Assembly: GCF_002894645.1 (NCBI RefSeq)
Contig: NZ_NCQY01000030.1
Coordinates: 62,001-126,000 of the forward strand
Reading direction: 5' to 3'
DNA from: Salinibacter altiplanensis
Lineage (GTDB): Bacteria; Bacteroidota; Rhodothermia; Rhodothermales; Salinibacteraceae
DNA length: 64,000 nucleotides
Shown: positions 1 to 64,000 of the stretch, in pieces
Position numbering within the stretch: the first letter of the stretch is position 1
How the letters are laid out: every line of letters starts with the position of its first letter
Notes under the pieces: generated by a model
The model's database searches: none
What the model saw: the letters and a program-made list of their open reading frames with translations, nothing else
What the model was told of the DNA's origin: nothing
Made by a program: the position numbers and the translations under genes

Positions 1-566
1 TCTTCGATGTCTGCCTCCGACACCTGAATTGTAGACTGGACGAGGGAGCTCATTTTTTGCTGTCGCCGCTGTCGCCGCAGAAACTCCTCCAGCTTGATCC
101 ACTGGGTGCGGGCCTCAGGGTTGGAGGCCATGTTCTGCAGCAGCTGATAGTTAATCTGCCCGGTCGAGTCGGCAAACTGCCGACGGATAACGGGATGCGG
201 ATTCTCGCCGAACACCATTTCTTCGACCTCGGAGTCGGTGACCGAGATGCCCAGCCGCTCCATCTCCTGCTGGAGAAGCTCCTGGTTGATGACCTGGTTG
301 TAGGCCTGCTCCCGCACCCGGCTTTCCATCTGAGGATTCATGTCCCCACCCAGCTGCTGTTGAAACCGCTGGCGCTGACGCTTGAGAATGCGCTGGTAGT
401 CCTCATTCTGAACCGGAGTGCCATTGACGGTGGCCACATTCCGGGTTGTCTGGTTCATGGCCGAAAAGACATCGGAATCCTGGAGGGTCCAGATGATCCC
501 AAACGAAAGGACAAGAATCCAAAGAATCACTCCGGTGTTCTGCCGGAGCTTGTTCATCGCGCCCAT
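1..566 (-). CDS. PpiD/SurA-like periplasmic peptidyl-prolyl isomerase, N-terminal part
   Basis: This gene runs off the left edge, so only about the first 188 residues are visible. It starts MGAMNKLRQNTGV, followed by one hydrophobic segment (about residues 12-28) that would anchor it in the inner membrane. After that comes a charged helical SurA_N-type chaperone region containing RNVATVNGTPV, the usual opening of PpiD proteins. The catalytic rotamase domain would lie outside the window. PpiD proteins help newly translocated outer-membrane and periplasmic proteins fold. An alternative ATG lies three codons downstream at 557. It is transcribed away from the mtfA-like gene, so the roughly 250 bp between them probably holds both promoters. 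The family call rests on the N-terminal architecture alone. Confidence 0.75.
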   Translation of the reverse strand, partial: MGAMNKLRQNTGVILWILVLSFGIIWTLQDSDVFSAMNQTTRNVATVNGTPVQNEDYQRILKRQRQRFQQQLGGDMNPQMESRVREQAYNQVINQELLQQEMERLGISVTDSEVEEMVFGENPHPVIRRQFADSTGQINYQLLQNMASNPEARTQWIKLEEFLRRQRRQQKMSSLVQSTIQVSEADIE

Positions 567-814
567 GGAGACGTGAGGGTGTTGGTGAGGAAGACGTGTT
601 CCGTGAATCGGTCCTGATCAGAAGCCCAAAGACTCCTGCACTGTACCTTATTCCGTAACAGATTGTTCGCGCTGGAGACGGAATCGGCACGGGGGAGCCA
701 CCGGAACGACCCGATGGCCCCTAGGCACATCGACTGGGGGGACGCGTTATTGCCATTCCCCGTGCCCCCCGAAGTCTCGAAGGGGGGCCAGTGCCCGCAG
801 GTCCTTCCGTCCCC

Positions 815-1726
815 ATGCGCATCGTCCGACGTTCCTCCATGTTCACGACGGGGCTTCTGGCCCTGATCTTCGGCGGTGGGGGCGCGGTGGTCGGGCACGA
901 AGTGACTTCGGTGGGGCCGGCGCTGGGGCTCGCCCCGGCAGCGGTGGTGCTCGTGGTGGGGCTTTGGCGCCCGTGGCGGCGCTGGCGAGTGGCACAGACG
1001 GATCTCTTGCCTGCGCACAGGCAGTGGATCCAAGAACGGGTGCCCCTCTACCAAAAACTAGATTCGGCGGGCCGGGCCCGGTTTGAGCGCGATGTACAAT
1101 TCGCCCTGGACGAGTATTCCTTCGAGGGCGTTCAAGGGGTTACGGGGACCGACCCGCTGCGACTCAGTGTCGCCGCGGGGATCGCGGTGCTGCTGCACGG
1201 ACGGCCCTCCTGGGAGCTTCCGGGGAGTCGGTCGGTGCTGTTCTACCCGGAGCGGTTCGACGAGACCTATCACGGAAACATCACGGCCCGCTACGACGGG
1301 ATGGCCCATCAGCAGGGGCCCCTCATCCTCACGGTCGCCGCGGTGCGGCGCAGCTGGGAGGAGCCGGGCGACGGAAACAACGTGGTCCTTCACGAGCTGG
1401 CCCATCTCTTCGATTTTGACAACGAAGGGGCGGACGGCGTGCCCTCCCTCGTTGATCCGGGGTCGGCCCCCGACTGGCAGGCGTTGGTGCGGGAAGAGAT
1501 GCGTCGGATTCGAGAGGGGCGGTCGCTGTTGCGGCCGTACGGGGCGGAGGCGCCGTCGGAGTTCTTCGCCGTGGCGGTGGAGCACTTCTTTGAGCAGCCG
1601 GTCCCCATGGCCCGTCGGCACGACGAGTTGTTCCGGGCCCTGGTCTCGTTTTTCCGGGTGGACCCCCGCACCGGAGCGGTGGGCGCCGCGGCCGTGGAGG
1701 CCGTGGTGGAAGCGGGGGCTACGTAA
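815..1726 (+). CDS. mtfA: MtfA-like zinc peptidase (M90 family)
   Basis: The protein has an N-terminal hydrophobic anchor (about residues 9-45) and then a metallopeptidase domain. The zinc motif HELAHLFD fits the HExxH..D pattern of MtfA. A second conserved block, SEFFAVAVEHFFEQP, matches the downstream glutamate-containing helix of that family. In E. coli, MtfA binds the glucose repressor Mlc and has aminopeptidase activity; regulation of Mlc cannot be assumed here. At about 303 residues it is longer than the usual 265 because of the membrane segment. The start is uncertain: a GTG at 791 follows a G-rich stretch, and ATGs lie at 815 and 839. Its 3' end overlaps the convergent PLP-enzyme gene by 8 bp. 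Confidence 0.82.
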   Translation: MRIVRRSSMFTTGLLALIFGGGGAVVGHEVTSVGPALGLAPAAVVLVVGLWRPWRRWRVAQTDLLPAHRQWIQERVPLYQKLDSAGRARFERDVQFALDEYSFEGVQGVTGTDPLRLSVAAGIAVLLHGRPSWELPGSRSVLFYPERFDETYHGNITARYDGMAHQQGPLILTVAAVRRSWEEPGDGNNVVLHELAHLFDFDNEGADGVPSLVDPGSAPDWQALVREEMRRIREGRSLLRPYGAEAPSEFFAVAVEHFFEQPVPMARRHDELFRALVSFFRVDPRTGAVGAAAVEAVVEAGAT

Positions 1727-2960
1727 CCGGGCCGGTCGCATCGACGGCACAGGAGCGGTAGGCGCCCGATGTGAGGGCGTTGCCGATCAGATCGAAGGCC
1801 CGGTCGATCTCGTCCCTGGTGTTCCAGACGAACGGGGCCATGCGGAGAACTTCGTTGCGACGACTGTCGGTGTAGACGTGCTGCTGCTTGAGGTGGGCCG
1901 CAAGGTGTTCGGCCTCCGGCACCTCCAAAAGCACCATCGCACTGCGTTCGTCGGGGGCGCGAGGGGAGCGCAGGGGCACGTCGAGGGCATCGGCCCGTTC
2001 GATGGCGTGGGCGGTCAGCGCGAGCGAGTGGCTGCGGACGGCGTCCAGGCCCAGGTCGAGCAGCAGGCGAACGCCCTCCACGGCGTGGTACATGGGAGCC
2101 ACGGGGGTCGTCCCGCCCAAAAACCGCCGGCGCACGTCGGGGTGTGGGGTCGGCTCGGTCCGAAACTCGAAGGGCGCCGCGTTTCCGAACCAACCGGTGA
2201 GCCGCGGGGTGAGCTCCAGTCCGTCCCGCAGGTACAGAAACGTGTTTCCCGCCGAGCCGGACGCCTCTTTCAGCAGCCCCCCGACGTAGAGGTCACAGCC
2301 GAGGTCCGTCACGTCGATCGGGCGGGTGGCGGCGGCGTGGTAGCCGTCCAGGAGGAACAGCGCGTCGTGTCGTTCTGCCCGCTCCGCGACCGACTGCAGG
2401 AACGAATCCGGGAGGCAGGCCCCGGTCGTGAACCCGACGTGGCTGAGGGCCACGAGAGCGGTGTCGGGGCCGATGGCGTCGAGCAAGGCCGAGCGGTCGA
2501 CGCGGTGGTCGTCGGTGGGGGGAACGACGTGTGGGGTGAGGTCGCGAAGGTCACTCCACCGCTGCACGCTGTGCAGAACGGAGGGAAAGGCGGTCTCGGG
2601 GACGAGCACTTCGTCCCCGCGGGCGGCCCCCTCGGGACTGGAGAGGAGGCACTGGACCGTCCAGTGCACGCTCGGCTGCAGGATGCAGGTTTCCGAAGGC
2701 GCACCGAGCAGAGGGGCGACGAATTCATCGCCGAGGTAGGTCGGCAGGGTCCACCAGCCAACCGGGTCGTCCGCGCCGGGGCGCCAGTGGTTGGGGACCT
2801 CGTTCCAGGCGTCCACCCCACGCTGACGCCAGTCCTCCGTAAACTGCTCCATCATGTGGGGCACCCGCTCGGGCTGAAGGCCGTGGGTGAAGGACCGAAA
2901 TTCCACCACGTCGGGCTCGTCCGGGAAGCGGTACGCGGAGGGAATGGGCGGGGTCGACAT
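1719..2960 (-). CDS. Kynureninase-like class V PLP-dependent enzyme
   Basis: This is a 413-residue fold-type I PLP enzyme, close to the usual kynureninase length. The cofactor region LLDGYHAAATRPID corresponds to the DGYH motif of kynureninases, and the candidate Schiff-base lysine sits in GGLLKEASGS about 30 residues later. Kynureninase cleaves L-kynurenine to anthranilate and alanine in tryptophan breakdown or NAD synthesis. No other kynurenine gene is visible in the window, so the true substrate could differ (for example a cysteine desulfurase-like or other beta-lyase reaction). It lies downstream of rpmA on the same strand, but a terminator separates them and it probably has its own promoter. 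The family call is firm; the substrate is inferred. Confidence 0.72.
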   Translation of the reverse strand: MSTPPIPSAYRFPDEPDVVEFRSFTHGLQPERVPHMMEQFTEDWRQRGVDAWNEVPNHWRPGADDPVGWWTLPTYLGDEFVAPLLGAPSETCILQPSVHWTVQCLLSSPEGAARGDEVLVPETAFPSVLHSVQRWSDLRDLTPHVVPPTDDHRVDRSALLDAIGPDTALVALSHVGFTTGACLPDSFLQSVAERAERHDALFLLDGYHAAATRPIDVTDLGCDLYVGGLLKEASGSAGNTFLYLRDGLELTPRLTGWFGNAAPFEFRTEPTPHPDVRRRFLGGTTPVAPMYHAVEGVRLLLDLGLDAVRSHSLALTAHAIERADALDVPLRSPRAPDERSAMVLLEVPEAEHLAAHLKQQHVYTDSRRNEVLRMAPFVWNTRDEIDRAFDLIGNALTSGAYRSCAVDATGPVT

Positions 2961-3000
2961 GACGAGACGGGGGCACTGGCCTCAAGGGAGCCTCAAATGC

Positions 3001-3035
3001 AAAAAGCTCCTGCCGCACAGGGGCGAGAGGAGCTT
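3001..3035 (-). terminator. Intrinsic terminator after rplU-rpmA
   Basis: On the minus strand an 8-bp perfect stem (AAGCTCCT / AGGAGCTT) encloses a 16-nt loop and is followed directly by TTTGCATTT. It lies about 30 bp beyond the rpmA stop and before the PLP-enzyme gene, so it should end the L21-L27 transcript. Confidence 0.7.
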
Positions 3036-3063
3036 CTTGCGGGGCAAAATGGGAGAAGAGGAC

Positions 3064-3324
3064 CTACGCCTCCTCCGGAACCACGTGGACGTACTTGCGG
3101 TCGCCGCCGCTCCGGGCGAACTTGACGACGCCGTGGTCCTTCGCGAAGAGCGTATCGTCGCTGCCGCGGCCCACGTTGTGGCCGGGGTGGAACTTGGTGC
3201 CGCGCTGGCGGACAATGATGCTGCCCGCGTGCACGTGCTCACCGCCATACGACTTTACGCCGAGATAACTGGGGTTGGAGTCACGGGTGTTTTCCGTCGA
3301 CCCCATGGCTTTTTTGTGTGCCAT
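3064..3324 (-). CDS. rpmA: 50S ribosomal protein L27
   Basis: This 86-residue protein starts [16 protein letters not shown] and has the conserved L27 core ([20 protein letters not shown], then [19 protein letters not shown]). L27 binds 23S rRNA near the peptidyl-transferase centre, with its N-terminus reaching toward the P-site tRNA. The reading frame stays open 28 codons upstream, but the family start is the ATG at 3324. It follows rplU in the standard L21-L27 operon, with a 49-bp gap, and is followed by an intrinsic terminator. There is no sign of the Firmicute-type cleavable N-terminal extension. Confidence 0.97.
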
Positions 3325-3373
3325 GACAACCTCGTGGAGGGTTGGTTCAACAAACTGGTGTAGGGGAAAAGGG

Positions 3374-3784
3374 TTACGCCTCGGCCGGTTCGGCGTCCGG
3401 GTCTTCATCGGTCTCCGCGTCCGACGTCTCAGCAGACGCCTCTTCGTCGTCGGAGGACGCGGTGCCGTCTACGTCCAACGATTCGATCTCGATTTGGGTG
3501 TACTGCTGCCGGTGCCCCCGCTTAACGCGATACCGTTTGCGCCGTTTCTTCTTGAACACGATCACCTTGTCGCCCTTTACGTGCTCCAGCACGCGGGCGG
3601 TGGCGGTGGTGTCCTCGACGGTCGGCGTGCCGAGGGTGACATCCCCGTCGCCGTCGGACACGAGAAGCACCCGGTCCAGGGTCAGTTCCTGACCGGCATC
3701 CGCATCCGAGTGGTAGGGGACGTATAGGGTGTCGCCCTCTTGAACTTTGAACTGTTTGTCTTTGACGTCAACAACTGCGTACAT
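3374..3784 (-). CDS. rplU: 50S ribosomal protein L21 with acidic C-terminal tail
   Basis: L21 binds 23S rRNA and L20 during early assembly of the large subunit. The core ([18 protein letters not shown] at the start and a basic [21 protein letters not shown] stretch around residue 80) is typical. The protein is 136 residues against about 103 for most bacteria. The extra length is a tail of about 35 residues made almost wholly of Asp, Glu, Ser, Thr and Ala. Such a tail on an RNA-binding protein fits a salt-in halophile with an acidic proteome. It is the first gene of the rplU-rpmA operon and is divergent from the FAH-family gene; the shared 135-bp gap should hold both promoters. Confidence 0.95.
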
Positions 3785-3919
3785 AAGGCGTCTCTGCTTT
3801 GGAGCGCCGGATTGAGTACCGACGCGAGAGTGACCGGATTTCCAGTGAGTGTCGGCACCTAGCCACGCAGTGTCCGCCCATCCGTTCCCGATCATCATTG
3901 ACAACCCCTTCCGTTTCGC

Positions 3920-4582
3920 ATGAAGATCTCTCTTCCCAGCCGTTCGACGCCGGTGTCCGTCGGCAAGCTTCTCTGCATCGGTCGCAACTACGCCGACCAC
4001 GCCGCCGAGATGGACCGGGACGTGCCGGACGAGCCAATGGTGTTTCTGAAGCCGCCGTCGGCCCTCGTCCGGGCGGGGGCATCGGTGGAGCTGCCGCCGC
4101 AGTCCCAAGACGTACACCACGAGGTCGAATTGGTAGCGGTGATCGGGCGTGGGGGCAAACACATCCCCCGGACGGCGGCGCTGGGCCACGTTGCCGGCTA
4201 TGCCGTGGGGCTCGACATGACGGCGCGCGATTTGCAGGTCGAAGCCAAAGAGCGACGTCATCCTTGGTCGGTGGCGAAGGGGTTCGACACCTTTGCGCCC
4301 CTCGGGCCCGTTCAGCCCGCAGAGGCCGTAGGCGACGTACAAGACCTGACCCTGCGGCTGGCGGTGAATGGAGAGACGCGTCAAGAGGCCAGCACCCAAC
4401 ACCAGATTTTCTCAGTGCGGGAGCTCGTGCACTACTGCTCGCAGATTTTCACCCTGTCGCCGGGCGACTTGTTGTACACCGGCACACCGTCTGGGGTCGG
4501 CCCGGTGCGGGCGGGCGATCGACTAGAGGCCTCCGCGACCGGGCTCGACTCGCTCAGCGTCCCGGTCAAGCGGGCTGAGTAG
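3920..4582 (+). CDS. Fumarylacetoacetate hydrolase family protein (FAHD1-like)
   Basis: This is a compact 220-residue single-domain FAH protein. It has the family opening LLCIGRNYADHAAEM, the acidic metal-binding region HHEVELVAVIGRGG, the segment DMTARDLQ, the substrate-loop KGFDTFAPLGP and the C-terminal GDLLYTGTPSGVGP. Short FAH proteins of this type act as acylpyruvases, oxaloacetate decarboxylases or isomerase/decarboxylases in aromatic breakdown. No aromatic pathway genes lie nearby, so a housekeeping role on acylpyruvates or oxaloacetate is more likely. A PNPOx-family gene follows 51 bp downstream on the same strand and may be co-transcribed. Confidence 0.88.
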   Translation: MKISLPSRSTPVSVGKLLCIGRNYADHAAEMDRDVPDEPMVFLKPPSALVRAGASVELPPQSQDVHHEVELVAVIGRGGKHIPRTAALGHVAGYAVGLDMTARDLQVEAKERRHPWSVAKGFDTFAPLGPVQPAEAVGDVQDLTLRLAVNGETRQEASTQHQIFSVRELVHYCSQIFTLSPGDLLYTGTPSGVGPVRAGDRLEASATGLDSLSVPVKRAE

Positions 4583-4633
4583 GTCCGCCGTCCGGTTCGA
4601 GTTTGCTCCGATACACCGCCCCGATTCCCAAAG

Positions 4634-5239
4634 ATGTCCGCTCTCCGCTACACTGATCTCGACGCCGTGCACGCCCACGTCTGGGAGGATTTCGAAACCG
4701 CCGCCGAGGACCCGGGCCATCCGTACCGCCAGCTTAACTTTGCCACGGTGTACGACGAAACGCCGGACCTCCGGACGGTGGTGCTCCGTGCAGCGGACGC
4801 CGACGCGCGAGCGCTCCAGTTTCACTCGGACCGCCGGTCGCGGAAGGTCGAGGCCCTCCGGAAGAATGACCGCATCGCGTGGCACGTCTGGGACACGGAG
4901 TCGCTGGAACAGGTTCGCCTGTACGGCGCGGCCACCGTGCACCTGGACGATGACGTGGCCGCGGCGCTGTGGGCGTCTCAGTCGCCCGGATCCCTGTCCG
5001 TGTATCCGCGCCCCACGGCGCCGGGCACGCCCATCGAGGGCCCCGAGGACGGGCTCCGACCGGACGTGGCGACTGATCCGGTCACCGAAGAGGACGTAGC
5101 GAGCGGCCGGCAGTACTTTGCTGCCATCCGCACGGTGATTGACCGTGTGGAGTGGTTGCACCTCCATCCGGATGGTCACTACCGCGCCCGATTCGACTAC
5201 GGGGCGGATGAGGTGGAGGCCACCTGGGTCGTGCCCTAG
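4634..5239 (+). CDS. Pyridoxamine 5'-phosphate oxidase-family flavoprotein
   Basis: The 201-residue protein has the split-barrel FMN-binding fold of the PNPOx family (Alr4036-like branch). Recognisable segments are FATVYDETPDLRTVVLRAAD and FHSDRRSRKVEALRKNDRI, the SDxxSxK-like FMN phosphate-binding area, plus a C-terminal VEWLHLHPDGHYRARFDY. True PNPOx makes pyridoxal phosphate from pyridoxine or pyridoxamine phosphate. Members of this branch often lack proven activity and may act on other flavin or haem substrates. It follows the FAH-family gene and ends 9 bp from the convergent threonine aldolase gene. Confidence 0.8.
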   Translation: MSALRYTDLDAVHAHVWEDFETAAEDPGHPYRQLNFATVYDETPDLRTVVLRAADADARALQFHSDRRSRKVEALRKNDRIAWHVWDTESLEQVRLYGAATVHLDDDVAAALWASQSPGSLSVYPRPTAPGTPIEGPEDGLRPDVATDPVTEEDVASGRQYFAAIRTVIDRVEWLHLHPDGHYRARFDYGADEVEATWVVP

Positions 5240-5248
5240 AGCAAGGCC

Positions 5249-6295
<1,047 letters not shown>

Positions 6296-6336
6296 GGGCA
6301 CAAGAGTGACGCTCGAGAGAACCGGCAAGGCGAGAA

Positions 6337-6816
6337 CTACCGAGAGATGTCCTTGATCTTGAAGCGGACCGTGCCGGCCGGTACGTCGATCGAGACCTCA
6401 TCGCCTTCTTCTTGGGCCAACAGGCCCTCCCCAATGGGACTGTCGACGGAGATCTTGTTTTCGGAAATGTTGGCCTCCTCTTCCGACACGAGCGTAAAGG
6501 TTTGTTCGTCGCCGGTGTCTAGGTTTTCGACGCTGACGTCGGACAGGATGTAGGCTTTGCTGTCGTCGACGGTGGATTCGTCGACGATCCGGGCCCGCGC
6601 GATGGTGTCTTCGATCTGCTTAATGCGGGCCTCGAGCTTGCCTTGCTCTTCCTTCGCGGCGTCGTACTCGGCGTTTTCGGACAGGTCGCCCTTGGCCCGG
6701 GCCTCGGCAATTTCGTCGGCGATGCGGGAGCGCTCCTCCGTCTTGAGCTGGTGGAGCTCCTCTTTCAACTCTTCGAGGCCCTCCTCGGTCATGTAAACGG
6801 TCTCTTCGTCAGCCAT
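6337..6816 (-). CDS. greA: Transcription elongation factor GreA
   Basis: GreA enters the secondary channel of RNA polymerase and stimulates cleavage of backtracked RNA. The N-terminal coiled coil contains [20 protein letters not shown], the hallmark loop with the acidic tip residues. The C-terminal FKBP-like domain ends in [23 protein letters not shown]. The length of 159 residues is standard. The start [10 protein letters not shown] at 6816 is preferred; an in-frame ATG five codons upstream is possible. ltaE follows closely. An intrinsic terminator sits just upstream, so greA is not read from the ldcA operon. Confidence 0.96.
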
Positions 6817-6870
6817 GCTGCTAGGATCCATTGATGCAAGGATGCGCGAACGCAGGCGCCCCACACCTGT

Positions 6871-6909
6871 CAAAAAAGGAACGCCACGGCCGGAAGCGGC
6901 AGCGGCGTC
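6871..6909 (-). terminator. Intrinsic terminator downstream of ldcA
   Basis: On the minus strand a GC-rich hairpin of about ten pairs (two mismatches) with a 4-nt loop is followed immediately by CTTTTTTG. It lies about 100 bp after the ldcA stop and about 55 bp before the greA start, which separates the two transcription units. Confidence 0.7.
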
Positions 6910-7004
6910 TCGGGGTGCTTTCTAAGAGTGGTCTGGGTTGTTCGGATGTGCACGGCAAAGGTTCCCCCTCTGTGCCCATGGCTGCCCTCCTCGTTCCCAA
7001 CGGG

Positions 7005-7934
7005 TTACAGATTCACGAGTGGGGCCTCGGCCTCGAGTGCCGCGTGCGTCGGGGTGGCACGAAGGTGTACAGGGACACCGAGGGGGAGCGAGCATCGAGG
7101 CAGGTGATGGCCGTAGGACAGTCCACTGACGACGGGGTAGGGCCGGTCGCCTAGATGGTCCTGGAAGACCTCCGAGAGAGACAAGGTGGGCGTGTGGGAA
7201 TCCAGAGAGCCCGTCGTAAAGCTCCCGAGGACGACGCCCGCCACGGCGTCCATTACGCCGGCCTGCTGAAGGTGCGTGAGCATGCGGTCGACCCGGTACG
7301 GGGCCTCGGCGACCTCCTCGAGCACGAGCACAGCGCCCTCGAAGTCGGGGACGAAGGGGGTGCCAAGAAGGCGTGTCAAAACCGTCAGGTTGCCCCCGAG
7401 CAACGGCCCGGACGCCGCGCCGTGTGCGAGGGCCGTCAGGGACGTGTCGAAGCCGTCCCCGAAGGTCGGCGTGTCCCCCTCGGCCCAGTTTTGAAACGAG
7501 GCCAGGGTGGCGTCGTCGGCCTGTGCCCACTCAGTGATCACGGGGCCGGACAGGCCCGGCCAGCTCGCCTTCGCGTACAATGCAAGGTGGAGGGCCGTCA
7601 CGTCACTGTAGCCCACGAGGAGGGTGGGGTGTTGACGGGCGAGACTCCAGTCGATCCTGGGAAGGAGTCGGAGGCTTCCGTACCCGCCCCGGACGCAAAT
7701 GAGTGCGCGAATGTCAGGGTCTTCGATCGCAGAATGCAGTGCGGCGACGCGGTCCCTGTCCGGGGCGGCCAGATAGCCCCGCTCTGAACCTGGCGTCCAG
7801 GCCCACTGCACGTCGTAGGTGGCCCGAAGGCAGTCCAGGCCGGCGCGGTAGGCATCCGCAGAACAAGGGGGGCTGGCGGGGGCCACGACGGCGACGGGGG
7901 CGCCGGGAGTTAGCGGTGGGGGGCGACGGAGCAC
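7005..7934 (-). CDS. ldcA: LD-carboxypeptidase (S66, muramoyltetrapeptide carboxypeptidase)
   Basis: S66 peptidases remove the terminal D-alanine from murein tetrapeptides during cell-wall recycling in the cytoplasm. The nucleophile region is PTLLVGYSDVTALHLALY. The glutamate region is VLVLEEVAEAPYRVDRMLTHL, and the catalytic histidine lies near the C-terminus in GLSYGHHLPRCSLPLGV. The opening RPPPLTPGAPVAVVAPASPP is typical. It is 309 residues with a GTG start. It sits 51 bp downstream of the LapA-like gene and ends in an intrinsic terminator. Confidence 0.92.
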   Translation of the reverse strand: MLRRPPPLTPGAPVAVVAPASPPCSADAYRAGLDCLRATYDVQWAWTPGSERGYLAAPDRDRVAALHSAIEDPDIRALICVRGGYGSLRLLPRIDWSLARQHPTLLVGYSDVTALHLALYAKASWPGLSGPVITEWAQADDATLASFQNWAEGDTPTFGDGFDTSLTALAHGAASGPLLGGNLTVLTRLLGTPFVPDFEGAVLVLEEVAEAPYRVDRMLTHLQQAGVMDAVAGVVLGSFTTGSLDSHTPTLSLSEVFQDHLGDRPYPVVSGLSYGHHLPRCSLPLGVPVHLRATPTHAALEAEAPLVNL

Positions 7935-7985
7935 GGGCGTGGAACGGATTGCTCGAAGGGCTCTCTGGCGTTGTGTCTCCGGGCT

Positions 7986-8276
7986 CTACTTCTCTGTGCT
8001 CCCCGACCCGCTAGGCGGTACCGACGGGCTGGAGGTAGAGCCCGTATCCTGCTCCTTCTGCAGTTCTTTTAGCTGGCGCCGGGTGCGCAGCTGTTTGGGA
8101 AGGGTGCTCAGGAGCCCCACGAGCACGCCGAAGCCAAAGGTGAGAATCAAAATCAGGGCGGTCGATCCCTGCGTCTGAAAGACGAGAAGATTCACGTCCA
8201 TTGTCTGTGGGTTCTGCAGTGCAAAGACGACCGCGAGGATGGCGAGAATCAGCGAAAAGACCAGGCCGAGGCGCAT
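7986..8276 (-). CDS. LapA-like (DUF1049) small inner-membrane protein
   Basis: This 96-residue protein has two hydrophobic segments (about residues 3-20 and 38-60) joined by FALQNPQTMDVNLLVFQTQG, the characteristic FALQN motif of the LapA/DUF1049 family. A basic Arg/Lys helix and a Ser/Thr/Pro-rich tail follow. In E. coli, LapA (YciS) works with LapB to assemble lipopolysaccharide and control LpxC turnover. No lapB partner is next to it here, so that role is only suggestive. It lies between the carotenoid glycosyltransferase gene and ldcA on the same strand. Confidence 0.78.
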   Translation of the reverse strand: MRLGLVFSLILAILAVVFALQNPQTMDVNLLVFQTQGSTALILILTFGFGVLVGLLSTLPKQLRTRRQLKELQKEQDTGSTSSPSVPPSGSGSTEK

Positions 8277-8343
8277 GGCGGGGGAAGGGATTGGAAGGGG
8301 GAACCGATCACACCAAGAACGTAACGCCCAAACGATCGTCTGT

Positions 8344-9465
8344 CTACCGGTTCATTGGGGCGGGAGACGCCTCATCGCGGGCGGAGCTCGGGACCGAACG
8401 CCCCTTCCACCGGACCCGGTCGTTCCAGTGGTGCACGGCCGAGTCGATCTGCAGCATTAACCCAAGGAGATATGAAAGCGGGGCGAGCACGGTGATGTAG
8501 AGAGGCATGCCGCTGGCCCGGTCGGTGACGGCTTTGAGCCCGTACAGAGACACGAGAAACCAGACCGAAAGCAATGGGGCGACCAGCCAACTCAGGAGAA
8601 ATCCCCCGTACATCACCGCAAACCGAGACGGGGTGCCACCGAGCAGGAGGTACGCGTTCTTTCGAAATCCGCGCCAGGCCTCCCCAAACCCGTCGTACAT
8701 GTGTATGGACACGAGATCCTGCACGTCTAGAAGCGTAGGGGCGTGGCCCTGTCGTTTTAGGTAGCGGCCAATCGCGACGTCCTCGAGCACTGCATTCTTG
8801 ACCTGGGCATGGGGCTCGTGGCAGTGGTACACGTCTCGGTCGACCAGCCAGCACTGCCCGTTGAGGGCACTCAGCGCCGGCAGTTGGGTCCGAGGCACGA
8901 GGGGCCAGGGCAGGCTGCTGAGGAGCGCGTGGGGGACGAGACTGACGAGCAAGAGGGCGGCTCCTCGGAGTCGTGGAAATCCGGAGGATACTTGGGTCCG
9001 ACTGCTGCGATGCCGAGCGACCAGTTGGCGGAGGGCGTCGGGCCGGCGCAACTCGGCGTCGGCATCCAAGAACAGGTAGCACGCGCCGGAGGCCTCACGC
9101 GTGCACTGGTACAGCGCGTGCACCTTGCCCACCCACCCGTCCGGTGGATCCGTTCCGCGAAGCGGGGTAAGCCGGGAACTCTCGGCCGTCGAGAGCACCT
9201 CCCACGTATCGTCTTCCGACCCGTCGTCCCAGACCAGAATTTCCAGGTCGGGATAGTTCTGATTCTTGAGGGTGGGCAGCAGCCGACGCAAGTTGTCGGC
9301 CTCGTTGCGGGCCGGGATGCAGACCGAGAGCGACGGATGTGAATCCGCCGAGGGAGAGGGCTGACGTCGCAGGTACGCAAGGTTCAGTGCCAACACCCCC
9401 CAGAGCCCAGCGTGCACGGACGCGGCGGGGAGGACTAGCAGTAGGAAAAGGGACTCAGCCGTCAT
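8344..9465 (-). CDS. Family 2 glycosyltransferase, probable carotenoid glycosyltransferase (CruG/CrtQ-like)
   Basis: This 373-residue membrane-associated GT2 enzyme has a short N-terminal hydrophobic anchor. The catalytic domain shows SVCIPARNEADNLRRLLP, the nucleotide-binding WDDGSEDDTWEVL and the DxD-type FLDADAELRRPDAL. Two or three membrane helices fall near the C-terminus (about residues 285-350). Enzymes of this shape, such as staphylococcal CrtQ and cyanobacterial CruG, transfer a sugar to a carotenoid hydroxyl. It is the last gene of an operon with cruF, crtB and an acyltransferase gene. I infer that it adds glucose to the 1'- or 2'-hydroxyl of a gamma-carotene derivative. The GT2 family call is firm; the carotenoid substrate comes from context. 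Confidence 0.82.
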   Translation of the reverse strand: MTAESLFLLLVLPAASVHAGLWGVLALNLAYLRRQPSPSADSHPSLSVCIPARNEADNLRRLLPTLKNQNYPDLEILVWDDGSEDDTWEVLSTAESSRLTPLRGTDPPDGWVGKVHALYQCTREASGACYLFLDADAELRRPDALRQLVARHRSSRTQVSSGFPRLRGAALLLVSLVPHALLSSLPWPLVPRTQLPALSALNGQCWLVDRDVYHCHEPHAQVKNAVLEDVAIGRYLKRQGHAPTLLDVQDLVSIHMYDGFGEAWRGFRKNAYLLLGGTPSRFAVMYGGFLLSWLVAPLLSVWFLVSLYGLKAVTDRASGMPLYITVLAPLSYLLGLMLQIDSAVHHWNDRVRWKGRSVPSSARDEASPAPMNR

Positions 9466-9495
9466 GAGGACACCAAAGCAAGCGGAACGGAGCGA

Positions 9496-10119
9496 CTACA
9501 CGTCGGGGGGCGACTCCAAAAATTGTCGGTAGAGAGGGCCGGGGTTTTGGCGCAGGAGCCGTTCGAAGAGGGCCTGGGCCTCGTCCGGCCGATCTGCCTC
9601 GCGAAGGGCCAGCCATCGCCACATGTGGGCCTCTGTCTCGGTAATGGCTTCGGCCTCGCTCGTCTCCACGATCTTGGCCAGACGGGAAAACCGGCTGACA
9701 GCGGCCGCCGGGTCCTTTCCGGCAATCGCGGGACGAAAGAGCAGAGACTGGCCCTCCACGAGCAACACGAAAGGCGCCCGGGGGGCTTGGGCCTTCGCCT
9801 GCTCCAGCAGGCTCGTCGATCGCCGCCCATACCTCACGGCGGAAAAGATGGAGGCCTCGCCGGCCCGATATGCCCAGAGGCCTGAGAGCAGTGCATGCTC
9901 CCGAGCGGTCCCATCCGAGAGAGACGAGGGAAGATCGTCCAGAACAGAGGCATCTTCGGTGAGGGGATAGAGGCGATACCGGACGAGCAGACTGTCGGCC
10001 CGAGAGGAGGCCTGGCCCAGAAGGGTGCGGAGGCGATCGGCGTCTCGCTGTGCATAGGCCGCCTGGGTGGCTTCGGCGAAGGGGGACGACAGCATGGAAA
10101 GGAGGAGAAGGACGACCAT
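9496..10119 (-). CDS. Secreted helical-repeat (TPR-like) protein in the carotenoid operon
   Basis: I do not recognise a specific family. The 207-residue product begins with a hydrophobic MVVLLLLSMLSSPFAEA signal-like segment. The rest is alpha-helical, with TPR-like spacing of Ala, Leu, Tyr and Arg (for example WRWLALREADRPDEAQALFERLL near the end). It starts 6 bp after the acyltransferase stop and ends 30 bp before the glycosyltransferase, so it is embedded in the pigment operon. It could be a periplasmic scaffold or carotenoid-handling protein, but nothing in the sequence shows this directly. Confidence 0.6.
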   Translation of the reverse strand: MVVLLLLSMLSSPFAEATQAAYAQRDADRLRTLLGQASSRADSLLVRYRLYPLTEDASVLDDLPSSLSDGTAREHALLSGLWAYRAGEASIFSAVRYGRRSTSLLEQAKAQAPRAPFVLLVEGQSLLFRPAIAGKDPAAAVSRFSRLAKIVETSEAEAITETEAHMWRWLALREADRPDEAQALFERLLRQNPGPLYRQFLESPPDV

Positions 10120-10125
10120 GGGGCG

Positions 10126-10806
10126 CTACAGGTAGCGCTCAAAGAAGGACGAAGTGAACGAAAAGTCCCACCATTCCTTCAGGCTTCGGCGCCCCTGCAG
10201 GAGCGTCTTGGTGGGACGGTTCGGAAGCGTCTGGAGACGCTGCCAGAGCTGTCGAAGGCGATGGTGTTCGTGCCCATCGGCCTCGTGGGGCGTACCGCCG
10301 GTGAGAAAGGCCGTCGGGGCGGCTTCGTTCCGCCAGGTTACGTGGACGGCGTAGGGCCACCATGTGGCGGAAGGGTAGAGACGGGCAATGCGCGTCACTG
10401 CGTCGGCCCGGAAGGCCTGGACGCCGTCCTCCGGGGGGTGAAGCGTTCCCGCTGGGTAATACACGAGAACGGTGTCGGGGTGGGCCCGAAACCGACGGGC
10501 CGTGCGGCGAATTGTGGCGGCGCGGCGGACCGCGTCGTCCGGAGGGAACGGCTGGGCGCCCACCGCGGCGAAGAACGGAAACCGGTCCCACTCTTCCATC
10601 CAGAGCGTGGGGCGCCGCCCGAGGTGGGCGCGGAACAGCAGCCACGCAAGGTGTCCGTCGTAGAAGTGGTGGTGGTTGGCGTAGGCGATGACGGGGCCAT
10701 CGGGCACCTCGGGGAGCGTCCCCCCGACCCAGCACACGCGCCGGAAGGCGTGGCGAAGGTCCCAGCGCAGGAGGGCCGATACGAGTCGACGAACAGGAGC
10801 CACCAC
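10126..10806 (-). CDS. PlsC-like acyltransferase, probable carotenoid-glycoside acyltransferase
   Basis: This 226-residue protein of the lysophospholipid acyltransferase superfamily carries the HX4D catalytic motif in IAYANHHHFYDGHLAWLLF. A second motif, LVYYPAGTLHPPED, stands in for the usual FPEGTRS. Enzymes of this fold move an acyl chain from a CoA or carrier protein to a hydroxyl. Placed between crtB and the glycosyltransferase gene, it is a good candidate for acylating the sugar of a carotenoid glycoside, as needed for salinixanthin-type pigments. An ordinary phospholipid role is the alternative. The start is GTG at 10806, and the gene follows crtB after 23 bp. Confidence 0.75.
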   Translation of the reverse strand: MVAPVRRLVSALLRWDLRHAFRRVCWVGGTLPEVPDGPVIAYANHHHFYDGHLAWLLFRAHLGRRPTLWMEEWDRFPFFAAVGAQPFPPDDAVRRAATIRRTARRFRAHPDTVLVYYPAGTLHPPEDGVQAFRADAVTRIARLYPSATWWPYAVHVTWRNEAAPTAFLTGGTPHEADGHEHHRLRQLWQRLQTLPNRPTKTLLQGRRSLKEWWDFSFTSSFFERYL

Positions 10807-10829
10807 GGAGAGAACACTTCAGGAGACGC

Positions 10830-11744
10830 TCAGGGTGCGTCCGAGACCAGGCGATGCTTTCGGCGTTCGTAGCCGTCGTGGAGCAGGAGAAAGAGCTTTC
10901 GACGAAGCGACACGTACGCTCGCTGGCTCAGATTGTCGTAGTCATTGGCGCGCACTTCGTTCATGATTTCCCGGTACATCCGGGCGGCGGCCCGAATGCC
11001 GTATCGGCTGCGGAAGGGGAGGGACGCCACCCCCTCAAAGCTTTCCACGTACCGTTGCTCGGCCGCCTCCATCGCCGCCTCCAACAACTCGGGGTACCCG
11101 TCGGGCACCTCGGCCTTGCGCAGGGCCTTCACCGATACGTCGTGCTCGTCAAGCCAGCGCTCGGGGAGATATACCCGATCGAGCTCGTTGAGGTCTTCCC
11201 CGACGTCCCGCACGATGTTGGTGATCTGCATTGCGACGCCGAGCTTTCGAGCGGTGGGCTCCAGCGCGTCGTGCCGGGCCGGGCTGGCGAGAAAGGGGAG
11301 CATCATGGCCCCCACGCTCCCGCCCACGAGGTTCGAGTACGCGACCAGGTCCGCCTCCGAGACGACTGGTCGTCCTTCCAGGTCCCAAAGGGCGCCTTCG
11401 ATCAGTTCGTACATCGGGCCCCGCGGCAGGGCGGACTGTTCGTGGACCTCCGCCAGACGGCGCCATAGCACCGTCTCGGAGGGCGGCCGTCCTGCCAGCG
11501 TGTCGTCCAGCCGGTCGCGCACCTGCTTGACCTCCCGCAGGGCCCGCTTGCGCCCCACCTCCAGTACCCGCTGATCCGCGATCGAATCGACCCGGCGGCA
11601 GTACAGGTAGAGGGTAGCGACGGACATCTGTACCGAGCGGGGCAGGAGGTACGCCGCTAGGGAGAAGGTACGGGAGTGGTACCGGAACGACTCCCAAATC
11701 CACTCATCTTCGTCGGCACGGGTGTCGAGGGAGAGGGTTGGCAT
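10830..11744 (-). CDS. crtB: Phytoene synthase
   Basis: Phytoene synthase joins two geranylgeranyl diphosphates head to head, the first committed step of C40 carotenoid synthesis. Both Asp-rich motifs are present: YCRRVDSIAD (about residues 47-57) and ITNIVRDVGEDL (about 173-185), the latter followed by LDRVYLPERWL. The length of 304 residues is typical. The start MPTLSLDTRADEDEWIW at 11744 lies 36 bp after the cruF stop. It is the second gene of a minus-strand operon. Desaturase (crtI) and cyclase genes are not in this window and must lie elsewhere. Confidence 0.95.
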   Translation of the reverse strand: MPTLSLDTRADEDEWIWESFRYHSRTFSLAAYLLPRSVQMSVATLYLYCRRVDSIADQRVLEVGRKRALREVKQVRDRLDDTLAGRPPSETVLWRRLAEVHEQSALPRGPMYELIEGALWDLEGRPVVSEADLVAYSNLVGGSVGAMMLPFLASPARHDALEPTARKLGVAMQITNIVRDVGEDLNELDRVYLPERWLDEHDVSVKALRKAEVPDGYPELLEAAMEAAEQRYVESFEGVASLPFRSRYGIRAAARMYREIMNEVRANDYDNLSQRAYVSLRRKLFLLLHDGYERRKHRLVSDAP

Positions 11745-11780
11745 GGGGGCGTCCTAGGTGACGAGACGAGAGCGGACGGG

Positions 11781-12650
11781 CTACCCACGAAGAAGCGAGA
11801 CGGATCGCTTCAGTGAAACCGGGTTGTAGCGCCACAACAGGAGAAAGGGAACTGCGGCCGCCAGGCCCCCGATCAAGGCTGGCAGGTATACGTCGCGGAG
11901 TAGGCAAATTGAAAGGGGGAAGATGCAGTTCAGGGCGTATACCCATGGTCCCCATTCGCTCTGAATGGAGACGCCTTGCCCAATGTATTCGTAGCCGAGG
12001 AGAATCACGAACGTGACTCCGGCCCAGCCGGCCCAGTTGGAGAGGGGCATTCCGAAGAAGGCGCCGTCGACCCCGTACTCCCAGAAGGGGAATGCCTGGT
12101 TCATCGCCGGGTCCAGCGAGACGTCCCAGAGCACCATGAAGAGGGTCCCCAACAGCAATGCCCCGACCCGCTGCGTGGTGACGCGACGGGCAAGATCGAG
12201 GGAGACGATCGACATTGCAAACCAGGACGGCGGAATGAAGTACGGGACGTGGCCGGCGATCTTGGGGCCCAGCCACTGGGTGTACTGGTATTCACCGAAG
12301 GGAAGGGGAATGCTCCCGACGGTCAGCCATCCAGTGGTCCCGATCAGTTCGCTTGCGCCTCCAACGAGACATCCCCAGGCGGCGATTAGGCTCATCCGTT
12401 TCCAGCCCAGTGCGGGGCCGTACATCAACAGAGGGAGCAGTGCCAGCAGGGTCATGAACGTCCAGGTGGGCGTCTTCACGAGCTTCGTGTAGATCGGCCC
12501 AAAGAAGGCCATGGAAGAGGGGACGAGGCGAAGCAGTAGCATGCCCGCCACGCTGAACGAGATGGCCCCCACGAACAACCAGAACGCGAATCGGAAGAGA
12601 AGATCGTAGTTGCCCTCCAGGGTGGGGGGGGAGGGATCCGAGGTCGACAT
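11781..12650 (-). CDS. cruF: Carotenoid 1,2-hydratase of the CruF/DUF422 family
   Basis: This 289-residue integral membrane protein has about seven hydrophobic segments. Conserved DUF422 blocks are visible: SELIGTTGWLTVGSIPLPFG, VPYFIPPSWFAMS, MVLWDVSLDPAMN and FFGMPLSNWAGW. CruF adds water across the terminal double bond of the psi-end of gamma-carotene-type carotenoids, making the 1'-hydroxyl that can be glycosylated. It leads the operon cruF-crtB-acyltransferase-TPR-glycosyltransferase and is divergent from the WbqC-like gene, so the 180-bp gap between them should hold its promoter. Confidence 0.88.
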   Translation of the reverse strand: MSTSDPSPPTLEGNYDLLFRFAFWLFVGAISFSVAGMLLLRLVPSSMAFFGPIYTKLVKTPTWTFMTLLALLPLLMYGPALGWKRMSLIAAWGCLVGGASELIGTTGWLTVGSIPLPFGEYQYTQWLGPKIAGHVPYFIPPSWFAMSIVSLDLARRVTTQRVGALLLGTLFMVLWDVSLDPAMNQAFPFWEYGVDGAFFGMPLSNWAGWAGVTFVILLGYEYIGQGVSIQSEWGPWVYALNCIFPLSICLLRDVYLPALIGGLAAAVPFLLLWRYNPVSLKRSVSLLRG

Positions 12651-12832
12651 GGAAAGGCAGTCGGACAGGTTGGTGGGACGAGCACGTGGTGCTGGCGGGC
12701 AGAGACCCGGCCCCCGTGAGGTCGTGCGGGAAGGACCAGAAAGGCCGACGAAGTCTGCGGGGAACGAGGACCATCCCCCTCAATGGCACGTCAGAGTTGG
12801 CGAATCAGAGCCCAAACACGACGTCGCGGATC

Positions 12833-13522
12833 ATGATCGCCGTGCAACCGCCAGAGTACTTTCCTCGGCTGGAGTACATGGCAATCATTCAGCAGGTGGA
12901 CCACTTCGTTCTGGGCAACACGTTCCCGTATCGCCAGCAATCGTTCCAGAACCGTAGCAAACTTCGAAGTCCGCAGGGCTGGCACTGGATTACAATTCCC
13001 GTTTTCGGCAACCGGGACGGAGCCCCGATGCCGGCGGTCAAGTTCAAGACCGGCGGACGGTGGCGAGAAAAACACTGGCGGTCGTTCCTTTACAACTACC
13101 GCACGACAATGTACTTCGAGCACTTCAAGGCGACGTTCCGTCCCTTTTTCGAACAGGCCTGGAAGCGCCTCAGCCCGTGCGCCAGTCGATCGGTCGAGCT
13201 GCTGACGGAACTCTTCGGCCTACAGACTCCCATTACGCGGGCATCGGCTCTGGATGGGGCTCCCGAGACGACCGTGGATGTGGCCCGGGTGCTCGGCGCG
13301 GAAACGCTGCTCGCTCCGTCCGGGCGTGTCCCCGAGTCTCTGCCCGAAGGCACCGACCTACAGGTGGTCGAATACGACCACCCCACCTACCGACAGAACT
13401 TTGAAGATTTCGAGCCCGGGATGTCCGCGGCGGATCTTGTGTTTAACTACGGCCCGGAGGCCCGCCGCATTCTCGCCAAGGGCTGCGCCACGCGTGCCGA
13501 CGGGTCCTTCTCGGAGCAGTAG
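12833..13522 (+). CDS. WbqC-like family protein
   Basis: The 229-residue product starts [19 protein letters not shown] and continues with [19 protein letters not shown], the strongly conserved opening of WbqC-like proteins. A later acidic/aromatic block ([20 protein letters not shown], then [10 protein letters not shown]) also matches the family. WbqC-type genes are found in O-antigen and glycoconjugate loci and are proposed to work in amino-sugar or dTDP-sugar chemistry, but the reaction is unknown. There is no polysaccharide cluster here; it sits alone upstream of dcd. The frame is open upstream, but the start at 12833 matches the family. Confidence 0.82.
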
Positions 13523-13614
13523 CATACCGAGGACGGGGGACGGTTGACCTCGGCCCCAGTTCCGGATACCTTTCAGTCTCGCTTTTGCTATTTTTTCTAC
13601 GACTCGCTGCGTCC

Positions 13615-14172
13615 ATGATTCTTCCCGACCATCACATTCGCACCCTGGCAACCGAGCACGACATGATCGATCCGTTCGTCGACGAGCAGGTGCGGGAGGG
13701 CGTGGTCAGCTATGGGCTCAGCTCCTTCGGGTACGACATGCGGGTGGCGGGCGAGTTTCGTGTCTTCACGCCGAACGTCCACAACAGCGTGGTGGACCCA
13801 AAACGGATCGACGAGCGCGCTCTGGTTGAGCACGAGGCGGACGATCACATCCTTATCCCCCCCAACTCCTACGTCCTGGGCCGCTCGATCGAATACTTTC
13901 GGATGCCCCCGGACACGCTGGGACTCGTGCTCGGCAAGTCCACCTACGCGCGGTCGGGCATCATTGTCAATGTAACGCCGTTGGAGCCCGGCTGGGAGGG
14001 GCACGTGACCATTGAAATTGGGAATGGCACGCCGCTTCCCGCCAAGGTGTACGCCGAGGAGGGCGTGGCGCAAGTCGTCTTCTTGCGCGGGGAGACCCCA
14101 GAGGTGTCATACGAGGAGAAACAAGGCAAATATCAAAACCAGGAGGGCATTACGCTCCCTCGGCTTGAGTAG
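13615..14172 (+). CDS. dcd: dCTP deaminase
   Basis: Dcd converts dCTP to dUTP, feeding thymidylate synthesis. The 185-residue sequence has the trimeric dUTPase-like fold, with [16 protein letters not shown] near the N-terminus and the active-site block [20 protein letters not shown] holding the catalytic region, followed by [17 protein letters not shown]. Length and start ([12 protein letters not shown]) match family members. A short membrane-protein gene follows 48 bp downstream and may be co-transcribed. Confidence 0.95.
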
Positions 14173-14220
14173 CACTTGAGCACCCCTTCGGGCGTTTGCG
14201 AATGATTCTTCTTGACCGTC

Positions 14221-14511
14221 ATGGCCGACGACACGTTTGATCACTCGGGGGCCTCTCGCTCCTGGCGCAAATGGGTGGCGGCGGGGCTCTTCCTCCTCTT
14301 CTTTGGGGGGCTCGTGAGAGAGGTTCTCAATCCGTACCGGGGCCAGCGCTTCGAAAAGATTCCGCACGGTGATCACGTGCACTACGTCCCGAGAGACCGG
14401 AACCCCGACGTGTCGGTCAGCCGGTTCCCAACCCGCAAGCCGGAGGCCGACGAGCGGATCACGCCGGATGGGCAGGTGGTGCCGCGTAAAGACACGGGAC
14501 GTACCCCATAG
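14221..14511 (+). CDS. Small single-span membrane protein, unknown function
   Basis: This 96-residue protein has one membrane helix (about residues 23-40, WVAAGLFLLFFGGLV). A hydrophilic C-terminal part contains KIPHGDHVHYVPRDRNPD, and the last third is rich in Arg, Pro and Asp. The His-Asp-His cluster could bind a metal, but no family is recognised. An alternative start lies three codons upstream at 14212. It follows dcd on the same strand and ends 10 bp from the convergent aldolase gene. Confidence 0.65.
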   Translation: MADDTFDHSGASRSWRKWVAAGLFLLFFGGLVREVLNPYRGQRFEKIPHGDHVHYVPRDRNPDVSVSRFPTRKPEADERITPDGQVVPRKDTGRTP

Positions 14512-14521
14512 CCCCAGCGGG

Positions 14522-15448
14522 TCACCCCTTTGAGCCGGGCAGGGGAACGGCCTCTTCGAGCCGGTCCGCAATTTCCGCCACGACGCCTTTCTTCGCGTCG
14601 GTGAGCGGCGCCAGGGGCGGTCGCACTGTGGCCCAGGCAGGCGTGTCGAGGCGTCGGGACAGCAGAAACTTGAGGGCCGGAGTGGTTGGAAGGGAGGCAA
14701 ACGCGGTCCGGAAATCCGTCAGTGCGTCCTGCACAGGCGCAGGGGCTTCGTTCTCCTGCCACTGTGTTCGCACCTCGGCGGCCAGGGCGGCTGTCACATT
14801 GGCCGTGGCGGAGATGCACCCGGCACCGCCGGTCCTCAGAACGCGGAGCAGCAGACGCTCTGTGCCGGAAAAGACCTGTAGGTCGGAAAACTGGCGGCAG
14901 AGGGCCGCGGTGTGGCTCCACTCGCCGCTTGAATCCTTGATGCCGGCAATTTGGTCGGGGTATCTACTCTGTAGCTCCTGAATCACAGAGAAGGGAATTG
15001 GGACGCCCGATAGCTCGGGGAAGTGGTAAAAGTAAAGCCGAAGGTCGACGTCTCCAACGCGTTGAATGAGATGATCGTAAAACCGAACGAGGCCGTCGTC
15101 CGAGATTTCACGGAGGTGGACTGGGGGAAGGACCAGCGTGCCCCCAACTCCCTGCCGTGTGGCTTCGCGGGTCAGTTCGACGGCATCGGGAAGGGCCGAG
15201 GCCCCCGTCCCGATCAGCAACCGGTCGGGTGGGATTTGGGAGGACAAGACGGCTTCGAGGCCGTTCAGGCGCTCGCCGACCGACAGAGAAAGCCCCTCGC
15301 CCGTCGTGCCAAAAAGCAACACCGCGTTGCAGCCATGATCGAGGAGCCACTGCGTGTGTCTGGCAAAAGAATCGTGGGCGAGGGACAGGTCTGGGCGGAA
15401 GGGCGTAAGGCCGGCGGCGAGAACGCCAGAAGGCAGGCGAGCCGACAT
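14522..15448 (-). CDS. Dihydrodipicolinate synthase/N-acetylneuraminate lyase family aldolase
   Basis: This is a 308-residue TIM-barrel class I aldolase. The N-terminal substrate loop is CNAVLLFGTTGEGLSLSVGE, the catalytic tyrosine region reads LYFYHFPELSGVPIP, and the Schiff-base lysine lies in IAGIKDSSGEWS. True DapA usually has a YNxP-type tyrosine motif and a shorter chain. The altered motif here suggests a related enzyme acting on a different 2-keto acid or hydroxy acid rather than lysine biosynthesis. It lies downstream of the ZIP transporter gene on the same strand. The start at 15448 fits better than the ATG at 15463. Confidence 0.82.
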   Translation of the reverse strand: MSARLPSGVLAAGLTPFRPDLSLAHDSFARHTQWLLDHGCNAVLLFGTTGEGLSLSVGERLNGLEAVLSSQIPPDRLLIGTGASALPDAVELTREATRQGVGGTLVLPPVHLREISDDGLVRFYDHLIQRVGDVDLRLYFYHFPELSGVPIPFSVIQELQSRYPDQIAGIKDSSGEWSHTAALCRQFSDLQVFSGTERLLLRVLRTGGAGCISATANVTAALAAEVRTQWQENEAPAPVQDALTDFRTAFASLPTTPALKFLLSRRLDTPAWATVRPPLAPLTDAKKGVVAEIADRLEEAVPLPGSKG

Positions 15449-15514
15449 GGACAAGAGAAACATTGTCGAACGGCAGTGAGAGGGGGGCGGCCCGAGCGAA
15501 GCGCCGGCGTGCCA

Positions 15515-16471
15515 TCAGCCCAGGCCCACGTCCAGCATCATCATTACCGCAAATCCTCCCATGACCCCGAGGGTGGCAAGGTCGGTGTTGCTGTGGCGCT
15601 GCGATTCGGGAATGAGTTCCTCGACCACGACGTAGACCATGGCGCCGGCGGCGAAGGCGAGGGCGTAGGGAAGAAGCGGGCGAACGCTCACGACGGCCAG
15701 GGCCCCGGCCACGGCAGAGACCGGCTCCACGACCCCGGACAGCTGTCCGTACCAGAAGCTCCGCCCCCGCGAGAGGCCCTCGCCTCGCAGAGGCATGGCC
15801 ACGGCAACCCCCTCGGGAAAATTCTGTAGTCCGATCCCGAGAGCCAGGGCCAAGGCCCCTGTGAGGGTCGCTCCTGTGGCCACCTCCAGATCAATGGCGG
15901 CCGCCCCGAATGTAACCCCCACGGCGAGACCTTCGGGGATGTTGTGAAGCGTGATCGCAAGAACCAGAAGGGTGGCTCGGCGCCAGGAGGTGGAGGGGCC
16001 TTCGGCGTCCGCCCGTCGGGCCCCGGGATGAAGGTGGGGGAGGAGGGCGTCGGACAGGCGAAGAAACACACCGCCCGCGAGAAATCCGATCGTCGGGGGG
16101 ACCCATTCCGTCACGCCCTGCGCCGCGGCCATCTCGATGGATGGGGCCAGCAAAGACCAGAAGCTGGCGGCAATCATCACGCCGGCCGCGAATCCCATCA
16201 TCGCGTCGAGGAGTCGCTGGTTTACACGCCGGGTAAAAAGAACCAGGGAGGCCCCGAGGGCCGTGATTCCCCAGGTGAACCCCCCGGCCAACAGCGACTG
16301 GAGGACGGGCGACAATTGTTCAAACCAGGGACGGAATGGGGGCACAGATGAAGAAGGAGGGCCTTCGCGACGTGAGAGGAGATTGTCTAGGGGGCAGACG
16401 TGTGAGAACACATCGGGTCCAGCAATGATCGACTCCGCAGGAGGATCCGTGGCGGGCCTCGCAACTTCCAA
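15515..16471 (-). CDS. ZIP-family divalent metal transporter
   Basis: The protein has about eight membrane helices. The two conserved metal-binding helices are clear: [19 protein letters not shown] and [17 protein letters not shown], the GufA/ZupT pattern. ZIP proteins import Zn(II), Fe(II) or Mn(II) into the cytoplasm. The predicted 318 residues include a long Pro/Ser-rich N-terminus before the first helix, so the true start may be an alternative codon up to about 45 residues further in. It precedes the DHDPS-family aldolase gene with a 66-bp gap. Confidence 0.9.
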
Positions 16472-16599
16472 AAGTCCCCGACGTACGGACCGCCCAGGCG
16501 GACTGCAACTCAGAATGCCCGCGTCACGGATCTGCGAAATGCGTTCCGGGGATGGGCACTCTTCCTTTTTTGCCTTCTAGCAATGTCTTTTCCTCTACG

Positions 16600-16944
16600 A
16601 TGAGCACGCTTCCCGACGGCGAGTACCTTCTTACCAAGGTCCAGTGGCGACGGCAGGACCGAGATGGGGCCTATCGTCCCCTACACGGATTTACCACGGG
16701 GCAGCTGGTCGCCGAGGGCGGACGCGTGCAGGCACAGGCCCGCTTCAACGATCAATTTTTGTCCAACCGGTTCAGCGATCTGGAGGGGGAGGGCACGCCT
16801 GTCGCGCTGCGGGTACAGGTGCTAGAACGGGAGGACACCTACACGCTTCGCTGTGCCGGTCCCGTTCTTGACCGGGCAGGGGCCTCGTACCAGCTGCAGG
16901 TCAGCGGCGAGGTGTCCGGCGCCGAGACCGTGTCGCTGAATTAG
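16600..16944 (+). CDS. Small beta-rich protein, unknown function
   Basis: I do not recognise this 114-residue protein. It has no signal peptide or membrane segment and alternates charged and hydrophobic residues in a beta-strand pattern (for example VALRVQVLEREDTYTLRCAG). It opens MSTLPDGEYLLTKVQWRRQD. The gene is flanked by the divergent ZIP transporter gene and a downstream membrane-protein gene. A small cytosolic beta-barrel is plausible but unproven. Confidence 0.55.
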   Translation: MSTLPDGEYLLTKVQWRRQDRDGAYRPLHGFTTGQLVAEGGRVQAQARFNDQFLSNRFSDLEGEGTPVALRVQVLEREDTYTLRCAGPVLDRAGASYQLQVSGEVSGAETVSLN

Positions 16945-17104
16945 CGACCCTGCAAAAAAGAGATGCCCCCACAGGCCCGACTCCCACCCTGTCGGCTCTC
17001 GATGCTGGTGCACAACTGGTCTGGTTTTTGTACCTTGGGCGAGACAGGAGGGGCCCCTTGGAAGCTTTAGACGTGGACCGCCAGCGCAGTCGATTTGCCT
17101 TCGG

Positions 17105-17650
17105 ATGAGATATGACGTTCGAATTGCGTACGGGGGGCTCGGAGTAGCAGGAGCCCTTGCCCTTACGCTCTGGCTCGGTGCTTCGAACAGTGAGGCGGCG
17201 ATGTTCCTCCTTGGCGTGCTGGAATGGCTTCCCGTTGACCGGCCTGTGCTCCTGAACAAGATCGAGGCCGTCGGCATTTTTGCCATCGGTTGTGGGGTTG
17301 GGGCCATTGCCTGGCTTCTCACAGGGCGGAGGGCCATCCAGTACCTGGGAGTGCGGGCGCCCCGGGCTTGGCGCCTGTGGCGACGGGACGTCTTGACGAG
17401 TCTCGCCCCTGTGCTCAAATACACCCTCATGGGGCTCCTGATGGGGGCATTGGGAGGCGTTCTCGCACAGTACCTCTGGGGGCTCTGGACGAGTGCCTAC
17501 AGTGCGGGTCTGGTGGTCGGGGCTGTCGTGGGAACGATCGACTCCGTCACGCGGCCGCAACAAAACCCCCGGCTGAATTTTTTAGAGGCGAACCAGCGGT
17601 ACATCAACGACGAGAAGGTATCGGTCTTCACGGAGACCGAAAAGCCGTAG
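17105..17650 (+). CDS. Membrane protein, unknown function
   Basis: This 181-residue protein has about four hydrophobic segments (near residues 10-25, 55-75, 98-118 and 122-145) with Gly-rich packing (YTLMGLLMGALGGVLAQYL). The C-terminal tail is polar and charged (NPRLNFLEANQRYINDEKV). It resembles no family I can name. It is convergent with clpP. The segment between the two stops carries a hairpin that acts as a terminator for clpP. Confidence 0.6.
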   Translation: MRYDVRIAYGGLGVAGALALTLWLGASNSEAAMFLLGVLEWLPVDRPVLLNKIEAVGIFAIGCGVGAIAWLLTGRRAIQYLGVRAPRAWRLWRRDVLTSLAPVLKYTLMGLLMGALGGVLAQYLWGLWTSAYSAGLVVGAVVGTIDSVTRPQQNPRLNFLEANQRYINDEKVSVFTETEKP

Positions 17651-17679
17651 CGACGTGGGTTTGGGGCGTCGCAGAAGGC

Positions 17680-17719
17680 AAATAAAATGCCCATCCCCGG
17701 CGGCAGCCGGAGACGGGCA
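17680..17719 (-). terminator. Intrinsic terminator downstream of clpP
   Basis: A 14-position stem with two mispairs and a 4-nt loop (17688-17719) is followed on the minus strand by TTTTATTT. It starts about 25 bp after the clpP stop codon. On the plus strand there is no U-run, so it mainly serves clpP. Confidence 0.75.
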
Positions 17720-17742
17720 CATCGCCGACAGAAATCGGGCCT

Positions 17743-18486
17743 CTACTCCTCCTCCGAATTGTCGGTGTCGTCGGCTTCTCCGTTGGTGTGGACGGACTTG
17801 AGGGCGTCGAGATTGTCTTCGTTCATCACTTTGTCCACGAGCCCGTAATCTTGTGCCTCCTCCGCACTTAACCAGTGATTGCGATCTGCGTCCGCCTCGA
17901 TCTGGTCGATGTCCTTGCCGGTATGGAACGACAGGATCTGGTACAGGCGCTTCTTGAGCCAGGCCATCTCCTTCGCCTGAATCTCAATGTCGGAGGCCTG
18001 GCCTTCGGTCCCCCCCATCGGCTGGTGCATCATCACACGGGAGTTGGGAAGGCACGCCCGCTGTCCGTCCTCGCCTCCGGCAAGCAGTACCGATCCCATC
18101 GATGCGGCCAGGCCCACACACGTGGTGGAGATGGGAGCACCCACATACTGCATGGTGTCGTACACGCCCAGCCCGCTGTAGATGACTCCCCCCGGAGAGT
18201 TGATGTAGATGTTGATCGGTTGGTTGGACCCCTCGCTCTCCAGGTAGAGGAGCTGAGCCACGGTGAGGTTGGCAATCTGGTCGTTGATCGGCGTGCCAAT
18301 GAACACGATTCGCTCCTTCAGCAGGCGACTGAAGATGTCGTAGGCCCGTTCGCCGCGGGTGGTCTGTTCCACGACCTTGGGGACGAGGCCGGACTGCGGC
18401 TGGTCGCCGAGGCCGCCCTGAAAAATACTGCTGGGCAGCGACGTCATGCTCTTGCTGAACTGAAGAAAGTCGTCGGGATCAGGCAT
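17743..18486 (-). CDS. clpP: ATP-dependent Clp protease proteolytic subunit
   Basis: ClpP forms the tetradecameric serine-protease chamber fed by ClpX/ClpA-type unfoldases. The nucleophile lies in [15 protein letters not shown] and the histidine in [14 protein letters not shown]. Upstream, [20 protein letters not shown] is the handle and oxyanion region. The protein is about 247 residues against roughly 195-205 for most ClpPs. The surplus is an N-terminal extension of about 45 residues and an acidic C-terminal tail, including [11 protein letters not shown]. An upstream ATG at 18531 would add 15 more residues. No clpX lies next to it. Confidence 0.95.
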
Positions 18487-18699
18487 AGAAGGCGTCGGGA
18501 AGATCAGGGAGAACCTCGCGTCATTGTGCACCTCCTAACGGCCACATCGTTCCTTTGGCGGGCGGCTCAAGGCCCCCGTGGTGTAATCTCACCGGAAGAA
18601 GTCGGGGTGGGGTTGCCCCTGGAGGACACTCCAGATATGTTGTGTGTGGTTGTCTTGCCGATCCGCACGGCAAGATCGCCGCGCCGTCTCTGGAATTGA

Positions 18700-19644
18700 T
18701 TGTGCCATCCTGTGTCCCGACGCGCCGCGTGGTTTGCGCTCGCATTCGTGTTCGTTCTGACCGGTTGTCAGACCCTTCGGTCCGGCCCCCCCACCGAGGA
18801 CCCGTCTGCTCTCCGGGCCCGTATCGATTCGCTGGAAGCCCGGGCCGACAGCCTCGCCCGGACGGCGACCCTCCGCAACCCGCTCCTGAACAGCACGCTC
18901 TGGGCCCAGACCGCGGTCGAGTACGAGGGAACGGCCCGACAGGCGTACCGAGTGGCGGAGATCATGATGCGGCGCGCGCTGGCCGACAGCCTGTGGACCG
19001 CTTCGGTCGAACAGGCGAATCGAGGCGGAAACGCCTACAGCGAGAAGCCCCCGGCCGTGGTGCTCGACGTCGACGAGACGGTGCTCGACAACAGTCCCTA
19101 CCAGGCCCGCCTCGTTCGTGACGACGCTGCGTACGACGCAGAAAGCTGGGCGAACTGGGTTCGGGAGGAACAGGCCGACCCGGTGCCGGGGGCCCGTGCC
19201 TTCACGCAGGCGGCCACAGCCCAGGGCGTACAGGTGATTTACCTGACCAACCGGGATGCGTCTTTGGAGGCGGCCACCCGCACCAACTTGCGAAATCTTG
19301 GCTTTCCGGTGGACGACGCCCCGGACGTCGTGCTCACCCAGGGCGAACAGGCGGGCTGGACCCCGAAGAAAGCACGCCGCCAGTGGGTCGCCGAGCGATA
19401 CCGCATTCTTCTGCTCGTAGGCGACAACTTCGGGGACTTTGTGGCGGCGGCAGACACAAGCGTGTCGGCTCGCCGTGTGAAGGCCCGGTCTTTCCGAAAA
19501 TATTGGGGCACCCGCTGGATCGTCCTCCCGAATCCGCAATACGGATCCTGGGAGGCCGCGCTGTACGATTTTGAGTACGGCCTGCCGCCCCGCTCCCGTC
19601 TTGAGGCCAAGCATGAACACCTGACCCCGAAGCGCTCCCAATAG
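18700..19644 (+). CDS. 5'-nucleotidase/acid phosphatase lipoprotein, e(P4) family (HAD class C)
   Basis: The N-terminus carries a signal peptide with lipobox VLTGC, so the protein is anchored as a lipoprotein in the envelope. The HAD motif VVLDVDETVLDNSPYQARL contains the nucleophile and acid/base aspartates, and VIYLTNRDASLEAATRTNL and LLLVGDNFGDF supply motifs II and IV. Family members such as Haemophilus e(P4) dephosphorylate nucleotides, including NMN, outside the cytoplasm. The frame opens at a TTG (18700); a GTG at 18712 is a better-placed start. It ends 1 bp before the exonuclease gene and is probably co-transcribed with it. Confidence 0.88.
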   Translation: MCHPVSRRAAWFALAFVFVLTGCQTLRSGPPTEDPSALRARIDSLEARADSLARTATLRNPLLNSTLWAQTAVEYEGTARQAYRVAEIMMRRALADSLWTASVEQANRGGNAYSEKPPAVVLDVDETVLDNSPYQARLVRDDAAYDAESWANWVREEQADPVPGARAFTQAATAQGVQVIYLTNRDASLEAATRTNLRNLGFPVDDAPDVVLTQGEQAGWTPKKARRQWVAERYRILLLVGDNFGDFVAAADTSVSARRVKARSFRKYWGTRWIVLPNPQYGSWEAALYDFEYGLPPRSRLEAKHEHLTPKRSQ

Positions 19645-19645
19645 C

Positions 19646-21343
19646 ATGACCATTGCCGACGCAACGTTCGTGGTGACCGATCTGGAGACGACCGGCACCA
19701 CGCCGGACGACGATCGGATCATGGAGGTTGGGGCGGTCAAGGTGCAGGACGGAACGGTGATCGACCGGTTTCAGCAGCTCGTCAACCCCCAGGAGTCTGT
19801 GCCGGGGCGCATCACGAAGATGACCGGAATCACGACGGGGATGGTCTTCGAGGCGCCGCCCGTCAAAGACGTTCTCCCGGACTACCGCGCCTTTTTGGGG
19901 GACGGCATTCTCGTGGCGCACAACGCCTCGTTCGACGTGTCTTTTTTGAACGCCGAGCTGCGGCGGATCGGGGACGAGACGCTTTCCAACGACACGCTCT
20001 GTACCGTTCGTCTGGCCCGCCGGCTGCTGCCGGGACTCGACTCGAAGGGCCTCGGCCGGCTCGCGCAGTTCTACGACATCGACGTAGACGGGCGACACCG
20101 GGCCCTTGGGGACGCGGAGGCGACCAGCGTGGTGCTGCGACGGTTCGTCAGCCAGCTGGCCTTCGAGCACGAGGTCGAGACCGTCGAGGCCCTGCTGCGC
20201 TTTCAGCACCAGAGCTACCAGACGGTGCGGGAGGTGCCGGGGCACATCGAGTCGATCCGGGACGAGGTCCTCCCGGACGTCCCGGACGCGCCGGGCGTGT
20301 ACGTGATGAAAAACAGCTCGGGGACTCCTCTCTACATCGGCAAGGCCAAGCGCCTGCCCGATCGCCTCCGCAGCCACTTCACGGCGGTCGAGTCGAGCGG
20401 CGCCCGCAAGCGAAAGATGCTCCAGAAGGTGCGGTCGGTGGACTGGACGACGACCGATACCGAGCTGGAGGCCATCCTCTTGGAGTCGCGCCGCATCAAG
20501 GCGGAAAAGCCCCGCTACAACCGCGCGCAGCGGCGCTACTACAACCGTCCCTTCCTCCGCCTGGATACGGCCCACGAGTACCCGACGATTTCCTGGACCC
20601 GCCGGCTGGAGGCGGACGGCGCCGAGTACTACGGCCCGGTGCGCAACACCGAGCAGGCGGAGATGGTGGTGGACGTGGTCGGTCGGTTCTTTCAGCTCCG
20701 CGAGTGCGACGACGAGCGCCTGCACCTCGGCCAGCGGTGCCTCTACGCCGACATGGACCGGTGCACCGTGCCGTGCGAGACGGAGGACCCGGAGGCATAC
20801 GCCACGGTGGTCGAGCGCGTGCAGGCCTTCCTTACGGGACAGGACCAGCGCGTGCTCGACGAGATGCAGGCCCGGATGCAACGGGCCTCCGACGACCTCA
20901 AGTTCGAGAAGGCCGCCGAGCTTCGGGACACGCGGGAGCAATTGGAGCGCATCCTGGAGAAGCAGCGGGTGGCGGCGGCGCCGGTGCGAGAGCACCACGC
21001 GGCGTTGGTGCATCGCGCGCCCAAGCGGCCGGACCGGGCGGACGTGATCCTGGTGCGCTTTGGGCGGTTTGAGGAGTCCATCGTGTGCCCCCTACCGCTG
21101 TCGCCGGAGCAGCGGACCCACCTGCGCGAGCGCTGCCGGTCAGTCTTCGACGCAGACACCGATCCGCCCACGACGTTCTCCAAGCGAGACGCGACCGAAA
21201 TTCGCCTGCTCTCGCACTGGGTATACGCACACCGGGAGGAGCTGCGGGCCATCCGGTGGAATTCAGGGGCATCCCGTGAAGGAATGATGGCGGCCATCGA
21301 GTCTGCCATTCCTGGCCAAGTTGCAGACCGTCCGGGTTCGTAG
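19646..21343 (+). CDS. DnaQ-like 3'-5' exonuclease fused to UvrC-like GIY-YIG nuclease
   Basis: This 565-residue protein joins two nuclease modules. Residues 1-175 form a DEDDh exonuclease: FVVTDLETTGTTPDDDRIME (ExoI), LVAHNASFDVSFLNAEL (ExoII) and GRHRALGDAEAT (ExoIII). Residues 210-300 form a GIY-YIG domain (APGVYVMKNSSGTPLYIGKA) like the N-terminus of UvrC and Cho. A UvrB/UvrC interaction-like helix pair follows near 410-440. The UvrC C-terminal RNase H-like and HhH regions are absent. Such fusions are known in Actinobacteria and Bacteroidota and are thought to act in DNA repair or end trimming. Motif residues look intact in both halves, so it is probably bifunctional. Confidence 0.9.
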   Translation: MTIADATFVVTDLETTGTTPDDDRIMEVGAVKVQDGTVIDRFQQLVNPQESVPGRITKMTGITTGMVFEAPPVKDVLPDYRAFLGDGILVAHNASFDVSFLNAELRRIGDETLSNDTLCTVRLARRLLPGLDSKGLGRLAQFYDIDVDGRHRALGDAEATSVVLRRFVSQLAFEHEVETVEALLRFQHQSYQTVREVPGHIESIRDEVLPDVPDAPGVYVMKNSSGTPLYIGKAKRLPDRLRSHFTAVESSGARKRKMLQKVRSVDWTTTDTELEAILLESRRIKAEKPRYNRAQRRYYNRPFLRLDTAHEYPTISWTRRLEADGAEYYGPVRNTEQAEMVVDVVGRFFQLRECDDERLHLGQRCLYADMDRCTVPCETEDPEAYATVVERVQAFLTGQDQRVLDEMQARMQRASDDLKFEKAAELRDTREQLERILEKQRVAAAPVREHHAALVHRAPKRPDRADVILVRFGRFEESIVCPLPLSPEQRTHLRERCRSVFDADTDPPTTFSKRDATEIRLLSHWVYAHREELRAIRWNSGASREGMMAAIESAIPGQVADRPGS

Positions 21344-21555
21344 TGGAAGAGACACGGTGGCCGGTGATGATCTCGTGGAAACGGGGACTCGGGCAGACCT
21401 GTCGCCCCTTCGTTTAGAACCTGTTTGGATTCTGGGTCGGATGGGGGGCGAGCATCGATGCGTCGAACATCGGTGCAGGGGGGAGGACTGTAGTGGAACG
21501 ACTGCCCGAGACCGGAGGCGATTTGTAGACCATCGCTGTGGGGCGGCGCCCCGAG

Positions 21556-21575
21556 ACATAAATTGACATAAATTG
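21556..21575. repeat. Tandem duplication, 10 bp x 2
   Basis: The unit ACATAAATTG occurs twice head to tail with no mismatch. It is AT-rich in a GC-rich genome and could include promoter-like sequence. Confidence 0.85.
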
Positions 21576-21585
21576 AAGCAGGTTC

Positions 21586-21617
21586 CTCGAACCCACAGGG
21601 ACTCGAACCCACAGGGA
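21586..21617. repeat. Tandem duplication, 16 bp x 2
   Basis: The unit CTCGAACCCACAGGGA is repeated exactly twice. On the minus strand it reads as a tRNA T-loop-like string (GGGTTCGAG), but no tRNA fold can be built around it. Confidence 0.85.
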
Positions 21618-21828
21618 TGGGTGGGGCGAGGCCTGCCGGGCCTGCATACGTAAAGGCCGACTGCGCACCGGCGAGGCCCCTCAGTTTGGGGGTTCTTTAC
21701 ATTTCCCCTTCAGCAGGACGACGGTGTCGTGAGGAAGCACTACTGGTTGCTCTCGCAGATGCGACCATACAAGGCACACGATGCCTCACCGTTGCCCCCA
21801 AGTCCTGACGCTGGAGTTTGTTCGTGGT

Positions 21829-22869
21829 ATGCGAGAAACTGCGCCCAAGCGCCTGGTTTTTTGTTTGCTCCTCGCGATTGGGGGAGCTGCCATGGGCTGC
21901 GAAAGTGACCTCGCGCGCCGTGTTGGCAAGTACGAGCAGACGCGGGACTATGAATCGGCGGCCCAACTTCTTCAGCGCGCCACCCAGCGCAATTCCCAAG
22001 ACGCCGAGGCCCATTTCTTGCTCGGGCGCGTCCAAGTGCGGCGGGGGGCGTACGAAGACGCGGTGGCGGCCTTGGAGACATCGAGAGAGCTCTCGCCCCG
22101 CTTTGAAGAGCAGATCGAGTTTCTGCGAGAAAAGCACGGCCGAGAGGAGTTTCAGGAGGGAAGAGAGGCCGACCAGTCTGGATCCTATCAGGCCGCCGTA
22201 CAGCATTATCGGAATGCAACGCTCCTTCTTCCGGACGACGCGGCCGCGCACCGGGCCCTCGGGCATGCCCTCGTGCAGGCCGACCAGGCCGCCGAGGCCG
22301 AGAAGGCCTATCAGGAGGCCCTAGACTTGGAGCCGGACGCGGAGACCCTCAACAATCTTGCGGCCCTCGCCTTCCGACGAGGCGCCTACGCCGAGACGGT
22401 ACGGTACTCCCAGCGAGCTCTCGGGCTTGACCCCGAAACGGCTCGTCAGTCCCGTCCCGAAGTGGTCGAACGGTTGGCCTACGCGCACCTTCGACTGGAT
22501 CAATTCTCAGCGGCGAAAGAGCGGTTCCGGGAGGCTCTGAGTACGACTCCCTCAGAAGAACTGCGGCGAGACTTCGCCTTTGCCTTGCACCAGCGAGGAG
22601 AGTACGAGGAGGCACGATCGCAGTTGGAGACGCTTGCCGCCGCCCAAACTCCGGACCGCTCGGTCCTCCACGCGCTGGGAGACACATATCTTGCGCTCGG
22701 AAAGCATCATGCCGCGACAGAGACATATCGTCGTCTGTACCAGCAACACCCGGAGGACGAAGATGCCCTTCAGAGTTTGATTATTGCCTATCACAACCTA
22801 GATCAGGACGAGGAGGCACAAAAATACACCGACCAGCTCAAAGAACTGACGGATGACGACAACAGGTAG
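21829..22869 (+). CDS. TPR-repeat lipoprotein, first gene of motor operon
   Basis: The 346-residue protein begins MRETAPKRLVFCLLLAIGG with lipobox AAMGC, so the mature chain is lipid-anchored. The rest is a string of tetratricopeptide repeats, for example AEAHFLLGRVQVRRGAYEDA and AEKAYQEALDLEPDAETLN. TPR lipoproteins act as scaffolds in envelope machines (compare PorW/SprE-type and BamD-like proteins). Its stop lies 11 bp before the ATG of the giant surface protein, which argues for co-transcription. The start at 21829 was chosen for its signal peptide; the frame is open from 21781. Confidence 0.8.
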   Translation: MRETAPKRLVFCLLLAIGGAAMGCESDLARRVGKYEQTRDYESAAQLLQRATQRNSQDAEAHFLLGRVQVRRGAYEDAVAALETSRELSPRFEEQIEFLREKHGREEFQEGREADQSGSYQAAVQHYRNATLLLPDDAAAHRALGHALVQADQAAEAEKAYQEALDLEPDAETLNNLAALAFRRGAYAETVRYSQRALGLDPETARQSRPEVVERLAYAHLRLDQFSAAKERFREALSTTPSEELRRDFAFALHQRGEYEEARSQLETLAAAQTPDRSVLHALGDTYLALGKHHAATETYRRLYQQHPEDEDALQSLIIAYHNLDQDEEAQKYTDQLKELTDDDNR

Positions 22870-22879
22870 TTGCCATCTG

Positions 22880-25714
22880 ATGCGCGGATCCCTCTTGGTG
22901 TACCTCGCCGGTGGACTCGTTCTTGGTCTGATTCTTTCGCTCCCAGAAACGGGCCATGCTCAGTCGTCGGGGATACAAGGCGTAGAGCCGGACGCAAACT
23001 CCATTGTGGCTCAGGCGACCGATACGATTGCCGTTGCCTTCGACAGTCCCATCACGGTGTCTGCCAATACCGACACCCTTCGCGTATTCGGCAGCCGGTT
23101 TGGTCGCCACGAAGGAACCATCCAGGTCTCGGGGACGCCGGCAGACTCACTCCTGTTCATTTCCGATTGCCCCTTTCGCCCTGGAGAGACGGTCACGGTC
23201 ACTGTGCCCAGAGATGTTAGCAGCACAGGAGGAGTCCCCAGGAACCCGTATACCTGGCAGTTTACGGTGCGGACGGAGTACGGAACGGGGAGGTTTATGC
23301 AGACGGCCTCTGTCTCCTTCGGCCAGGGACGTCAGGACCAAGCCGTCGCCAAGCTTGGATCCGTCGAAATTCCGTCTGCCCCTTTTGCCGCCGAGTTCAA
23401 CCGTCCACTGGACAACGCCGACCCGGGAGACCTTCGGACCGACGTGGCCTTTGTCAACCAGAAAGCAGAAGAGGTTCAGGTCCTGTTTGGGCCCAATCTC
23501 AACCGGTCGAGTTCAGTCTCCGTTTCTGTTCCTGGGGCAACAACACTGACGGGGGGAGACCTCAACGATGATGGGTTGCCCGACTTGGTGACCGTCAGCA
23601 GCTTTTCGGATAGTCTGACCGTCCTTTCGAACCAGGGAGGCACGTTTCAGGAGGCCGAGCGCTTCTCGACCGGATCCCGGCCTGCGGACGTGGCCATCGC
23701 GGACCTGGACGGCGACGGGGCACAGGACCTTGCGGTCTCGCTCTTCGGGGAGGATGAAGTGCACGTATACCTGAACGCGGACGACGGCACCGCCGCGTTT
23801 GAGCGTTCGGCGATCAAGATCCCTGTGGGAGCCGCCCCGACGAGCCTGACTGCCCGAGACATCGATCGGGACGGCAACTTGGATATACTGGTGGGGAGTG
23901 CGGGAGAAGAGCAGATTTCTGTTCTCGAGAATGAGGTCAACGGGGCGGGCGGATTTTCCCAAGCCGCCACGATTGATCTCGGGTTCGTGCCGGCATCCAT
24001 TGCTGCAAATGACGTGAGCGGGGGGAGGGACGGGCGTGTGGACTTGATCGTCAGTGGACAGGGGAGGGGAGAGGTGGTTCTCTTCGAAAATGATCCCGCA
24101 AATTCCTTCGGGTTCCGCGATTCGACTTCGCTTCCGTCGGCCCCGGACGGGCCGGCGCTCGGAACGGCGTTGGCCGACGTGAACGCAGGGGCCGCATCCG
24201 ACCATGAACTTGACCTGATCAGTTCGTACCGGTCCAGCAACGAGGTGCAGGTCCTGCGCAACTCAAACAATGGGTACGAGACCTCCCCTTCTGTGCTTTC
24301 GACGAGCAGTGCGCCGGTCGGGATCGTGGGGCTGGACGTTGAACGGGACGGAAGTCAGGACCTTGCGGTCGTTGGCCCCCGTGGCACGACGCTGAATCTG
24401 TTCACCAACCAGGGGGGGCGTCCGGGCCCGGTTGCGCTTACCCCGAATCCTCCCCTTAGCTTCGGTGGGGTGTGCGTTGACGAGGAGGGCGTTGACAGTG
24501 TGGAGGTCGAAAACGTCAGCAATTCTGAGGTCGTACTTCGGAAGTCGTCCATTCCCCCAGGGTTTGCCGTGGGAGACGCCCTTTCTCTCCCGGTGACGCT
24601 GCGACCCGGAGAGGCCAGGGACGTTCCCATCGTGTTCTCCCCGGAGGATATTCGAGAATACGACGAGCGGTTGGTGCTCGAGGCGAACGAGCAGACGCAA
24701 TTTTGCGGCCGGGACACGCCGCCCGTACCGCTTCCCATCAAGGTGGAGGGCACCGGGCAGGGCATCGAGGGATCGGCGAGCCCGCAGACCCTCGAATTCG
24801 GCGAGGTCATTGAAGGAAATGCCTCGTCCAAATCATTTACCATCCAGAATACAGGGAATGACGACGCCGACATCCAGGGGATTCAAGGGCTGGACGGCAC
24901 CCCGTTTGAGGTCACTGACGCCCCCTCGTCGGTCTCCGGAAGCGGGGAGGAACAAGTGACCGTCCGGTTCGCGCCGACAGCGCCCAATTCGTCCTTCAAA
25001 GAGACCGTCCGGGTGACGCTGGAGAGCAGCAGCTGTGACCAGCAAGAAACGGTACAGGTGGTGCTCAGGGGATCCTCGCGTCCCCCACGTCCCGATCTTG
25101 TGGCGGAGGAGGTCTTTTTCGTAGACGAGGAAGAGTCGAGCCCCGTGCGGGTCTCCGATACCTTAGGCGTCCAGTGCAGGTATAGCAATCAGGGGGGCAC
25201 TCGCGTCGACAACTCGTTCGAGTGGCAGATTCGTCGGGACGGTACCTCCCTGGACGCAGGAACGGATACCGGTTTGGCTGTGGGGGAAACTCGAGAGACG
25301 TCGACCGTCGAGGTGGTATTCTCCGAAGAAGGGCCCACCGAGATTACCTGTGAGGTGGACACGGACGACCTGATCACCGAGCAGGTCGAAGACAACAACA
25401 CGGCCCCGCTGTCCCTCACAGTGGAGTTGCCCGACCAGTTGCCCGTTCAGCCAAACCCGTTCACCCCCAATGGGGACTGTTGCAACAACGTGGTCGAGTT
25501 TAGGGTGAAGGAGTTCGGGTTGGACCAGCCCGCCGTAGAGATTTACACCCTTGAGGGGCGGCTCGTCCGGACTCTCAGGCAGATGGAGGGGGGAGCGCTG
25601 AAGTGGGACGGACGGGACGATGGCGGGGAACGGTTGCCTCCAGGGGCCTACCTGTATGTGGTTCAGGATGGGGGACAAGATGTAGCGTCGGGCGATGTTG
25701 TCCTGGCCCGCTAA
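22880..25714 (+). CDS. Giant secreted multidomain protein (Ig, FG-GAP repeats, ASH-like, CARDB, FlgD-like)
   Basis: The 944-residue protein has a signal peptide (LAGGLVLGLILSLPETGHAQ). An Ig-like Big_5-type module follows (about 30-135), then FG-GAP/VCBS repeats (about 200-510, e.g. LTGGDLNDDGLPDLVTV and VAIADLDGDGAQDLAVS). Next are two choice-of-anchor-D/ASH-like modules (about 520-740, e.g. LEFGEVIEGNASSKSFTIQN) and a CARDB module (about 745-850). The last 90 residues are FlgD-like (QPNPFTPNGDCCNNVVEF, ending PPGAYLYVVQDGGQDV). The Asp-rich FG-GAP loops suggest calcium binding. It should act at the cell surface as an adhesin or a structural part of the adjoining apparatus. An alternative start at 22853 overlaps the previous gene. 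Confidence 0.82.
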   Translation: MRGSLLVYLAGGLVLGLILSLPETGHAQSSGIQGVEPDANSIVAQATDTIAVAFDSPITVSANTDTLRVFGSRFGRHEGTIQVSGTPADSLLFISDCPFRPGETVTVTVPRDVSSTGGVPRNPYTWQFTVRTEYGTGRFMQTASVSFGQGRQDQAVAKLGSVEIPSAPFAAEFNRPLDNADPGDLRTDVAFVNQKAEEVQVLFGPNLNRSSSVSVSVPGATTLTGGDLNDDGLPDLVTVSSFSDSLTVLSNQGGTFQEAERFSTGSRPADVAIADLDGDGAQDLAVSLFGEDEVHVYLNADDGTAAFERSAIKIPVGAAPTSLTARDIDRDGNLDILVGSAGEEQISVLENEVNGAGGFSQAATIDLGFVPASIAANDVSGGRDGRVDLIVSGQGRGEVVLFENDPANSFGFRDSTSLPSAPDGPALGTALADVNAGAASDHELDLISSYRSSNEVQVLRNSNNGYETSPSVLSTSSAPVGIVGLDVERDGSQDLAVVGPRGTTLNLFTNQGGRPGPVALTPNPPLSFGGVCVDEEGVDSVEVENVSNSEVVLRKSSIPPGFAVGDALSLPVTLRPGEARDVPIVFSPEDIREYDERLVLEANEQTQFCGRDTPPVPLPIKVEGTGQGIEGSASPQTLEFGEVIEGNASSKSFTIQNTGNDDADIQGIQGLDGTPFEVTDAPSSVSGSGEEQVTVRFAPTAPNSSFKETVRVTLESSSCDQQETVQVVLRGSSRPPRPDLVAEEVFFVDEEESSPVRVSDTLGVQCRYSNQGGTRVDNSFEWQIRRDGTSLDAGTDTGLAVGETRETSTVEVVFSEEGPTEITCEVDTDDLITEQVEDNNTAPLSLTVELPDQLPVQPNPFTPNGDCCNNVVEFRVKEFGLDQPAVEIYTLEGRLVRTLRQMEGGALKWDGRDDGGERLPPGAYLYVVQDGGQDVASGDVVLAR

Positions 25715-25772
25715 GCCGAGCCTCCCTGTCCAGATGAGCACCGCGTCTTCCGAAACCGCACTCTGCAGTAGG

Positions 25773-27548
25773 ATGACCTCCGTTTCTTCATTGCGCCAAG
25801 CTTCTTTCCTCGTGGCCGCTCTACTCGTGTCCGCGTGGGGCACGCCCACATTTGGGCAGCAGTTTATCACGGGGCCGTCCACGGGCCTTGATGATCCAAA
25901 GTCCATGCTTCAGAATCCAGCCACGATTTCTTTCCATCGTCCGCAGGTTGCTCTGGGCATCAAGGCCCACCAGGTCGGAGTGGGAAGCGAGTCGGGAGTT
26001 CCGTTGCGCGAAGGGTTCGTGGGCGGGTCCACACCGTTTCTCATCGGGGATCGGATTGGGGTGGGCGGCACCGTTCGATACTTCGACTCGCCCATTTTTA
26101 AGAAGGGGGCCTTCGGAGCGAGTGTAACCGGCCGCATCTTCCGCTTCTTGTCCATCGGGGCGCGGGTCTCGGCGCTGAATCTATCGTACAATCAGTCGGA
26201 GTTTGTTGGGGTTGGGGAAGATCCCGTAATTGGGGGAGGGGCCGGCAAGACGACGTGGACGAGCACGGTGGGGCTCTTTGCCAAGCCCCTCCCGAACCTG
26301 AATCTTGCGGTCGGTGGCCGAAACTTGAATCGTCCCAATCTGGCGCTTGGTGGAGACAGCTTCCAGGCGCAGCCCGAATTCTTCGGGGGCGCCTCGTACG
26401 GGGTTGGGGCCGTGAGGGCCCGTGCCGAGGTTACAAACTCCCGGTACGGGCTTGACGCGCGCCTTGGGATCGAGGCGTACTCGACCGACGGGTCGTTCAT
26501 CCGAGTCGGCAGCGATGCCGGCTTCAACAACGGTCGCATTGAGGGACAGCTGCACGTCAGCGGCCCTCTGAGTGTGAACTACCAGTACAACGTCCCCACG
26601 TCGGATTTGCGGGGAGCATCAACTGGGTCCCATCAATTTACGGTGCTCTACGAGTTTGGGCGGACCCCGGAACTGCCCGAGAGGCCGTCGGCTCCGTCGA
26701 TGGTGATGGAGGCCAACCGATCGGCGGTCGAGTCCTCGCCGGAGCCAAGACTGCGAGTCGCCTCGGGCCATCAGATTCTTCAGCACCTTGAGAAGCGCGT
26801 CGAGCGGAAAATCGATGTGCCCCAGGCCGTGCTCCAAAACGTGTCCCGGGAGGCCCTGGGGCGACTGGACAGCACCATCGCCTCCCATCGGGGGCGCACG
26901 AGGGGACGGCCCGCCGACGACATTCCGGAGAACATCGAGGTGATGGATGTGCTTTCGGCGGAGTACGATTCGACCCTTTCGCGGGTCGGGCGCCGCTTGC
27001 AGGACGGCACGCCGTCTACCCTTGATGTTTTGCAGAAAGACCAAGACAGCGTCAAGGCGTACGGCCTTTACAACCGCGTGCGGGCCGAGACGGGGGTGTC
27101 GTCCGACCAGGTCCGTGTGGTGAATCCCGCCAACAGTCCGACGCCCCAATCCCGAAACCGCCAAGCCCTTCCCCGCGAGGAGTCCCGGTCGGTTCTTAAT
27201 CCTGAGAGCACGACGCTGACCCTCCTCTACCCCTACCTGTCGGACGAGAATGGCGTGTGGACGCTGACCGTGGAGGACGGGGCCGGAGAGGTCGTACGAA
27301 CGTTTCGGGGATCGGGCTCGCCGACACAACAGATCGAATGGGCCTGGACCGATGAGCAGGGCGAACCTCTCGACCAGGGGGTCTACCGGTACCAGCTTGC
27401 ATGGGAAGGCCCGAGTGGTACCTACAAGTCGGAGCGGCAGAAATTCACGGTTCAGAAGACCGTTCGAAAGGTCACGATTGAGGTGACTGAGAATCCGAAG
27501 GGAGTCGACGCCCCGTCGGATGCCCTCGAACTTCGAATTGACAAGTAA
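25773..27548 (+). CDS. PorP/SprF-like outer-membrane barrel protein with FlgD-like C-terminus
   Basis: The 591-residue protein has a signal peptide (ASFLVAALLVSAWGTPTFGQ). Its first 280 or so residues resemble PorP/SprF, a T9SS-associated barrel family: LDDPKSMLQNPATISFHRPQ near the N-terminus, then alternating beta-strands with Gly-rich turns. A central charged helical part follows (about 300-440), then a beta-sandwich like the FlgD Ig domain (VWTLTVEDGAGEVVRTFRGS, then LDQGVYRYQLAWEG). PorP-like proteins bind and anchor secreted adhesins in T9SS organisms. It lies between the giant surface protein gene and the ExbB-like gene, with only 12 bp before the latter. Barrel family assignment is by pattern and is less certain than the domain order. 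Confidence 0.7.
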   Translation: MTSVSSLRQASFLVAALLVSAWGTPTFGQQFITGPSTGLDDPKSMLQNPATISFHRPQVALGIKAHQVGVGSESGVPLREGFVGGSTPFLIGDRIGVGGTVRYFDSPIFKKGAFGASVTGRIFRFLSIGARVSALNLSYNQSEFVGVGEDPVIGGGAGKTTWTSTVGLFAKPLPNLNLAVGGRNLNRPNLALGGDSFQAQPEFFGGASYGVGAVRARAEVTNSRYGLDARLGIEAYSTDGSFIRVGSDAGFNNGRIEGQLHVSGPLSVNYQYNVPTSDLRGASTGSHQFTVLYEFGRTPELPERPSAPSMVMEANRSAVESSPEPRLRVASGHQILQHLEKRVERKIDVPQAVLQNVSREALGRLDSTIASHRGRTRGRPADDIPENIEVMDVLSAEYDSTLSRVGRRLQDGTPSTLDVLQKDQDSVKAYGLYNRVRAETGVSSDQVRVVNPANSPTPQSRNRQALPREESRSVLNPESTTLTLLYPYLSDENGVWTLTVEDGAGEVVRTFRGSGSPTQQIEWAWTDEQGEPLDQGVYRYQLAWEGPSGTYKSERQKFTVQKTVRKVTIEVTENPKGVDAPSDALELRIDK

Positions 27549-27560
27549 CGTCGCACACCC

Positions 27561-29171
27561 ATGATTCGACACCGCGCACGGCGCCTCTGGCTTCGATCCG
27601 GGATTTTCCTCGTGACCCTTGGGGGCATTCTGGGACTTGTCCCGCCGACCTTCGCACAGCAGGCTGCGGATACTACGTCGGCCGCCGCGGACACTGGGTT
27701 GGGATCCGGCGACGGGTTTCTGCTCTGGGACCTGATCGGGGAGGCGGGGGGCTTCCAGTACCCGATTTTCGGGCTCCTTGGGATTGGCCTGTTTCTGATT
27801 AGTGCCAAGCTCTACGAACTGTACAGCGACCGACGGGCGGCTCAGGAGCTGGAGGAGGCCTCCCTGGAGGGCATGGAGATGAACCGCATCGCCATGCTGG
27901 TCGCGAATCAGAAGAAGAGCATGCTTGCCGACCTGCAGGCGACGATGCTGAATGTGTTTCAGACCACGAAGGATGCGGGCACGCTCCACGAAGAGATCGC
28001 CAACTTCATACAGTTCCAGAGAGAGCGATTCGGCACTTTCAAACAGCGCATTGACTTTCTTGCGGACACGGCCGGCGCCGTGGGGCTCTTGGGGACGGTG
28101 TGGGGGATTCTTCGCGTGTTTACGGGCGGAGGAATCGACGACGAGCAACGGGTCCTTGCCGGGATGGGCATTGCCCTCGTCTCGACGCTGCTGGGCCTCG
28201 TCGTGAGCATCACGTTGAATCTGATCTCGACAGAGGTGTATAGCTTCTTCGACAATCGGCTCGACCAAATTGAGGACAAGGCCGATGAGCTCCGCTTCCG
28301 GCTTCTGGAGCTGGGGCTGAGTCAGAATGGGACGGCGGCGTCGGGGGCCGAGTCTTCCGCGGAAGTGCCTCCGGCGGAGGCGCGGGCCTCTGGGTCCCAA
28401 TCCACTCAGTCGGGCCGCCCCGATCCTCAGGCTCAGGCACCGGCGGCGATCCCTCCCGAAGACGAATTCGCGTCGGAGCGAGGATCCGGGGCCGGGCAGC
28501 CGGTCGCGGAGCATACAGATTCCCCCGTTGTCGCTACGGAGCCAACCCCGAAGCAATTGGACGTTGCTGAGTTGTCCGAGGCCGTCCCCGTCGCTTCGTC
28601 CCTCACGGACATCTCGGTGAAACTTCAGGGCGGAGACGGAGAGCCCGTTGCGGACGAGGTGGTCCAGATCGAGGTAGAGGACGGAAGCGGACACCTTGAG
28701 GACGGTCGGTCACAAATCACCCGGCGGACTGGAAACGATGGAACGCTCACCTTTGATTGGTGCCTCCCGGAGGCCCCCGGCCCCTGCAGCGCCGTTGCGG
28801 ATGTTCCGTCTGCCGATGCGTCGGGAACGACGGTTCACCTCAGCGTCCGGGCCCACCCGGGCGCCCCGAAGCGGTACGCACAGGGGGGCAACAATCAGGG
28901 AGCCGAAGTTGGGAGTCCTTTGCCGAAGCCGCTTAGCGTGAGAATTTTTGACGCCTACAACAACCCCGTTCCGGACCACCAGGTCAAGTTTCAGGTGGAG
29001 TCGGGGGAGGGCCGATTTGACAGGGGGAAGGCCTCCGTCGCCGTGCCCACGAATGAGTCGGGGGAGGCGGCCGCAACGTTTTGGGTCGGGGAGAAGCCCG
29101 GCCTGAATACCGTGTCTGCAGTGGTTGGCGACGAGAAGGTGAGCTTCCAGGCGATGGCGCTTGAGCAGTAG
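27561..29171 (+). CDS. ExbB/TolQ/MotA-family proton channel subunit with C-terminal Ig-like modules
   Basis: The 536-residue protein has a signal-like N-terminus (about 13-32) and TM1 at about 66-86. The family core follows: DTAGAVGLLGTVWGILRVF (TM2, about 168-188) and GMGIALVSTLLGLVVSITLN (TM3, about 200-220). This matches the GLLGTVWGI...A.STLxGL signature of ExbB/TolQ, which form pentameric proton channels with ExbD/TolR. Residues 255-345 are a Pro/Ala/Glu linker. Residues 348-536 hold two Ig-like modules resembling invasin Big_1 domains, the second opening LSVRIFDAYNNPVPDHQVKF. Ordinary ExbB is about 220-250 residues. The extension is very unusual, and canonical topology would place it in the cytoplasm. 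Two ExbD-like genes follow. Confidence 0.85.
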   Translation: MIRHRARRLWLRSGIFLVTLGGILGLVPPTFAQQAADTTSAAADTGLGSGDGFLLWDLIGEAGGFQYPIFGLLGIGLFLISAKLYELYSDRRAAQELEEASLEGMEMNRIAMLVANQKKSMLADLQATMLNVFQTTKDAGTLHEEIANFIQFQRERFGTFKQRIDFLADTAGAVGLLGTVWGILRVFTGGGIDDEQRVLAGMGIALVSTLLGLVVSITLNLISTEVYSFFDNRLDQIEDKADELRFRLLELGLSQNGTAASGAESSAEVPPAEARASGSQSTQSGRPDPQAQAPAAIPPEDEFASERGSGAGQPVAEHTDSPVVATEPTPKQLDVAELSEAVPVASSLTDISVKLQGGDGEPVADEVVQIEVEDGSGHLEDGRSQITRRTGNDGTLTFDWCLPEAPGPCSAVADVPSADASGTTVHLSVRAHPGAPKRYAQGGNNQGAEVGSPLPKPLSVRIFDAYNNPVPDHQVKFQVESGEGRFDRGKASVAVPTNESGEAAATFWVGEKPGLNTVSAVVGDEKVSFQAMALEQ

Positions 29172-29327
29172 CCCCACGCCGCCTGCGATGTCCGAGCTGT
29201 GACTGGGGGGGAGGCACTGTGGGCAGTGGGCACTGGACGAGACGTGTTGTTGAGATGAAAACTCACTGAGGGACGGCATTCAGTGGGTGTTTTCCGGTGC
29301 ATGATTGAAAAACAATGAGATCGAGCT

Positions 29328-29714
29328 ATGGGCCAGGCCGGATACATCCTTCGGTTCGTCGATATCGTGCTCATCTTGCTGTTTGGGATGATCAGTGTCT
29401 CTCGCATCGATCCCAGTGACATACAGCCCCCAGAGAGCACAGAGACCCCGGACAAGCCGATCGTCCGGGAGCGTGTTCTCTTCGTGGGGATCCAGACGAA
29501 CGGGACACTCCAGGTTGGGGAGGAAAATCGAATGCTTCACTCCCTCCCGGAATTGACGGGATTTCTTCGGGAAAAGATTGACCAATTTGGTCGGCCTTCC
29601 CTGAAAGTCCGAGTCCGCAGTAGCCACAGGGCCCCGATGCAGTATCTGATGCAGGTCGCCGCGCTCTGTGACGAAATGGGCCTTCGCAAATCCATAGAGG
29701 TCGAGACAAAATAG
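29328..29714 (+). CDS. ExbD/TolR-like protein 1
   Basis: This is a 128-residue protein with one N-terminal membrane helix (about 8-24, RFVDIVLILLFGMISV). The helix carries an aspartate at position 12, in the place of the essential proton-path Asp of ExbD/TolR. The soluble part ends in a compact alpha/beta domain (LKVRVRSSHRAPMQYLMQV, then ALCDEMGLRKSIEVE), which matches the ExbD/TolR periplasmic fold. It follows the ExbB-like gene after 156 bp and precedes a paralogue by 19 bp. Together these would build a proton-driven motor in the inner membrane. Confidence 0.83.
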   Translation: MGQAGYILRFVDIVLILLFGMISVSRIDPSDIQPPESTETPDKPIVRERVLFVGIQTNGTLQVGEENRMLHSLPELTGFLREKIDQFGRPSLKVRVRSSHRAPMQYLMQVAALCDEMGLRKSIEVETK

Positions 29715-29733
29715 CCCCCACGGGCTCACTGCC

Positions 29734-30153
29734 ATGCAAAATACTGGCTTTCTGGTGCGGTTTATAGACATCGGGCTTATAATCCTATTCGGGTTCATAT
29801 GGGTAAGCGATATCAGCACGTTTTCTCACATAGAGATGTCCGGGGACGATCAGCAGAACCAGTCGGAGCAAACCGAAGAGGTCACAATTCTGCGCGTACA
29901 AGCCCGAAAGGGAGGAACCTACAACGTCGTAAATCGCGAGACGGATGCTGTTGAGTGCAGCCGTGTTGATAAATCGGGCCTGGAAGGCTGCCTTCGTCGA
30001 GCACGGGAGAACGTTTCGCAGAGAGGACGGCGGGCGGTTGTGCTCATTGAGCCCAGCCAAGAGTCAGCCGTCCAGCACACCGTCGACGTGCTCGACATTT
30101 GCCAACGCCTGGGGATCCCGAAGAACATCCACAAAAAGCCCCTTCAATTGTAG
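29734..30153 (+). CDS. ExbD/TolR-like protein 2
   Basis: The 139-residue paralogue of the preceding gene keeps the same layout. Its helix, RFIDIGLIILFGFIWVS, also has Asp at position 12. A Gln/Glu-rich linker follows, then an alpha/beta domain ending VDVLDICQRLGIPKNIH. Two cysteines in VECSRVDKSGLEGCLRRA could form a disulfide in the periplasm. Two different ExbD-type subunits next to one ExbB suggest a heterodimeric shaft. The gene is 3 bp upstream of the TonB-like gene. Confidence 0.8.
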   Translation: MQNTGFLVRFIDIGLIILFGFIWVSDISTFSHIEMSGDDQQNQSEQTEEVTILRVQARKGGTYNVVNRETDAVECSRVDKSGLEGCLRRARENVSQRGRRAVVLIEPSQESAVQHTVDVLDICQRLGIPKNIHKKPLQL

Positions 30154-30156
30154 ATC

Positions 30157-31242
30157 ATGATTTCGCCGGACCCCCGCAATGACAAATCTCGGCAGAGGAG
30201 GGTGGCGGCCTTCACGACGATGGGTGTGGTGGCCCTTGCCGCGCTTTTCGTCGGGGTCGTAAGCGTCCCGGACTTCACGAGCCCGCAGGAGCAATTCCGG
30301 AAACTCGACCCACAGCGGTTTGCCGATCTGGACATGAATTCCGAACCGGAGCCCGAACAGGAGTCTGAAAGCGAGTCGGAGTCGCAGGAAGAAGAGAACC
30401 CCGAGGAAGCCGAGCAAGACGCCGAGCCCGAGAAGGCCCCGGAGCGCGTGGAGGCCCCCGACCTCTCTTCGGATGGGCTCAACGTGGATCCTTCCCCCTC
30501 AGAAACCCCGAACGAGACCAGCCGCAATCCCGATCAGTCGGAGACCTCGGGGGGGAATGCTTCGGTGGCGGTGGAGCGGAACGAGGTGGGGGAGGCGGGG
30601 GGCGCCCAGACCTTCGATGATCCCAGCACGGCGGCCCTTCCGAGCGGGGAGAGCGGGAGCGCCACCAGTGGATCGGAAGGAACGGACATCGCACTTGCGG
30701 AGGGCTCTGGGTCGGGAGAAGGAGATGCCTCGGGAGACGACTTCGGGGGCGGGGGCGAGGTGGCCGCTGGGAGCGAGGGACAGGCGGGCGGCGAGAGCGG
30801 GTCCTCGGTGGAGGTGTCCCTGAAAGACGTCAGCCAGGAAGATTATGGCAACCTCGAGGTCAACAAGCTGATTCAGTGGATGAAGAATCATCCCGCTGAA
30901 CTGCCACCTGGTGTTCAACAGCTGGTTCAGTACCGGGCCGACCATCTGTCTTCCAAGCTTCGCTCCATTGAGGCAGAAGGAGAAAGATACGAATTGTACC
31001 TGATGTGCAAGGAGAGCCTGAAGGAGGTGCACATCGTTTTGGTGAAAGACGAGCGAGCGCAGTATCTGGTGGACCGTTCCTTTCAGAAGCAGAGCCGAAA
31101 GTTTCGGGCCGGTCCTGTGAGACGAAGTGAGGACAGCATCGTCGGGGTCCGAACGGAAGGGCGCCCCCGGGGAAAAGAGGCGGAGCGGTTCTATGATGTG
31201 TTCCTCTCGTGGTGGAAACGGGCGAAAAAAGACGTAGAATAA
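30157..31242 (+). CDS. TonB-like envelope-spanning protein
   Basis: This 361-residue protein has a TonB layout: a basic cytoplasmic start (NDKSRQRRVAAFTTMG) and one membrane helix (about 18-38). A long extended acidic linker follows (Glu/Pro/Ser-rich at about 60-105, Gly/Ser-rich at about 125-220), then a C-terminal domain of about 130 residues beginning near VSLKDVSQEDYGNLEVNKL. The C-terminal domain lacks the recognisable YPxxA/G...V.V.F pattern of TonB_C, so its outer-membrane partner may be unusual. It starts 3 bp after the second exbD-like gene. I infer that it transmits force from the ExbB/ExbD motor to the outer membrane. Confidence 0.7.
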   Translation: MISPDPRNDKSRQRRVAAFTTMGVVALAALFVGVVSVPDFTSPQEQFRKLDPQRFADLDMNSEPEPEQESESESESQEEENPEEAEQDAEPEKAPERVEAPDLSSDGLNVDPSPSETPNETSRNPDQSETSGGNASVAVERNEVGEAGGAQTFDDPSTAALPSGESGSATSGSEGTDIALAEGSGSGEGDASGDDFGGGGEVAAGSEGQAGGESGSSVEVSLKDVSQEDYGNLEVNKLIQWMKNHPAELPPGVQQLVQYRADHLSSKLRSIEAEGERYELYLMCKESLKEVHIVLVKDERAQYLVDRSFQKQSRKFRAGPVRRSEDSIVGVRTEGRPRGKEAERFYDVFLSWWKRAKKDVE

Positions 31243-31263
31243 AAATTAGGCATGCTCTGAGGT

Positions 31264-32793
31264 ATGAATCGATTTGTTTATTCCTTCCTTGTCGGAGTCT
31301 TGTTGATTGGGTGCGGGTCGAGCAGCCCTACGACGACCTCTACGCCCCGTTCTGCCTCGGAGAACTCAGCCGCGGCGGCCTTGAGCGTGTCGGTGCCCCC
31401 CGGGGTGGACACGAGCACGGCGCGACGAGCGGACTCCCTGGCCGACCGGTCCTTTGTCTCATTGGACAAGCAGCGGCGGGCGAGCGCGAGGGCGCGGGAG
31501 GGGCAGTCGCTCGTGCAGATCAGCGACTCCCTGTGGAGGTATTTGGAGATGGGCAGTGACACGACGGAGGTCGACAGTGTCAGTCAGAAAAAGCGAAATG
31601 CGGCCATCCGGGCGTACAACCGCGGGGCCGATTCGCTACAGAAATACCTGAAGGTCACGAAGGCGGCCGACCTCGACAGCACCCGGCTGCGTCAGCTCCA
31701 AACAGACCTCCTCAACGGGGCCCAGTCGGCCTTCGAGGAGGCGATTCAATTGAACCCCTACGATGATGCCACACGGAACCGACTGGCCCAGATTTACCAA
31801 CGTCGAGCCGAGCGCCTCGGGGAGGAAGAGGCCTACCAGCAAGCGATTGACATTTACGAAAAGCTCGTTCGGCTCCGAAAAGACCAGCCGGCCCCGTTCC
31901 TCAACCTCGCGAACGCCTACTACGAGACAGGCGCGTACGGGCAGGCCGCGGAGAACTATCGCCAGGCCCGAGACACGTACCTCGAATCGGTCGAACTGTC
32001 CCTCGATGGTGATCGACGGGTGGACACTACGCGTGTCTTCCAGTACGCCCTTGCGGAGGCGGATGCGCACCGTTATGCGCGAAATACCGACCCTGCTCTC
32101 CAGGGGTATCGGCGGGCGTTGAAATACGCCAGCACGTCCGAGCAGAGGGAGACCGCGAAGGGCTGGGTGGGCTGGGTAACCTGGGACGACGGAAACATCG
32201 ACGCCAGCTTTGCGCGCGATTCTCTCTCTGCCCTTGCGGGCCGTGGGAAGTATGCCGCGGCGGTCCAGGGCTTTCGGACATTGAAGCCCCGTCTTCAAAC
32301 GCAGTCCGCCCGCGACGAAATCGACTGGCGTCTTGCCCAGGCTGAATATCAGAATGAACAACGAGCCCGGGCCGCTGATCGGCTGCAGTCTCTGTTTCAA
32401 CGGACCGAAGTGGATGCGAATGGCGCCCCGGTTGACTCCACCTATCAGCAGTATTTCGACACGTACGGCACGGTTTGCCTGAACTTGGGTCGGCAAAAGC
32501 GGAGCGAGGATCTACGTACGGCCCTGACGTACTTTCAACAGTCCGCCGAGGTCCCCTGGGAGCGCCAGCCCCTCGCTCAGTTGGAGGCCGGAAAGCTGCT
32601 TCGCAACAACGTTGAGAAGTCCGTACAGTACCTGGAGCGAGCCGCGGACGAGCCGGACGTGCTTGCGACGGAGGACAAACTGGACCTTTACCGAAATCTG
32701 GTCAAGCAGCACCGGCGCCTCGGGAATCGGCAGAAGGCCCTACAATATCAAAAAGTCTTTCAAAAGATCAGAAAACGAGCGGCCGCTAGCTGA
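31264..32793 (+). CDS. TPR-repeat lipoprotein, second in motor operon
   Basis: The 509-residue protein starts MNRFVYSFLVGVLLIGC with a clear lipobox (LIGC) and Ser/Thr-rich residues just after it. The mature part has tetratricopeptide-type repeats (AYQQAIDIYEKLVRLRKDQP, then AYGQAAENYRQARDTYLESV) through to the end (RQKALQYQKVFQKIRKRA). It may act as an outer-membrane scaffold for the PorP-like barrel or the TonB-like protein. It starts 21 bp after the TonB-like stop, and its stop overlaps the frame of the next gene. Confidence 0.8.
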   Translation: MNRFVYSFLVGVLLIGCGSSSPTTTSTPRSASENSAAAALSVSVPPGVDTSTARRADSLADRSFVSLDKQRRASARAREGQSLVQISDSLWRYLEMGSDTTEVDSVSQKKRNAAIRAYNRGADSLQKYLKVTKAADLDSTRLRQLQTDLLNGAQSAFEEAIQLNPYDDATRNRLAQIYQRRAERLGEEEAYQQAIDIYEKLVRLRKDQPAPFLNLANAYYETGAYGQAAENYRQARDTYLESVELSLDGDRRVDTTRVFQYALAEADAHRYARNTDPALQGYRRALKYASTSEQRETAKGWVGWVTWDDGNIDASFARDSLSALAGRGKYAAAVQGFRTLKPRLQTQSARDEIDWRLAQAEYQNEQRARAADRLQSLFQRTEVDANGAPVDSTYQQYFDTYGTVCLNLGRQKRSEDLRTALTYFQQSAEVPWERQPLAQLEAGKLLRNNVEKSVQYLERAADEPDVLATEDKLDLYRNLVKQHRRLGNRQKALQYQKVFQKIRKRAAAS

Positions 32794-32813
32794 TGAACGT
32801 CACAAGAGAAGCC

Positions 32814-33647
32814 ATGACGAGCATTCCACGCTATGTACTGGTCTGCATCGCCCTCGGATGGATGGGGATGGGGTGGGGAGGGAAGGCCCTCGGGCAAGCA
32901 CAACGGGCCGACTTTACCCAGGTCACGCGACCGGTGGCACAGCTTTCCGATCGGGCTGCGATCGACGAATTTCTCACCGAGCTGATCATCACCCCACAGA
33001 TTCCTCAGGACTCCATCCGGAGGGTGGAGGTCATCGACGTGACCGGAAATGGATATGGCCCGGACGACCTGGTCGTGGTGTATCCGAGCGGAGAAACCTT
33101 CAACATCGACCCCTCGCTGGTAACTGGACGGGTTCAGGACATCATGAGGAGCTGGCGCCTGGAATCGGAATTTCAGTACGACGGTGCCAACGCCCCCGCG
33201 GAAACGTTTCGCCCGGACACAGTCCAGACGGACACCACAGGTGCAAATCCGCCTGGGCCTCCATCCCCCCCGCCGGAGAGGGCCAAGAATGGCATCATGG
33301 CCGATGTGCTTGAAACGGTGCAGCGCAACTACCGGGGAGAAGCCGTAAGTCTCCTGCTGGAGAAGACGGCCAGCGGATTTACCTTCGAGATGTGGGACTA
33401 CGACGAGCAGGCGCTGCGACACCAAGCCCCCCCGGGAGGGCCCTCCGACACCGTCCGGACACGGGATCTGGTGTATGTCGTTCGGAGTGACTCGGTGATC
33501 TACGACGTCGTGTACATCAACCGAACCGTCGAAGAAACCGAGTACATTCCTCAAGGGCCTACATCAGCGCTTCCTGGAGAGAAGGAGCGGGAGGGGGCGG
33601 CAACAGCGGGCCCGTCTTCGAGAGCGGCAACGCCGCGACGGCCTTGA
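32814..33647 (+). CDS. Secreted protein, last gene of motor operon
   Basis: The product (277 residues from this start) opens with a signal peptide (VLVCIALGWMGMGWGGKALGQA). After it come a conserved-looking block (RVEVIDVTGNGYGPDDLVVV), a Pro-rich linker and a second block (TRDLVYVVRSDSVIYDVVYI). The end is low-complexity and basic. I cannot name the family. Position at the end of a PorP/ExbB/ExbD operon recalls GldN/PorN, but no GldN motif is visible. An alternative start at 32793 overlaps the previous stop by one base (TGATG), which supports translational coupling. Confidence 0.6.
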   Translation: MTSIPRYVLVCIALGWMGMGWGGKALGQAQRADFTQVTRPVAQLSDRAAIDEFLTELIITPQIPQDSIRRVEVIDVTGNGYGPDDLVVVYPSGETFNIDPSLVTGRVQDIMRSWRLESEFQYDGANAPAETFRPDTVQTDTTGANPPGPPSPPPERAKNGIMADVLETVQRNYRGEAVSLLLEKTASGFTFEMWDYDEQALRHQAPPGGPSDTVRTRDLVYVVRSDSVIYDVVYINRTVEETEYIPQGPTSALPGEKEREGAATAGPSSRAATPRRP

Positions 33648-33740
33648 TTCCAGAAGAACCGCGCATGGTGAGCGGGCGAAGGCATGATGGAGACGTGGGA
33701 GGAAGTACTTCGGGGATCAGCTCCCCCGGACTCGTCGGGG

Positions 33741-35480
33741 TCAACTTGGCGGAGCGTCATTGATCGGCCGGACGACCCGGAAGCCAATGTTGTTGGCGCG
33801 GTATGTCGGGGAGGCTCGGTTGCGGGTCGGGAGCCAGCAGGCGTCGTTGTACCAACTTCCACCACGGCATACCCGGAGCTCTCCCGAACTAGGGCCTCGG
33901 GGGTCTTCCTCGGAGCTCCTCTGATAATATTCGGGACTGTACCAGTCTTGTGTCCATTCCCAAACATTTCCCTGTACGTCGTACAGCCCCCACTCATTGG
34001 GCGCCTTCTGACCCACAGGGTGCGTCCCTCCGCTCGCATTTTCGGCGTACCACGTCGTTTCTGCCCAGTCGCCCGGCAGTTTGGCGGCCGTCCCCCCTGC
34101 ACGAGCGGCGTACTCCCACTCCGCTTCCGTGGGAAGTCGTCCGCCCGCCCATTCCGCGAAGGCCTGTGCGTCGTTCCAGCTGACGTTGACAACGGGGTGC
34201 TCGTCCGACTGCTCGATCCCAGGGTTCCGCCACGTGAGGCCCGGTGTGCGGAGGCTATCGCGGCTCGATGCCCGCCAGGCCCCGTTGAGCCGTTCGGCGT
34301 CGGTCTCGTAGCCCGTGGCCTCTACGAACATCCGAAATTGGCGAACCGTGACTTCGTGGGCACTCATCCGAAACGGAGTCGTAATTTTGACTTGATGAGA
34401 CGGGCGGGCGTCGGCACTGCCTCGGTCCGACCCCATCACGAATGATCCTCTCGTGATCCGCGCCCATTGTATGTCGAGGTCCGACGGGGTGGGGGCCGGG
34501 GACTCTACCCTCACATGCGCCGCCGCCTCGTCGGTTTTTCCCCGCGGGTCGGCGACCGTATACCGGAGGGTATCGGTTCCCGTGAAGCCATCGGCGGGAG
34601 TGTAGGTGACCCGGGTGCTGTCGGACGATACGCTCAGTTTGCCGTTGGACACAGAGGGTACGTCTGTGAGGTGGAGCGGGAGGGAGTCCGGACTCGTGTC
34701 GTTGGACAAAATGTTGATCGTGACGGCCTTCCCTGCCGGTGTCTGTGCCTGATCGGCCTTTGCCCGGGGGGCGTCCGGCACGGCTTTGACTCGCACGCTG
34801 GTTCGAATGCTGTCTACGCGCTGGGGATACCGCAGGACGTAGCGAAAGTGGTCCCGGCCCGCGAAGTCAGGGAGGGGCCGGTACGTGACGGCGCTGCTGT
34901 CGGCAGAAAAGCGCAGCGATCCGTGGGCCGGGGGATCGAGAAGCGACACGGACACCGCGGCGTCCGGGGAAGCAGCGAGCTGTATGTCCGCGGCGGTATC
35001 CTCCTGGGTTACGACTAGGTCCGACGTTCGAGAGGCTCCTACGATCTCGCGAGTGCGGTCGACAACGACATCGGCCCATTGTGGGCGGAGGCTGTACACG
35101 CCGAGGCCCACGATGAGGAGGGCCAGAAGCCCCAACCCAAAGCGTCTCGTTCTGCCTTGGTCGTTCGAGCCGGGACGGGTCTCCGGGTCCCCGGGCCGAA
35201 TAATTGTCGGGGCCGATTCCTTTGGGGGGGACGGGGAAGCTCCCGAATCCGTCGCGGGGATGGTGACATGGGTCTTCGCGTCCGTCTGGATACGTACGGT
35301 CTGTTCCCAGTGCGGGCCGACGTCACGTTCAGCCTCCAGGTCGTAGGAGTCGGGCAGCAGCTCCACCGTCTCCACGTCGCCTTTTTCGAGTGACGCCAAC
35401 GGGTCCCCGTCGAGCAGCACCTCGCACGACACGTCTGCTTCGATTCGCAGGTGGCCGGTTCCAGAAATAGAAGCAGTCAT
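33741..35480 (-). CDS. Membrane-anchored FGE-sulfatase (SUMF1) family protein with PEGA-like and cadherin-like modules
   Basis: The 579-residue protein has four parts. First is an N-terminal PEGA-like domain (about 8-75). One membrane helix follows (about 113-131, FGLGLLALLIVGLGVYSL), then two tandem cadherin/VCBS-like modules (about 150-325, each ending F.G.D..RY.V). Last is an FGE-sulfatase domain (about 330-575) with FVMGSDRGSADARPSHQVKI, GGRLPTEAEWEYAARAG, YDVQGNVWEWTQDWY and GGSWYNDACWLPTRNRA. Only one of the two catalytic cysteines of true formylglycine-generating enzymes is visible, so it is probably structural or carries another activity. GldK/GldJ of the T9SS belong to this superfamily. 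It is convergent with the motor operon. Confidence 0.83.
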   Translation of the reverse strand: MTASISGTGHLRIEADVSCEVLLDGDPLASLEKGDVETVELLPDSYDLEAERDVGPHWEQTVRIQTDAKTHVTIPATDSGASPSPPKESAPTIIRPGDPETRPGSNDQGRTRRFGLGLLALLIVGLGVYSLRPQWADVVVDRTREIVGASRTSDLVVTQEDTAADIQLAASPDAAVSVSLLDPPAHGSLRFSADSSAVTYRPLPDFAGRDHFRYVLRYPQRVDSIRTSVRVKAVPDAPRAKADQAQTPAGKAVTINILSNDTSPDSLPLHLTDVPSVSNGKLSVSSDSTRVTYTPADGFTGTDTLRYTVADPRGKTDEAAAHVRVESPAPTPSDLDIQWARITRGSFVMGSDRGSADARPSHQVKITTPFRMSAHEVTVRQFRMFVEATGYETDAERLNGAWRASSRDSLRTPGLTWRNPGIEQSDEHPVVNVSWNDAQAFAEWAGGRLPTEAEWEYAARAGGTAAKLPGDWAETTWYAENASGGTHPVGQKAPNEWGLYDVQGNVWEWTQDWYSPEYYQRSSEEDPRGPSSGELRVCRGGSWYNDACWLPTRNRASPTYRANNIGFRVVRPINDAPPS

Positions 35481-35983
35481 ACGAGTACGGATAGCTAGAG
35501 CTGCCTAAAGCCCAACGTGCACTGTCGGATTGCCGATTGTGGTGTGCCCCTCATCTACGTCTGTTGCCGATCAGAGGGGGACCGAGAACGGTGTGATGCC
35601 CCCTGCAGCACGACAAAAATTCTGCAGCCCGAGTCATCCTGAGGCTGACGCCTGTCAGCCGAAGGATCTCTCCGAATATGGCGGAGACAAGCCGGCGCAG
35701 CACTGCCAACGAAATCCGTTTCCGCCAACATTGAGGGGGGGCGCCACTCCCTCTCGAATTTTTGTCGTGTAGTGTGACGACGCACACGAAGAATAAGATA
35801 TGAATAGGGAGCTACCAATCCCAACTGGAACGAGCCCCGGCAGAGCATCGGCGCAGCCTGGGCCAGGGATCACAGGGACGGCTGCAACGAACCGGCGTTG
35901 CGGGGATGCATATACATCATCGGGTTTCCCACCAGCGGGGGACTTGCGTCCACGAGCTCGCTTTTGCACCCCAATCCGCATCC
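35481..35983. other. Intergenic region with a MITE-like element
   Basis: No gene is supported in these roughly 500 bp. The centre is a 161-bp sequence with perfect 14-bp inverted ends (listed separately). The right third should hold the promoter of the Ppx/GppA gene, and the left edge the promoter of the convergent operon's FGE-family neighbour. Confidence 0.6.
35609..35769. mobile_element. MITE-like element with 14-bp terminal inverted repeats
   Basis: The ends CACGACAAAAATTC and GAATTTTTGTCGTG are perfect reverse complements 161 bp apart overall. Inside lies GTCATCCTGAGGCTGACG and then CAGCCGAAGGATCTC, the TCATCCTGAG...CGAAGGATC palindrome type that recurs in repeat families of many bacterial genomes. 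There is no coding capacity. No clear target-site duplication can be seen at either edge. It could be a non-autonomous transposon relic or a REP-like regulatory hairpin. Confidence 0.6.
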
Positions 35984-37657
35984 ATGTCCGCTTCCCACGA
36001 GCGCGCCGCCTGTACTCTCCTTCCGGAAACCACCTACGGGGCCACCGAGGCGGCGTCGCCGGTCCGGGTTTGTGTAATCGATCTTGGAACCAACTCCTTC
36101 CACGCCATCATCGTGGATGCCCACCCGAACGGCAGCTATCAGGTGGTGGACCGGCTGAAAGAGATGGTGCGCCTCGGCGAGCACGGGCTCGACGCCAATC
36201 GCCTGCCGGAGGACGCAATGGCGCGGGGACTGGATGCCCTCACCCGCATCAAGCTACTGGCTGACGGGTGGGACACGCGCGAGTACCTGGCGTTTGCCAC
36301 GAGTGCCATCCGGGAGGCGAGCAACGGCGGGACCTTCATCGAGCGAGCCCGCGAAGAGCTGGGGCTTCGCATCCGGCCCATCAGTGGAGAGCAGGAGGCG
36401 AGGCTGATCTTTCAAGGGGTCAGTCGGACCGAAGAGTTTACCGAGCCTACGCTGGTGATGGACATCGGGGGCGGATCGGTCGAGTTCATCGTCGTGGACG
36501 ACGACACGCCGGTCTACAGCACGAGCCTGAAGCTTGGGGCGGCCCGCATGACCGAGCAGTTCGTGACGACGGATCCGATGTCGGAAGACGAACAGGCGCG
36601 TCTGCGGGCGCACTTCAAGGGCATGCTGGAAGGGGTGGTGACGGCGTGTCGGGAGCACGGTGTGGGCCGAGTCGTGGGGTCTTCCGGCACCATGAAAAGC
36701 CTGGCCCGAGTGACCCTGGCGCAGGCGGACATTCCGGACCGATCGCCGTTTCAGGCGGCGTTTCCGATCCCGGATGTGCGCTCGTCCCTTCGCGGGGTGA
36801 TGCAAGCCACGGCCGAAGAGCGAAGAACCCACCCGGCCATCGAGCCGCGACGGGTCGACCAGATTGGGGCGGGGGCCGTGTTGCTCGATACGGTCTGTGC
36901 AGGGTTGCCCTCGCTGCGTCACTTCGCGGTCTCGCCGAATGCCCTACGGGAAGGGATGGTGGTTCACTTCCTGGATGCAAACTACGACCGCCTCCAGCGC
37001 ATGGCTCCATTCCGGGATCCCCGGCGCCGCAGCGTGCACGAAATGGCCTACCGGTTTCAGTGGGAGGAGGAGCACGCCCAGCATGTGGCGGCCACGGCGA
37101 CATTCCTGTTCGACGTGTGCCGCCCGCTCTACGACGGGCCTGCGAGCGATGTGGAGCTTCTGGAGTATGCGGCCCTCCTGCACGATGTTGGCTATCTTGT
37201 CACGCACGATAAGCACCACGAACACTCCCGATATCTCATCGAGCACGCCGACCTCCAGGGCTTCCGGGCCGAAGAGGTGGCGATCATGGCCCTGGTTGCC
37301 CGGTACCATCGTGGCGCGGCACCGGCCCCCTCGCATGAACGCTATGGCCGCCTGCCGCCGCGGCGTCGGCGTCGCGTACGCCAGCTTGCGGCCCTCCTGC
37401 GCGTCGCGGAGAACCTGGATCGGAGCCACTTTCAGAACGTGGTGGCGCTGCGTACGTCCCTCACCGACGCGGCGCTGCATGTGCTTGCCGCCACGAAAGC
37501 GGATCCCCAGCTCGAGGTGTGGGCCGCCGAGGAGCACGGGGCCCTCTTTGAAGAGGCGTTCGACCGAGCCCTGCACGTGGCGCCCACCGAGATTCCGGTC
37601 CACGCGAATGGACAACGGGCCGTCTCCCAAATCCCCGAGCATTCTCTCCGGGCGTAG
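35984..37657 (+). CDS. ppx: Ppx/GppA family phosphatase (exopolyphosphatase / pppGpp phosphohydrolase)
   Basis: This enzyme of the actin-like ATPase fold hydrolyses polyphosphate or converts pppGpp to ppGpp. The phosphate-1 motif is VCVIDLGTNSFHAIIVDAH, the next conserved block is FATSAIREASNG, and the phosphate-2 motif is VMDIGGGSVEFIVVDDD. The C-terminal part is an HD-type domain, seen in ALLHDVGYLVTHDKHHEHSR. At 557 residues it resembles full-length Ppx rather than short GppA. The start MSASHERAAC at 35984 is preferred over the ATG at 35906. The choice between Ppx and GppA cannot be made from sequence alone. Confidence 0.9.
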   Translation: MSASHERAACTLLPETTYGATEAASPVRVCVIDLGTNSFHAIIVDAHPNGSYQVVDRLKEMVRLGEHGLDANRLPEDAMARGLDALTRIKLLADGWDTREYLAFATSAIREASNGGTFIERAREELGLRIRPISGEQEARLIFQGVSRTEEFTEPTLVMDIGGGSVEFIVVDDDTPVYSTSLKLGAARMTEQFVTTDPMSEDEQARLRAHFKGMLEGVVTACREHGVGRVVGSSGTMKSLARVTLAQADIPDRSPFQAAFPIPDVRSSLRGVMQATAEERRTHPAIEPRRVDQIGAGAVLLDTVCAGLPSLRHFAVSPNALREGMVVHFLDANYDRLQRMAPFRDPRRRSVHEMAYRFQWEEEHAQHVAATATFLFDVCRPLYDGPASDVELLEYAALLHDVGYLVTHDKHHEHSRYLIEHADLQGFRAEEVAIMALVARYHRGAAPAPSHERYGRLPPRRRRRVRQLAALLRVAENLDRSHFQNVVALRTSLTDAALHVLAATKADPQLEVWAAEEHGALFEEAFDRALHVAPTEIPVHANGQRAVSQIPEHSLRA

Positions 37658-37850
37658 GGACGGAGGCGCTGCACGCGGAGGGGGGGCAGGTTCAATTCAT
37701 GCATGATTAACCACCCCGTATCTTGCCCCTACGTCGGTGCCGCGTTACTTTGCGCCCGGTGGACAATCACGGATTCGTTCCATTCCGCTCGGAGGCGCTC
37801 TCCGGGCCTTTTCGCACAGGACGGTTTTCTCCGCTAGGACGCTAGGGCTT

Positions 37851-38360
37851 ATGGCCGCACCCTCCATGTTCTTTTTGCTGGCGACCGTCGCGGTAGCTGC
37901 CGCGCTCGGGATGCTCATTGCCCGCAATCCGGTGTCGAGCGCCCTCTGGTTGGTGCTCAACCTTTTTTGTATCGCCGGCTTGTACCTGACGTTGAATGCG
38001 TCGTTCATCGGCGTCATCCAGATTCTCGTCTACGCCGGGGCAATCATGGTCCTCTTCCTCTTCGTGATCATGCTGCTAAACCTGTCGGCCCTGCCCGGGC
38101 TGGAGGAAATTGAGTGGAGCAGCGTCGGGGGCTTCGCGGTCGGACTCGCCCTGCTGAGCCAGTTGTTGTACGTGGTGGCCCTGCAGTTTGAGCTTGGGAT
38201 GGATCCGGTAGGGGCGGAGGCCGCGGCGGAGGTCGGAAGCGCGGCGAGCCTGGGCGAGATTTTGTTCACCCGCTACGCCCTTCACCTGCAGGTGGCGGGC
38301 ATTCTGTTGTTGGCCGCTACTGTCGGGGCCGTCCTGCTTGCCCAGCGCCGTTTTCAGTAG
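37851..38360 (+). CDS. nuoJ: NADH-quinone oxidoreductase subunit J
   Basis: NuoJ is a membrane-arm subunit of respiratory complex I, at the junction with the proton-pumping modules. The 169-residue protein has five hydrophobic helices and the conserved segment [20 protein letters not shown] in TM3, the pi-bulge helix. The start [15 protein letters not shown] at 37851 fits the family. An open frame extends to 37737, but that extension lacks family similarity. It leads the nuoJ-K-L-M-(PCD)-N cluster; the peripheral-arm genes are not in this window. Confidence 0.94.
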
Positions 38361-38452
38361 CCGCGGCCGTGTGGAGGGGGAGCGTTCCGGCCCTCTGCCA
38401 CGACGTGCCCGCCGCACGCGACATCCCGCACTCCAGTATCGACCCTTTTGCT

Positions 38453-38758
38453 ATGGACGTTGCTCCCAACTGGTACCTGGCCCTAAGTGCCGTGCTCTTT
38501 ACCATCGGCACGTTCGGGGTCCTTTTCCGCCGGAATGCGATCGTGGTGCTGATGTCGGTGGAGCTGATGCTGAACGCGGTCAACCTCACGCTGGTCACGT
38601 TTAGCCAGTCGATGGGGGACCCGAGCGGCCAGTTGCTCGTCTTCTTCTCGATTGCGGTGGCGGCCGCCGAGGCTGCGGTGGGCCTCGCGATCGTGATTGC
38701 CATCTTCCGGAGCAAGGTGACGGTGGACATCACGGAGATCAACCTCTTCAAGCACTAG
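38453..38758 (+). CDS. nuoK: NADH-quinone oxidoreductase subunit K
   Basis: This 101-residue membrane subunit of complex I has three helices. It carries both key glutamates: one in [18 protein letters not shown] (TM2), the other in [20 protein letters not shown] (TM3), which form part of the central proton path. The length matches the family exactly. It lies 92 bp after nuoJ and 55 bp before nuoL. Confidence 0.96.
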
Positions 38759-38813
38759 TCGCCGCGCCACGTCTTTGTTGCGCCCGTTTTGACCATCGGA
38801 CCTTGTCGCGTTG

Positions 38814-40811
38814 ATGACTTCTGCCGATCTGCTTCGTCTCGTTCTTCTTCTGCCGCTCGCTGGGGCGGTCCTGAACGGCGTGGCGCCGCTCTTTCTGAAA
38901 CACCTTCGCACCCGGGAGACGCTCCTGGGGACGATTGGGACGGCGGTCGTGGCGATCCCGTTCGTCCTGACGGTCTACCTGTTCGTGACCTTCGGCGGCG
39001 ATCCCATCGTGGCGGACTACTTCACCTGGATGGCGGCGGGGGACCTGGACCTGTCGTTTGCCTACCGGGTGGACCAGCTCTCGCTTCTGATGACGTTGGT
39101 CGTGACGGGCGTCGGGGGCGTCATTCATCTCTACTCGATCGGGTACATGCACGGAGATGATGGGTACTGGCGATTCTTCGCCTACCTCAACCTCTTCATC
39201 TTCGCCATGCTCAACCTCGTGCTGGCGAACAACCTGCCCGTGCTGTTTCTGGGGTGGGAGGGGGTGGGGCTGTGCTCGTACCTGCTGATCGGGTTCTGGT
39301 ACACGGACCTCCGCAACAGCGCCGCCGCCAACAAGGCGTTCATTGTGAATCGGGTGGGCGACGTTGCCTTCCTGGTGGCCATGTTCTTGGTCTTTCGGGA
39401 GCTCGGCTCGCTGAGCTTCGACGTGCTGCTCGCGGAGGGGCCCAATCTTCCGGAGGCGACGCTCAACTGGATCGTCTTCCTGCTCTTCGTGGGGGCGACG
39501 GGCAAGAGCGCGCAGATTCCGCTCTTCGTGTGGCTGCCGGACGCGATGGCCGGCCCCACGCCGGTGTCCGCCCTGATCCACGCCGCCACGATGGTGACGA
39601 GTGGGCTCTACCTGCTGGCCCGCCTCTCGGCGCTCGTGCTGGGCGCGCCGGTCGTCATGATGATTGTCGCCATCGTGGGGGCGGCCACGGCCCTGATGGC
39701 GGCCACGATTGCCGTCGCGCAGGACGACATCAAGCGCGTCTTGGCGTACTCCACGGTCTCGCAGCTGGGCTATATGTTCATGGCGGCGGGGGTAGGCGCG
39801 TTTTTCGTGGCCATCTTCCACGTCGTCACGCACGCCTTCTTCAAGGCTTGTCTCTTCCTCGGTGCCGGCAGCGTGATTCACGGAATGGAGGAGGTCGAGC
39901 ACGGCCTGGAGGAGCAGGGGCGGGACCCGAGCGACTTTGACCCGCAGGACATGCGCACGATGGGGGGGCTCGCCGAGTATATGCCTGCCACGCGCACGAC
40001 CTACCTGCTCGCCACGCTGGCGATCTCGGGCATTCCGCTCACTGCCGGGTTCTTCTCGAAGGACGAGATCCTATTTAAGGCCTTCGAATACGGCTACGAC
40101 GGCTCCACCTACGCGATGGCGGTGTGGGTCGTGGGGATCTTGACGGCCGTGCTCACGGCGTTCTACATGATGCGCTCCTACGTGCTCACCTTTGAGGGAG
40201 AGCCCCGCTGGCCGCTCTCCGACCAGTTGGCGCCCCACGAGTCGCCGTCCACGATGACGGGGGCGCTCTGGACGCTCGGCCTCCTTTCCCTGGTCGGCGG
40301 CTTCATCGGGCTGCCCGCTGTCGTTCAGGGGGGCGATTGGAACTGGATCCACCACTACCTCGGCGCGAAGTACGGCGGGCCGGTGGCGGAGGCGTCGGTG
40401 CAGGGACACGTGCCCCTGGCGCTGGAGTGGGGGCTCATCCTGCTGAGCTCGGTCATCGCCCTCGGCACGGTGTACTACGCCTGGCGCGTCTACTTGACGC
40501 AGGGGCTGGGGTACGACGCCGCCCTCAAACGACGGCTCCGGGGCGTCTACCAGACCTGGACGGACAAGTACTACTGGGATGAGTTCTACAACGAGGTGGT
40601 CGTGGACTCCCTCATCAACGGGGTGGCCCGCAAGGGCCTGGCGGCGTTCGACACGACCGTGGTGGACGGGGCCGTAAACGGGGTGGCCGACACCGCCCAG
40701 AACGCGAGTGGCCTGCTCCGTCGGGTCCAGACGGGCCTCGTCCAAAACTATGCCCTGGCGCTGACCGTCGGGGCCGCGCTTCTGATTGGGCTGATGCTGT
40801 ACGGCGTGTGA
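38814..40811 (+). CDS. nuoL: NADH-quinone oxidoreductase subunit L
   Basis: NuoL is the distal antiporter-like pump of complex I. The 665-residue protein has about 15-16 helices and the antiporter core: LGWEGVGLCSYLLIGFWY, TGKSAQIPLFVWLPDAMAGP (broken helix TM7 with the conserved Lys) and VTHAFFKACLFLGAGSVIHG. The C-terminal amphipathic arm is present (KYYWDEFYNEVVVDSLING). The ATG at 38814 is used; a TTG just upstream extends the frame by one codon. Confidence 0.97.
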   Translation: MTSADLLRLVLLLPLAGAVLNGVAPLFLKHLRTRETLLGTIGTAVVAIPFVLTVYLFVTFGGDPIVADYFTWMAAGDLDLSFAYRVDQLSLLMTLVVTGVGGVIHLYSIGYMHGDDGYWRFFAYLNLFIFAMLNLVLANNLPVLFLGWEGVGLCSYLLIGFWYTDLRNSAAANKAFIVNRVGDVAFLVAMFLVFRELGSLSFDVLLAEGPNLPEATLNWIVFLLFVGATGKSAQIPLFVWLPDAMAGPTPVSALIHAATMVTSGLYLLARLSALVLGAPVVMMIVAIVGAATALMAATIAVAQDDIKRVLAYSTVSQLGYMFMAAGVGAFFVAIFHVVTHAFFKACLFLGAGSVIHGMEEVEHGLEEQGRDPSDFDPQDMRTMGGLAEYMPATRTTYLLATLAISGIPLTAGFFSKDEILFKAFEYGYDGSTYAMAVWVVGILTAVLTAFYMMRSYVLTFEGEPRWPLSDQLAPHESPSTMTGALWTLGLLSLVGGFIGLPAVVQGGDWNWIHHYLGAKYGGPVAEASVQGHVPLALEWGLILLSSVIALGTVYYAWRVYLTQGLGYDAALKRRLRGVYQTWTDKYYWDEFYNEVVVDSLINGVARKGLAAFDTTVVDGAVNGVADTAQNASGLLRRVQTGLVQNYALALTVGAALLIGLMLYGV

Positions 40812-40932
40812 AGAGGCCCCTTGACCGGACAGGTGCTCCTCGTGGGGCGATGGGGGCGTCCTGTGCGGCCGTTGAGTGTGTACTGATTTCCCCGGTGATT
40901 TCTTGTTTGCCGATTAGGCACTGCCACGATTG

Positions 40933-42567
40933 ATGAACATTCCCCATCTCACATCCCTCGTCATCTTCCTGCCGGCCCTCGGGGCGGTCCTCACGCTTGC
41001 TCTGCGGCGAGCCTCCGCGATCCGGTGGACGGCCCTGGCGACCACGCTCGCCACGTTTCTGCTCTCGATCGGGCTCTTTGTGGGGTACGACCCGTCGGTG
41101 AGCACGGCCCTGGCCCCGCAGCTGGCAGACGTGTGGGCGGGGTGGCTGCCGGACGGCTACGACATCAAGTATTTCGTCGGCATTGACGGGCTGAGCCTGC
41201 TGCTCGTGATGCTGACGACCCTCCTGGGGCCCATCGTCGTGCTGTCGTCCTGGACCTACATCGGCGAGAAGCACAAGGGCTACTACGCGCTGCTCTTGCT
41301 TCTGCAGACGGGCATCACGGGGGTCTTCACGAGCTTCGACCTCTTTCTCTTCTACATCTTCTTCGAGCTGACCCTCATCCCGATGTACTTCATCATCGGC
41401 ATCTGGGGGGGCACGGAGCGCATCTACGCGGCGGTCAAGTTTGTGATCTACACGCTCGTGGGGTCGCTCCTGATGCTGGTGGGCATCCTGTACCTGGGCT
41501 ACGCGGCGGGCGATGCCGTCAACAACGGCGTGTTCACGACCGACTGGTACACGCTTTTGGAGTACAACATTCCGCTGGCGGTGCAGGGCTGGCTCTTCGC
41601 GGTGTTCGCCTTCTCGTTCGCGATCAAGGTGCCGCTCTTTCCGTTGCACACCTGGCTGCCGGACGCCCACGTGCAGGCCCCCACCGGCGGCTCGGTCATC
41701 CTGGCCGGGGTGCTGCTGAAGATGGGCACGTACGGCCTGCTGCGCTTCTGCCTGCCGCTCTTCCCGAACGTGGCGCAGAGCTCCGCCGGCCTCTTTGCGG
41801 TGATCGCCATCATCGGCATCATCTACGGGGCGCTGGTGGCCCGCGTCCAGGACGACGCGAAGAGCCTCGTGGCGTACTCGTCCATCAGTCACCTCGGGTT
41901 CGTCGTCCTCGGGCTGTTTGCTTTCACGACGGAGGCGATGCAGGGGGCCGTGATCCAGATGGTCAACCACGGCCTCTCGACTGGGGCCCTCTTTCTGCTG
42001 GTGGGGATGCTCTACGAACGGCGCCACACCCGCCTGATGGACGACTACGGCGGGCTGGCGACGTCTGTGCCGGTGCTTACGACCCTGATGGTAATTAGCG
42101 TGCTCGCCTCGGCCGGGCTGCCGGGCCTGAACGGCTTCGTGGGCGAGTTTCTGATCCTGCTCGGGTCCTTCAAGAGTCCCGTGATTGACAGTCCGGTGCT
42201 CATTGCCTTCGCGACGACCGGCGTCATCCTGGCGGCGATGTACCTGCTCCACATGGTCTACCGCACCTTCTTCGGCGAGCTCACCAACGAAGCGAACGCG
42301 CAGATGGCGGACCTGAATGGGCGCGAGTTTGGGCTGATGGTGCCGCTCATCGTGCTCATGTTCGTTCTCGGATTCTTCCCGAGCCCGTTCCTACGGCAGA
42401 CGGCCCCGACCACCGAATTTCTCCTGGAGACGGTGGAGGAAAAACGGGCTGCAGTGGAGCGCATGGAGGCCAACGACGCCGCCACGGCGGAGGAACCGAC
42501 ACAGGTGCCGACGGCCCCGCCCGAGGGCCAGGAAGTGTCCATTGACGTCCCGTCGACTTCGCCCTGA
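40933..42567 (+). CDS. nuoM: NADH-quinone oxidoreductase subunit M
   Basis: NuoM is the second antiporter-like pump of complex I. The 544-residue protein has about 14 helices. It carries FYIFFELTLIPMYFIIGIWG with the TM5 glutamate and FAIKVPLFPLHTWLPDAHVQ with the TM7 lysine region. The last 40 residues after the final helix are unusually polar and acidic (AAVERMEANDAATAEEPTQV), which fits a halophile. A pterin carbinolamine dehydratase gene separates it from nuoN. Confidence 0.97.
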   Translation: MNIPHLTSLVIFLPALGAVLTLALRRASAIRWTALATTLATFLLSIGLFVGYDPSVSTALAPQLADVWAGWLPDGYDIKYFVGIDGLSLLLVMLTTLLGPIVVLSSWTYIGEKHKGYYALLLLLQTGITGVFTSFDLFLFYIFFELTLIPMYFIIGIWGGTERIYAAVKFVIYTLVGSLLMLVGILYLGYAAGDAVNNGVFTTDWYTLLEYNIPLAVQGWLFAVFAFSFAIKVPLFPLHTWLPDAHVQAPTGGSVILAGVLLKMGTYGLLRFCLPLFPNVAQSSAGLFAVIAIIGIIYGALVARVQDDAKSLVAYSSISHLGFVVLGLFAFTTEAMQGAVIQMVNHGLSTGALFLLVGMLYERRHTRLMDDYGGLATSVPVLTTLMVISVLASAGLPGLNGFVGEFLILLGSFKSPVIDSPVLIAFATTGVILAAMYLLHMVYRTFFGELTNEANAQMADLNGREFGLMVPLIVLMFVLGFFPSPFLRQTAPTTEFLLETVEEKRAAVERMEANDAATAEEPTQVPTAPPEGQEVSIDVPSTSP

Positions 42568-42659
42568 ACCGGTCCTGGCGGTCGTTCCGTTTGTGACGCG
42601 TGGTGCCTCTTTCGGAGACGGGTCCCTTCATTCTCTTTTCGAAGTGTCAGCTTGAACGT

Positions 42660-42950
42660 ATGCCTTCACGCGAGCCCCTTGCCGACGACGCAATCGACGA
42701 CGCCCTGGCGGACCTGGACGGATGGTCCCACGCTGACGACAAACTCCAGAAGACGTATGAGTTTGCCGACTTTCGGGAGGCCATCAGCTTCATCGTGCGC
42801 CTCTCCTTCTGCGCCGAGGAGATGATGCACCATCCCGAGCTGGAAAACGTCTACAACACCGTGTCCGTCGCCCTTACGACCCACGATGCGGGGGGGCAGG
42901 TGACGGAGATGGACGTGGCGCTTGCCTCCGAAATCGAGGCACTCGCGTAG
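42660..42950 (+). CDS. phhB: Pterin-4a-carbinolamine dehydratase (PCD)
   Basis: PCD dehydrates 4a-hydroxytetrahydropterin, recycling the cofactor of aromatic amino-acid hydroxylases. The 96-residue protein has the compact PCD fold with the active-site motif EEMMHHPELENVYNTVSVAL (the HHPE...Y core) and the end THDAGGQVTEMDVALA. It sits between nuoM and nuoN with gaps of 92 and 62 bp, so it is probably co-transcribed with the complex I genes, although no functional link to respiration is established. The start MPSREPLADDAID at 42660 is chosen over an open frame beginning at 42600. Confidence 0.93.
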   Translation: MPSREPLADDAIDDALADLDGWSHADDKLQKTYEFADFREAISFIVRLSFCAEEMMHHPELENVYNTVSVALTTHDAGGQVTEMDVALASEIEALA

Positions 42951-43012
42951 GTGTTGGCATTGGTGCGGGGAGGAGCGGCCGCCGTGGGACGGTGGCGGGC
43001 CATTTTTGAGCA

Positions 43013-44533
43013 ATGAACGGTTTGGTTTTGCCTATGGATTTGTCGACTGCATTCCCGACGCTCGTGACCGATCTGCCGGCTGCCTTTTCCATGTCGGTCG
43101 TGGGGCTGGTCGGACTTGCGATGATCGTCCTCGATGCGTTCCGCAACGACCACCCGGCCATTCCCTGGCTCGGGGTGGCGGCGCTCGGCGTCTCTGCGGC
43201 CTGGGAGGCCACGCATCTTGGGGCCCCTCAGAGCACGGTGTTCTTCGAAACCCTCCGAACCGGGGGCTTCGTGGCGTTCATCAACCTTATCATCCTGCTT
43301 ACGGGCCTGGCCACGATCCTCCTCTCGGTGCCGTACCTGAACCAGTTGCGGTACGACTACGGGGAGGTCTACGCGCTGATCATGTTCTCTACGGTCGGCA
43401 TGATCATGCTCGGCTCGGCCAACAACATGGTCAGCATTTTCCTCGGGCTCGAGACGATGTCGGTCTGCCTCTACGTCCTGACCGGATTCATTCGGGAGGA
43501 CGAAGGGGCGGTGGAGAGTGCCCTCAAGTATTTTCTGCTCGGGGCGTTCTCAACCGGCTTCTTTCTGTACGGCATCGCGCTCATGTACGGGGCCACGGGG
43601 ACGATGGCGCTGCCGGCGATGGCGGCGGCGGAACTCGGGACGCTCTCGACGCGGCTTCTGTTCTGGGGCGGCTTCGCGCTGTTCCTGGTGGGCTTCTTCT
43701 TCAAGGTGAGCGCGGCGCCCTTCCACATGTGGACCCCGGATGTGTATCAGGGGGCCCCCACGCCCCTCACCGGATACATGTCGACGGCGACGAAGGCCGC
43801 GGCGTTCGCCGCCCTCATCCTGGTGCTGGTCCACGCCGTGCCGGGTGGAGAGTGGCAATTGTCCGTGGCCGCGGTGGCGGTGCTGACGATGGTGATCGGG
43901 AACGTGATGGCGCTGGCCCAGACCAACGTCAAGCGTCTGCTTGCGTACTCGTCCATCGCGCACGCCGGGTACGTGCTCGTCGGGCTCTCGGCGGGAACGT
44001 CGGCCGGATACGCCGGCGCCCTGTTCTATCTGCTGGTCTACGCGGTGATGAACATCGGGGCCTTCGGCGTGATGTCGATGCTGGAGTGGGACGGGAAGGA
44101 GGGGCGGGAGCAGACCTTGTCGTCGCTGGCGGGCATCGCCAACGACCGCCCCGTCCTGGGCAGCACGATGGGCATCTTCATGCTGAGCCTGATCGGCTTC
44201 CCCCCGCTTGGCGGCTTCGCGGGCAAGTACTTCGTGTTTGCCCCGGCCGTCGACGCCGGACTCACCTGGCTCGTCGTGATCGGTGTGCTCATGAGTGCCC
44301 TGAGCGCCTACTACTACCTGCGTGTCGTGTACGTCTTCTGGATGCAGTCGGCCGACGACGTGGAGGCGACCGACCCGGTGCGGGCGGCCGCGTTCCCCCG
44401 GGCCACGGTGGCGGCGACGGGCACGCTCGTGGTGTGCGCGGTGGCGCTGGTCGTGCTTGGGGTCTTCTTCGGCGGCGTCCTCGAAACCACGCTGGGCTTT
44501 TTCGAGTCCACCGCGATGGCCACGGCGCCCTGA
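43013..44533 (+). CDS. nuoN: NADH-quinone oxidoreductase subunit N
   Basis: NuoN is the proximal antiporter-like pump of complex I. The 506-residue protein has about 14 helices. Key segments are FLGLETMSVCLYVLTGFI (TM5 glutamate), FFKVSAAPFHMWTPDVYQGA (TM7 lysine) and AQTNVKRLLAYSSIAHAGYV. The length is typical. It closes the cluster; a gene of unknown function follows 54 bp downstream. Confidence 0.96.
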   Translation: MNGLVLPMDLSTAFPTLVTDLPAAFSMSVVGLVGLAMIVLDAFRNDHPAIPWLGVAALGVSAAWEATHLGAPQSTVFFETLRTGGFVAFINLIILLTGLATILLSVPYLNQLRYDYGEVYALIMFSTVGMIMLGSANNMVSIFLGLETMSVCLYVLTGFIREDEGAVESALKYFLLGAFSTGFFLYGIALMYGATGTMALPAMAAAELGTLSTRLLFWGGFALFLVGFFFKVSAAPFHMWTPDVYQGAPTPLTGYMSTATKAAAFAALILVLVHAVPGGEWQLSVAAVAVLTMVIGNVMALAQTNVKRLLAYSSIAHAGYVLVGLSAGTSAGYAGALFYLLVYAVMNIGAFGVMSMLEWDGKEGREQTLSSLAGIANDRPVLGSTMGIFMLSLIGFPPLGGFAGKYFVFAPAVDAGLTWLVVIGVLMSALSAYYYLRVVYVFWMQSADDVEATDPVRAAAFPRATVAATGTLVVCAVALVVLGVFFGGVLETTLGFFESTAMATAP

Positions 44534-44587
44534 GAATTTCCTCTAGAGCGACCTACGCGCGCTGTCCTCAATCGACCCTCTTTGCCA

Positions 44588-45142
44588 ATGGAGGCGCTGC
44601 TTCGCGACCGGCTGCCGCACGCCCCGCAGATGGGGCTGTTCGTGGCGCCGAACCTGCCGTCGGGCCGGCTCGACAAGGCCCGCTCCGACTACGCGACTGA
44701 GGTGGGGCCCGACGAGGTGCTGGCCCTGTACGACGCGACCCTGAGTGGCACGGGGGGCGACGGTGCTGTCTTTGCCCACGACCGGTTTGTCTTCCAGAAC
44801 AACGACCTGCAGGCGATCCAGACGGTGCGCTACCCAGACCTCGTGGGGGTGGAGGCGCAGAGCCGCTGGTTTGGGCTGGGCGGCAAGGTGGTGGCCCTCA
44901 CGGTCAACCGGGGACGGGCCACCTTTGAGCTAACGATGGACTTTTCGGGCACGCCGAAGGCCGCGTCCTACGTTGCCGATTTCCTGGACACGGCCATGGT
45001 GCGCGACATCGACTTCGCGCCGCCGGCAGAGCCGGACACGACGGACGTTGCGGCCGTGCGGGACTCCTTGGAGCGCCTCCGGGCCGAGCAGAAACTGACG
45101 GAGGCCGACTTCGAGCGCCTCCTGGCGGCGCTCGACGATTGA
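44588..45142 (+). CDS. Cytosolic protein with PH-like domain and SHOCT-like tail, unknown function
   Basis: The 184-residue protein has no signal peptide or membrane helix. Residues about 35-135 look like a bacterial PH-type beta-sandwich (FVFQNNDLQAIQTVRYPDLV, then WFGLGGKVVALTVNRGRATF). The end (LERLRAEQKLTEADFERLLA) resembles the short SHOCT motif often found on small oligomerising proteins. A TTG two codons upstream is an alternative start. The gene follows nuoN and is convergent with the sigma-54 activator gene. Function is not known. Confidence 0.55.
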   Translation: MEALLRDRLPHAPQMGLFVAPNLPSGRLDKARSDYATEVGPDEVLALYDATLSGTGGDGAVFAHDRFVFQNNDLQAIQTVRYPDLVGVEAQSRWFGLGGKVVALTVNRGRATFELTMDFSGTPKAASYVADFLDTAMVRDIDFAPPAEPDTTDVAAVRDSLERLRAEQKLTEADFERLLAALDD

Positions 45143-45166
45143 ACAGAGGGGCCTGTCCCGTCTCGA

Positions 45167-46846
45167 TCACTCGATGTCGTACTCGTCGAGGCGGCGGTAC
45201 AGGGTCGCCCGACTGATCCCGAGCAGCTCGGCGGCCTCGGTGCGGTTGCCGTCGGTTTGCTCGAGGGCCGCCCGGATGCGTTCGGCTTCCTCGGAGGCCG
45301 ACGGGGCGGAGGGGGACGCGTCCCGAATCTCGGGGGGAAGGTCGCCCGCCCGGAGCACATCGCCGGACGCGCGGATGAGGGCCGCCTCCAGTGCATTTTG
45401 CAGTTCGCGCACGTTGCCCGGCCAGTCGTAGTTGAGCAGGCGGCGGAGGGCCTCGTTGCCGACGCGGTCGACCTCCGCCCCCGTGCGGGCCCGGATTTCA
45501 CGAAGGAAGGTGCGCACCAGAAGGGGCAGATCGGACCGGCGCTCGCGGAGGGGCGGGAGGGGGACGCGGGCGATCCGAATCCGGTACAGCAGGTCTTGTC
45601 GAAACCGGTTGGCCTCCACCTCGTCGTCGAGGGTTCGGTGCGTGGCGGCCACGATGCGGACGTCGACCGGGCGGGCCTCTGTCTCCCCGAGCCGCGTGAC
45701 GGCCTCTTCTTCGAGCACCCGCAAGAGCTGCCGCTGCACGTCGAGCGGGATGTCGCCGATCTCGTCGAGGAAAAGCGTGCCCCCGTCGGCTGCCTCGAAG
45801 TACCCCTCTCGGTCCTCGGTCGCCCCCGTGAAGGCGCCCTTCCGGTGCCCGAAGAGGCGGCTGCCGGCAAGGTCGGGGTTGAGGGCGGCGCAGTTGACGG
45901 TGACGAACGGACCGTTTGCCCGCGGGCTCTCGTCGTGGATGGCCCGGGCGGCGAGCTCCTTCCCACTGCCCGTCTCGCCCTGGATGAGTACCGTGGTCTT
46001 AACCTCGGCGACGGACCGAATCTGCTCGTAGGCGTCCTGCATCGGGGCACTCTTGCCGACGAGGTCGTGGAACTGAGACCGGTCGTCCAGCATGCGCCGG
46101 AGCTCATGGACCTCCGTCACGTCGTAGAACACTAGGATGTGACGCTCGTCGTCGCGCGGGTCGTCGCGCACGTCGATCTCGACGCGGTATGACGTGCCAT
46201 CGTCGTGGGCAAGGGGGGCGGTGATGGGCTCGTCGGCGTCGGCCGTGCCCTCCATCCGGGGCCGGAGTGCCTCCAGGGTTTCGTCGTCGACGGGGAGGAG
46301 ATCGGCCCACGAGGTGCCGATGGCCGCCTCGGACGAGACCCCAAGCAGGCGGGCGGCCGGGTCGCTTAAGAACCGAAGGTGCCCCGTCGCGTCGATGAGG
46401 GCCGTGCCCTGGCGAAGCCCGTTTAGGAGCTGGCGGAGGTCGTCGTGGGCCCGCTCTACGCGGTGCTGCAGGGCGTGGGTCTGCAGGGCCACCTCCACCG
46501 CGGCGTAGATCTCCCGTTCGTTGAACGGCTTCACGACGTAGCCGAACGGTGTCGTGTCGGTCGCCCGCTGAAGGGTCTCGTCGTCGCTGTAGGCGGTGAC
46601 GAACACCACGGGAAGGGGATGATTCCCCCGAATGGTGCGGGCCGCCTCCACGCCGTCCATCGGGCCGTCGAGGTGCACGTCCATCAGCACCAGGTCGAGA
46701 TCGGTCTCGTCTGCCCGGTCGATCGCCGCGGCGCCGGTCATCACGTGGGCCACGATGGTGTAGCCGAGCTCCTCCAGGTGATCCTCCAGCTCCATGGCGA
46801 CGGCGAACTCGTCCTCCACGATCAGGATGCGGGGTGGGGGCGGCAT
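45167..46846 (-). CDS. Sigma-54-dependent response regulator (REC-PAS-AAA+-Fis)
   Basis: The 559-residue regulator has a receiver domain (about 5-120) with phospho-acceptor Asp in LDLVLMDVHLDG and Lys in FGYVVKPFNERE. A PAS-like domain follows (about 135-255), then an AAA+ domain (about 270-490) with Walker A GETGSGKELAARAIH and the sigma-54 contact loop KGAFTGATEDREGYF. A C-terminal Fis-type helix-turn-helix completes it (AAELLGISRATLYRRLDEY). It should activate sigma-54 promoters after phosphorylation. It starts 3 bp after the stop of the upstream histidine kinase, its probable partner. The targets are unknown. Confidence 0.95.
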   Translation of the reverse strand: MPPPPRILIVEDEFAVAMELEDHLEELGYTIVAHVMTGAAAIDRADETDLDLVLMDVHLDGPMDGVEAARTIRGNHPLPVVFVTAYSDDETLQRATDTTPFGYVVKPFNEREIYAAVEVALQTHALQHRVERAHDDLRQLLNGLRQGTALIDATGHLRFLSDPAARLLGVSSEAAIGTSWADLLPVDDETLEALRPRMEGTADADEPITAPLAHDDGTSYRVEIDVRDDPRDDERHILVFYDVTEVHELRRMLDDRSQFHDLVGKSAPMQDAYEQIRSVAEVKTTVLIQGETGSGKELAARAIHDESPRANGPFVTVNCAALNPDLAGSRLFGHRKGAFTGATEDREGYFEAADGGTLFLDEIGDIPLDVQRQLLRVLEEEAVTRLGETEARPVDVRIVAATHRTLDDEVEANRFRQDLLYRIRIARVPLPPLRERRSDLPLLVRTFLREIRARTGAEVDRVGNEALRRLLNYDWPGNVRELQNALEAALIRASGDVLRAGDLPPEIRDASPSAPSASEEAERIRAALEQTDGNRTEAAELLGISRATLYRRLDEYDIE

Positions 46847-46849
46847 GAA

Positions 46850-48187
46850 TCAGTTGGACGGATTCGTGGGGAACGCGATCGTAACGGTTACGCCGTCGTC
46901 GAGGTCGGTGGAGAGGGTGCCCCGAAGCTGACGCGTCAGCCCGTGGACCAGCCGGAGCCCGAGGCGTCCGTTCTCGTCGAGCCCGTCCGCGCCGCGGCCA
47001 TCGTCCGCCACGGTCAGCCGCGCGGTGCCCTCGTCGGCGCGGAACGTAACGGCGACGGTGCCGGACCGGCCCTCCGGAAAGGCGTGCTCGAGGGCGTTTG
47101 TGACAAGCTCGTTTACGATGAGGCCGGACGGAATGGCCTGATCCACGGAGAGTGGCTGGGTGTCGGCCGCCAGGGTGCGATCGATGTGGGCGGTCCGGTG
47201 CGACCGGAAGAGGTCATCCAGAAGCCCCTCAAGGTACGCGTCAAACTCGATCCGCGCCAGGTCGTCGGACTGGTAAAGCTGCTCGTGGATGGACGCCATG
47301 GAGCGGATGCGGTCCTGCGTCTCCGTGAACCGATCCTCGATTGCCGGGCTTTCCACGTCGCGGGCCTGGGCGTTCAGCAGGCTTGAAATGACCTGTAGGT
47401 TGTTTTTGACGCGGTGGTGGATCTCGTGGAGAAGAACCTCCTTTTCCTCCAGGGAGCGCCGCAGCTTCTCTTCGGCGGCCTTTCGCTCCGAGATGTCCTG
47501 CGCCACGCACACGAGCGTGCCCTGCGTGGCGTCTGCTCGCTCCAGGGCCGACCGGGAGACGAGGACGGTCCGTTCGGGGCCGTCCGTGGGGGTGAGGGTG
47601 CATTCGACTGGGCCCTCGGCGGAGGACGCCAACGGATCTATGTCGAAGTGATTGCCGAGCGCCGTTCCGCGCAGGGCCGATGCCGAGCGGCCAAGGGCCT
47701 GTGCGGCGGCCGCGTTGGCCCGGCGGATGCGCCCGTCGGTGTCGACCACGAACAACAGCTCCGCCATGGAGTCGAGTACGGCCTGCAGGTAGTCCCGCGA
47801 GACCGTCTGCTGGCTGAGCGTGGTGGTCATTTGGTCCAAAGCCCGGGCCAGTCGCCGGAGTTCATCGTCCGGGTCGACCGAGACCTGAGCGTCAAGGCGA
47901 CCCGTGCGGACCTGCTCCACGGCGTCCTGGAGGACCTGGAGGGACTGCCGGAACGATGCGAGCAGCCAATGCCCCGCAGCCGCGGCCCCGAGCGCAAGGA
48001 CGCCCGTGACGCCGCCGACGAGCCAGAGGCTCCGGCGGAGCAGGGTGTCGAGCTCGGGGGCTTCGGCCAGAAACGGTGTCGCTCCGACCTGCACGTACCA
48101 GAGGGCCAGCCCCGCGACGCTTCCCATCACCACGGTCCCGAGGGCGAGACCAATCACCACCAATAAAATCCTACGCCGGAAAGACAT
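46850..48187 (-). CDS. Membrane sensor histidine kinase (HAMP-PAS-HisKA_2)
   Basis: This is a 445-residue kinase with two membrane helices (about 5-30 and 50-75) around a short periplasmic loop. A HAMP linker and a PAS domain follow, with YLQAVLDSMAELLFVVDTDG opening the latter. The catalytic core is of the HisKA_2/HWE-like type: the phospho-acceptor His is in LHEIHHRVKNNLQVISSLL, and the ATPase part has IVNELVTNALEHAFPEG and LTVADDGRGAD. The ATG at 48187 is chosen; the open frame upstream to 48379 lacks coding character. The short loop suggests it senses the membrane or a small ligand. It is coupled to the sigma-54 activator gene downstream. Confidence 0.93.
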   Translation of the reverse strand: MSFRRRILLVVIGLALGTVVMGSVAGLALWYVQVGATPFLAEAPELDTLLRRSLWLVGGVTGVLALGAAAAGHWLLASFRQSLQVLQDAVEQVRTGRLDAQVSVDPDDELRRLARALDQMTTTLSQQTVSRDYLQAVLDSMAELLFVVDTDGRIRRANAAAAQALGRSASALRGTALGNHFDIDPLASSAEGPVECTLTPTDGPERTVLVSRSALERADATQGTLVCVAQDISERKAAEEKLRRSLEEKEVLLHEIHHRVKNNLQVISSLLNAQARDVESPAIEDRFTETQDRIRSMASIHEQLYQSDDLARIEFDAYLEGLLDDLFRSHRTAHIDRTLAADTQPLSVDQAIPSGLIVNELVTNALEHAFPEGRSGTVAVTFRADEGTARLTVADDGRGADGLDENGRLGLRLVHGLTRQLRGTLSTDLDDGVTVTIAFPTNPSN

Positions 48188-48423
48188 ATTGGCCAATGGG
48201 TTGCGTAAGATCGCGTCGGTCCTATTCAAATCACGGGCCAGTTGGTCCGCCCCCGTCCCCATTTCAGGACGTCCGCAGCAGGAAACACGAACGCTTCGCC
48301 CGCAGGCATCGTCTCGTGAACGAGAGCGAGGTGTCTCACGCGACACACCGGTGAAACACGAGCCGCCCAATCCCGACACACAGTCCCTTCACAGCCCACC
48401 CAAGGTCGCAGAATCAGTCCCAC

Positions 48424-48459
48424 TTTGACTGTCTAAAAAAGCGATTCTGTTTATCTTTA
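48424..48459 (+). promoter_or_regulatory. Possible Bacteroidota-type promoter
   Basis: TTTG at 48424 and TATCTTTA at 48452 resemble the -33 TTTG / -7 TAnnTTTG elements of Bacteroidota promoters. The spacing of 24 nt is somewhat longer than usual. It lies about 105 bp before the acidic lipoprotein start, in an AT-rich patch. Confidence 0.3.
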
Positions 48460-48564
48460 ATGAAGGTTTGTGGAGAAAATGTGAAGTGGTGCGGGTCTTG
48501 ATCATCGTACAGGGTGACACGCCTGCACGAAGGCAATCCACGATCCACACACCAAACTGAAGGC

Positions 48565-49803
48565 ATGCCCATGTCCCTCTCCCGCTTCCATTCCAACGAG
48601 TCCTTCTTGCATCTCATACGCCATCTTGGCGGACTCCTGGTCCTCGGGGGGCTCGCGTTGGGCCTCGTGGCCTGCGACGGAAGCACGGTGGCGGGACCGG
48701 ACGGGTCCGAGGCCGACGCGCCCGTCTCGATGGCTTTCTCGGACGGCACCGCGTCCGACGGCACTGCGTCGACGCGCAAGGCCGCATCGGGTCAGCGAAC
48801 CCTCATTGACCCAGACGGCAATCAGCTCCGTCTCGACCGGGTAGAGATGGTCGTCCGTGAGATTGAACTGGACCGCGCCAACGGCGATGAGAATTGCGCC
48901 CCAGAGAATCGTCCAGACGCGGACGAGGACGGTTGCGCCGAGGTCGAGTCCGGCCCCGTTCTCGTCTCGCTTCCGCTGGACGGAGATGCGCCCGCCGTGG
49001 TCGTCGATACGACGTTGCCTACTGGACGCTGGGAGGAAGTCGAGTTTGACGTACACAAGCCCGAGGCGGAGTCCTCAACGCCCGGCTTTCTGGAGGGGAC
49101 GGACTTTCCGCTGGAGACGAGCATTCGGGTTCAAGGACGCTATACACCGGCCGGCGCGGCGGCCCAAGACTTCACGTACACGAGTGATCTCAACGCCGAG
49201 CGGGAACTTGCGTTCGAACCGCCCTTGGAGGTCACCGCGGACAACACCAATAACGTCACGTTCTCGGTGAACGTCGATGCCTGGTTTCGGCGGGCCGACA
49301 GTACGCTGGTCAACCCGGCACGAGTGACCGATGAGAGCTCCTTCGGGGAGGTTGTGGAGGAGAACATCGAGTCTTCCATTGAGGGCTTCGAGGACGATGA
49401 CCGAGACGGGAGGGACGATGAAGAAGAAAATGAAGAAGACGAAGAGGACGAAGAGGAGGACGAAAACGAGATTGAGATTGAGACGGCCCTTGAGAACGTC
49501 GGCCCGGATTCGGACGCCACCGGCGAAGTGAAGTTCGAGAAGGATGCCAACGAGACGGAGTTCAAGGTTGAGGTCGAAGACCTGACGACGGGCACCTACG
49601 ACGTCGTGGTCGCCGATACGACGCGCGGGGAGCTCGACGTCACGGGTGACGAGGGCGAAGCGGAGGTTGAATTCCGCCGTCCGTCGGAGGAGGGCCATCC
49701 CCCGCTCGACTTCGACCCGCGTGGTCAGCGTGTCGTGGTGCAACGGAACGGCAGCTCGTACCTGGAGGGGACCATGCCTACCACGGGCGATCAGGACGAG
49801 TAG
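48565..49803 (+). CDS. Acidic lipoprotein with Asp/Glu-rich tract
   Basis: The 412-residue protein has a signal peptide ending in lipobox GLVAC (GLALGLVACDGSTVAG). Beta-rich modules follow, including TLPTGRWEEVEFDVHKPEAE and VTADNTNNVTFSVNVDAWF, which recall DUF4382-like surface lipoproteins. Residues about 270-305 are a run of almost only Asp and Glu, framed by DDDRDGRDDEEEN. This tract could bind Ca2+ or Mg2+ or simply reflect salt adaptation. The C-terminal third is again beta-sheet. A second ATG at 48571 is possible. Two hairpins follow the gene. Confidence 0.75.
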   Translation: MPMSLSRFHSNESFLHLIRHLGGLLVLGGLALGLVACDGSTVAGPDGSEADAPVSMAFSDGTASDGTASTRKAASGQRTLIDPDGNQLRLDRVEMVVREIELDRANGDENCAPENRPDADEDGCAEVESGPVLVSLPLDGDAPAVVVDTTLPTGRWEEVEFDVHKPEAESSTPGFLEGTDFPLETSIRVQGRYTPAGAAAQDFTYTSDLNAERELAFEPPLEVTADNTNNVTFSVNVDAWFRRADSTLVNPARVTDESSFGEVVEENIESSIEGFEDDDRDGRDDEEENEEDEEDEEEDENEIEIETALENVGPDSDATGEVKFEKDANETEFKVEVEDLTTGTYDVVVADTTRGELDVTGDEGEAEVEFRRPSEEGHPPLDFDPRGQRVVVQRNGSSYLEGTMPTTGDQDE

Positions 49804-49825
49804 GCGGACAAGCGATCAAGAACGC

Positions 49826-49919
49826 GGCCTCTCCCGAAAAGGATGCGCTCGACCGAAGGAGAGGCCCCTAGGCGCCTTCACAGATCAGCACTGCGGGGGT
49901 TGCAACCCTCCCCCCAGTG
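49826..49919 (+). terminator. Two consecutive hairpins after the acidic lipoprotein gene
   Basis: A perfect 9-bp stem GGCCTCTCC / GGAGAGGCC (49826-49866) is followed by a second hairpin, CACTG-GGGGG / CCCCC-CAGTG with one bulge (49889-49919), and then TTCTGTAT. There is no strong U-run, so termination is likely but not certain. Confidence 0.45.
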
Positions 49920-49975
49920 TTCTGTATAGCCCCTTGGTTCGCTCGAAGTGCTTCCCGGCTTTCTCAACTGAATGC

Positions 49976-50524
49976 ATGCGCCGGATTGGTTTACTCCCTG
50001 CCTTGGGCTGGCTGATCATGGGGGGAGCGTTGCTTTTGGGCAGCGCGTCTGGGGTCCAGGCTCAGACGCCGACCTCCTGTGATACCAGCTTCGCACAGGC
50101 GCAAGAGGCATATTACGCCGCAGAATTCGAGGCCGCCGTGGCTCGTCTTCGGCCCTGTGCGCAGGAGCGAACGCTGCCGGACTCGGTGCGAACCCGCATG
50201 TACCGGCTGCTCGGTTTCGTGTATCTTGGTCAAAACGACGAGACCGCGGCCCGGCGGGCCGTCGAAAGCCTGCTCGACCTGCAGCCAGAGTATGCGCCGG
50301 ATCCTGCGCAGGACCGGCCTGACTTTGTTGCTCTCGTGGAGCAGGCGAAGAAGCGACGGCGGGCCCGGGCCGAGGCCCAGGAGGATGAGAACCGCCGCTG
50401 GCTCCGGTGGACCCTCGGGGCCGCGGCGGCCGCCCTCGGCACGGCCGCGGTGCTTTTGATCGGGGGCGACGACTCGGGCGATGGGTCTGAGCCTCTATCC
50501 CCGCCGCCACCGCCCCCGGAGTAG
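49976..50524 (+). CDS. Secreted small protein with C-terminal membrane anchor
   Basis: The 182-residue product opens with a signal peptide (LLPALGWLIMGGALLLGSAS, cleaved near VQA-QT). A helical region has TPR-like character (AQEAYYAAEFEAAVARLRPC, then LGFVYLGQNDETAARRAVES). It ends with a basic stretch, a membrane-like segment (LGAAAAALGTAAVLLIGG) and a poly-Pro tail. This layout suggests a periplasmic helper anchored at its C-terminus. It is followed 44 bp later by the sorting-domain protein gene and may be co-transcribed. No named family is recognised. Confidence 0.65.
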   Translation: MRRIGLLPALGWLIMGGALLLGSASGVQAQTPTSCDTSFAQAQEAYYAAEFEAAVARLRPCAQERTLPDSVRTRMYRLLGFVYLGQNDETAARRAVESLLDLQPEYAPDPAQDRPDFVALVEQAKKRRRARAEAQEDENRRWLRWTLGAAAAALGTAAVLLIGGDDSGDGSEPLSPPPPPPE

Positions 50525-50568
50525 ACCAATTGCATCATGTTGCCATGCGCCCATGCATTGACCCTCAA

Positions 50569-52596
50569 ATGACTGGTCGGCTGCTCATTTTTTTAGGGCT
50601 GGTTGTTCCCCTCGGGGCCGTAGCGCAGGTCCCCGATGGCCTTGAGGTTGCCCCGGGCAACCAGGAGAATACGTTGACCTGGGACGCCCCAACGGGGCTA
50701 GATGACGACGAGACGGTGGTGTGCTACGGGCTGTACCGGGACACGGCGGAGATCCCCTCCACCGACCCGGAGGAGCAATCCGAAAAACGGATTGAGGGGG
50801 TGGGGGCAACCGAGGGGACTCCTCCGACCTACACTGATACCGGCCTGTCGGAGGGGCAAGAATATTACTATCGGGTGGCGGCCGAGGTCGTCGAGACGGA
50901 AGACCTTCCTGCTTCGTGCGGGGACGCGGTTACGAAGGTTTCGTCACTATCGAATGAGGGGTCGGCCACCCCGCTATTCCTCGAGCTCACCGAGCCGTCC
51001 CCGCCGGCCGCCCCTGACCCGGTCGACGCAGGCACGGCCGTTGATGTGACGGTGGATGTGAGAAGCCTGCCGTCCGAGGCAGACGTGCAGCTCCGGTACC
51101 GAGAGGGAGGAGAGTCGACGTTCGTCCAAAAAGAAATGCAAGGGGATGAGGAGCGCACGAGGACCATTCCTGAGTCTCGCGTTACCCTTCGCGGACTCGA
51201 ATACGTTGTTGAGGTCCGAGGTGGAGATACGACCCTGGCACAGGCCCCGACCAGTGGTCCGACGTCGATCCGGGTCGAGGGAGAGGTGACTCCCCCCCAG
51301 CAAGCTAGCGGTATGTACCGGATCGTGTCGGTTCCAACCCAGCTTGATGATTCAGGTCTGTCAAACGTATTCGGGCCGCTGCTCCCGTACGACCCGTCGG
51401 AGTGGCGGCTCTTCTCGATTGGCCCCAGCGGCCTCACGGCAGATGGCGGCTACGTGGAGCAAAATGACGTGGAAAGAGCGTCCCTGGAGACGGGCGAAGC
51501 ACTGTGGTTTATCCGTGCGTCTGATGAGTCCGATGAGGCCCTGGCTTCGCTCAACGGCACGTCGATTCCCGTAGACCAGCCTCACGAGAGTGGACTGGAC
51601 GAGGGCTGGAACCTAATTGGCAACCCATTTGCGTTCGACGTGCCGATGAGCCAGGTCCGTGTCGAGAACACAGCCGGAACGCTCGAAGACGTGCTCGGCT
51701 ACGACGGGGAGGATTTCGTCAACCAGAAGGACGGCGTGCTGGAGCCCTACCGGGGATACCTTGTCTACCTCTCCGGTGGGCAGAACGGAACGCTCGTCGT
51801 TGACCCGAGCCCAGAAGAACTGTCCGCCCTCACCTCGTCGGCACGGGCCCCGGACCCGCGGTGGGCGGTCGACCTGTCGGCCCGGGTGGGACAGGCGCGC
51901 GATGCGATGAACACGTTCGGGACGGCCCCGAACGCAACGGACGGCGTGGAGGCAGCAGACGGGCGGGAGCCCCCGCCCATCGGCGATTACGTCTCCCTCA
52001 GCTTTCGCGCCCCGTCGCAGGAGGGCGAGCTCTGGCGTGACATGCGCTCGACGGGCGGCGGTCTCCGCACCTGGACGGCCAACGTTCGGACCAACGTGTC
52101 CGGGTTGATCACCATAAGTGCATCGGACGTCTCGTCGGTGCCCGACGATCAGTCGGTGTGGCTCGTGGACCCGGCGCTGGACCAAGCCCAAAACCTGCGG
52201 GAGTCGCCGACGTACCGCTTTCCGGCGCCCGAGGAGGGCGACGCCCGGTCCCTTCGGGTTCTCGTCGGGCCCCCCGCGGCGGTGCAGCGGCGACTGGGGC
52301 GAGATGCGGATCGGCCGGAGCGCGTCGAGCTCCTGCCTAGCGTGCCCCACCCAGTGCGCAGCCATGCCACCTTCCGATACCAGGTCCCCGAGCGCACCCG
52401 AGCCACCCTGGAGCTGTACGATCTGCTGGGGCGGCGCGTGGCTACGCTCATTGACGACAAGTCCGTCGGCCCCGGCACCCACACCCACGCGTGGACCCGC
52501 CAGAACACCGGGGGGGCCCTCTCCAGTGGGGCCTACCTGCTTCGCCTGCAGGCCGGAGGCGTCACGCGGACCCGTCGCCTCGTCATCATGCAGTAG
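50569..52596 (+). CDS. Secreted protein with T9SS-type C-terminal sorting domain
   Basis: The 675-residue protein starts with a signal peptide (LLIFLGLVVPLGAVAQ). A fibronectin type III-like module follows (about 20-130, with LTWDAPTGLDDDETVVCYGL), then a second beta-module (about 135-230) and a long beta-rich middle. The last 80 residues fit a type A T9SS sorting domain: ELYDLLGRRVATLIDDKSVG, then GGALSSGAYLLRLQAGG, ending in a short basic strand. This predicts export through the type IX system and attachment to the surface. The start MTGRLLIFLG was chosen for its signal peptide. It is convergent with the Ser/Thr kinase gene after 19 bp. Confidence 0.83.
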   Translation: MTGRLLIFLGLVVPLGAVAQVPDGLEVAPGNQENTLTWDAPTGLDDDETVVCYGLYRDTAEIPSTDPEEQSEKRIEGVGATEGTPPTYTDTGLSEGQEYYYRVAAEVVETEDLPASCGDAVTKVSSLSNEGSATPLFLELTEPSPPAAPDPVDAGTAVDVTVDVRSLPSEADVQLRYREGGESTFVQKEMQGDEERTRTIPESRVTLRGLEYVVEVRGGDTTLAQAPTSGPTSIRVEGEVTPPQQASGMYRIVSVPTQLDDSGLSNVFGPLLPYDPSEWRLFSIGPSGLTADGGYVEQNDVERASLETGEALWFIRASDESDEALASLNGTSIPVDQPHESGLDEGWNLIGNPFAFDVPMSQVRVENTAGTLEDVLGYDGEDFVNQKDGVLEPYRGYLVYLSGGQNGTLVVDPSPEELSALTSSARAPDPRWAVDLSARVGQARDAMNTFGTAPNATDGVEAADGREPPPIGDYVSLSFRAPSQEGELWRDMRSTGGGLRTWTANVRTNVSGLITISASDVSSVPDDQSVWLVDPALDQAQNLRESPTYRFPAPEEGDARSLRVLVGPPAAVQRRLGRDADRPERVELLPSVPHPVRSHATFRYQVPERTRATLELYDLLGRRVATLIDDKSVGPGTHTHAWTRQNTGGALSSGAYLLRLQAGGVTRTRRLVIMQ

Positions 52597-52615
52597 CCAT
52601 TGGGGCGAGAGCGGT

Positions 52616-54520
52616 TCATTCGGGCCTCGGGGCCAACTCGAATACGAGCGGCGTGTCCATGCCCGGTTCGATCCGGACCGTGCGTTCGGCCGGGGCGCGG
52701 CCCTCCTTCGCGACGCGGATGACGCGCTCCCCCACCCGAAGCGTCAGGCGCTGTGGGGTGTATCCGACCGTGTCGCCGTCCACCGTGACGGTGGCATTGG
52801 GGAGCGGAGGGCCGTCTGGCGCACGGGCCGTGACCGCGCTCTCGACACGCTCGGTGAAGTCGACCGTGCGCTCGTATGTCTCTCCCGGATCGAGCGTTAC
52901 CTCCATCGCCCAGCGGCCAAGACTGGACGTGACTGTGACCTGGTGGGGGCCCGGCGACAACGAATCGACCACGAGCCCGTCCGCTCCGGGGGATCGGGGG
53001 GCTCCGTCGATGCGCACCTCGCCGTCGGGACGGGCGCCCAGCCGCACCACGGCGGGCCGAGGGAGAAGCGTCGACGACACGACGGCGGTGTCGTTCCCCG
53101 CCACCGACACGGTCGTCTCCTGGGCGCGGTGGTCGTCCCGGTCCAGAAGGAGCCGATACGTGCCGGGCGCCAGGTCGTTGACCGTCAAGGGCGTGCGCCC
53201 AACCGTCTGCCCGTCGAGGCGTGCCGTCGCCCCGTCCGGGTCCGACCGGATCGTAACGGTCCCTGTCGCTGGCTCGGGGGAGGAAGATGGCTCATCGTTC
53301 GGGGCGGAGGCTTCGGGGGACGTTGCCCCGGACGTGTCGCCGGACGGAGCAGGTGGGGGAGGCTCCCCCTCCGACAAGGCGTCCGCTGACGGGTCTGGCT
53401 CCTCCGACGGGGCCTCATCGTCGGACGATGCAGCGGCGGGGGACGACGCCTCCGCCGGGGGCTCTTCCGCCTCGCCAGAAAAGCGTCCTGCGTCGTCCGC
53501 TGCCGTTCGGGTCGTTCCTGGGGGCGCCGGGCCTGCGGCGGAGAGCACCGGCAGGCCGAGGGTGGCCCGCACCCCGGCGTATGTGCCCATCAGTACCAGG
53601 AGGGTCCCCACTGCCAGGCCGGCCCACTGCCAAGACGTGAAGGCGGCGTCAGGGGAGGCCGGGGCATCCGGCGTGAGGAGCGGCTCCTCGTCTGCGGTCT
53701 GCGGGGCGGGCAGCCGGGCCAGGGTGGCCTGGGCGTCGGGTGGGCGAGCGGCCGGGCCTTTCGATAACAGGTCGAGCACCACCTGCTCCACTGCCGGGGG
53801 CACCGCCGGCGCGTAGGTCGACGGAGGCGGAAACGAGGCGTCCACGATCGCCCGCTGAACGACGAAGTCGCTTTCGGACCGGTCGAAGGGGAGCCGCCCG
53901 GTCAGCACCTCGTAGGCGACGAGGCCGACGGTGAAGAGGTCGCTGGCGGCATCTACGTTCTGGAGGCCCTTCACCTGTTCCGGCGACATGTACGCGACGG
54001 TGCCGAGTTGGTCGTGCGTCGCCGTCAGGTCGGCGTCGGACGCCAGAATCTTAGCCAGGCCGAAGTCTGTGATTACCGCCTGCCCGTCGGTGTCGATGAG
54101 GATGTTGCTGGGCTTGAGGTCGCGGTGCAGCACCCCTGAGGCGTGGGCGTGCCCCACGGCAGTGAGCACCTGTCGGAGGAGCGACAGGGCCTGTGGGGGC
54201 TCCAGCCGGCCCCGCCGCCGCAACATGGTCTCCAGCGAAGGCCCCTCGACGTGCTCCATCACGAAAAACAGGGCCTCCCCCGTCTCGCGAAGGGTGTACA
54301 CGTCGACAATTCCGTCCGCGTCCAGGCGGGCCAGCGCCTTGGCCTCCTCCCGGAATCGGCGCACGAAGGTGTCGTCGTCGGCCAGGTGGGGCGCGATGAC
54401 CTTAAGGGCGACGGTTTTTTCGAGCGCCTGGTCGGTGGCCCGGTACACGGTGCCCATGCCGCCCCGGCCAATGACCGCTTCCAGGCGGTAGCCGTCCAGG
54501 ATGTCGCCGGGGTCAGGCAT
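52616..54520 (-). CDS. Membrane Ser/Thr protein kinase with C-terminal PEGA domains
   Basis: The 634-residue protein has a Hanks-type kinase domain (about 10-265): glycine loop IGRGGMGTVYRA, Lys in KTVALKVIAP, catalytic loop GVLHRDLKPSNILI and DFGLAKIL. Then come a membrane helix (about 297-318, WAGLAVGTLLVLMGTY) and an acidic Ser/Pro/Glu linker. The C-terminal part contains PEGA-type beta modules (GTVTIRSDPDGATARLDGQT, then TPLTVNDLAPGTYRLLL). PEGA domains are surface- or periplasm-facing and often linked to S-layer or cell-wall structures. The kinase probably reports envelope state to cytosolic targets. It may monitor the neighbouring secreted proteins; this is inference. Confidence 0.93.
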   Translation of the reverse strand: MPDPGDILDGYRLEAVIGRGGMGTVYRATDQALEKTVALKVIAPHLADDDTFVRRFREEAKALARLDADGIVDVYTLRETGEALFFVMEHVEGPSLETMLRRRGRLEPPQALSLLRQVLTAVGHAHASGVLHRDLKPSNILIDTDGQAVITDFGLAKILASDADLTATHDQLGTVAYMSPEQVKGLQNVDAASDLFTVGLVAYEVLTGRLPFDRSESDFVVQRAIVDASFPPPSTYAPAVPPAVEQVVLDLLSKGPAARPPDAQATLARLPAPQTADEEPLLTPDAPASPDAAFTSWQWAGLAVGTLLVLMGTYAGVRATLGLPVLSAAGPAPPGTTRTAADDAGRFSGEAEEPPAEASSPAAASSDDEAPSEEPDPSADALSEGEPPPPAPSGDTSGATSPEASAPNDEPSSSPEPATGTVTIRSDPDGATARLDGQTVGRTPLTVNDLAPGTYRLLLDRDDHRAQETTVSVAGNDTAVVSSTLLPRPAVVRLGARPDGEVRIDGAPRSPGADGLVVDSLSPGPHQVTVTSSLGRWAMEVTLDPGETYERTVDFTERVESAVTARAPDGPPLPNATVTVDGDTVGYTPQRLTLRVGERVIRVAKEGRAPAERTVRIEPGMDTPLVFELAPRPE

Positions 54521-54735
54521 TGGAGGATAAAAAGCGAGAAGAAGTCAGGGGACGTTGATTCATACGGCACTTCCGGAGAATCGATCGCCGCTTCTCCGTC
54601 GGACGAACCGAGCCCAGGGCCGTTCCCGGCCCGATCGGGCTCCCTTTCAGCCACAGCGGGCGCCCATGGCGCAGGGGATGGGCTCTGAGCCAGTCCCTGA
54701 ACGCCGATCACATTCCGTGTCGTGTGGCGGAGAGT

Positions 54736-56190
54736 TTAGGGCCCGGAGAAGTACCGGAGGAGGGCCGCCAGGAAGCTCTCTTTGCGATCCGTGAAGGGGG
54801 GGAGGACAGCCTGCACGAGCGACGCCCCGTACCGGCGCCGCAGCACCGATCGCTCGTTTGAGAAGGCCCGGAAGCCGGCCTCCCCGTGGCCCCGCCCGAT
54901 GCCGCTGTGCCCGGCCCCGCCGAAGGGGAGGTTGGGGTTCGCGTAGTGGAGAAAGCCTTCGTTGACGCACGTGCTTCCGGCCGTGGTGCGCCCCAGGATT
55001 GTCTCGACCGTCGTGTCGCGCTGGCTGAAGAGATACATCGACAGCGGGTTGGGGCGCTCGTTGATGATGCCGAGGGCCTCATCCACCGTCGACACGGGAA
55101 TGATTGGGAGGAGGGGGCCGAAGATTTCTTTCTGCATGACGGAGGTGTCCAGCGGCACGTCCGTGAGGATCGTGGGGCTTACGTATCGGGTCTCGGCGTT
55201 GGTCTGCCCGCCAAAGGCCACGGTGGCCCCTGCCGCGACGGCGTCCTCTAGCATTCCGACGACGCGGTCCAGGTGGCCGTCGTCGATCAGGCGGGTGTAG
55301 TCGTCACTGGCTCGTCGCAGTGCGGCCGTTGCGCCGTAAAACTGCTCGATGGTGTCGATCAGGCGGGCGACAAGCGCGTCGTGCACCGGGGCGCCGACGA
55401 GCACGTAGTCGGGGGCGATGCAGGTCTGCCCTGCGTTCGTGAACTTCGACCAGGCGATGCGCTGTGCCGCGAGGTCCAGGTCGGCAGTCTCGTCTACGAC
55501 CGCCGGCGACTTGCCCCCGAGCTCCAGCGTCACCGACGCCAGGTGGTCTGCCGCGGCCGTCATCACGAGCCGGCCGACCCGTGGGCTGCCGGTAAAATAC
55601 ACGTGGTCGTACGGCTGCTCCAAAAGGCCCTGCGCGACCTCCTTCGCACCGGTCAGCAGGGCCACCTCTCGCTCCTCGTACAGCTCGCCGATCAGCTTTT
55701 TGAGGACGATGTTCGTGTGGGGCGTCTTTTCGGAGGGCTTTAGCGTCACGCAGTTGCCCGCCGCGATGGCGCTGATCAGTGGAGCGAGCGTGAGTGTGAG
55801 GGGGTAGTTCCAGGGGGCGAGGATCAGCGCGACGCCCTTCGGCTCGTAGTGGATCTCCGAGCGGGTGCCTGTGAAGAAGACCGGACTGCTCCGCCGGGTC
55901 GGTGCCATCCACTCGTCGAGGTGGGCGATCGCGAACTGGGCCTCGTCCAGGAGGGGCTTCAGCTCCGTAAGATCCACCTCTGCCGGTGCCTTCCGAAAGT
56001 CAGCGTGGATGGCGTCCTGGAACTCGGTCCGGTACGTGCGGAGGCCATCGCAGAGGCGCCGGAGCTTGTCTTTGCGCTGGTCGGCCGAGGTGGCCCGGAC
56101 CGCCGGGGCGTGTGCCCGCTGGGCCGCAAACACGCGCTCAATGTCGTCGGCACTGGCGAAAGAGGAGGGCGGCGAGGCAGAGGTGCTCAT
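54736..56190 (-). CDS. Aldehyde dehydrogenase, class 3-like
   Basis: This NAD(P)-dependent enzyme oxidises aldehydes to carboxylic acids. The 484-residue chain shows the Rossmann segment VALILAPWNYPLTLTLAPL, GNCVTLKPSEKTPHTNIV, the glutamate motif TLELGGKSPAVVDE and the catalytic cysteine in FTNAGQTCIAPDYVLVG. The hydrophobic C-terminal end (SLVQAVLPPFTDRKESFLAA) resembles the extension of class 3 fatty-aldehyde or coniferyl-aldehyde dehydrogenases. The long upstream open frame is not coding; MSTSASPPSS at 56190 is the start. It is divergent from the nicotinamidase gene. Confidence 0.92.
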   Translation of the reverse strand: MSTSASPPSSFASADDIERVFAAQRAHAPAVRATSADQRKDKLRRLCDGLRTYRTEFQDAIHADFRKAPAEVDLTELKPLLDEAQFAIAHLDEWMAPTRRSSPVFFTGTRSEIHYEPKGVALILAPWNYPLTLTLAPLISAIAAGNCVTLKPSEKTPHTNIVLKKLIGELYEEREVALLTGAKEVAQGLLEQPYDHVYFTGSPRVGRLVMTAAADHLASVTLELGGKSPAVVDETADLDLAAQRIAWSKFTNAGQTCIAPDYVLVGAPVHDALVARLIDTIEQFYGATAALRRASDDYTRLIDDGHLDRVVGMLEDAVAAGATVAFGGQTNAETRYVSPTILTDVPLDTSVMQKEIFGPLLPIIPVSTVDEALGIINERPNPLSMYLFSQRDTTVETILGRTTAGSTCVNEGFLHYANPNLPFGGAGHSGIGRGHGEAGFRAFSNERSVLRRRYGASLVQAVLPPFTDRKESFLAALLRYFSGP

Positions 56191-56380
56191 CGGGACGGGG
56201 GGACGTAATTCGACGGGGTGCGTCTCGAACCTCTCCGCCGGAGGCCGTGATCCGCGCCTGACCGTTCGGCCCGCCCGGCAACACTGCGGTGCCTTTGCGA
56301 TTTGAAGTGAGGCCTTCGGAATCGAGTCGGTTCCGGCGTGCACCCGCGCATGTTCTCCAATCGATGACGCCCTGGTTTCC

Positions 56381-57007
56381 ATGGACGCGCTGCTGATTGT
56401 CGATCTCCAAAACGACTTCTGCCCCGGCGGTGCCCTTGCGGTGCCGGAGGGGGATACCATCGTGCCGACCGTGAATGTGCTGGCCGAGCGGTTCGACCCC
56501 GTCGTTCAGACGCAGGACTGGCACCCAGCCGGGCACCAGTCGTTCGCCTCGTCGCACCCGGAGCACGCCCCGATGGACGTAATCGAGGTGGACTACGGCG
56601 AGCAGGTCCTCTGGCCCGACCATTGCGTGCAGGGCACGGCGGGGGCCGCGTTTCACCCGGACCTCGACACGACCCACTCGGAGATGATTATCCGCAAGGG
56701 GTTCCGGCCCGAGATCGATTCGTACTCGGCGTTCTACGAAAACGACGGCGAGACCCCGACTGGCCTCGCGGGCTATCTGCGCGAGCGAGGCATCGACACG
56801 CTGTACGTGTGCGGCCTCGCCGCGGACTTTTGCGTCAAGTGGTCGGCCGTCGACGGGCGCAAGGAAGGGTTCGATGTGTATGTGATTGAGGACGCCACCC
56901 GTGGCATCGACCAGGACGGCTCGCTGGCCCAGGCCTGGGACGAGATGAATGAGGCCGGCGTGCAGGTCATCTCGTCGAAGGCCGCGGTGGACCTGGCCGC
57001 GGCGTAG
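56381..57007 (+). CDS. pncA: Nicotinamidase
   Basis: PncA hydrolyses nicotinamide to nicotinate in NAD salvage. The 208-residue isochorismatase-fold protein has the catalytic Asp in LLIVDLQNDFCPGGALAVPE, the metal site in QTQDWHPAGHQSFASSH and the nucleophile Cys in LYVCGLAADFCVKWSA. The start MDALLIVDLQ is clear. It is convergent with the P-loop kinase fusion gene; a CTCCCCA/TGGGGAG hairpin near 57014-57053 may help end its transcript. Confidence 0.95.
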   Translation: MDALLIVDLQNDFCPGGALAVPEGDTIVPTVNVLAERFDPVVQTQDWHPAGHQSFASSHPEHAPMDVIEVDYGEQVLWPDHCVQGTAGAAFHPDLDTTHSEMIIRKGFRPEIDSYSAFYENDGETPTGLAGYLRERGIDTLYVCGLAADFCVKWSAVDGRKEGFDVYVIEDATRGIDQDGSLAQAWDEMNEAGVQVISSKAAVDLAAA

Positions 57008-57134
57008 CGCCGACTCCCCACTGGCGAAACGGTGGCGCGTGGTCCTCTGGGGAGAATTCTTAGTCTCCGGAAAGAGGGCGGCCTTCCTGGAGCGCTGGGT
57101 ATGCAGGGAGGCTGTCGCTAGAAGGCGGCCCGTA

Positions 57135-58730
57135 TCAATTGGACAGCCGGATCAACGTCTTCAGAATGTTGAGCGTCGTCTGGGCGGGTGTCCCCTCGGT
57201 CCCCATCCGGACGTGGCGCGAATCCTCCAGGGCGTCGGGCGCCTCGTAGCGCTCGGTGAGCATCTCGAAGTCGTCGGCCCGGGCGTCGGAGGCCGTGGCA
57301 TCCCCAGTGGAGCGCCGGCGCAGGCGTTGCTTGAGTTCGTCGTCGGGGGCCGTGACCTCCACGAACACGTACGGCACGTCTGCGGCACGGAGGGCGGAGC
57401 GGAGTTGTGCCCGCTGTGCGGGGCGACTGAACGTCGCGTCGAGCACGGTGCCCTGGTGCCGCCGCGCCCGCTCCAGGGCTCGGGTGCGGAGCGTGGCGTA
57501 GGTGGCCTCTGTGGTGGCGTCGGCGTAGAGGCGCTCGCGCGTCGCGGCGTCGGGCCGCTGGTGGAGCGGGATGCCCATCTGCGTCTTGCGGACACGGTCG
57601 GAGGCGAGGTGGGGCCAGCCCAGGGCCCGGGCCACCGCCTCGGCCTGCGTGCTCTTGCCGGTGCCGGGCCGGCCCATCATCACCACCACGAGCGGCTCGG
57701 GGCCCGCCACGGCGTAGCGGAGGGCCAACTGGTAGCAGCGCCGCGCCTGAGCGCGACTGCGGGCCCGCTCGGCCGGGGGCACTTCGTCTTCGGTGGCCCG
57801 CAGGCCGTGCACCTTTCCCCGAATTTGGGCGCGCTGGCTTTTGTAGAAGGGAAGTAGGGTCCGGAGGGCGGGGTCGCTCAGCCCATCCGCCATCCGCCGC
57901 GCGAAGCGGCGGGACAGCTCCGGATGGCCCTTGCGGTCCAGGTCCATGGCCAAGAACGCCACGTCGCTCGCCACGTCGAGGTGCCGCAACTCGTCGTTGA
58001 ACTCCACGCAGTCGAAGATGGCGACGCGGTCGTCGGTCAGGTGGACGTGCTCCAGCCGCAGGTCGCCGTGGCCCTCTACGATGAATCCCTCAGCCCGGCG
58101 CCGGTGGAGAAGGGACGCCCGTTGGTCGTAAAAGTGGTCGGCGAAGAAGCGAAGCGCCTCGTGGGCCGGGCGTGAGAGGAGATGGCCCACGTGCCCCTGC
58201 GCCTCGGCCTCGGCGAAATTCCCCTCGGTCCCCGCGCGCAGCCGGTCGATTCGGCCCGCCTCGGCCCCCTCGGGCGTCGACGAGCACGACTCGTAAAAGT
58301 TGCAGAGCCTACGGGCGACCCGGTCGATGTCGGCGGCCGACGCGGCCCCGCGGGCGAGCCGATCCTCCAGGAACTGACTCGGCTCCAGGTAGCGCATCTG
58401 CACGGCCACCTCCACGACCGTGTCCGCGTCGGGGTCGCCGTCCACCCGGAGGCCATCATCGGTGTCGACGATGGGCACCACCCCTTCGTACGTGCCGGGG
58501 GCGAGGCGACGGTTGAGGCGGACCTCCTGCTCGCAGAAGTGTCGACGCCGCTCCAGGGTCGAGAAGTCGAGGTAGGCGAGCGAGACCGGCTTCTTGATCT
58601 TGTAGACCCGGGGCGGGACGAGGGCGACCAGGGAGATATGGGTCTGCTCAAACTCGATCTGATCCGGGTCGTGCGGATAGGCCGCGGGAGAGGAGAGGGC
58701 GTTTTTGAGGGCGGAGACGGACGGCGCCAT
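57135..58730 (-). CDS. Aminoglycoside phosphotransferase-like domain fused to P-loop (zeta-toxin-like) kinase
   Basis: The 531-residue protein has two kinase folds. Residues about 25-330 resemble the aminoglycoside phosphotransferase/choline kinase family, with catalytic-loop-like EGHGDLRLEHVHLTDDRVAI and then IFDCVEFNDELRHLDVASD. Residues about 345-525 are an AAA_33/zeta-toxin-like P-loop kinase with Walker A VVMMGRPGTGKSTQAEAVAR. Two-domain proteins of this arrangement occur widely in bacteria without an assigned substrate. It is 4 bp upstream of fadJ on the same strand and may be co-transcribed with beta-oxidation genes. Its substrate is not known. Confidence 0.85.
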   Translation of the reverse strand: MAPSVSALKNALSSPAAYPHDPDQIEFEQTHISLVALVPPRVYKIKKPVSLAYLDFSTLERRRHFCEQEVRLNRRLAPGTYEGVVPIVDTDDGLRVDGDPDADTVVEVAVQMRYLEPSQFLEDRLARGAASAADIDRVARRLCNFYESCSSTPEGAEAGRIDRLRAGTEGNFAEAEAQGHVGHLLSRPAHEALRFFADHFYDQRASLLHRRRAEGFIVEGHGDLRLEHVHLTDDRVAIFDCVEFNDELRHLDVASDVAFLAMDLDRKGHPELSRRFARRMADGLSDPALRTLLPFYKSQRAQIRGKVHGLRATEDEVPPAERARSRAQARRCYQLALRYAVAGPEPLVVVMMGRPGTGKSTQAEAVARALGWPHLASDRVRKTQMGIPLHQRPDAATRERLYADATTEATYATLRTRALERARRHQGTVLDATFSRPAQRAQLRSALRAADVPYVFVEVTAPDDELKQRLRRRSTGDATASDARADDFEMLTERYEAPDALEDSRHVRMGTEGTPAQTTLNILKTLIRLSN

Positions 58731-58734
58731 GCGT

Positions 58735-60894
58735 TTACGGGTAAAAGGTGGTGTCCTGATCGGCGTGGATGCGGAGGCGGTCGGCCGGGCGGAAGCGGGG
58801 ACCGTGTCGGTCGGTCAGGGCCTGAAGGGTGTCCACTACCGTGCCGGCCCCCTGGCGGTCGACGTGGCGGAAGGGCCCGCCCAGAAAGGGCGGGAAGCCG
58901 AGCCCAAAGACAGCCCCGAGGTCGCCGTCGATGGGGGCGCGGAGCACTTCGTCTTCGAGGCACCGCACGGCCTCGTTCACCATCATGAGGAGGAGGCGGT
59001 CCTGCACTGCATCGGCGGAGGGCGTGGACCGGGTCGAGGCGTCGCTGTGGTGGTACACCGCGTCGTGGACGCCCTGCGGCTCCTTGTCGGCGGCACCGTC
59101 GTCCGCGTCGTATTCGTAGAAGCCGCAGTCGGTCTTTTGGCCCAGCAGGTCAGCGTCCGCGAGCTGGGCCGCCCGGTCGCTGATGTCAATGCGCTCGGAA
59201 GAAAGGGCCTCGCCCATCACATCCGTAATCTTGGCCGCCACGTCCAGGCCCACCAGGTCGAACAATTCGAAGGGGCCCATCGGGATTCCGGCGTCTTTCA
59301 TTGCCTCGTCGACCGCCTCAATCTCGGCCCCGGCCTCGAAGAGCAGCAGGGCCTCGTTCATGTAGAGGGCGAGGATGCGGGTGGTGTAGAAGCCCGGGCC
59401 GTCGTTCACCACGATAACGGTCTTGTCCTGTGCAAGGCCCGCGGCGTAGGCGGTGGCCAATGCCTCCTCGGAGGTGTCCTCGGTGACGACGATCTCCAGG
59501 AGCGGAATGTCGGGGACGGGGGAGAAGTAGTGCATGCCGAGCACGCGAGACGGGTCGTCGACCCCTTCGGCAATGGTTGAGATGGGCAGTGCGGACGTGT
59601 TGGACGCCAGCACCGTGTCCTCGTCGACGACGGCCTCGACCTCCGACAGCACCGCGTGCTTAATCGACAGGTCTTCCGGCACGGCTTCGACCACGAGGTC
59701 GGCCGAGCGGAGCGGGGCGTAGTTGGCGGTCGGGGCGACTCGCTCCACGATCTGGTCCCGGGTGAAGGAGTTGATGATGCCCTTCTTCGCCTGCTTGGTC
59801 CCGGACTCCCAGATGCTCTTCTGGCCTTGAGACGCGAGCGCCAGCGACTGGTCCTTGAGCACGACGTCGAGTCCGTTCTGGGCCGACACCTGGGCGATGC
59901 CGCTGCCCATGAGGCCCGCTCCCAGCACGCCCAGGGTCTTGACTGGATGTGCCCGGTCGGGATCCGGATTTGTCTCTGCGTCCCGTTTGGCAAAAAAGAG
60001 GGAGACGAGGGCCTGGGATTCGGGCGTAAAGGCCAGCTCGCCAAAGCACTTCCGCTCCATGTCCAGGCCTGCCCCCAGCCCCTCCTCCATGCCTGTGCGC
60101 ACGACGTCGATGATGCGAGGGGGGGCGGGGTAGTTGCCCCGTGTGCGGCTCTCGGTTCGTGTGCGGGCCTGTCGGTAGAGGACGCGCCGGCTCACTGGGT
60201 TGCCCTCCAGCAGGCGGTCCCCGAACGACGGCTCGTCGCGGTCGACGGTCCGCTCGCCCGTGGCCAGCTGACGCGCCGCCCGCCGCGCCGCTGTGGGGAG
60301 GCCGGGCGCGTGGATCAGTGCATCGACCAGGCCGGTGCGCCGGGCCTTCTCTGGGTACGTGTTCTTGCCCGTAAGCATGAGCCCGAGGGCCCGTTGCACG
60401 CCCACGAGCCGCGGCAGAAGCTGGGTGCCGCCCCCGCCGGGCAGCAGGCCGAGCTGCACCTCCGGGAGGGCCAGCTTGGTCGCGTCGGCGGTGGACGCAA
60501 TCCGGTAGTCGCAGTTGAGGGCGAGCTCCAGGCCGCCCCCCATCACTGGGCCGTGGAGCGCGGCGACAGTCGGGACGGGGAGGCTCCGCAGCCGCTTCCC
60601 GAGGGCGTGGGCCTCGCGGCTCACGCGACGCGCCTCCGCCGGAATCTCAAACGCTTGCAACATCCTCAGGTCCGCCCCGACGATGAACGAGTCCGGCTTG
60701 CCGCTGGCAATGACGAGCCCTGACAGGTCGGCGTAGGTCTCGACCACGTCCAGGGCGTCAGAAAGGGCGTTTAGGGTGTCCCAAGAGATCTTGTTGACCG
60801 ACGCGTCGGGATCGTCGAGGTTGAGCGTCGCCACGCCGGCCTCGTCTACCGTCAGGGTCAGCAGATCCGTGGGTACGGAGAGGGCTGTGGGCAT
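58735..60894 (-). CDS. fadJ: Fatty-acid oxidation complex alpha subunit (enoyl-CoA hydratase / 3-hydroxyacyl-CoA dehydrogenase)
   Basis: FadJ performs the hydration and first oxidation after acyl-CoA dehydrogenation in beta-oxidation. The 719-residue protein has an N-terminal crotonase domain ([55 protein letters not shown]). The NAD-binding dehydrogenase domain follows ([20 protein letters not shown] and the catalytic region [19 protein letters not shown]), and then the C-terminal dimerisation domains. Its size and order match FadJ. It lies between fadI, 42 bp upstream, and the APH/P-loop fusion, and is likely in an operon with fadI. Confidence 0.95.
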
Positions 60895-60936
60895 GGGAGG
60901 GCATTGTGGAGGAGGAAGAGACGAACGTCCGGGATG

Positions 60937-62238
60937 CTACGAGGCCTGCCGCTCGACGAGGAGGGCGTGGCCCTGCCCGCCGGCCGCGCAGGCCGCCACG
61001 AGGGCCCATCGGCCGCCCTCGTCGTGGAGGCGGTTGACCGCGCTCATCACGAGGCGGGCCCCGGTGGCCCCGAACGGGTGCCCCAGGGACAGAGAGCCGC
61101 CCCGGGTGTTGAGACGGTCCACGTCCACCTCACCGACGGCCTCACTCCGGTTCAGGTGGTCCTCGGCGAACGCATCGGAGCGGAGCGCTTCGAGCACCGA
61201 CAGAACCTGCCCGGCGAAGGCCTCGTGGAGCTCGATCACATCGATGTCGTCGAGCGTGAGCCCGGCGTCATTGAGCACTTCGGGGATGGCGTACGCGGGT
61301 CCCAAGAGCAGTTCCGTCTCGGGGTCCTGCGCGACGTAGGAGTAGGTGCGGAGCGCGGCGCGCGGCGCAAAGCCCTCGGCCTCAGCCACCTCTTCTGCCA
61401 TCAGCAGTGTTGCCGAGGCGCCGTCCGTGAGGGCCGACGAGCTGCCCGCCGTGATGGTGCCGAAGGGCTTGACGAACGTGGGGGAGAGGTCCTGGAGCTG
61501 ATCCATCGAGGTGTCGTCCCGGATCACGTTGTCGGTCGTGATTGGGTCGAACTCCGGGGGGACGGCGGTGGGGGCGAGCTCCTCGTCGAGGCGCCCGTCG
61601 TCGCGGGCCGCGGCGGCCTTCTCGTGGGAGCGCAGTGCGTACCGGTCCTGGTCCGCCCGCGAGATTCCAAACGTTGCGGCGAGGCGGTCGGCACTCTCGC
61701 CCATCACCTCGCCGGTCGAAAACTCGGCGATGGCCGGTGTCTCGGGGAGCAGGTCGCCGGGGCTGAGGCCGTCGAGCAGCCCCAGGTAGTCGCCCGTGCT
61801 CTGGGCCTTGCGGGCCTGAAAAAGCCGCTTCCGGACGGGGCGCTTCAGGCGGACGGGCGGATCGCTGAGCGTCTCGGTGCCACCCGCAATCATGATGTCC
61901 ACCTGTCCGGCACGGAGCAGGTCCACGCCGCTGGTCACGGCCTGGTTGCTGGAGATGCAGGCCATCGTCACCGTGAAGGCAGGGACGTGGTTCGGAAGGC
62001 CGGCGGCGAGGGCGGCCTCCCGCGCCACGTTGCTCGTGTTGACGTCCTGCACCACCGTGCCCATTACGACGCGCTCGACCCGATAGGCGGGCAGGCCGGT
62101 TCGGGTAAGTAGGCGCCGGAGGACCATGTGCCCCATGTCGTAGGCCATAAGGTCGGCGTACCCGGTGCCGGCGCGCTGGAAGGGAAGCCGACAGCCGTCG
62201 ACGAAGACCGCGGTGCGGCCGGGAGAAGAGGCAGTCAT
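60937..62238 (-). CDS. fadI: Acetyl-CoA C-acyltransferase (3-ketoacyl-CoA thiolase)
   Basis: This thiolase releases acetyl-CoA in the last step of beta-oxidation. The nucleophilic Cys lies in FTVTMACISSNQAVTSGVDL, the active-site His in SLSLGHPFGATGARLV and the second Cys in LVAACAAGGQGHALLV. The 433-residue length fits the FadI branch. It precedes fadJ on the same strand, giving the usual alpha/beta pair. It is divergent from rlmB, with a 200-bp gap that should hold both promoters. Confidence 0.95.
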   Translation of the reverse strand: MTASSPGRTAVFVDGCRLPFQRAGTGYADLMAYDMGHMVLRRLLTRTGLPAYRVERVVMGTVVQDVNTSNVAREAALAAGLPNHVPAFTVTMACISSNQAVTSGVDLLRAGQVDIMIAGGTETLSDPPVRLKRPVRKRLFQARKAQSTGDYLGLLDGLSPGDLLPETPAIAEFSTGEVMGESADRLAATFGISRADQDRYALRSHEKAAAARDDGRLDEELAPTAVPPEFDPITTDNVIRDDTSMDQLQDLSPTFVKPFGTITAGSSSALTDGASATLLMAEEVAEAEGFAPRAALRTYSYVAQDPETELLLGPAYAIPEVLNDAGLTLDDIDVIELHEAFAGQVLSVLEALRSDAFAEDHLNRSEAVGEVDVDRLNTRGGSLSLGHPFGATGARLVMSAVNRLHDEGGRWALVAACAAGGQGHALLVERQAS

Positions 62239-62436
62239 TGAGAACTGGGGGGTTGGGAAAAGCAGGGATACTTATACGAGACGACGGGGGCCCCGTTCGG
62301 CCCAGCGCGAAAACAGGCCGAAGAGTGTGCCCTGTGCCGAACCACTACTTCCGCCTGCTGTTGCGTATTCTGGAGCAAAGTCCTGTACGGCCTCTTCTCC
62401 TTGTTTAACTGGATCCACCCCTCTCCCATCTCCAAT

Positions 62437-63198
62437 ATGAGCCCATCCGACACCTCCACTCTCATTGGCCGCGGCCCCGTTTTGGAAGCCCTGAAGCGCG
62501 ACGACCTTGGCGTCGAGAAGGTCATGCTCAAGCAGGATGTAAACGGTGCCCAGATTGGGGCCATCCGGTCGATTGCCGACGACCGGGGCACCCCCGTGCA
62601 GTATGTCCCGGAGGCCCGGCTGCGGCACGAGTCCGATGGGGCCACCCATCAGGGCGTCGTCGCCATCACGGCCCCGATCCAGTACCGGGAGGTGGACGCG
62701 ATGCTCTCCGAGATTGCCCCCACCTGGGACGCGGTGCAGACTGCCCAGCCGATGCTGCTCGTGATCGACCGCGTGACAGACCCCCGCAACTTCGGGGCGA
62801 TGCTGCGAAGTGCGGTGGCGGCGGGCACCGACGGCGTCATCGTGCCGACCCGCGAGATGGCCCCGCTGAACGCCGCTGCGATCAAGGCAAGCGCTGGAAC
62901 GGCGCCCCGGATTCCCATTGCCCGGAGCGATGACCTTCCGCGCGTGCTCACGCAACTCAAGGAGCGCAGCTATTTTGTCTATGGCGCGGAGGGCACCGCC
63001 GACACCCCGCTCTGGGAGGCCGACTGGGACCGACCCGTGGCGGTGGTGCTCGGGAGCGAGGGGGCGGGCCTGGCGCCGTCCGTGGCCGAGGTGTGCGACG
63101 AGCTGGTCTCCGTCCCGATGCGTGGCCCGGCCGAGTCGCTGAACGTCTCGGTGGCGACGGGCCTCCTGCTCTTTGCAGCGGCTCGGCCCCGGATGTAA
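62437..63198 (+). CDS. rlmB: 23S rRNA (guanosine-2'-O-)-methyltransferase RlmB (SpoU family)
   Basis: RlmB methylates the ribose of G2251 (E. coli numbering) in 23S rRNA. The 253-residue protein has an N-terminal RNA-binding substrate domain (LIGRGPVLEALKRDDLGVEK) and the SPOUT knot domain: LLVIDRVTDPRNFGAMLRSA, VVLGSEGAGLAPSV and VPMRGPAESLNVSVATGLLL, the three SpoU motifs. The start at 62437 (MSPSDTSTLIG) matches the family. An open frame reaches up to 62401. Confidence 0.94.
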   Translation: MSPSDTSTLIGRGPVLEALKRDDLGVEKVMLKQDVNGAQIGAIRSIADDRGTPVQYVPEARLRHESDGATHQGVVAITAPIQYREVDAMLSEIAPTWDAVQTAQPMLLVIDRVTDPRNFGAMLRSAVAAGTDGVIVPTREMAPLNAAAIKASAGTAPRIPIARSDDLPRVLTQLKERSYFVYGAEGTADTPLWEADWDRPVAVVLGSEGAGLAPSVAEVCDELVSVPMRGPAESLNVSVATGLLLFAAARPRM

Positions 63199-63898
63199 AT
63201 GGAGAGGCTCAGGGGAGATTGAAGAGGTCGGCAGCGAAGAACGTGTGGACCGTACACCAGATGTCGACGATCGGTCTGCACGTGTGTAGAAAAGGTCCAT
63301 ATGACCTTCGAATAGACGTATTCCTGGGTGTATACCTAGAACCCGTTTCAATTTCTGTCTCGGGGCTCCGAGCGGCAGTGAGGACCTGCACATCGCCTCC
63401 GGTCTTAGGCGGTCGCACTCTGAACGCACTTCACTGCACGGCAGCACTAGCTTCGCGTCGCTGGCGCTCAGGGCGCCCCACGACAGCCCTCGACCCGCCG
63501 ATTTTCGGCTCCTCGATGCTCGCTCTCTCCATCCGATCCAAACTCAAAACAGCTTCTGAGCGTTGTATACCAATGCTCCATTTTGGTGGCTGCACCTGCG
63601 CCTGTTCCGCCTCTCTGGAGCAGGCGTTTCGTTTGGCAGAGAGTGTCTGTCAGGGGCGGGTGCACGCCCCGAGATTTCGCAGGGATGGAGTCCCCCAATC
63701 AAGAGAATCCGCAGCACCGGCCCCCATCGCTTCCGGGTTTAAAGCTATGTATAACATGTCGATAATATACGCTGAACTGGACTCCCAAACAGTGTTGCTT
63801 TCGGGACTGCTCCCGTTCCCTTGAGGTAGAGAATCTTGAGGTGGAGAATTCTGAAATGCACGGTGGGGGAGCACTGCCGAGGCGCGTTTATTTTTACC
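63199..63898. other. Long region without a supported gene
   Basis: These 700 bp hold no gene I can support. GC is lower than in flanking genes and codon use in the open frames looks random. There is a small hairpin AAGGTC-CATAT-GACCTT at 63292-63308, an AT-rich patch with GATAATATA near 63757-63771, and a 15-bp imperfect tandem repeat (listed separately). It may be the relic of a lost gene or insertion. Confidence 0.5.
63820..63849. repeat. Tandem repeat, 15 bp x 2, one mismatch
   Basis: CTTGAGGTAGAGAAT is followed directly by CTTGAGGTGGAGAAT. It lies about 50 bp before the ATG of the partial gene at the right edge and could be a regulatory duplication. Confidence 0.8.
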
Positions 63899-64000
63899 AT
63901 GCAATCCGAAACACCGCAGCGAAGCGCGGACACCGATGTTTCCATCGATGGCGAGGCGCTCCGGGAGCGGACTCTCCAGTATCTTCGGACCACATGGACG
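63899..64000 (+). CDS. N-terminus of an unidentified gene, cut by window end
   Basis: Thirty-four codons are visible after an ATG: MQSETPQRSADTDVSIDG, then an amphipathic helix with EALRERTLQYLRTTW. The acidic, soluble N-terminus fits a cytosolic protein, but too little is present to name it. A TATTTTTA box only 3 bp before the ATG is noted but not claimed as a promoter. Confidence 0.45.
   Translation, partial: MQSETPQRSADTDVSIDGEALRERTLQYLRTTWT

Follow-up and report, generated by a model that had tools for sequence, protein, structure and literature searches.

A receptor-like FGE-fold protein beside an ExbB/ExbD operon with a type IX secretion signal in Salinibacter altiplanensis

A gene at positions 33,741 to 35,480 of a 64,000-nucleotide stretch of Salinibacter altiplanensis DNA (the window) encodes a protein with the fold of the formylglycine-generating enzyme (FGE) and adjoins an operon that encodes an ExbB/ExbD motor. 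Is this protein a relative of GldK and GldJ, the FGE-fold proteins of the type IX secretion system (T9SS), as an earlier note on this DNA had suggested, or a protein of another kind, and does it have a functional tie to the motor? The reading that we prefer, with a probability of about 0.5, is that it is a kinase-less relative of receptor kinases and an accessory of the neighboring T9SS-linked operon, in which its FGE head performs docking or sensing. A search of a limited collection of papers found no description of the operon or of the FGE-fold protein.

Architecture of the FGE-fold protein and of the convergent operon

The FGE-fold gene encodes 579 aa from its ATG within an open frame of 587 aa that closes eight codons upstream, and a longer upstream fusion is therefore excluded. 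The gene and its predicted domains are as follows.

33741..35480, minus strand: FGE-fold protein, whole gene, 579 aa from ATG
35253..35462, minus strand: PEGA-like seven-strand domain, aa 7-76, predicted cytoplasmic (AlphaFold model; matches to juxtamembrane modules of kinases)
35085..35141, minus strand: single transmembrane helix, aa 114-132 (hydropathy and flanking charges; helix 115-130 in the model)
34785..35042, minus strand: first Big_9/cadherin-like domain, aa ~147-232 (Big_9 stretch; model strands 147-232)
34515..34775, minus strand: second Big_9/cadherin-like domain, aa 236-322 (Big_9 stretch)
33768..34460, minus strand: FGE/SUMF1 domain without the catalytic CxxxxC, aa 341-571 (PF03781; fold matches; cysteine positions)

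The assignment to the FGE-sulfatase family, the two cadherin-like modules, and the anchoring through an internal helix, all proposed in the earlier note, were borne out. Pfam searches matched FGE-sulfatase (PF03781, 207.8 bits) at aa 341-571 and Big_9 (93.3 bits) in two stretches, and one helix was found at aa 114-132, with neither an N-terminal signal peptide nor a lipobox visible at the start of the protein. The helix is preceded by RTRR, which places the positive residues on its N-terminal side (hydropathy and charge), and it was kept at the matching place in both full-length orthologues, those of genomes G011 and G045. In the AlphaFold model (mean pLDDT of 82.7, from a 20-row alignment), a seven-strand beta domain spans aa 9-74 and is followed by a linker of low confidence and the helix; further beta domains reach aa 326, after which comes the FGE fold. 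Judging from this model, the name "PEGA-like" appears fair for the N-terminal domain, although the Pfam cut-off for PEGA was not reached: no match was found in the window protein or in that of G011, and the G045 orthologue scored 12.0 bits against a cut-off of 20.8.

The gene had been described as standing at the end of the motor operon. It is located outside the operon, on the opposite strand, and is transcribed towards it in a convergent (tail-to-tail) arrangement in which the two stop codons are 93 bp apart. The genes on the other side are as follows.

21781..22869, plus strand: TPR protein with a lipobox-like start, upstream of the cargo gene
22853..25714, plus strand: FG-GAP/Ig/CARDB surface protein, 953 aa, with a CHU_C type IX secretion signal (29.9 bits, cut-off 27)
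25695..27548, plus strand: PorP/SprF-like outer-membrane protein with a FlgD-like C-terminus (PorP_SprF 17.0 bits, below the 22.3 cut-off)
27561..29171, plus strand: ExbB/TolQ motor protein with a C-terminal Big_1 (PF01618 51 bits, PF02369 38.4 bits)
29328..29714, plus strand: ExbD/TolR, first copy (PF02472 33.5 bits)
29734..30153, plus strand: ExbD/TolR, second copy (PF02472 42.3 bits)
30157..31242, plus strand: TonB-like single-pass protein with a conserved C-terminal domain (no Pfam family; alignment)
31264..32793, plus strand: TPR protein with a lipobox-like start (LLIGC, Cys17; TPR_19)
32793..33647, plus strand: g8, exported protein with the motif TxNG[YF]GPDD, last gene of the operon (no Pfam family)

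The T9SS link that the earlier note had suspected holds by way of this operon. The CHU_C signal was above its cut-off in the window and also in loci L053, L040, and L060, and PorP_SprF, which stayed below its cut-off in the window, exceeded it in the relative L060 (32.3 bits). According to PMC9143113, type B CTD proteins are retained at the surface by PorP-like proteins in both P. gingivalis and F. johnsoniae.

Several parts of the operon had no named family. The model of the TonB-like protein, with a mean pLDDT of only 65.3, had no PDB match at E 0.001 in Foldseek; its C-terminal domain, to which no Pfam name applies, contained invariant W241, L249, P250, E290, H292, and other residues. The g8 family, likewise without a Pfam name, and its TxNG[YF]GPDD motif are common to Rhodothermales and Gemmatimonadota MAGs (the window and 20 loci). 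A distant form of the operon in Rhodothermales (L072:9935-18859) harbored g8 and a DUF4402-like protein (24.0 bits, cut-off 25.2), followed by a chaperone-like protein and a 773-aa, possibly usher-like protein (both read from the sequence, with no Pfam support), and ended in ExbB, ExbD, ExbD, TonB-like, and TPR genes. At the far side of the FGE-fold gene, a Ppx/GppA phosphatase that also carries an HD domain as a fusion (window 35906-37657) adjoins it in the window genome (G000) and in G011; the Ppx/GppA gene was not found in the fetched stretch of G045, where the operon was found. A tRNA search of the window returned none.

Fold and family relationships of the FGE domain

In structure comparisons of the model, the FGE domain matched human FGE (2aii; Z 32.9, rmsd 2.1, 240 residues) and PorK (Z 26.5, rmsd 2.9, 233 residues); the VIA-align matches were taken up by the FGE domain, and the fold comparison barely covered the PEGA-like part. 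The domain contained two cysteines only, C538 and C548. In a phmmer alignment with the S. coelicolor enzyme, which is gapped at this place, C548 aligned with the second catalytic cysteine of FGE and the first corresponded to a gap, the reverse of the earlier claim that the second was missing. Both cysteines were kept in the G011 orthologue and in a fragment from G002, and neither was present in the G045 orthologue. Of the features of true FGE, the fold is present and the catalytic CxxxxC pair is absent, and the domain is seemingly a pseudoenzyme without the catalytic cysteine pair. PMC12421860 describes an FGE fold without this pair as common to PorK, GldK, and GldJ, and reports that PorK, lacking the catalytic cysteines, serves as a docking hub.

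It is highly improbable that the protein is catalytically active as a member of the FGE superfamily and modifies a component of the system by formylglycine generation or by an EgtB- or PvdO-like oxidation. The fold is intact, and the models for EgtB (TIGR03440), SenA, and PvdO gave 103.8, 89.9, and 85.1 bits, but these scores were all far below the cut-offs (360 bits for EgtB), no N-terminal EgtB-type (DinB-type) domain was detected by Pfam at E 1, CxxxxC is absent, and the G045 orthologue had no cysteine at the C-terminal motif.

With the NCBIfam model for GldK (TIGR03525), the FGE-fold protein scored 84.1 bits and its orthologues 82.2 and 79.5 bits against a cut-off of 350, and the GldJ model gave 32 bits. 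Three GldK-like proteins from the order scored 217-235 bits with the GldK model, also below the cut-off, and formed a clade of their own. GldK-like genes were located at most about 2 kb from a GldM match in G016, G020, and G022, which are members of the genus, and in G023; the FGE-fold gene had no gldL/gldM neighborhood and was accompanied by the ExbB/ExbD operon instead. Some GldK-like proteins of the genus, such as that at L005:1252-3054 (G016; GldK 229.9 bits), appear from their sequence to carry an outer-membrane-barrel-like N-terminal region fused to the FGE domain.

A tree was calculated from 49 SUMF1 domains, which were selected from the fetched loci by a sequence pattern (proteins not fitting it were left out) and assigned to groups by motif. 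The three orthologues grouped together (98), with generic SUMF1 proteins next to them, and fell into none of the three groups GldK, EgtB, and true FGE; the position outside the GldK fork had an SH-aLRT of 100. AU tests, for which row L017 was removed, did not reject a sister relation to GldK (p 0.275), true FGE (0.34), or EgtB (0.587), and the EgtB-constrained tree scored above the free tree. Membership of the three families was rejected nonetheless: of GldK/GldJ by the low family scores, the position outside the GldK clade, the inner-membrane helix, and the absence of a lipobox; of EgtB by the score of 103.8 against 360 bits, the position outside its group, and the absence of a DinB-type domain; and of true FGE by the absence of CxxxxC and the position outside its clade. 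Kinship with GldK and GldJ, as the earlier note had it, is thus not upheld. A better match to ergothioneine-type or unrelated SUMF1 enzymes, which the same note had named as evidence against its idea, was found in part: the EgtB score exceeded that of GldK, yet lay below its own cut-off, and the nearest rows of the tree were generic SUMF1 proteins.

SprA was found in all 12 genomes searched, with or without the operon, and the operon is therefore not the general T9SS motor. GldM was matched in five of the 12, every time below the family cut-off, and was not detected in G000, G011, G014, G015, G045, G055, and G056, where SprA was present. The FGE-fold protein could in principle be the machine's counterpart of GldK/GldJ, with the PorP/SprF-like carrier coupled to it, and, where a lineage lacks GldK and GldM, stand in for the ring or track of the T9SS. 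Consistent with this are the FGE fold without a cysteine pair in PorK, GldK, and GldJ, the covalent link between SprF and GldK through twin cysteines in the SprF tail of F. johnsoniae (PMC12635249), the lack of a GldM match in the carriers G000, G011, and G045, and the finding of no FGE-fold gene other than the window's in G000. We nevertheless consider such a role unlikely, given the GldK score, the position outside the GldK clade, and the inner-membrane helix in place of a lipoprotein signal. Replacement of GldK where GldM is missing is further weakened by G002, which contained both the FGE-fold gene and GldM, and by G055 and G056, which contained neither. A disulfide coupling of the SprF-GldK type was rejected, because a C-terminal tail cysteine was absent from the PorP-like proteins of all seven operons examined.

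The N-terminal module and receptor kinases

When aa 1-134 were searched alone, they matched the orthologues in G011 and G045 and two further proteins, in G069 (E 2.1e-6) and G016 (E 1.9e-4). Both of these are Ser/Thr kinases (Pkinase above the Pfam cut-off), in which the module sits between the kinase and the helix; that of G016 (1084 aa) also contained Big_9, in the order kinase, PEGA-like module, helix, Big_9, and FG-GAP. No Pkinase match was obtained with Pfam in the FGE-fold protein. Judged by these N-terminal matches, the window protein resembles a receptor kinase that lacks the kinase domain.

A profile of the five N-terminal sequences had matches in 32 of the 114 genomes of the order; since it includes the G069 and G016 kinases, its scores are circular for those two. 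Among 30 loci obtained with this profile, three belonged to the FGE-fold protein family and 14 encoded kinases (11 by motif, three by Pfam). The module was located before the helix in six of these kinases, including those of G069 and G016, and after it in eight, and a cytoplasmic placement of the PEGA-like part (N-in) therefore rests on the nearest kinases and on the charge. This predicted placement is less sure than the resemblance to a kinase-less receptor. Ordinary Ser/Thr kinases were found in all 12 genomes searched, two of them in G000, so that a separate kinase as a partner of the FGE-fold protein is possible.

The window itself carries a Ser/Thr kinase domain at about 53738-54490 on the minus strand, within a frame of 642 aa. 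Its distance from the FGE-fold gene is about 18 kb, and in G011 a Ser/Thr kinase is likewise located about 18 kb from the copy there. Elsewhere, a protein at L125:1-2196 (G049) contained two PEGA domains and a TonB_C domain.

Conservation of the linkage and comparison with known systems

A profile search of the 114 genomes of the order found the full-length FGE-fold protein in three: the window genome G000, G011 of the same genus (66% identity), and G045 of another family (~40%, tblastn); these are the only three full-length sequences. The C-terminal 58 aa were found at a contig end in a fourth genome, G002. All four copies adjoin the operon and are convergent with it. The earlier note had proposed a check of the linkage in related genomes and would have counted a restriction to this genome against its idea; no such restriction was observed, and the arrangement is more than a coincidence in a single genome. 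In an evenly drawn set of 394 genomes of the phylum, full-length matches were obtained in two, G000 and G045; G011 was not among the matches and was taken as not drawn. A plasmid search returned 604 records with common domains only, none of which covered 80% of the query.

An ExbB of the operon type (E 1e-30) was present in 10 of the 114 genomes. The FGE-fold gene was absent from the readable sequence downstream of g8 in G022, G056, and G055 (C126) and from the operon of L060, and it is therefore not essential to the machine. It was also lacking in the more distant operon form of G039 and G040, and the sequence of G025 and of the second G055 copy stops too early downstream of g8 to show its presence or absence. 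A separate scan with g8 identified 20 loci in Rhodothermales-type and Gemmatimonadota genomes; among 22 loci examined (these 20 together with L056 and L057), the FGE-fold gene was found at L058 only, which is the G002 contig again. In a tree of the operon (five proteins, 11 loci), the four carriers and G022, which lacks the gene, formed one clade (100/98), and thus one gain and one loss suffice to explain the distribution. This pattern fits a tie to the machine and also a lineage-bound passenger.

That the protein is an ordinary receptor-like SUMF1 protein, carried along with the operon in one lineage and with no functional tie to it, is a reading that we regard as rather unlikely. The gene is on the strand opposite to the operon, all carriers belong to one operon clade in which one of the five members lacks the gene, and SUMF1 proteins are common in the order, where 90 of the 114 genomes matched the profile at 1e-20 and where sequence reading indicated fusions to modules as varied as TPR, caspase, and TIR-like. 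On the other hand, the linkage was kept across families at ~40% protein identity while the other neighbor differed, and the operon was present wherever the full-length protein was found.

Because the gene is kept beside a cargo and motor operon, the FGE-fold protein probably serves the operon machine in sensing or docking. As an accessory of this kind, it would have a cytoplasmic PEGA-like domain, one helix, two Big_9 spacers that raise the head into the periplasm, and a periplasmic FGE-fold head which, after the loss of the cysteine pair, probably works as a docking or ligand-binding domain; we propose the docking role by analogy with the PorK hub. The head might meet g8, the TPR protein, or the TonB-like rod in the periplasm, and the cytoplasmic module could either transmit the state of the machine or anchor the machine through the inner membrane. 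The CHU_C surface protein would be exported by the type IX system and carried by its PorP/SprF-like outer-membrane partner, which g8, the TPR protein, and the TonB-like rod may link to the dedicated ExbB/ExbD2 motor; the motor would act on this PorP-like carrier. A bolder reading, which we consider quite unlikely, is a second, GldLM-independent kind of surface machine, whose PorP/SprF-like carrier holds the type IX-exported surface protein and is moved by its private ExbB/ExbD2 through the TonB-like rod, and which recruited the kinase-less FGE-fold receptor in one lineage. Under it, the receptor would couple or sense in the periplasm, and the FGE fold would have been recruited independently of GldK/GldJ. 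If these proposals are true, an FGE fold without an active site would have become linked to a carrier of the T9SS type without belonging to GldK/GldJ, its route being a receptor kinase from which the kinase domain disappeared. The operon would then offer an alternative to GldLM, open to testing, for driving surface proteins exported by the T9SS in genomes where SprA is kept and GldM was not found.

The window protein shares with PorK, GldK, and GldJ of the T9SS ring or track the FGE fold without the cysteine pair and a tie to a T9SS-type carrier system; unlike them, it is not a lipoprotein, has an inner-membrane helix, reaches 84 of 350 bits with the GldK model, and is encoded beside ExbB/ExbD rather than GldL/M. 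It resembles the formylglycine-generating enzyme (SUMF1) in fold (Z 32.9) and differs from it in having no CxxxxC active site. Compared with the receptor Ser/Thr kinases of the order (Pkinase, PEGA-like, TM, Big_9, FG-GAP), it has the PEGA-like module, helix, and Big_9 in the same sequence, whereas the kinase is lacking and the FGE domain stands in the place of the FG-GAP repeats. The operon is similar to the SprB-SprF-GldLM gliding apparatus in the type B T9SS signal of a surface protein encoded beside a PorP/SprF-like protein and in the ion-driven motor, and is distinguished from it by an ExbB/ExbD motor with two ExbDs, a TonB-like rod, and a carrier without tail cysteines. Likened by description, the AglRQS-Glt machinery of Myxococcus also combines one TolQ-like, two TolR-like, TonB-like, TPR, and outer-membrane parts; to our knowledge, a T9SS cargo with a PorP-like carrier is not part of that machinery. 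In sum, the observation holds, the GldK idea falls, and a link to the T9SS is recovered by way of the operon.
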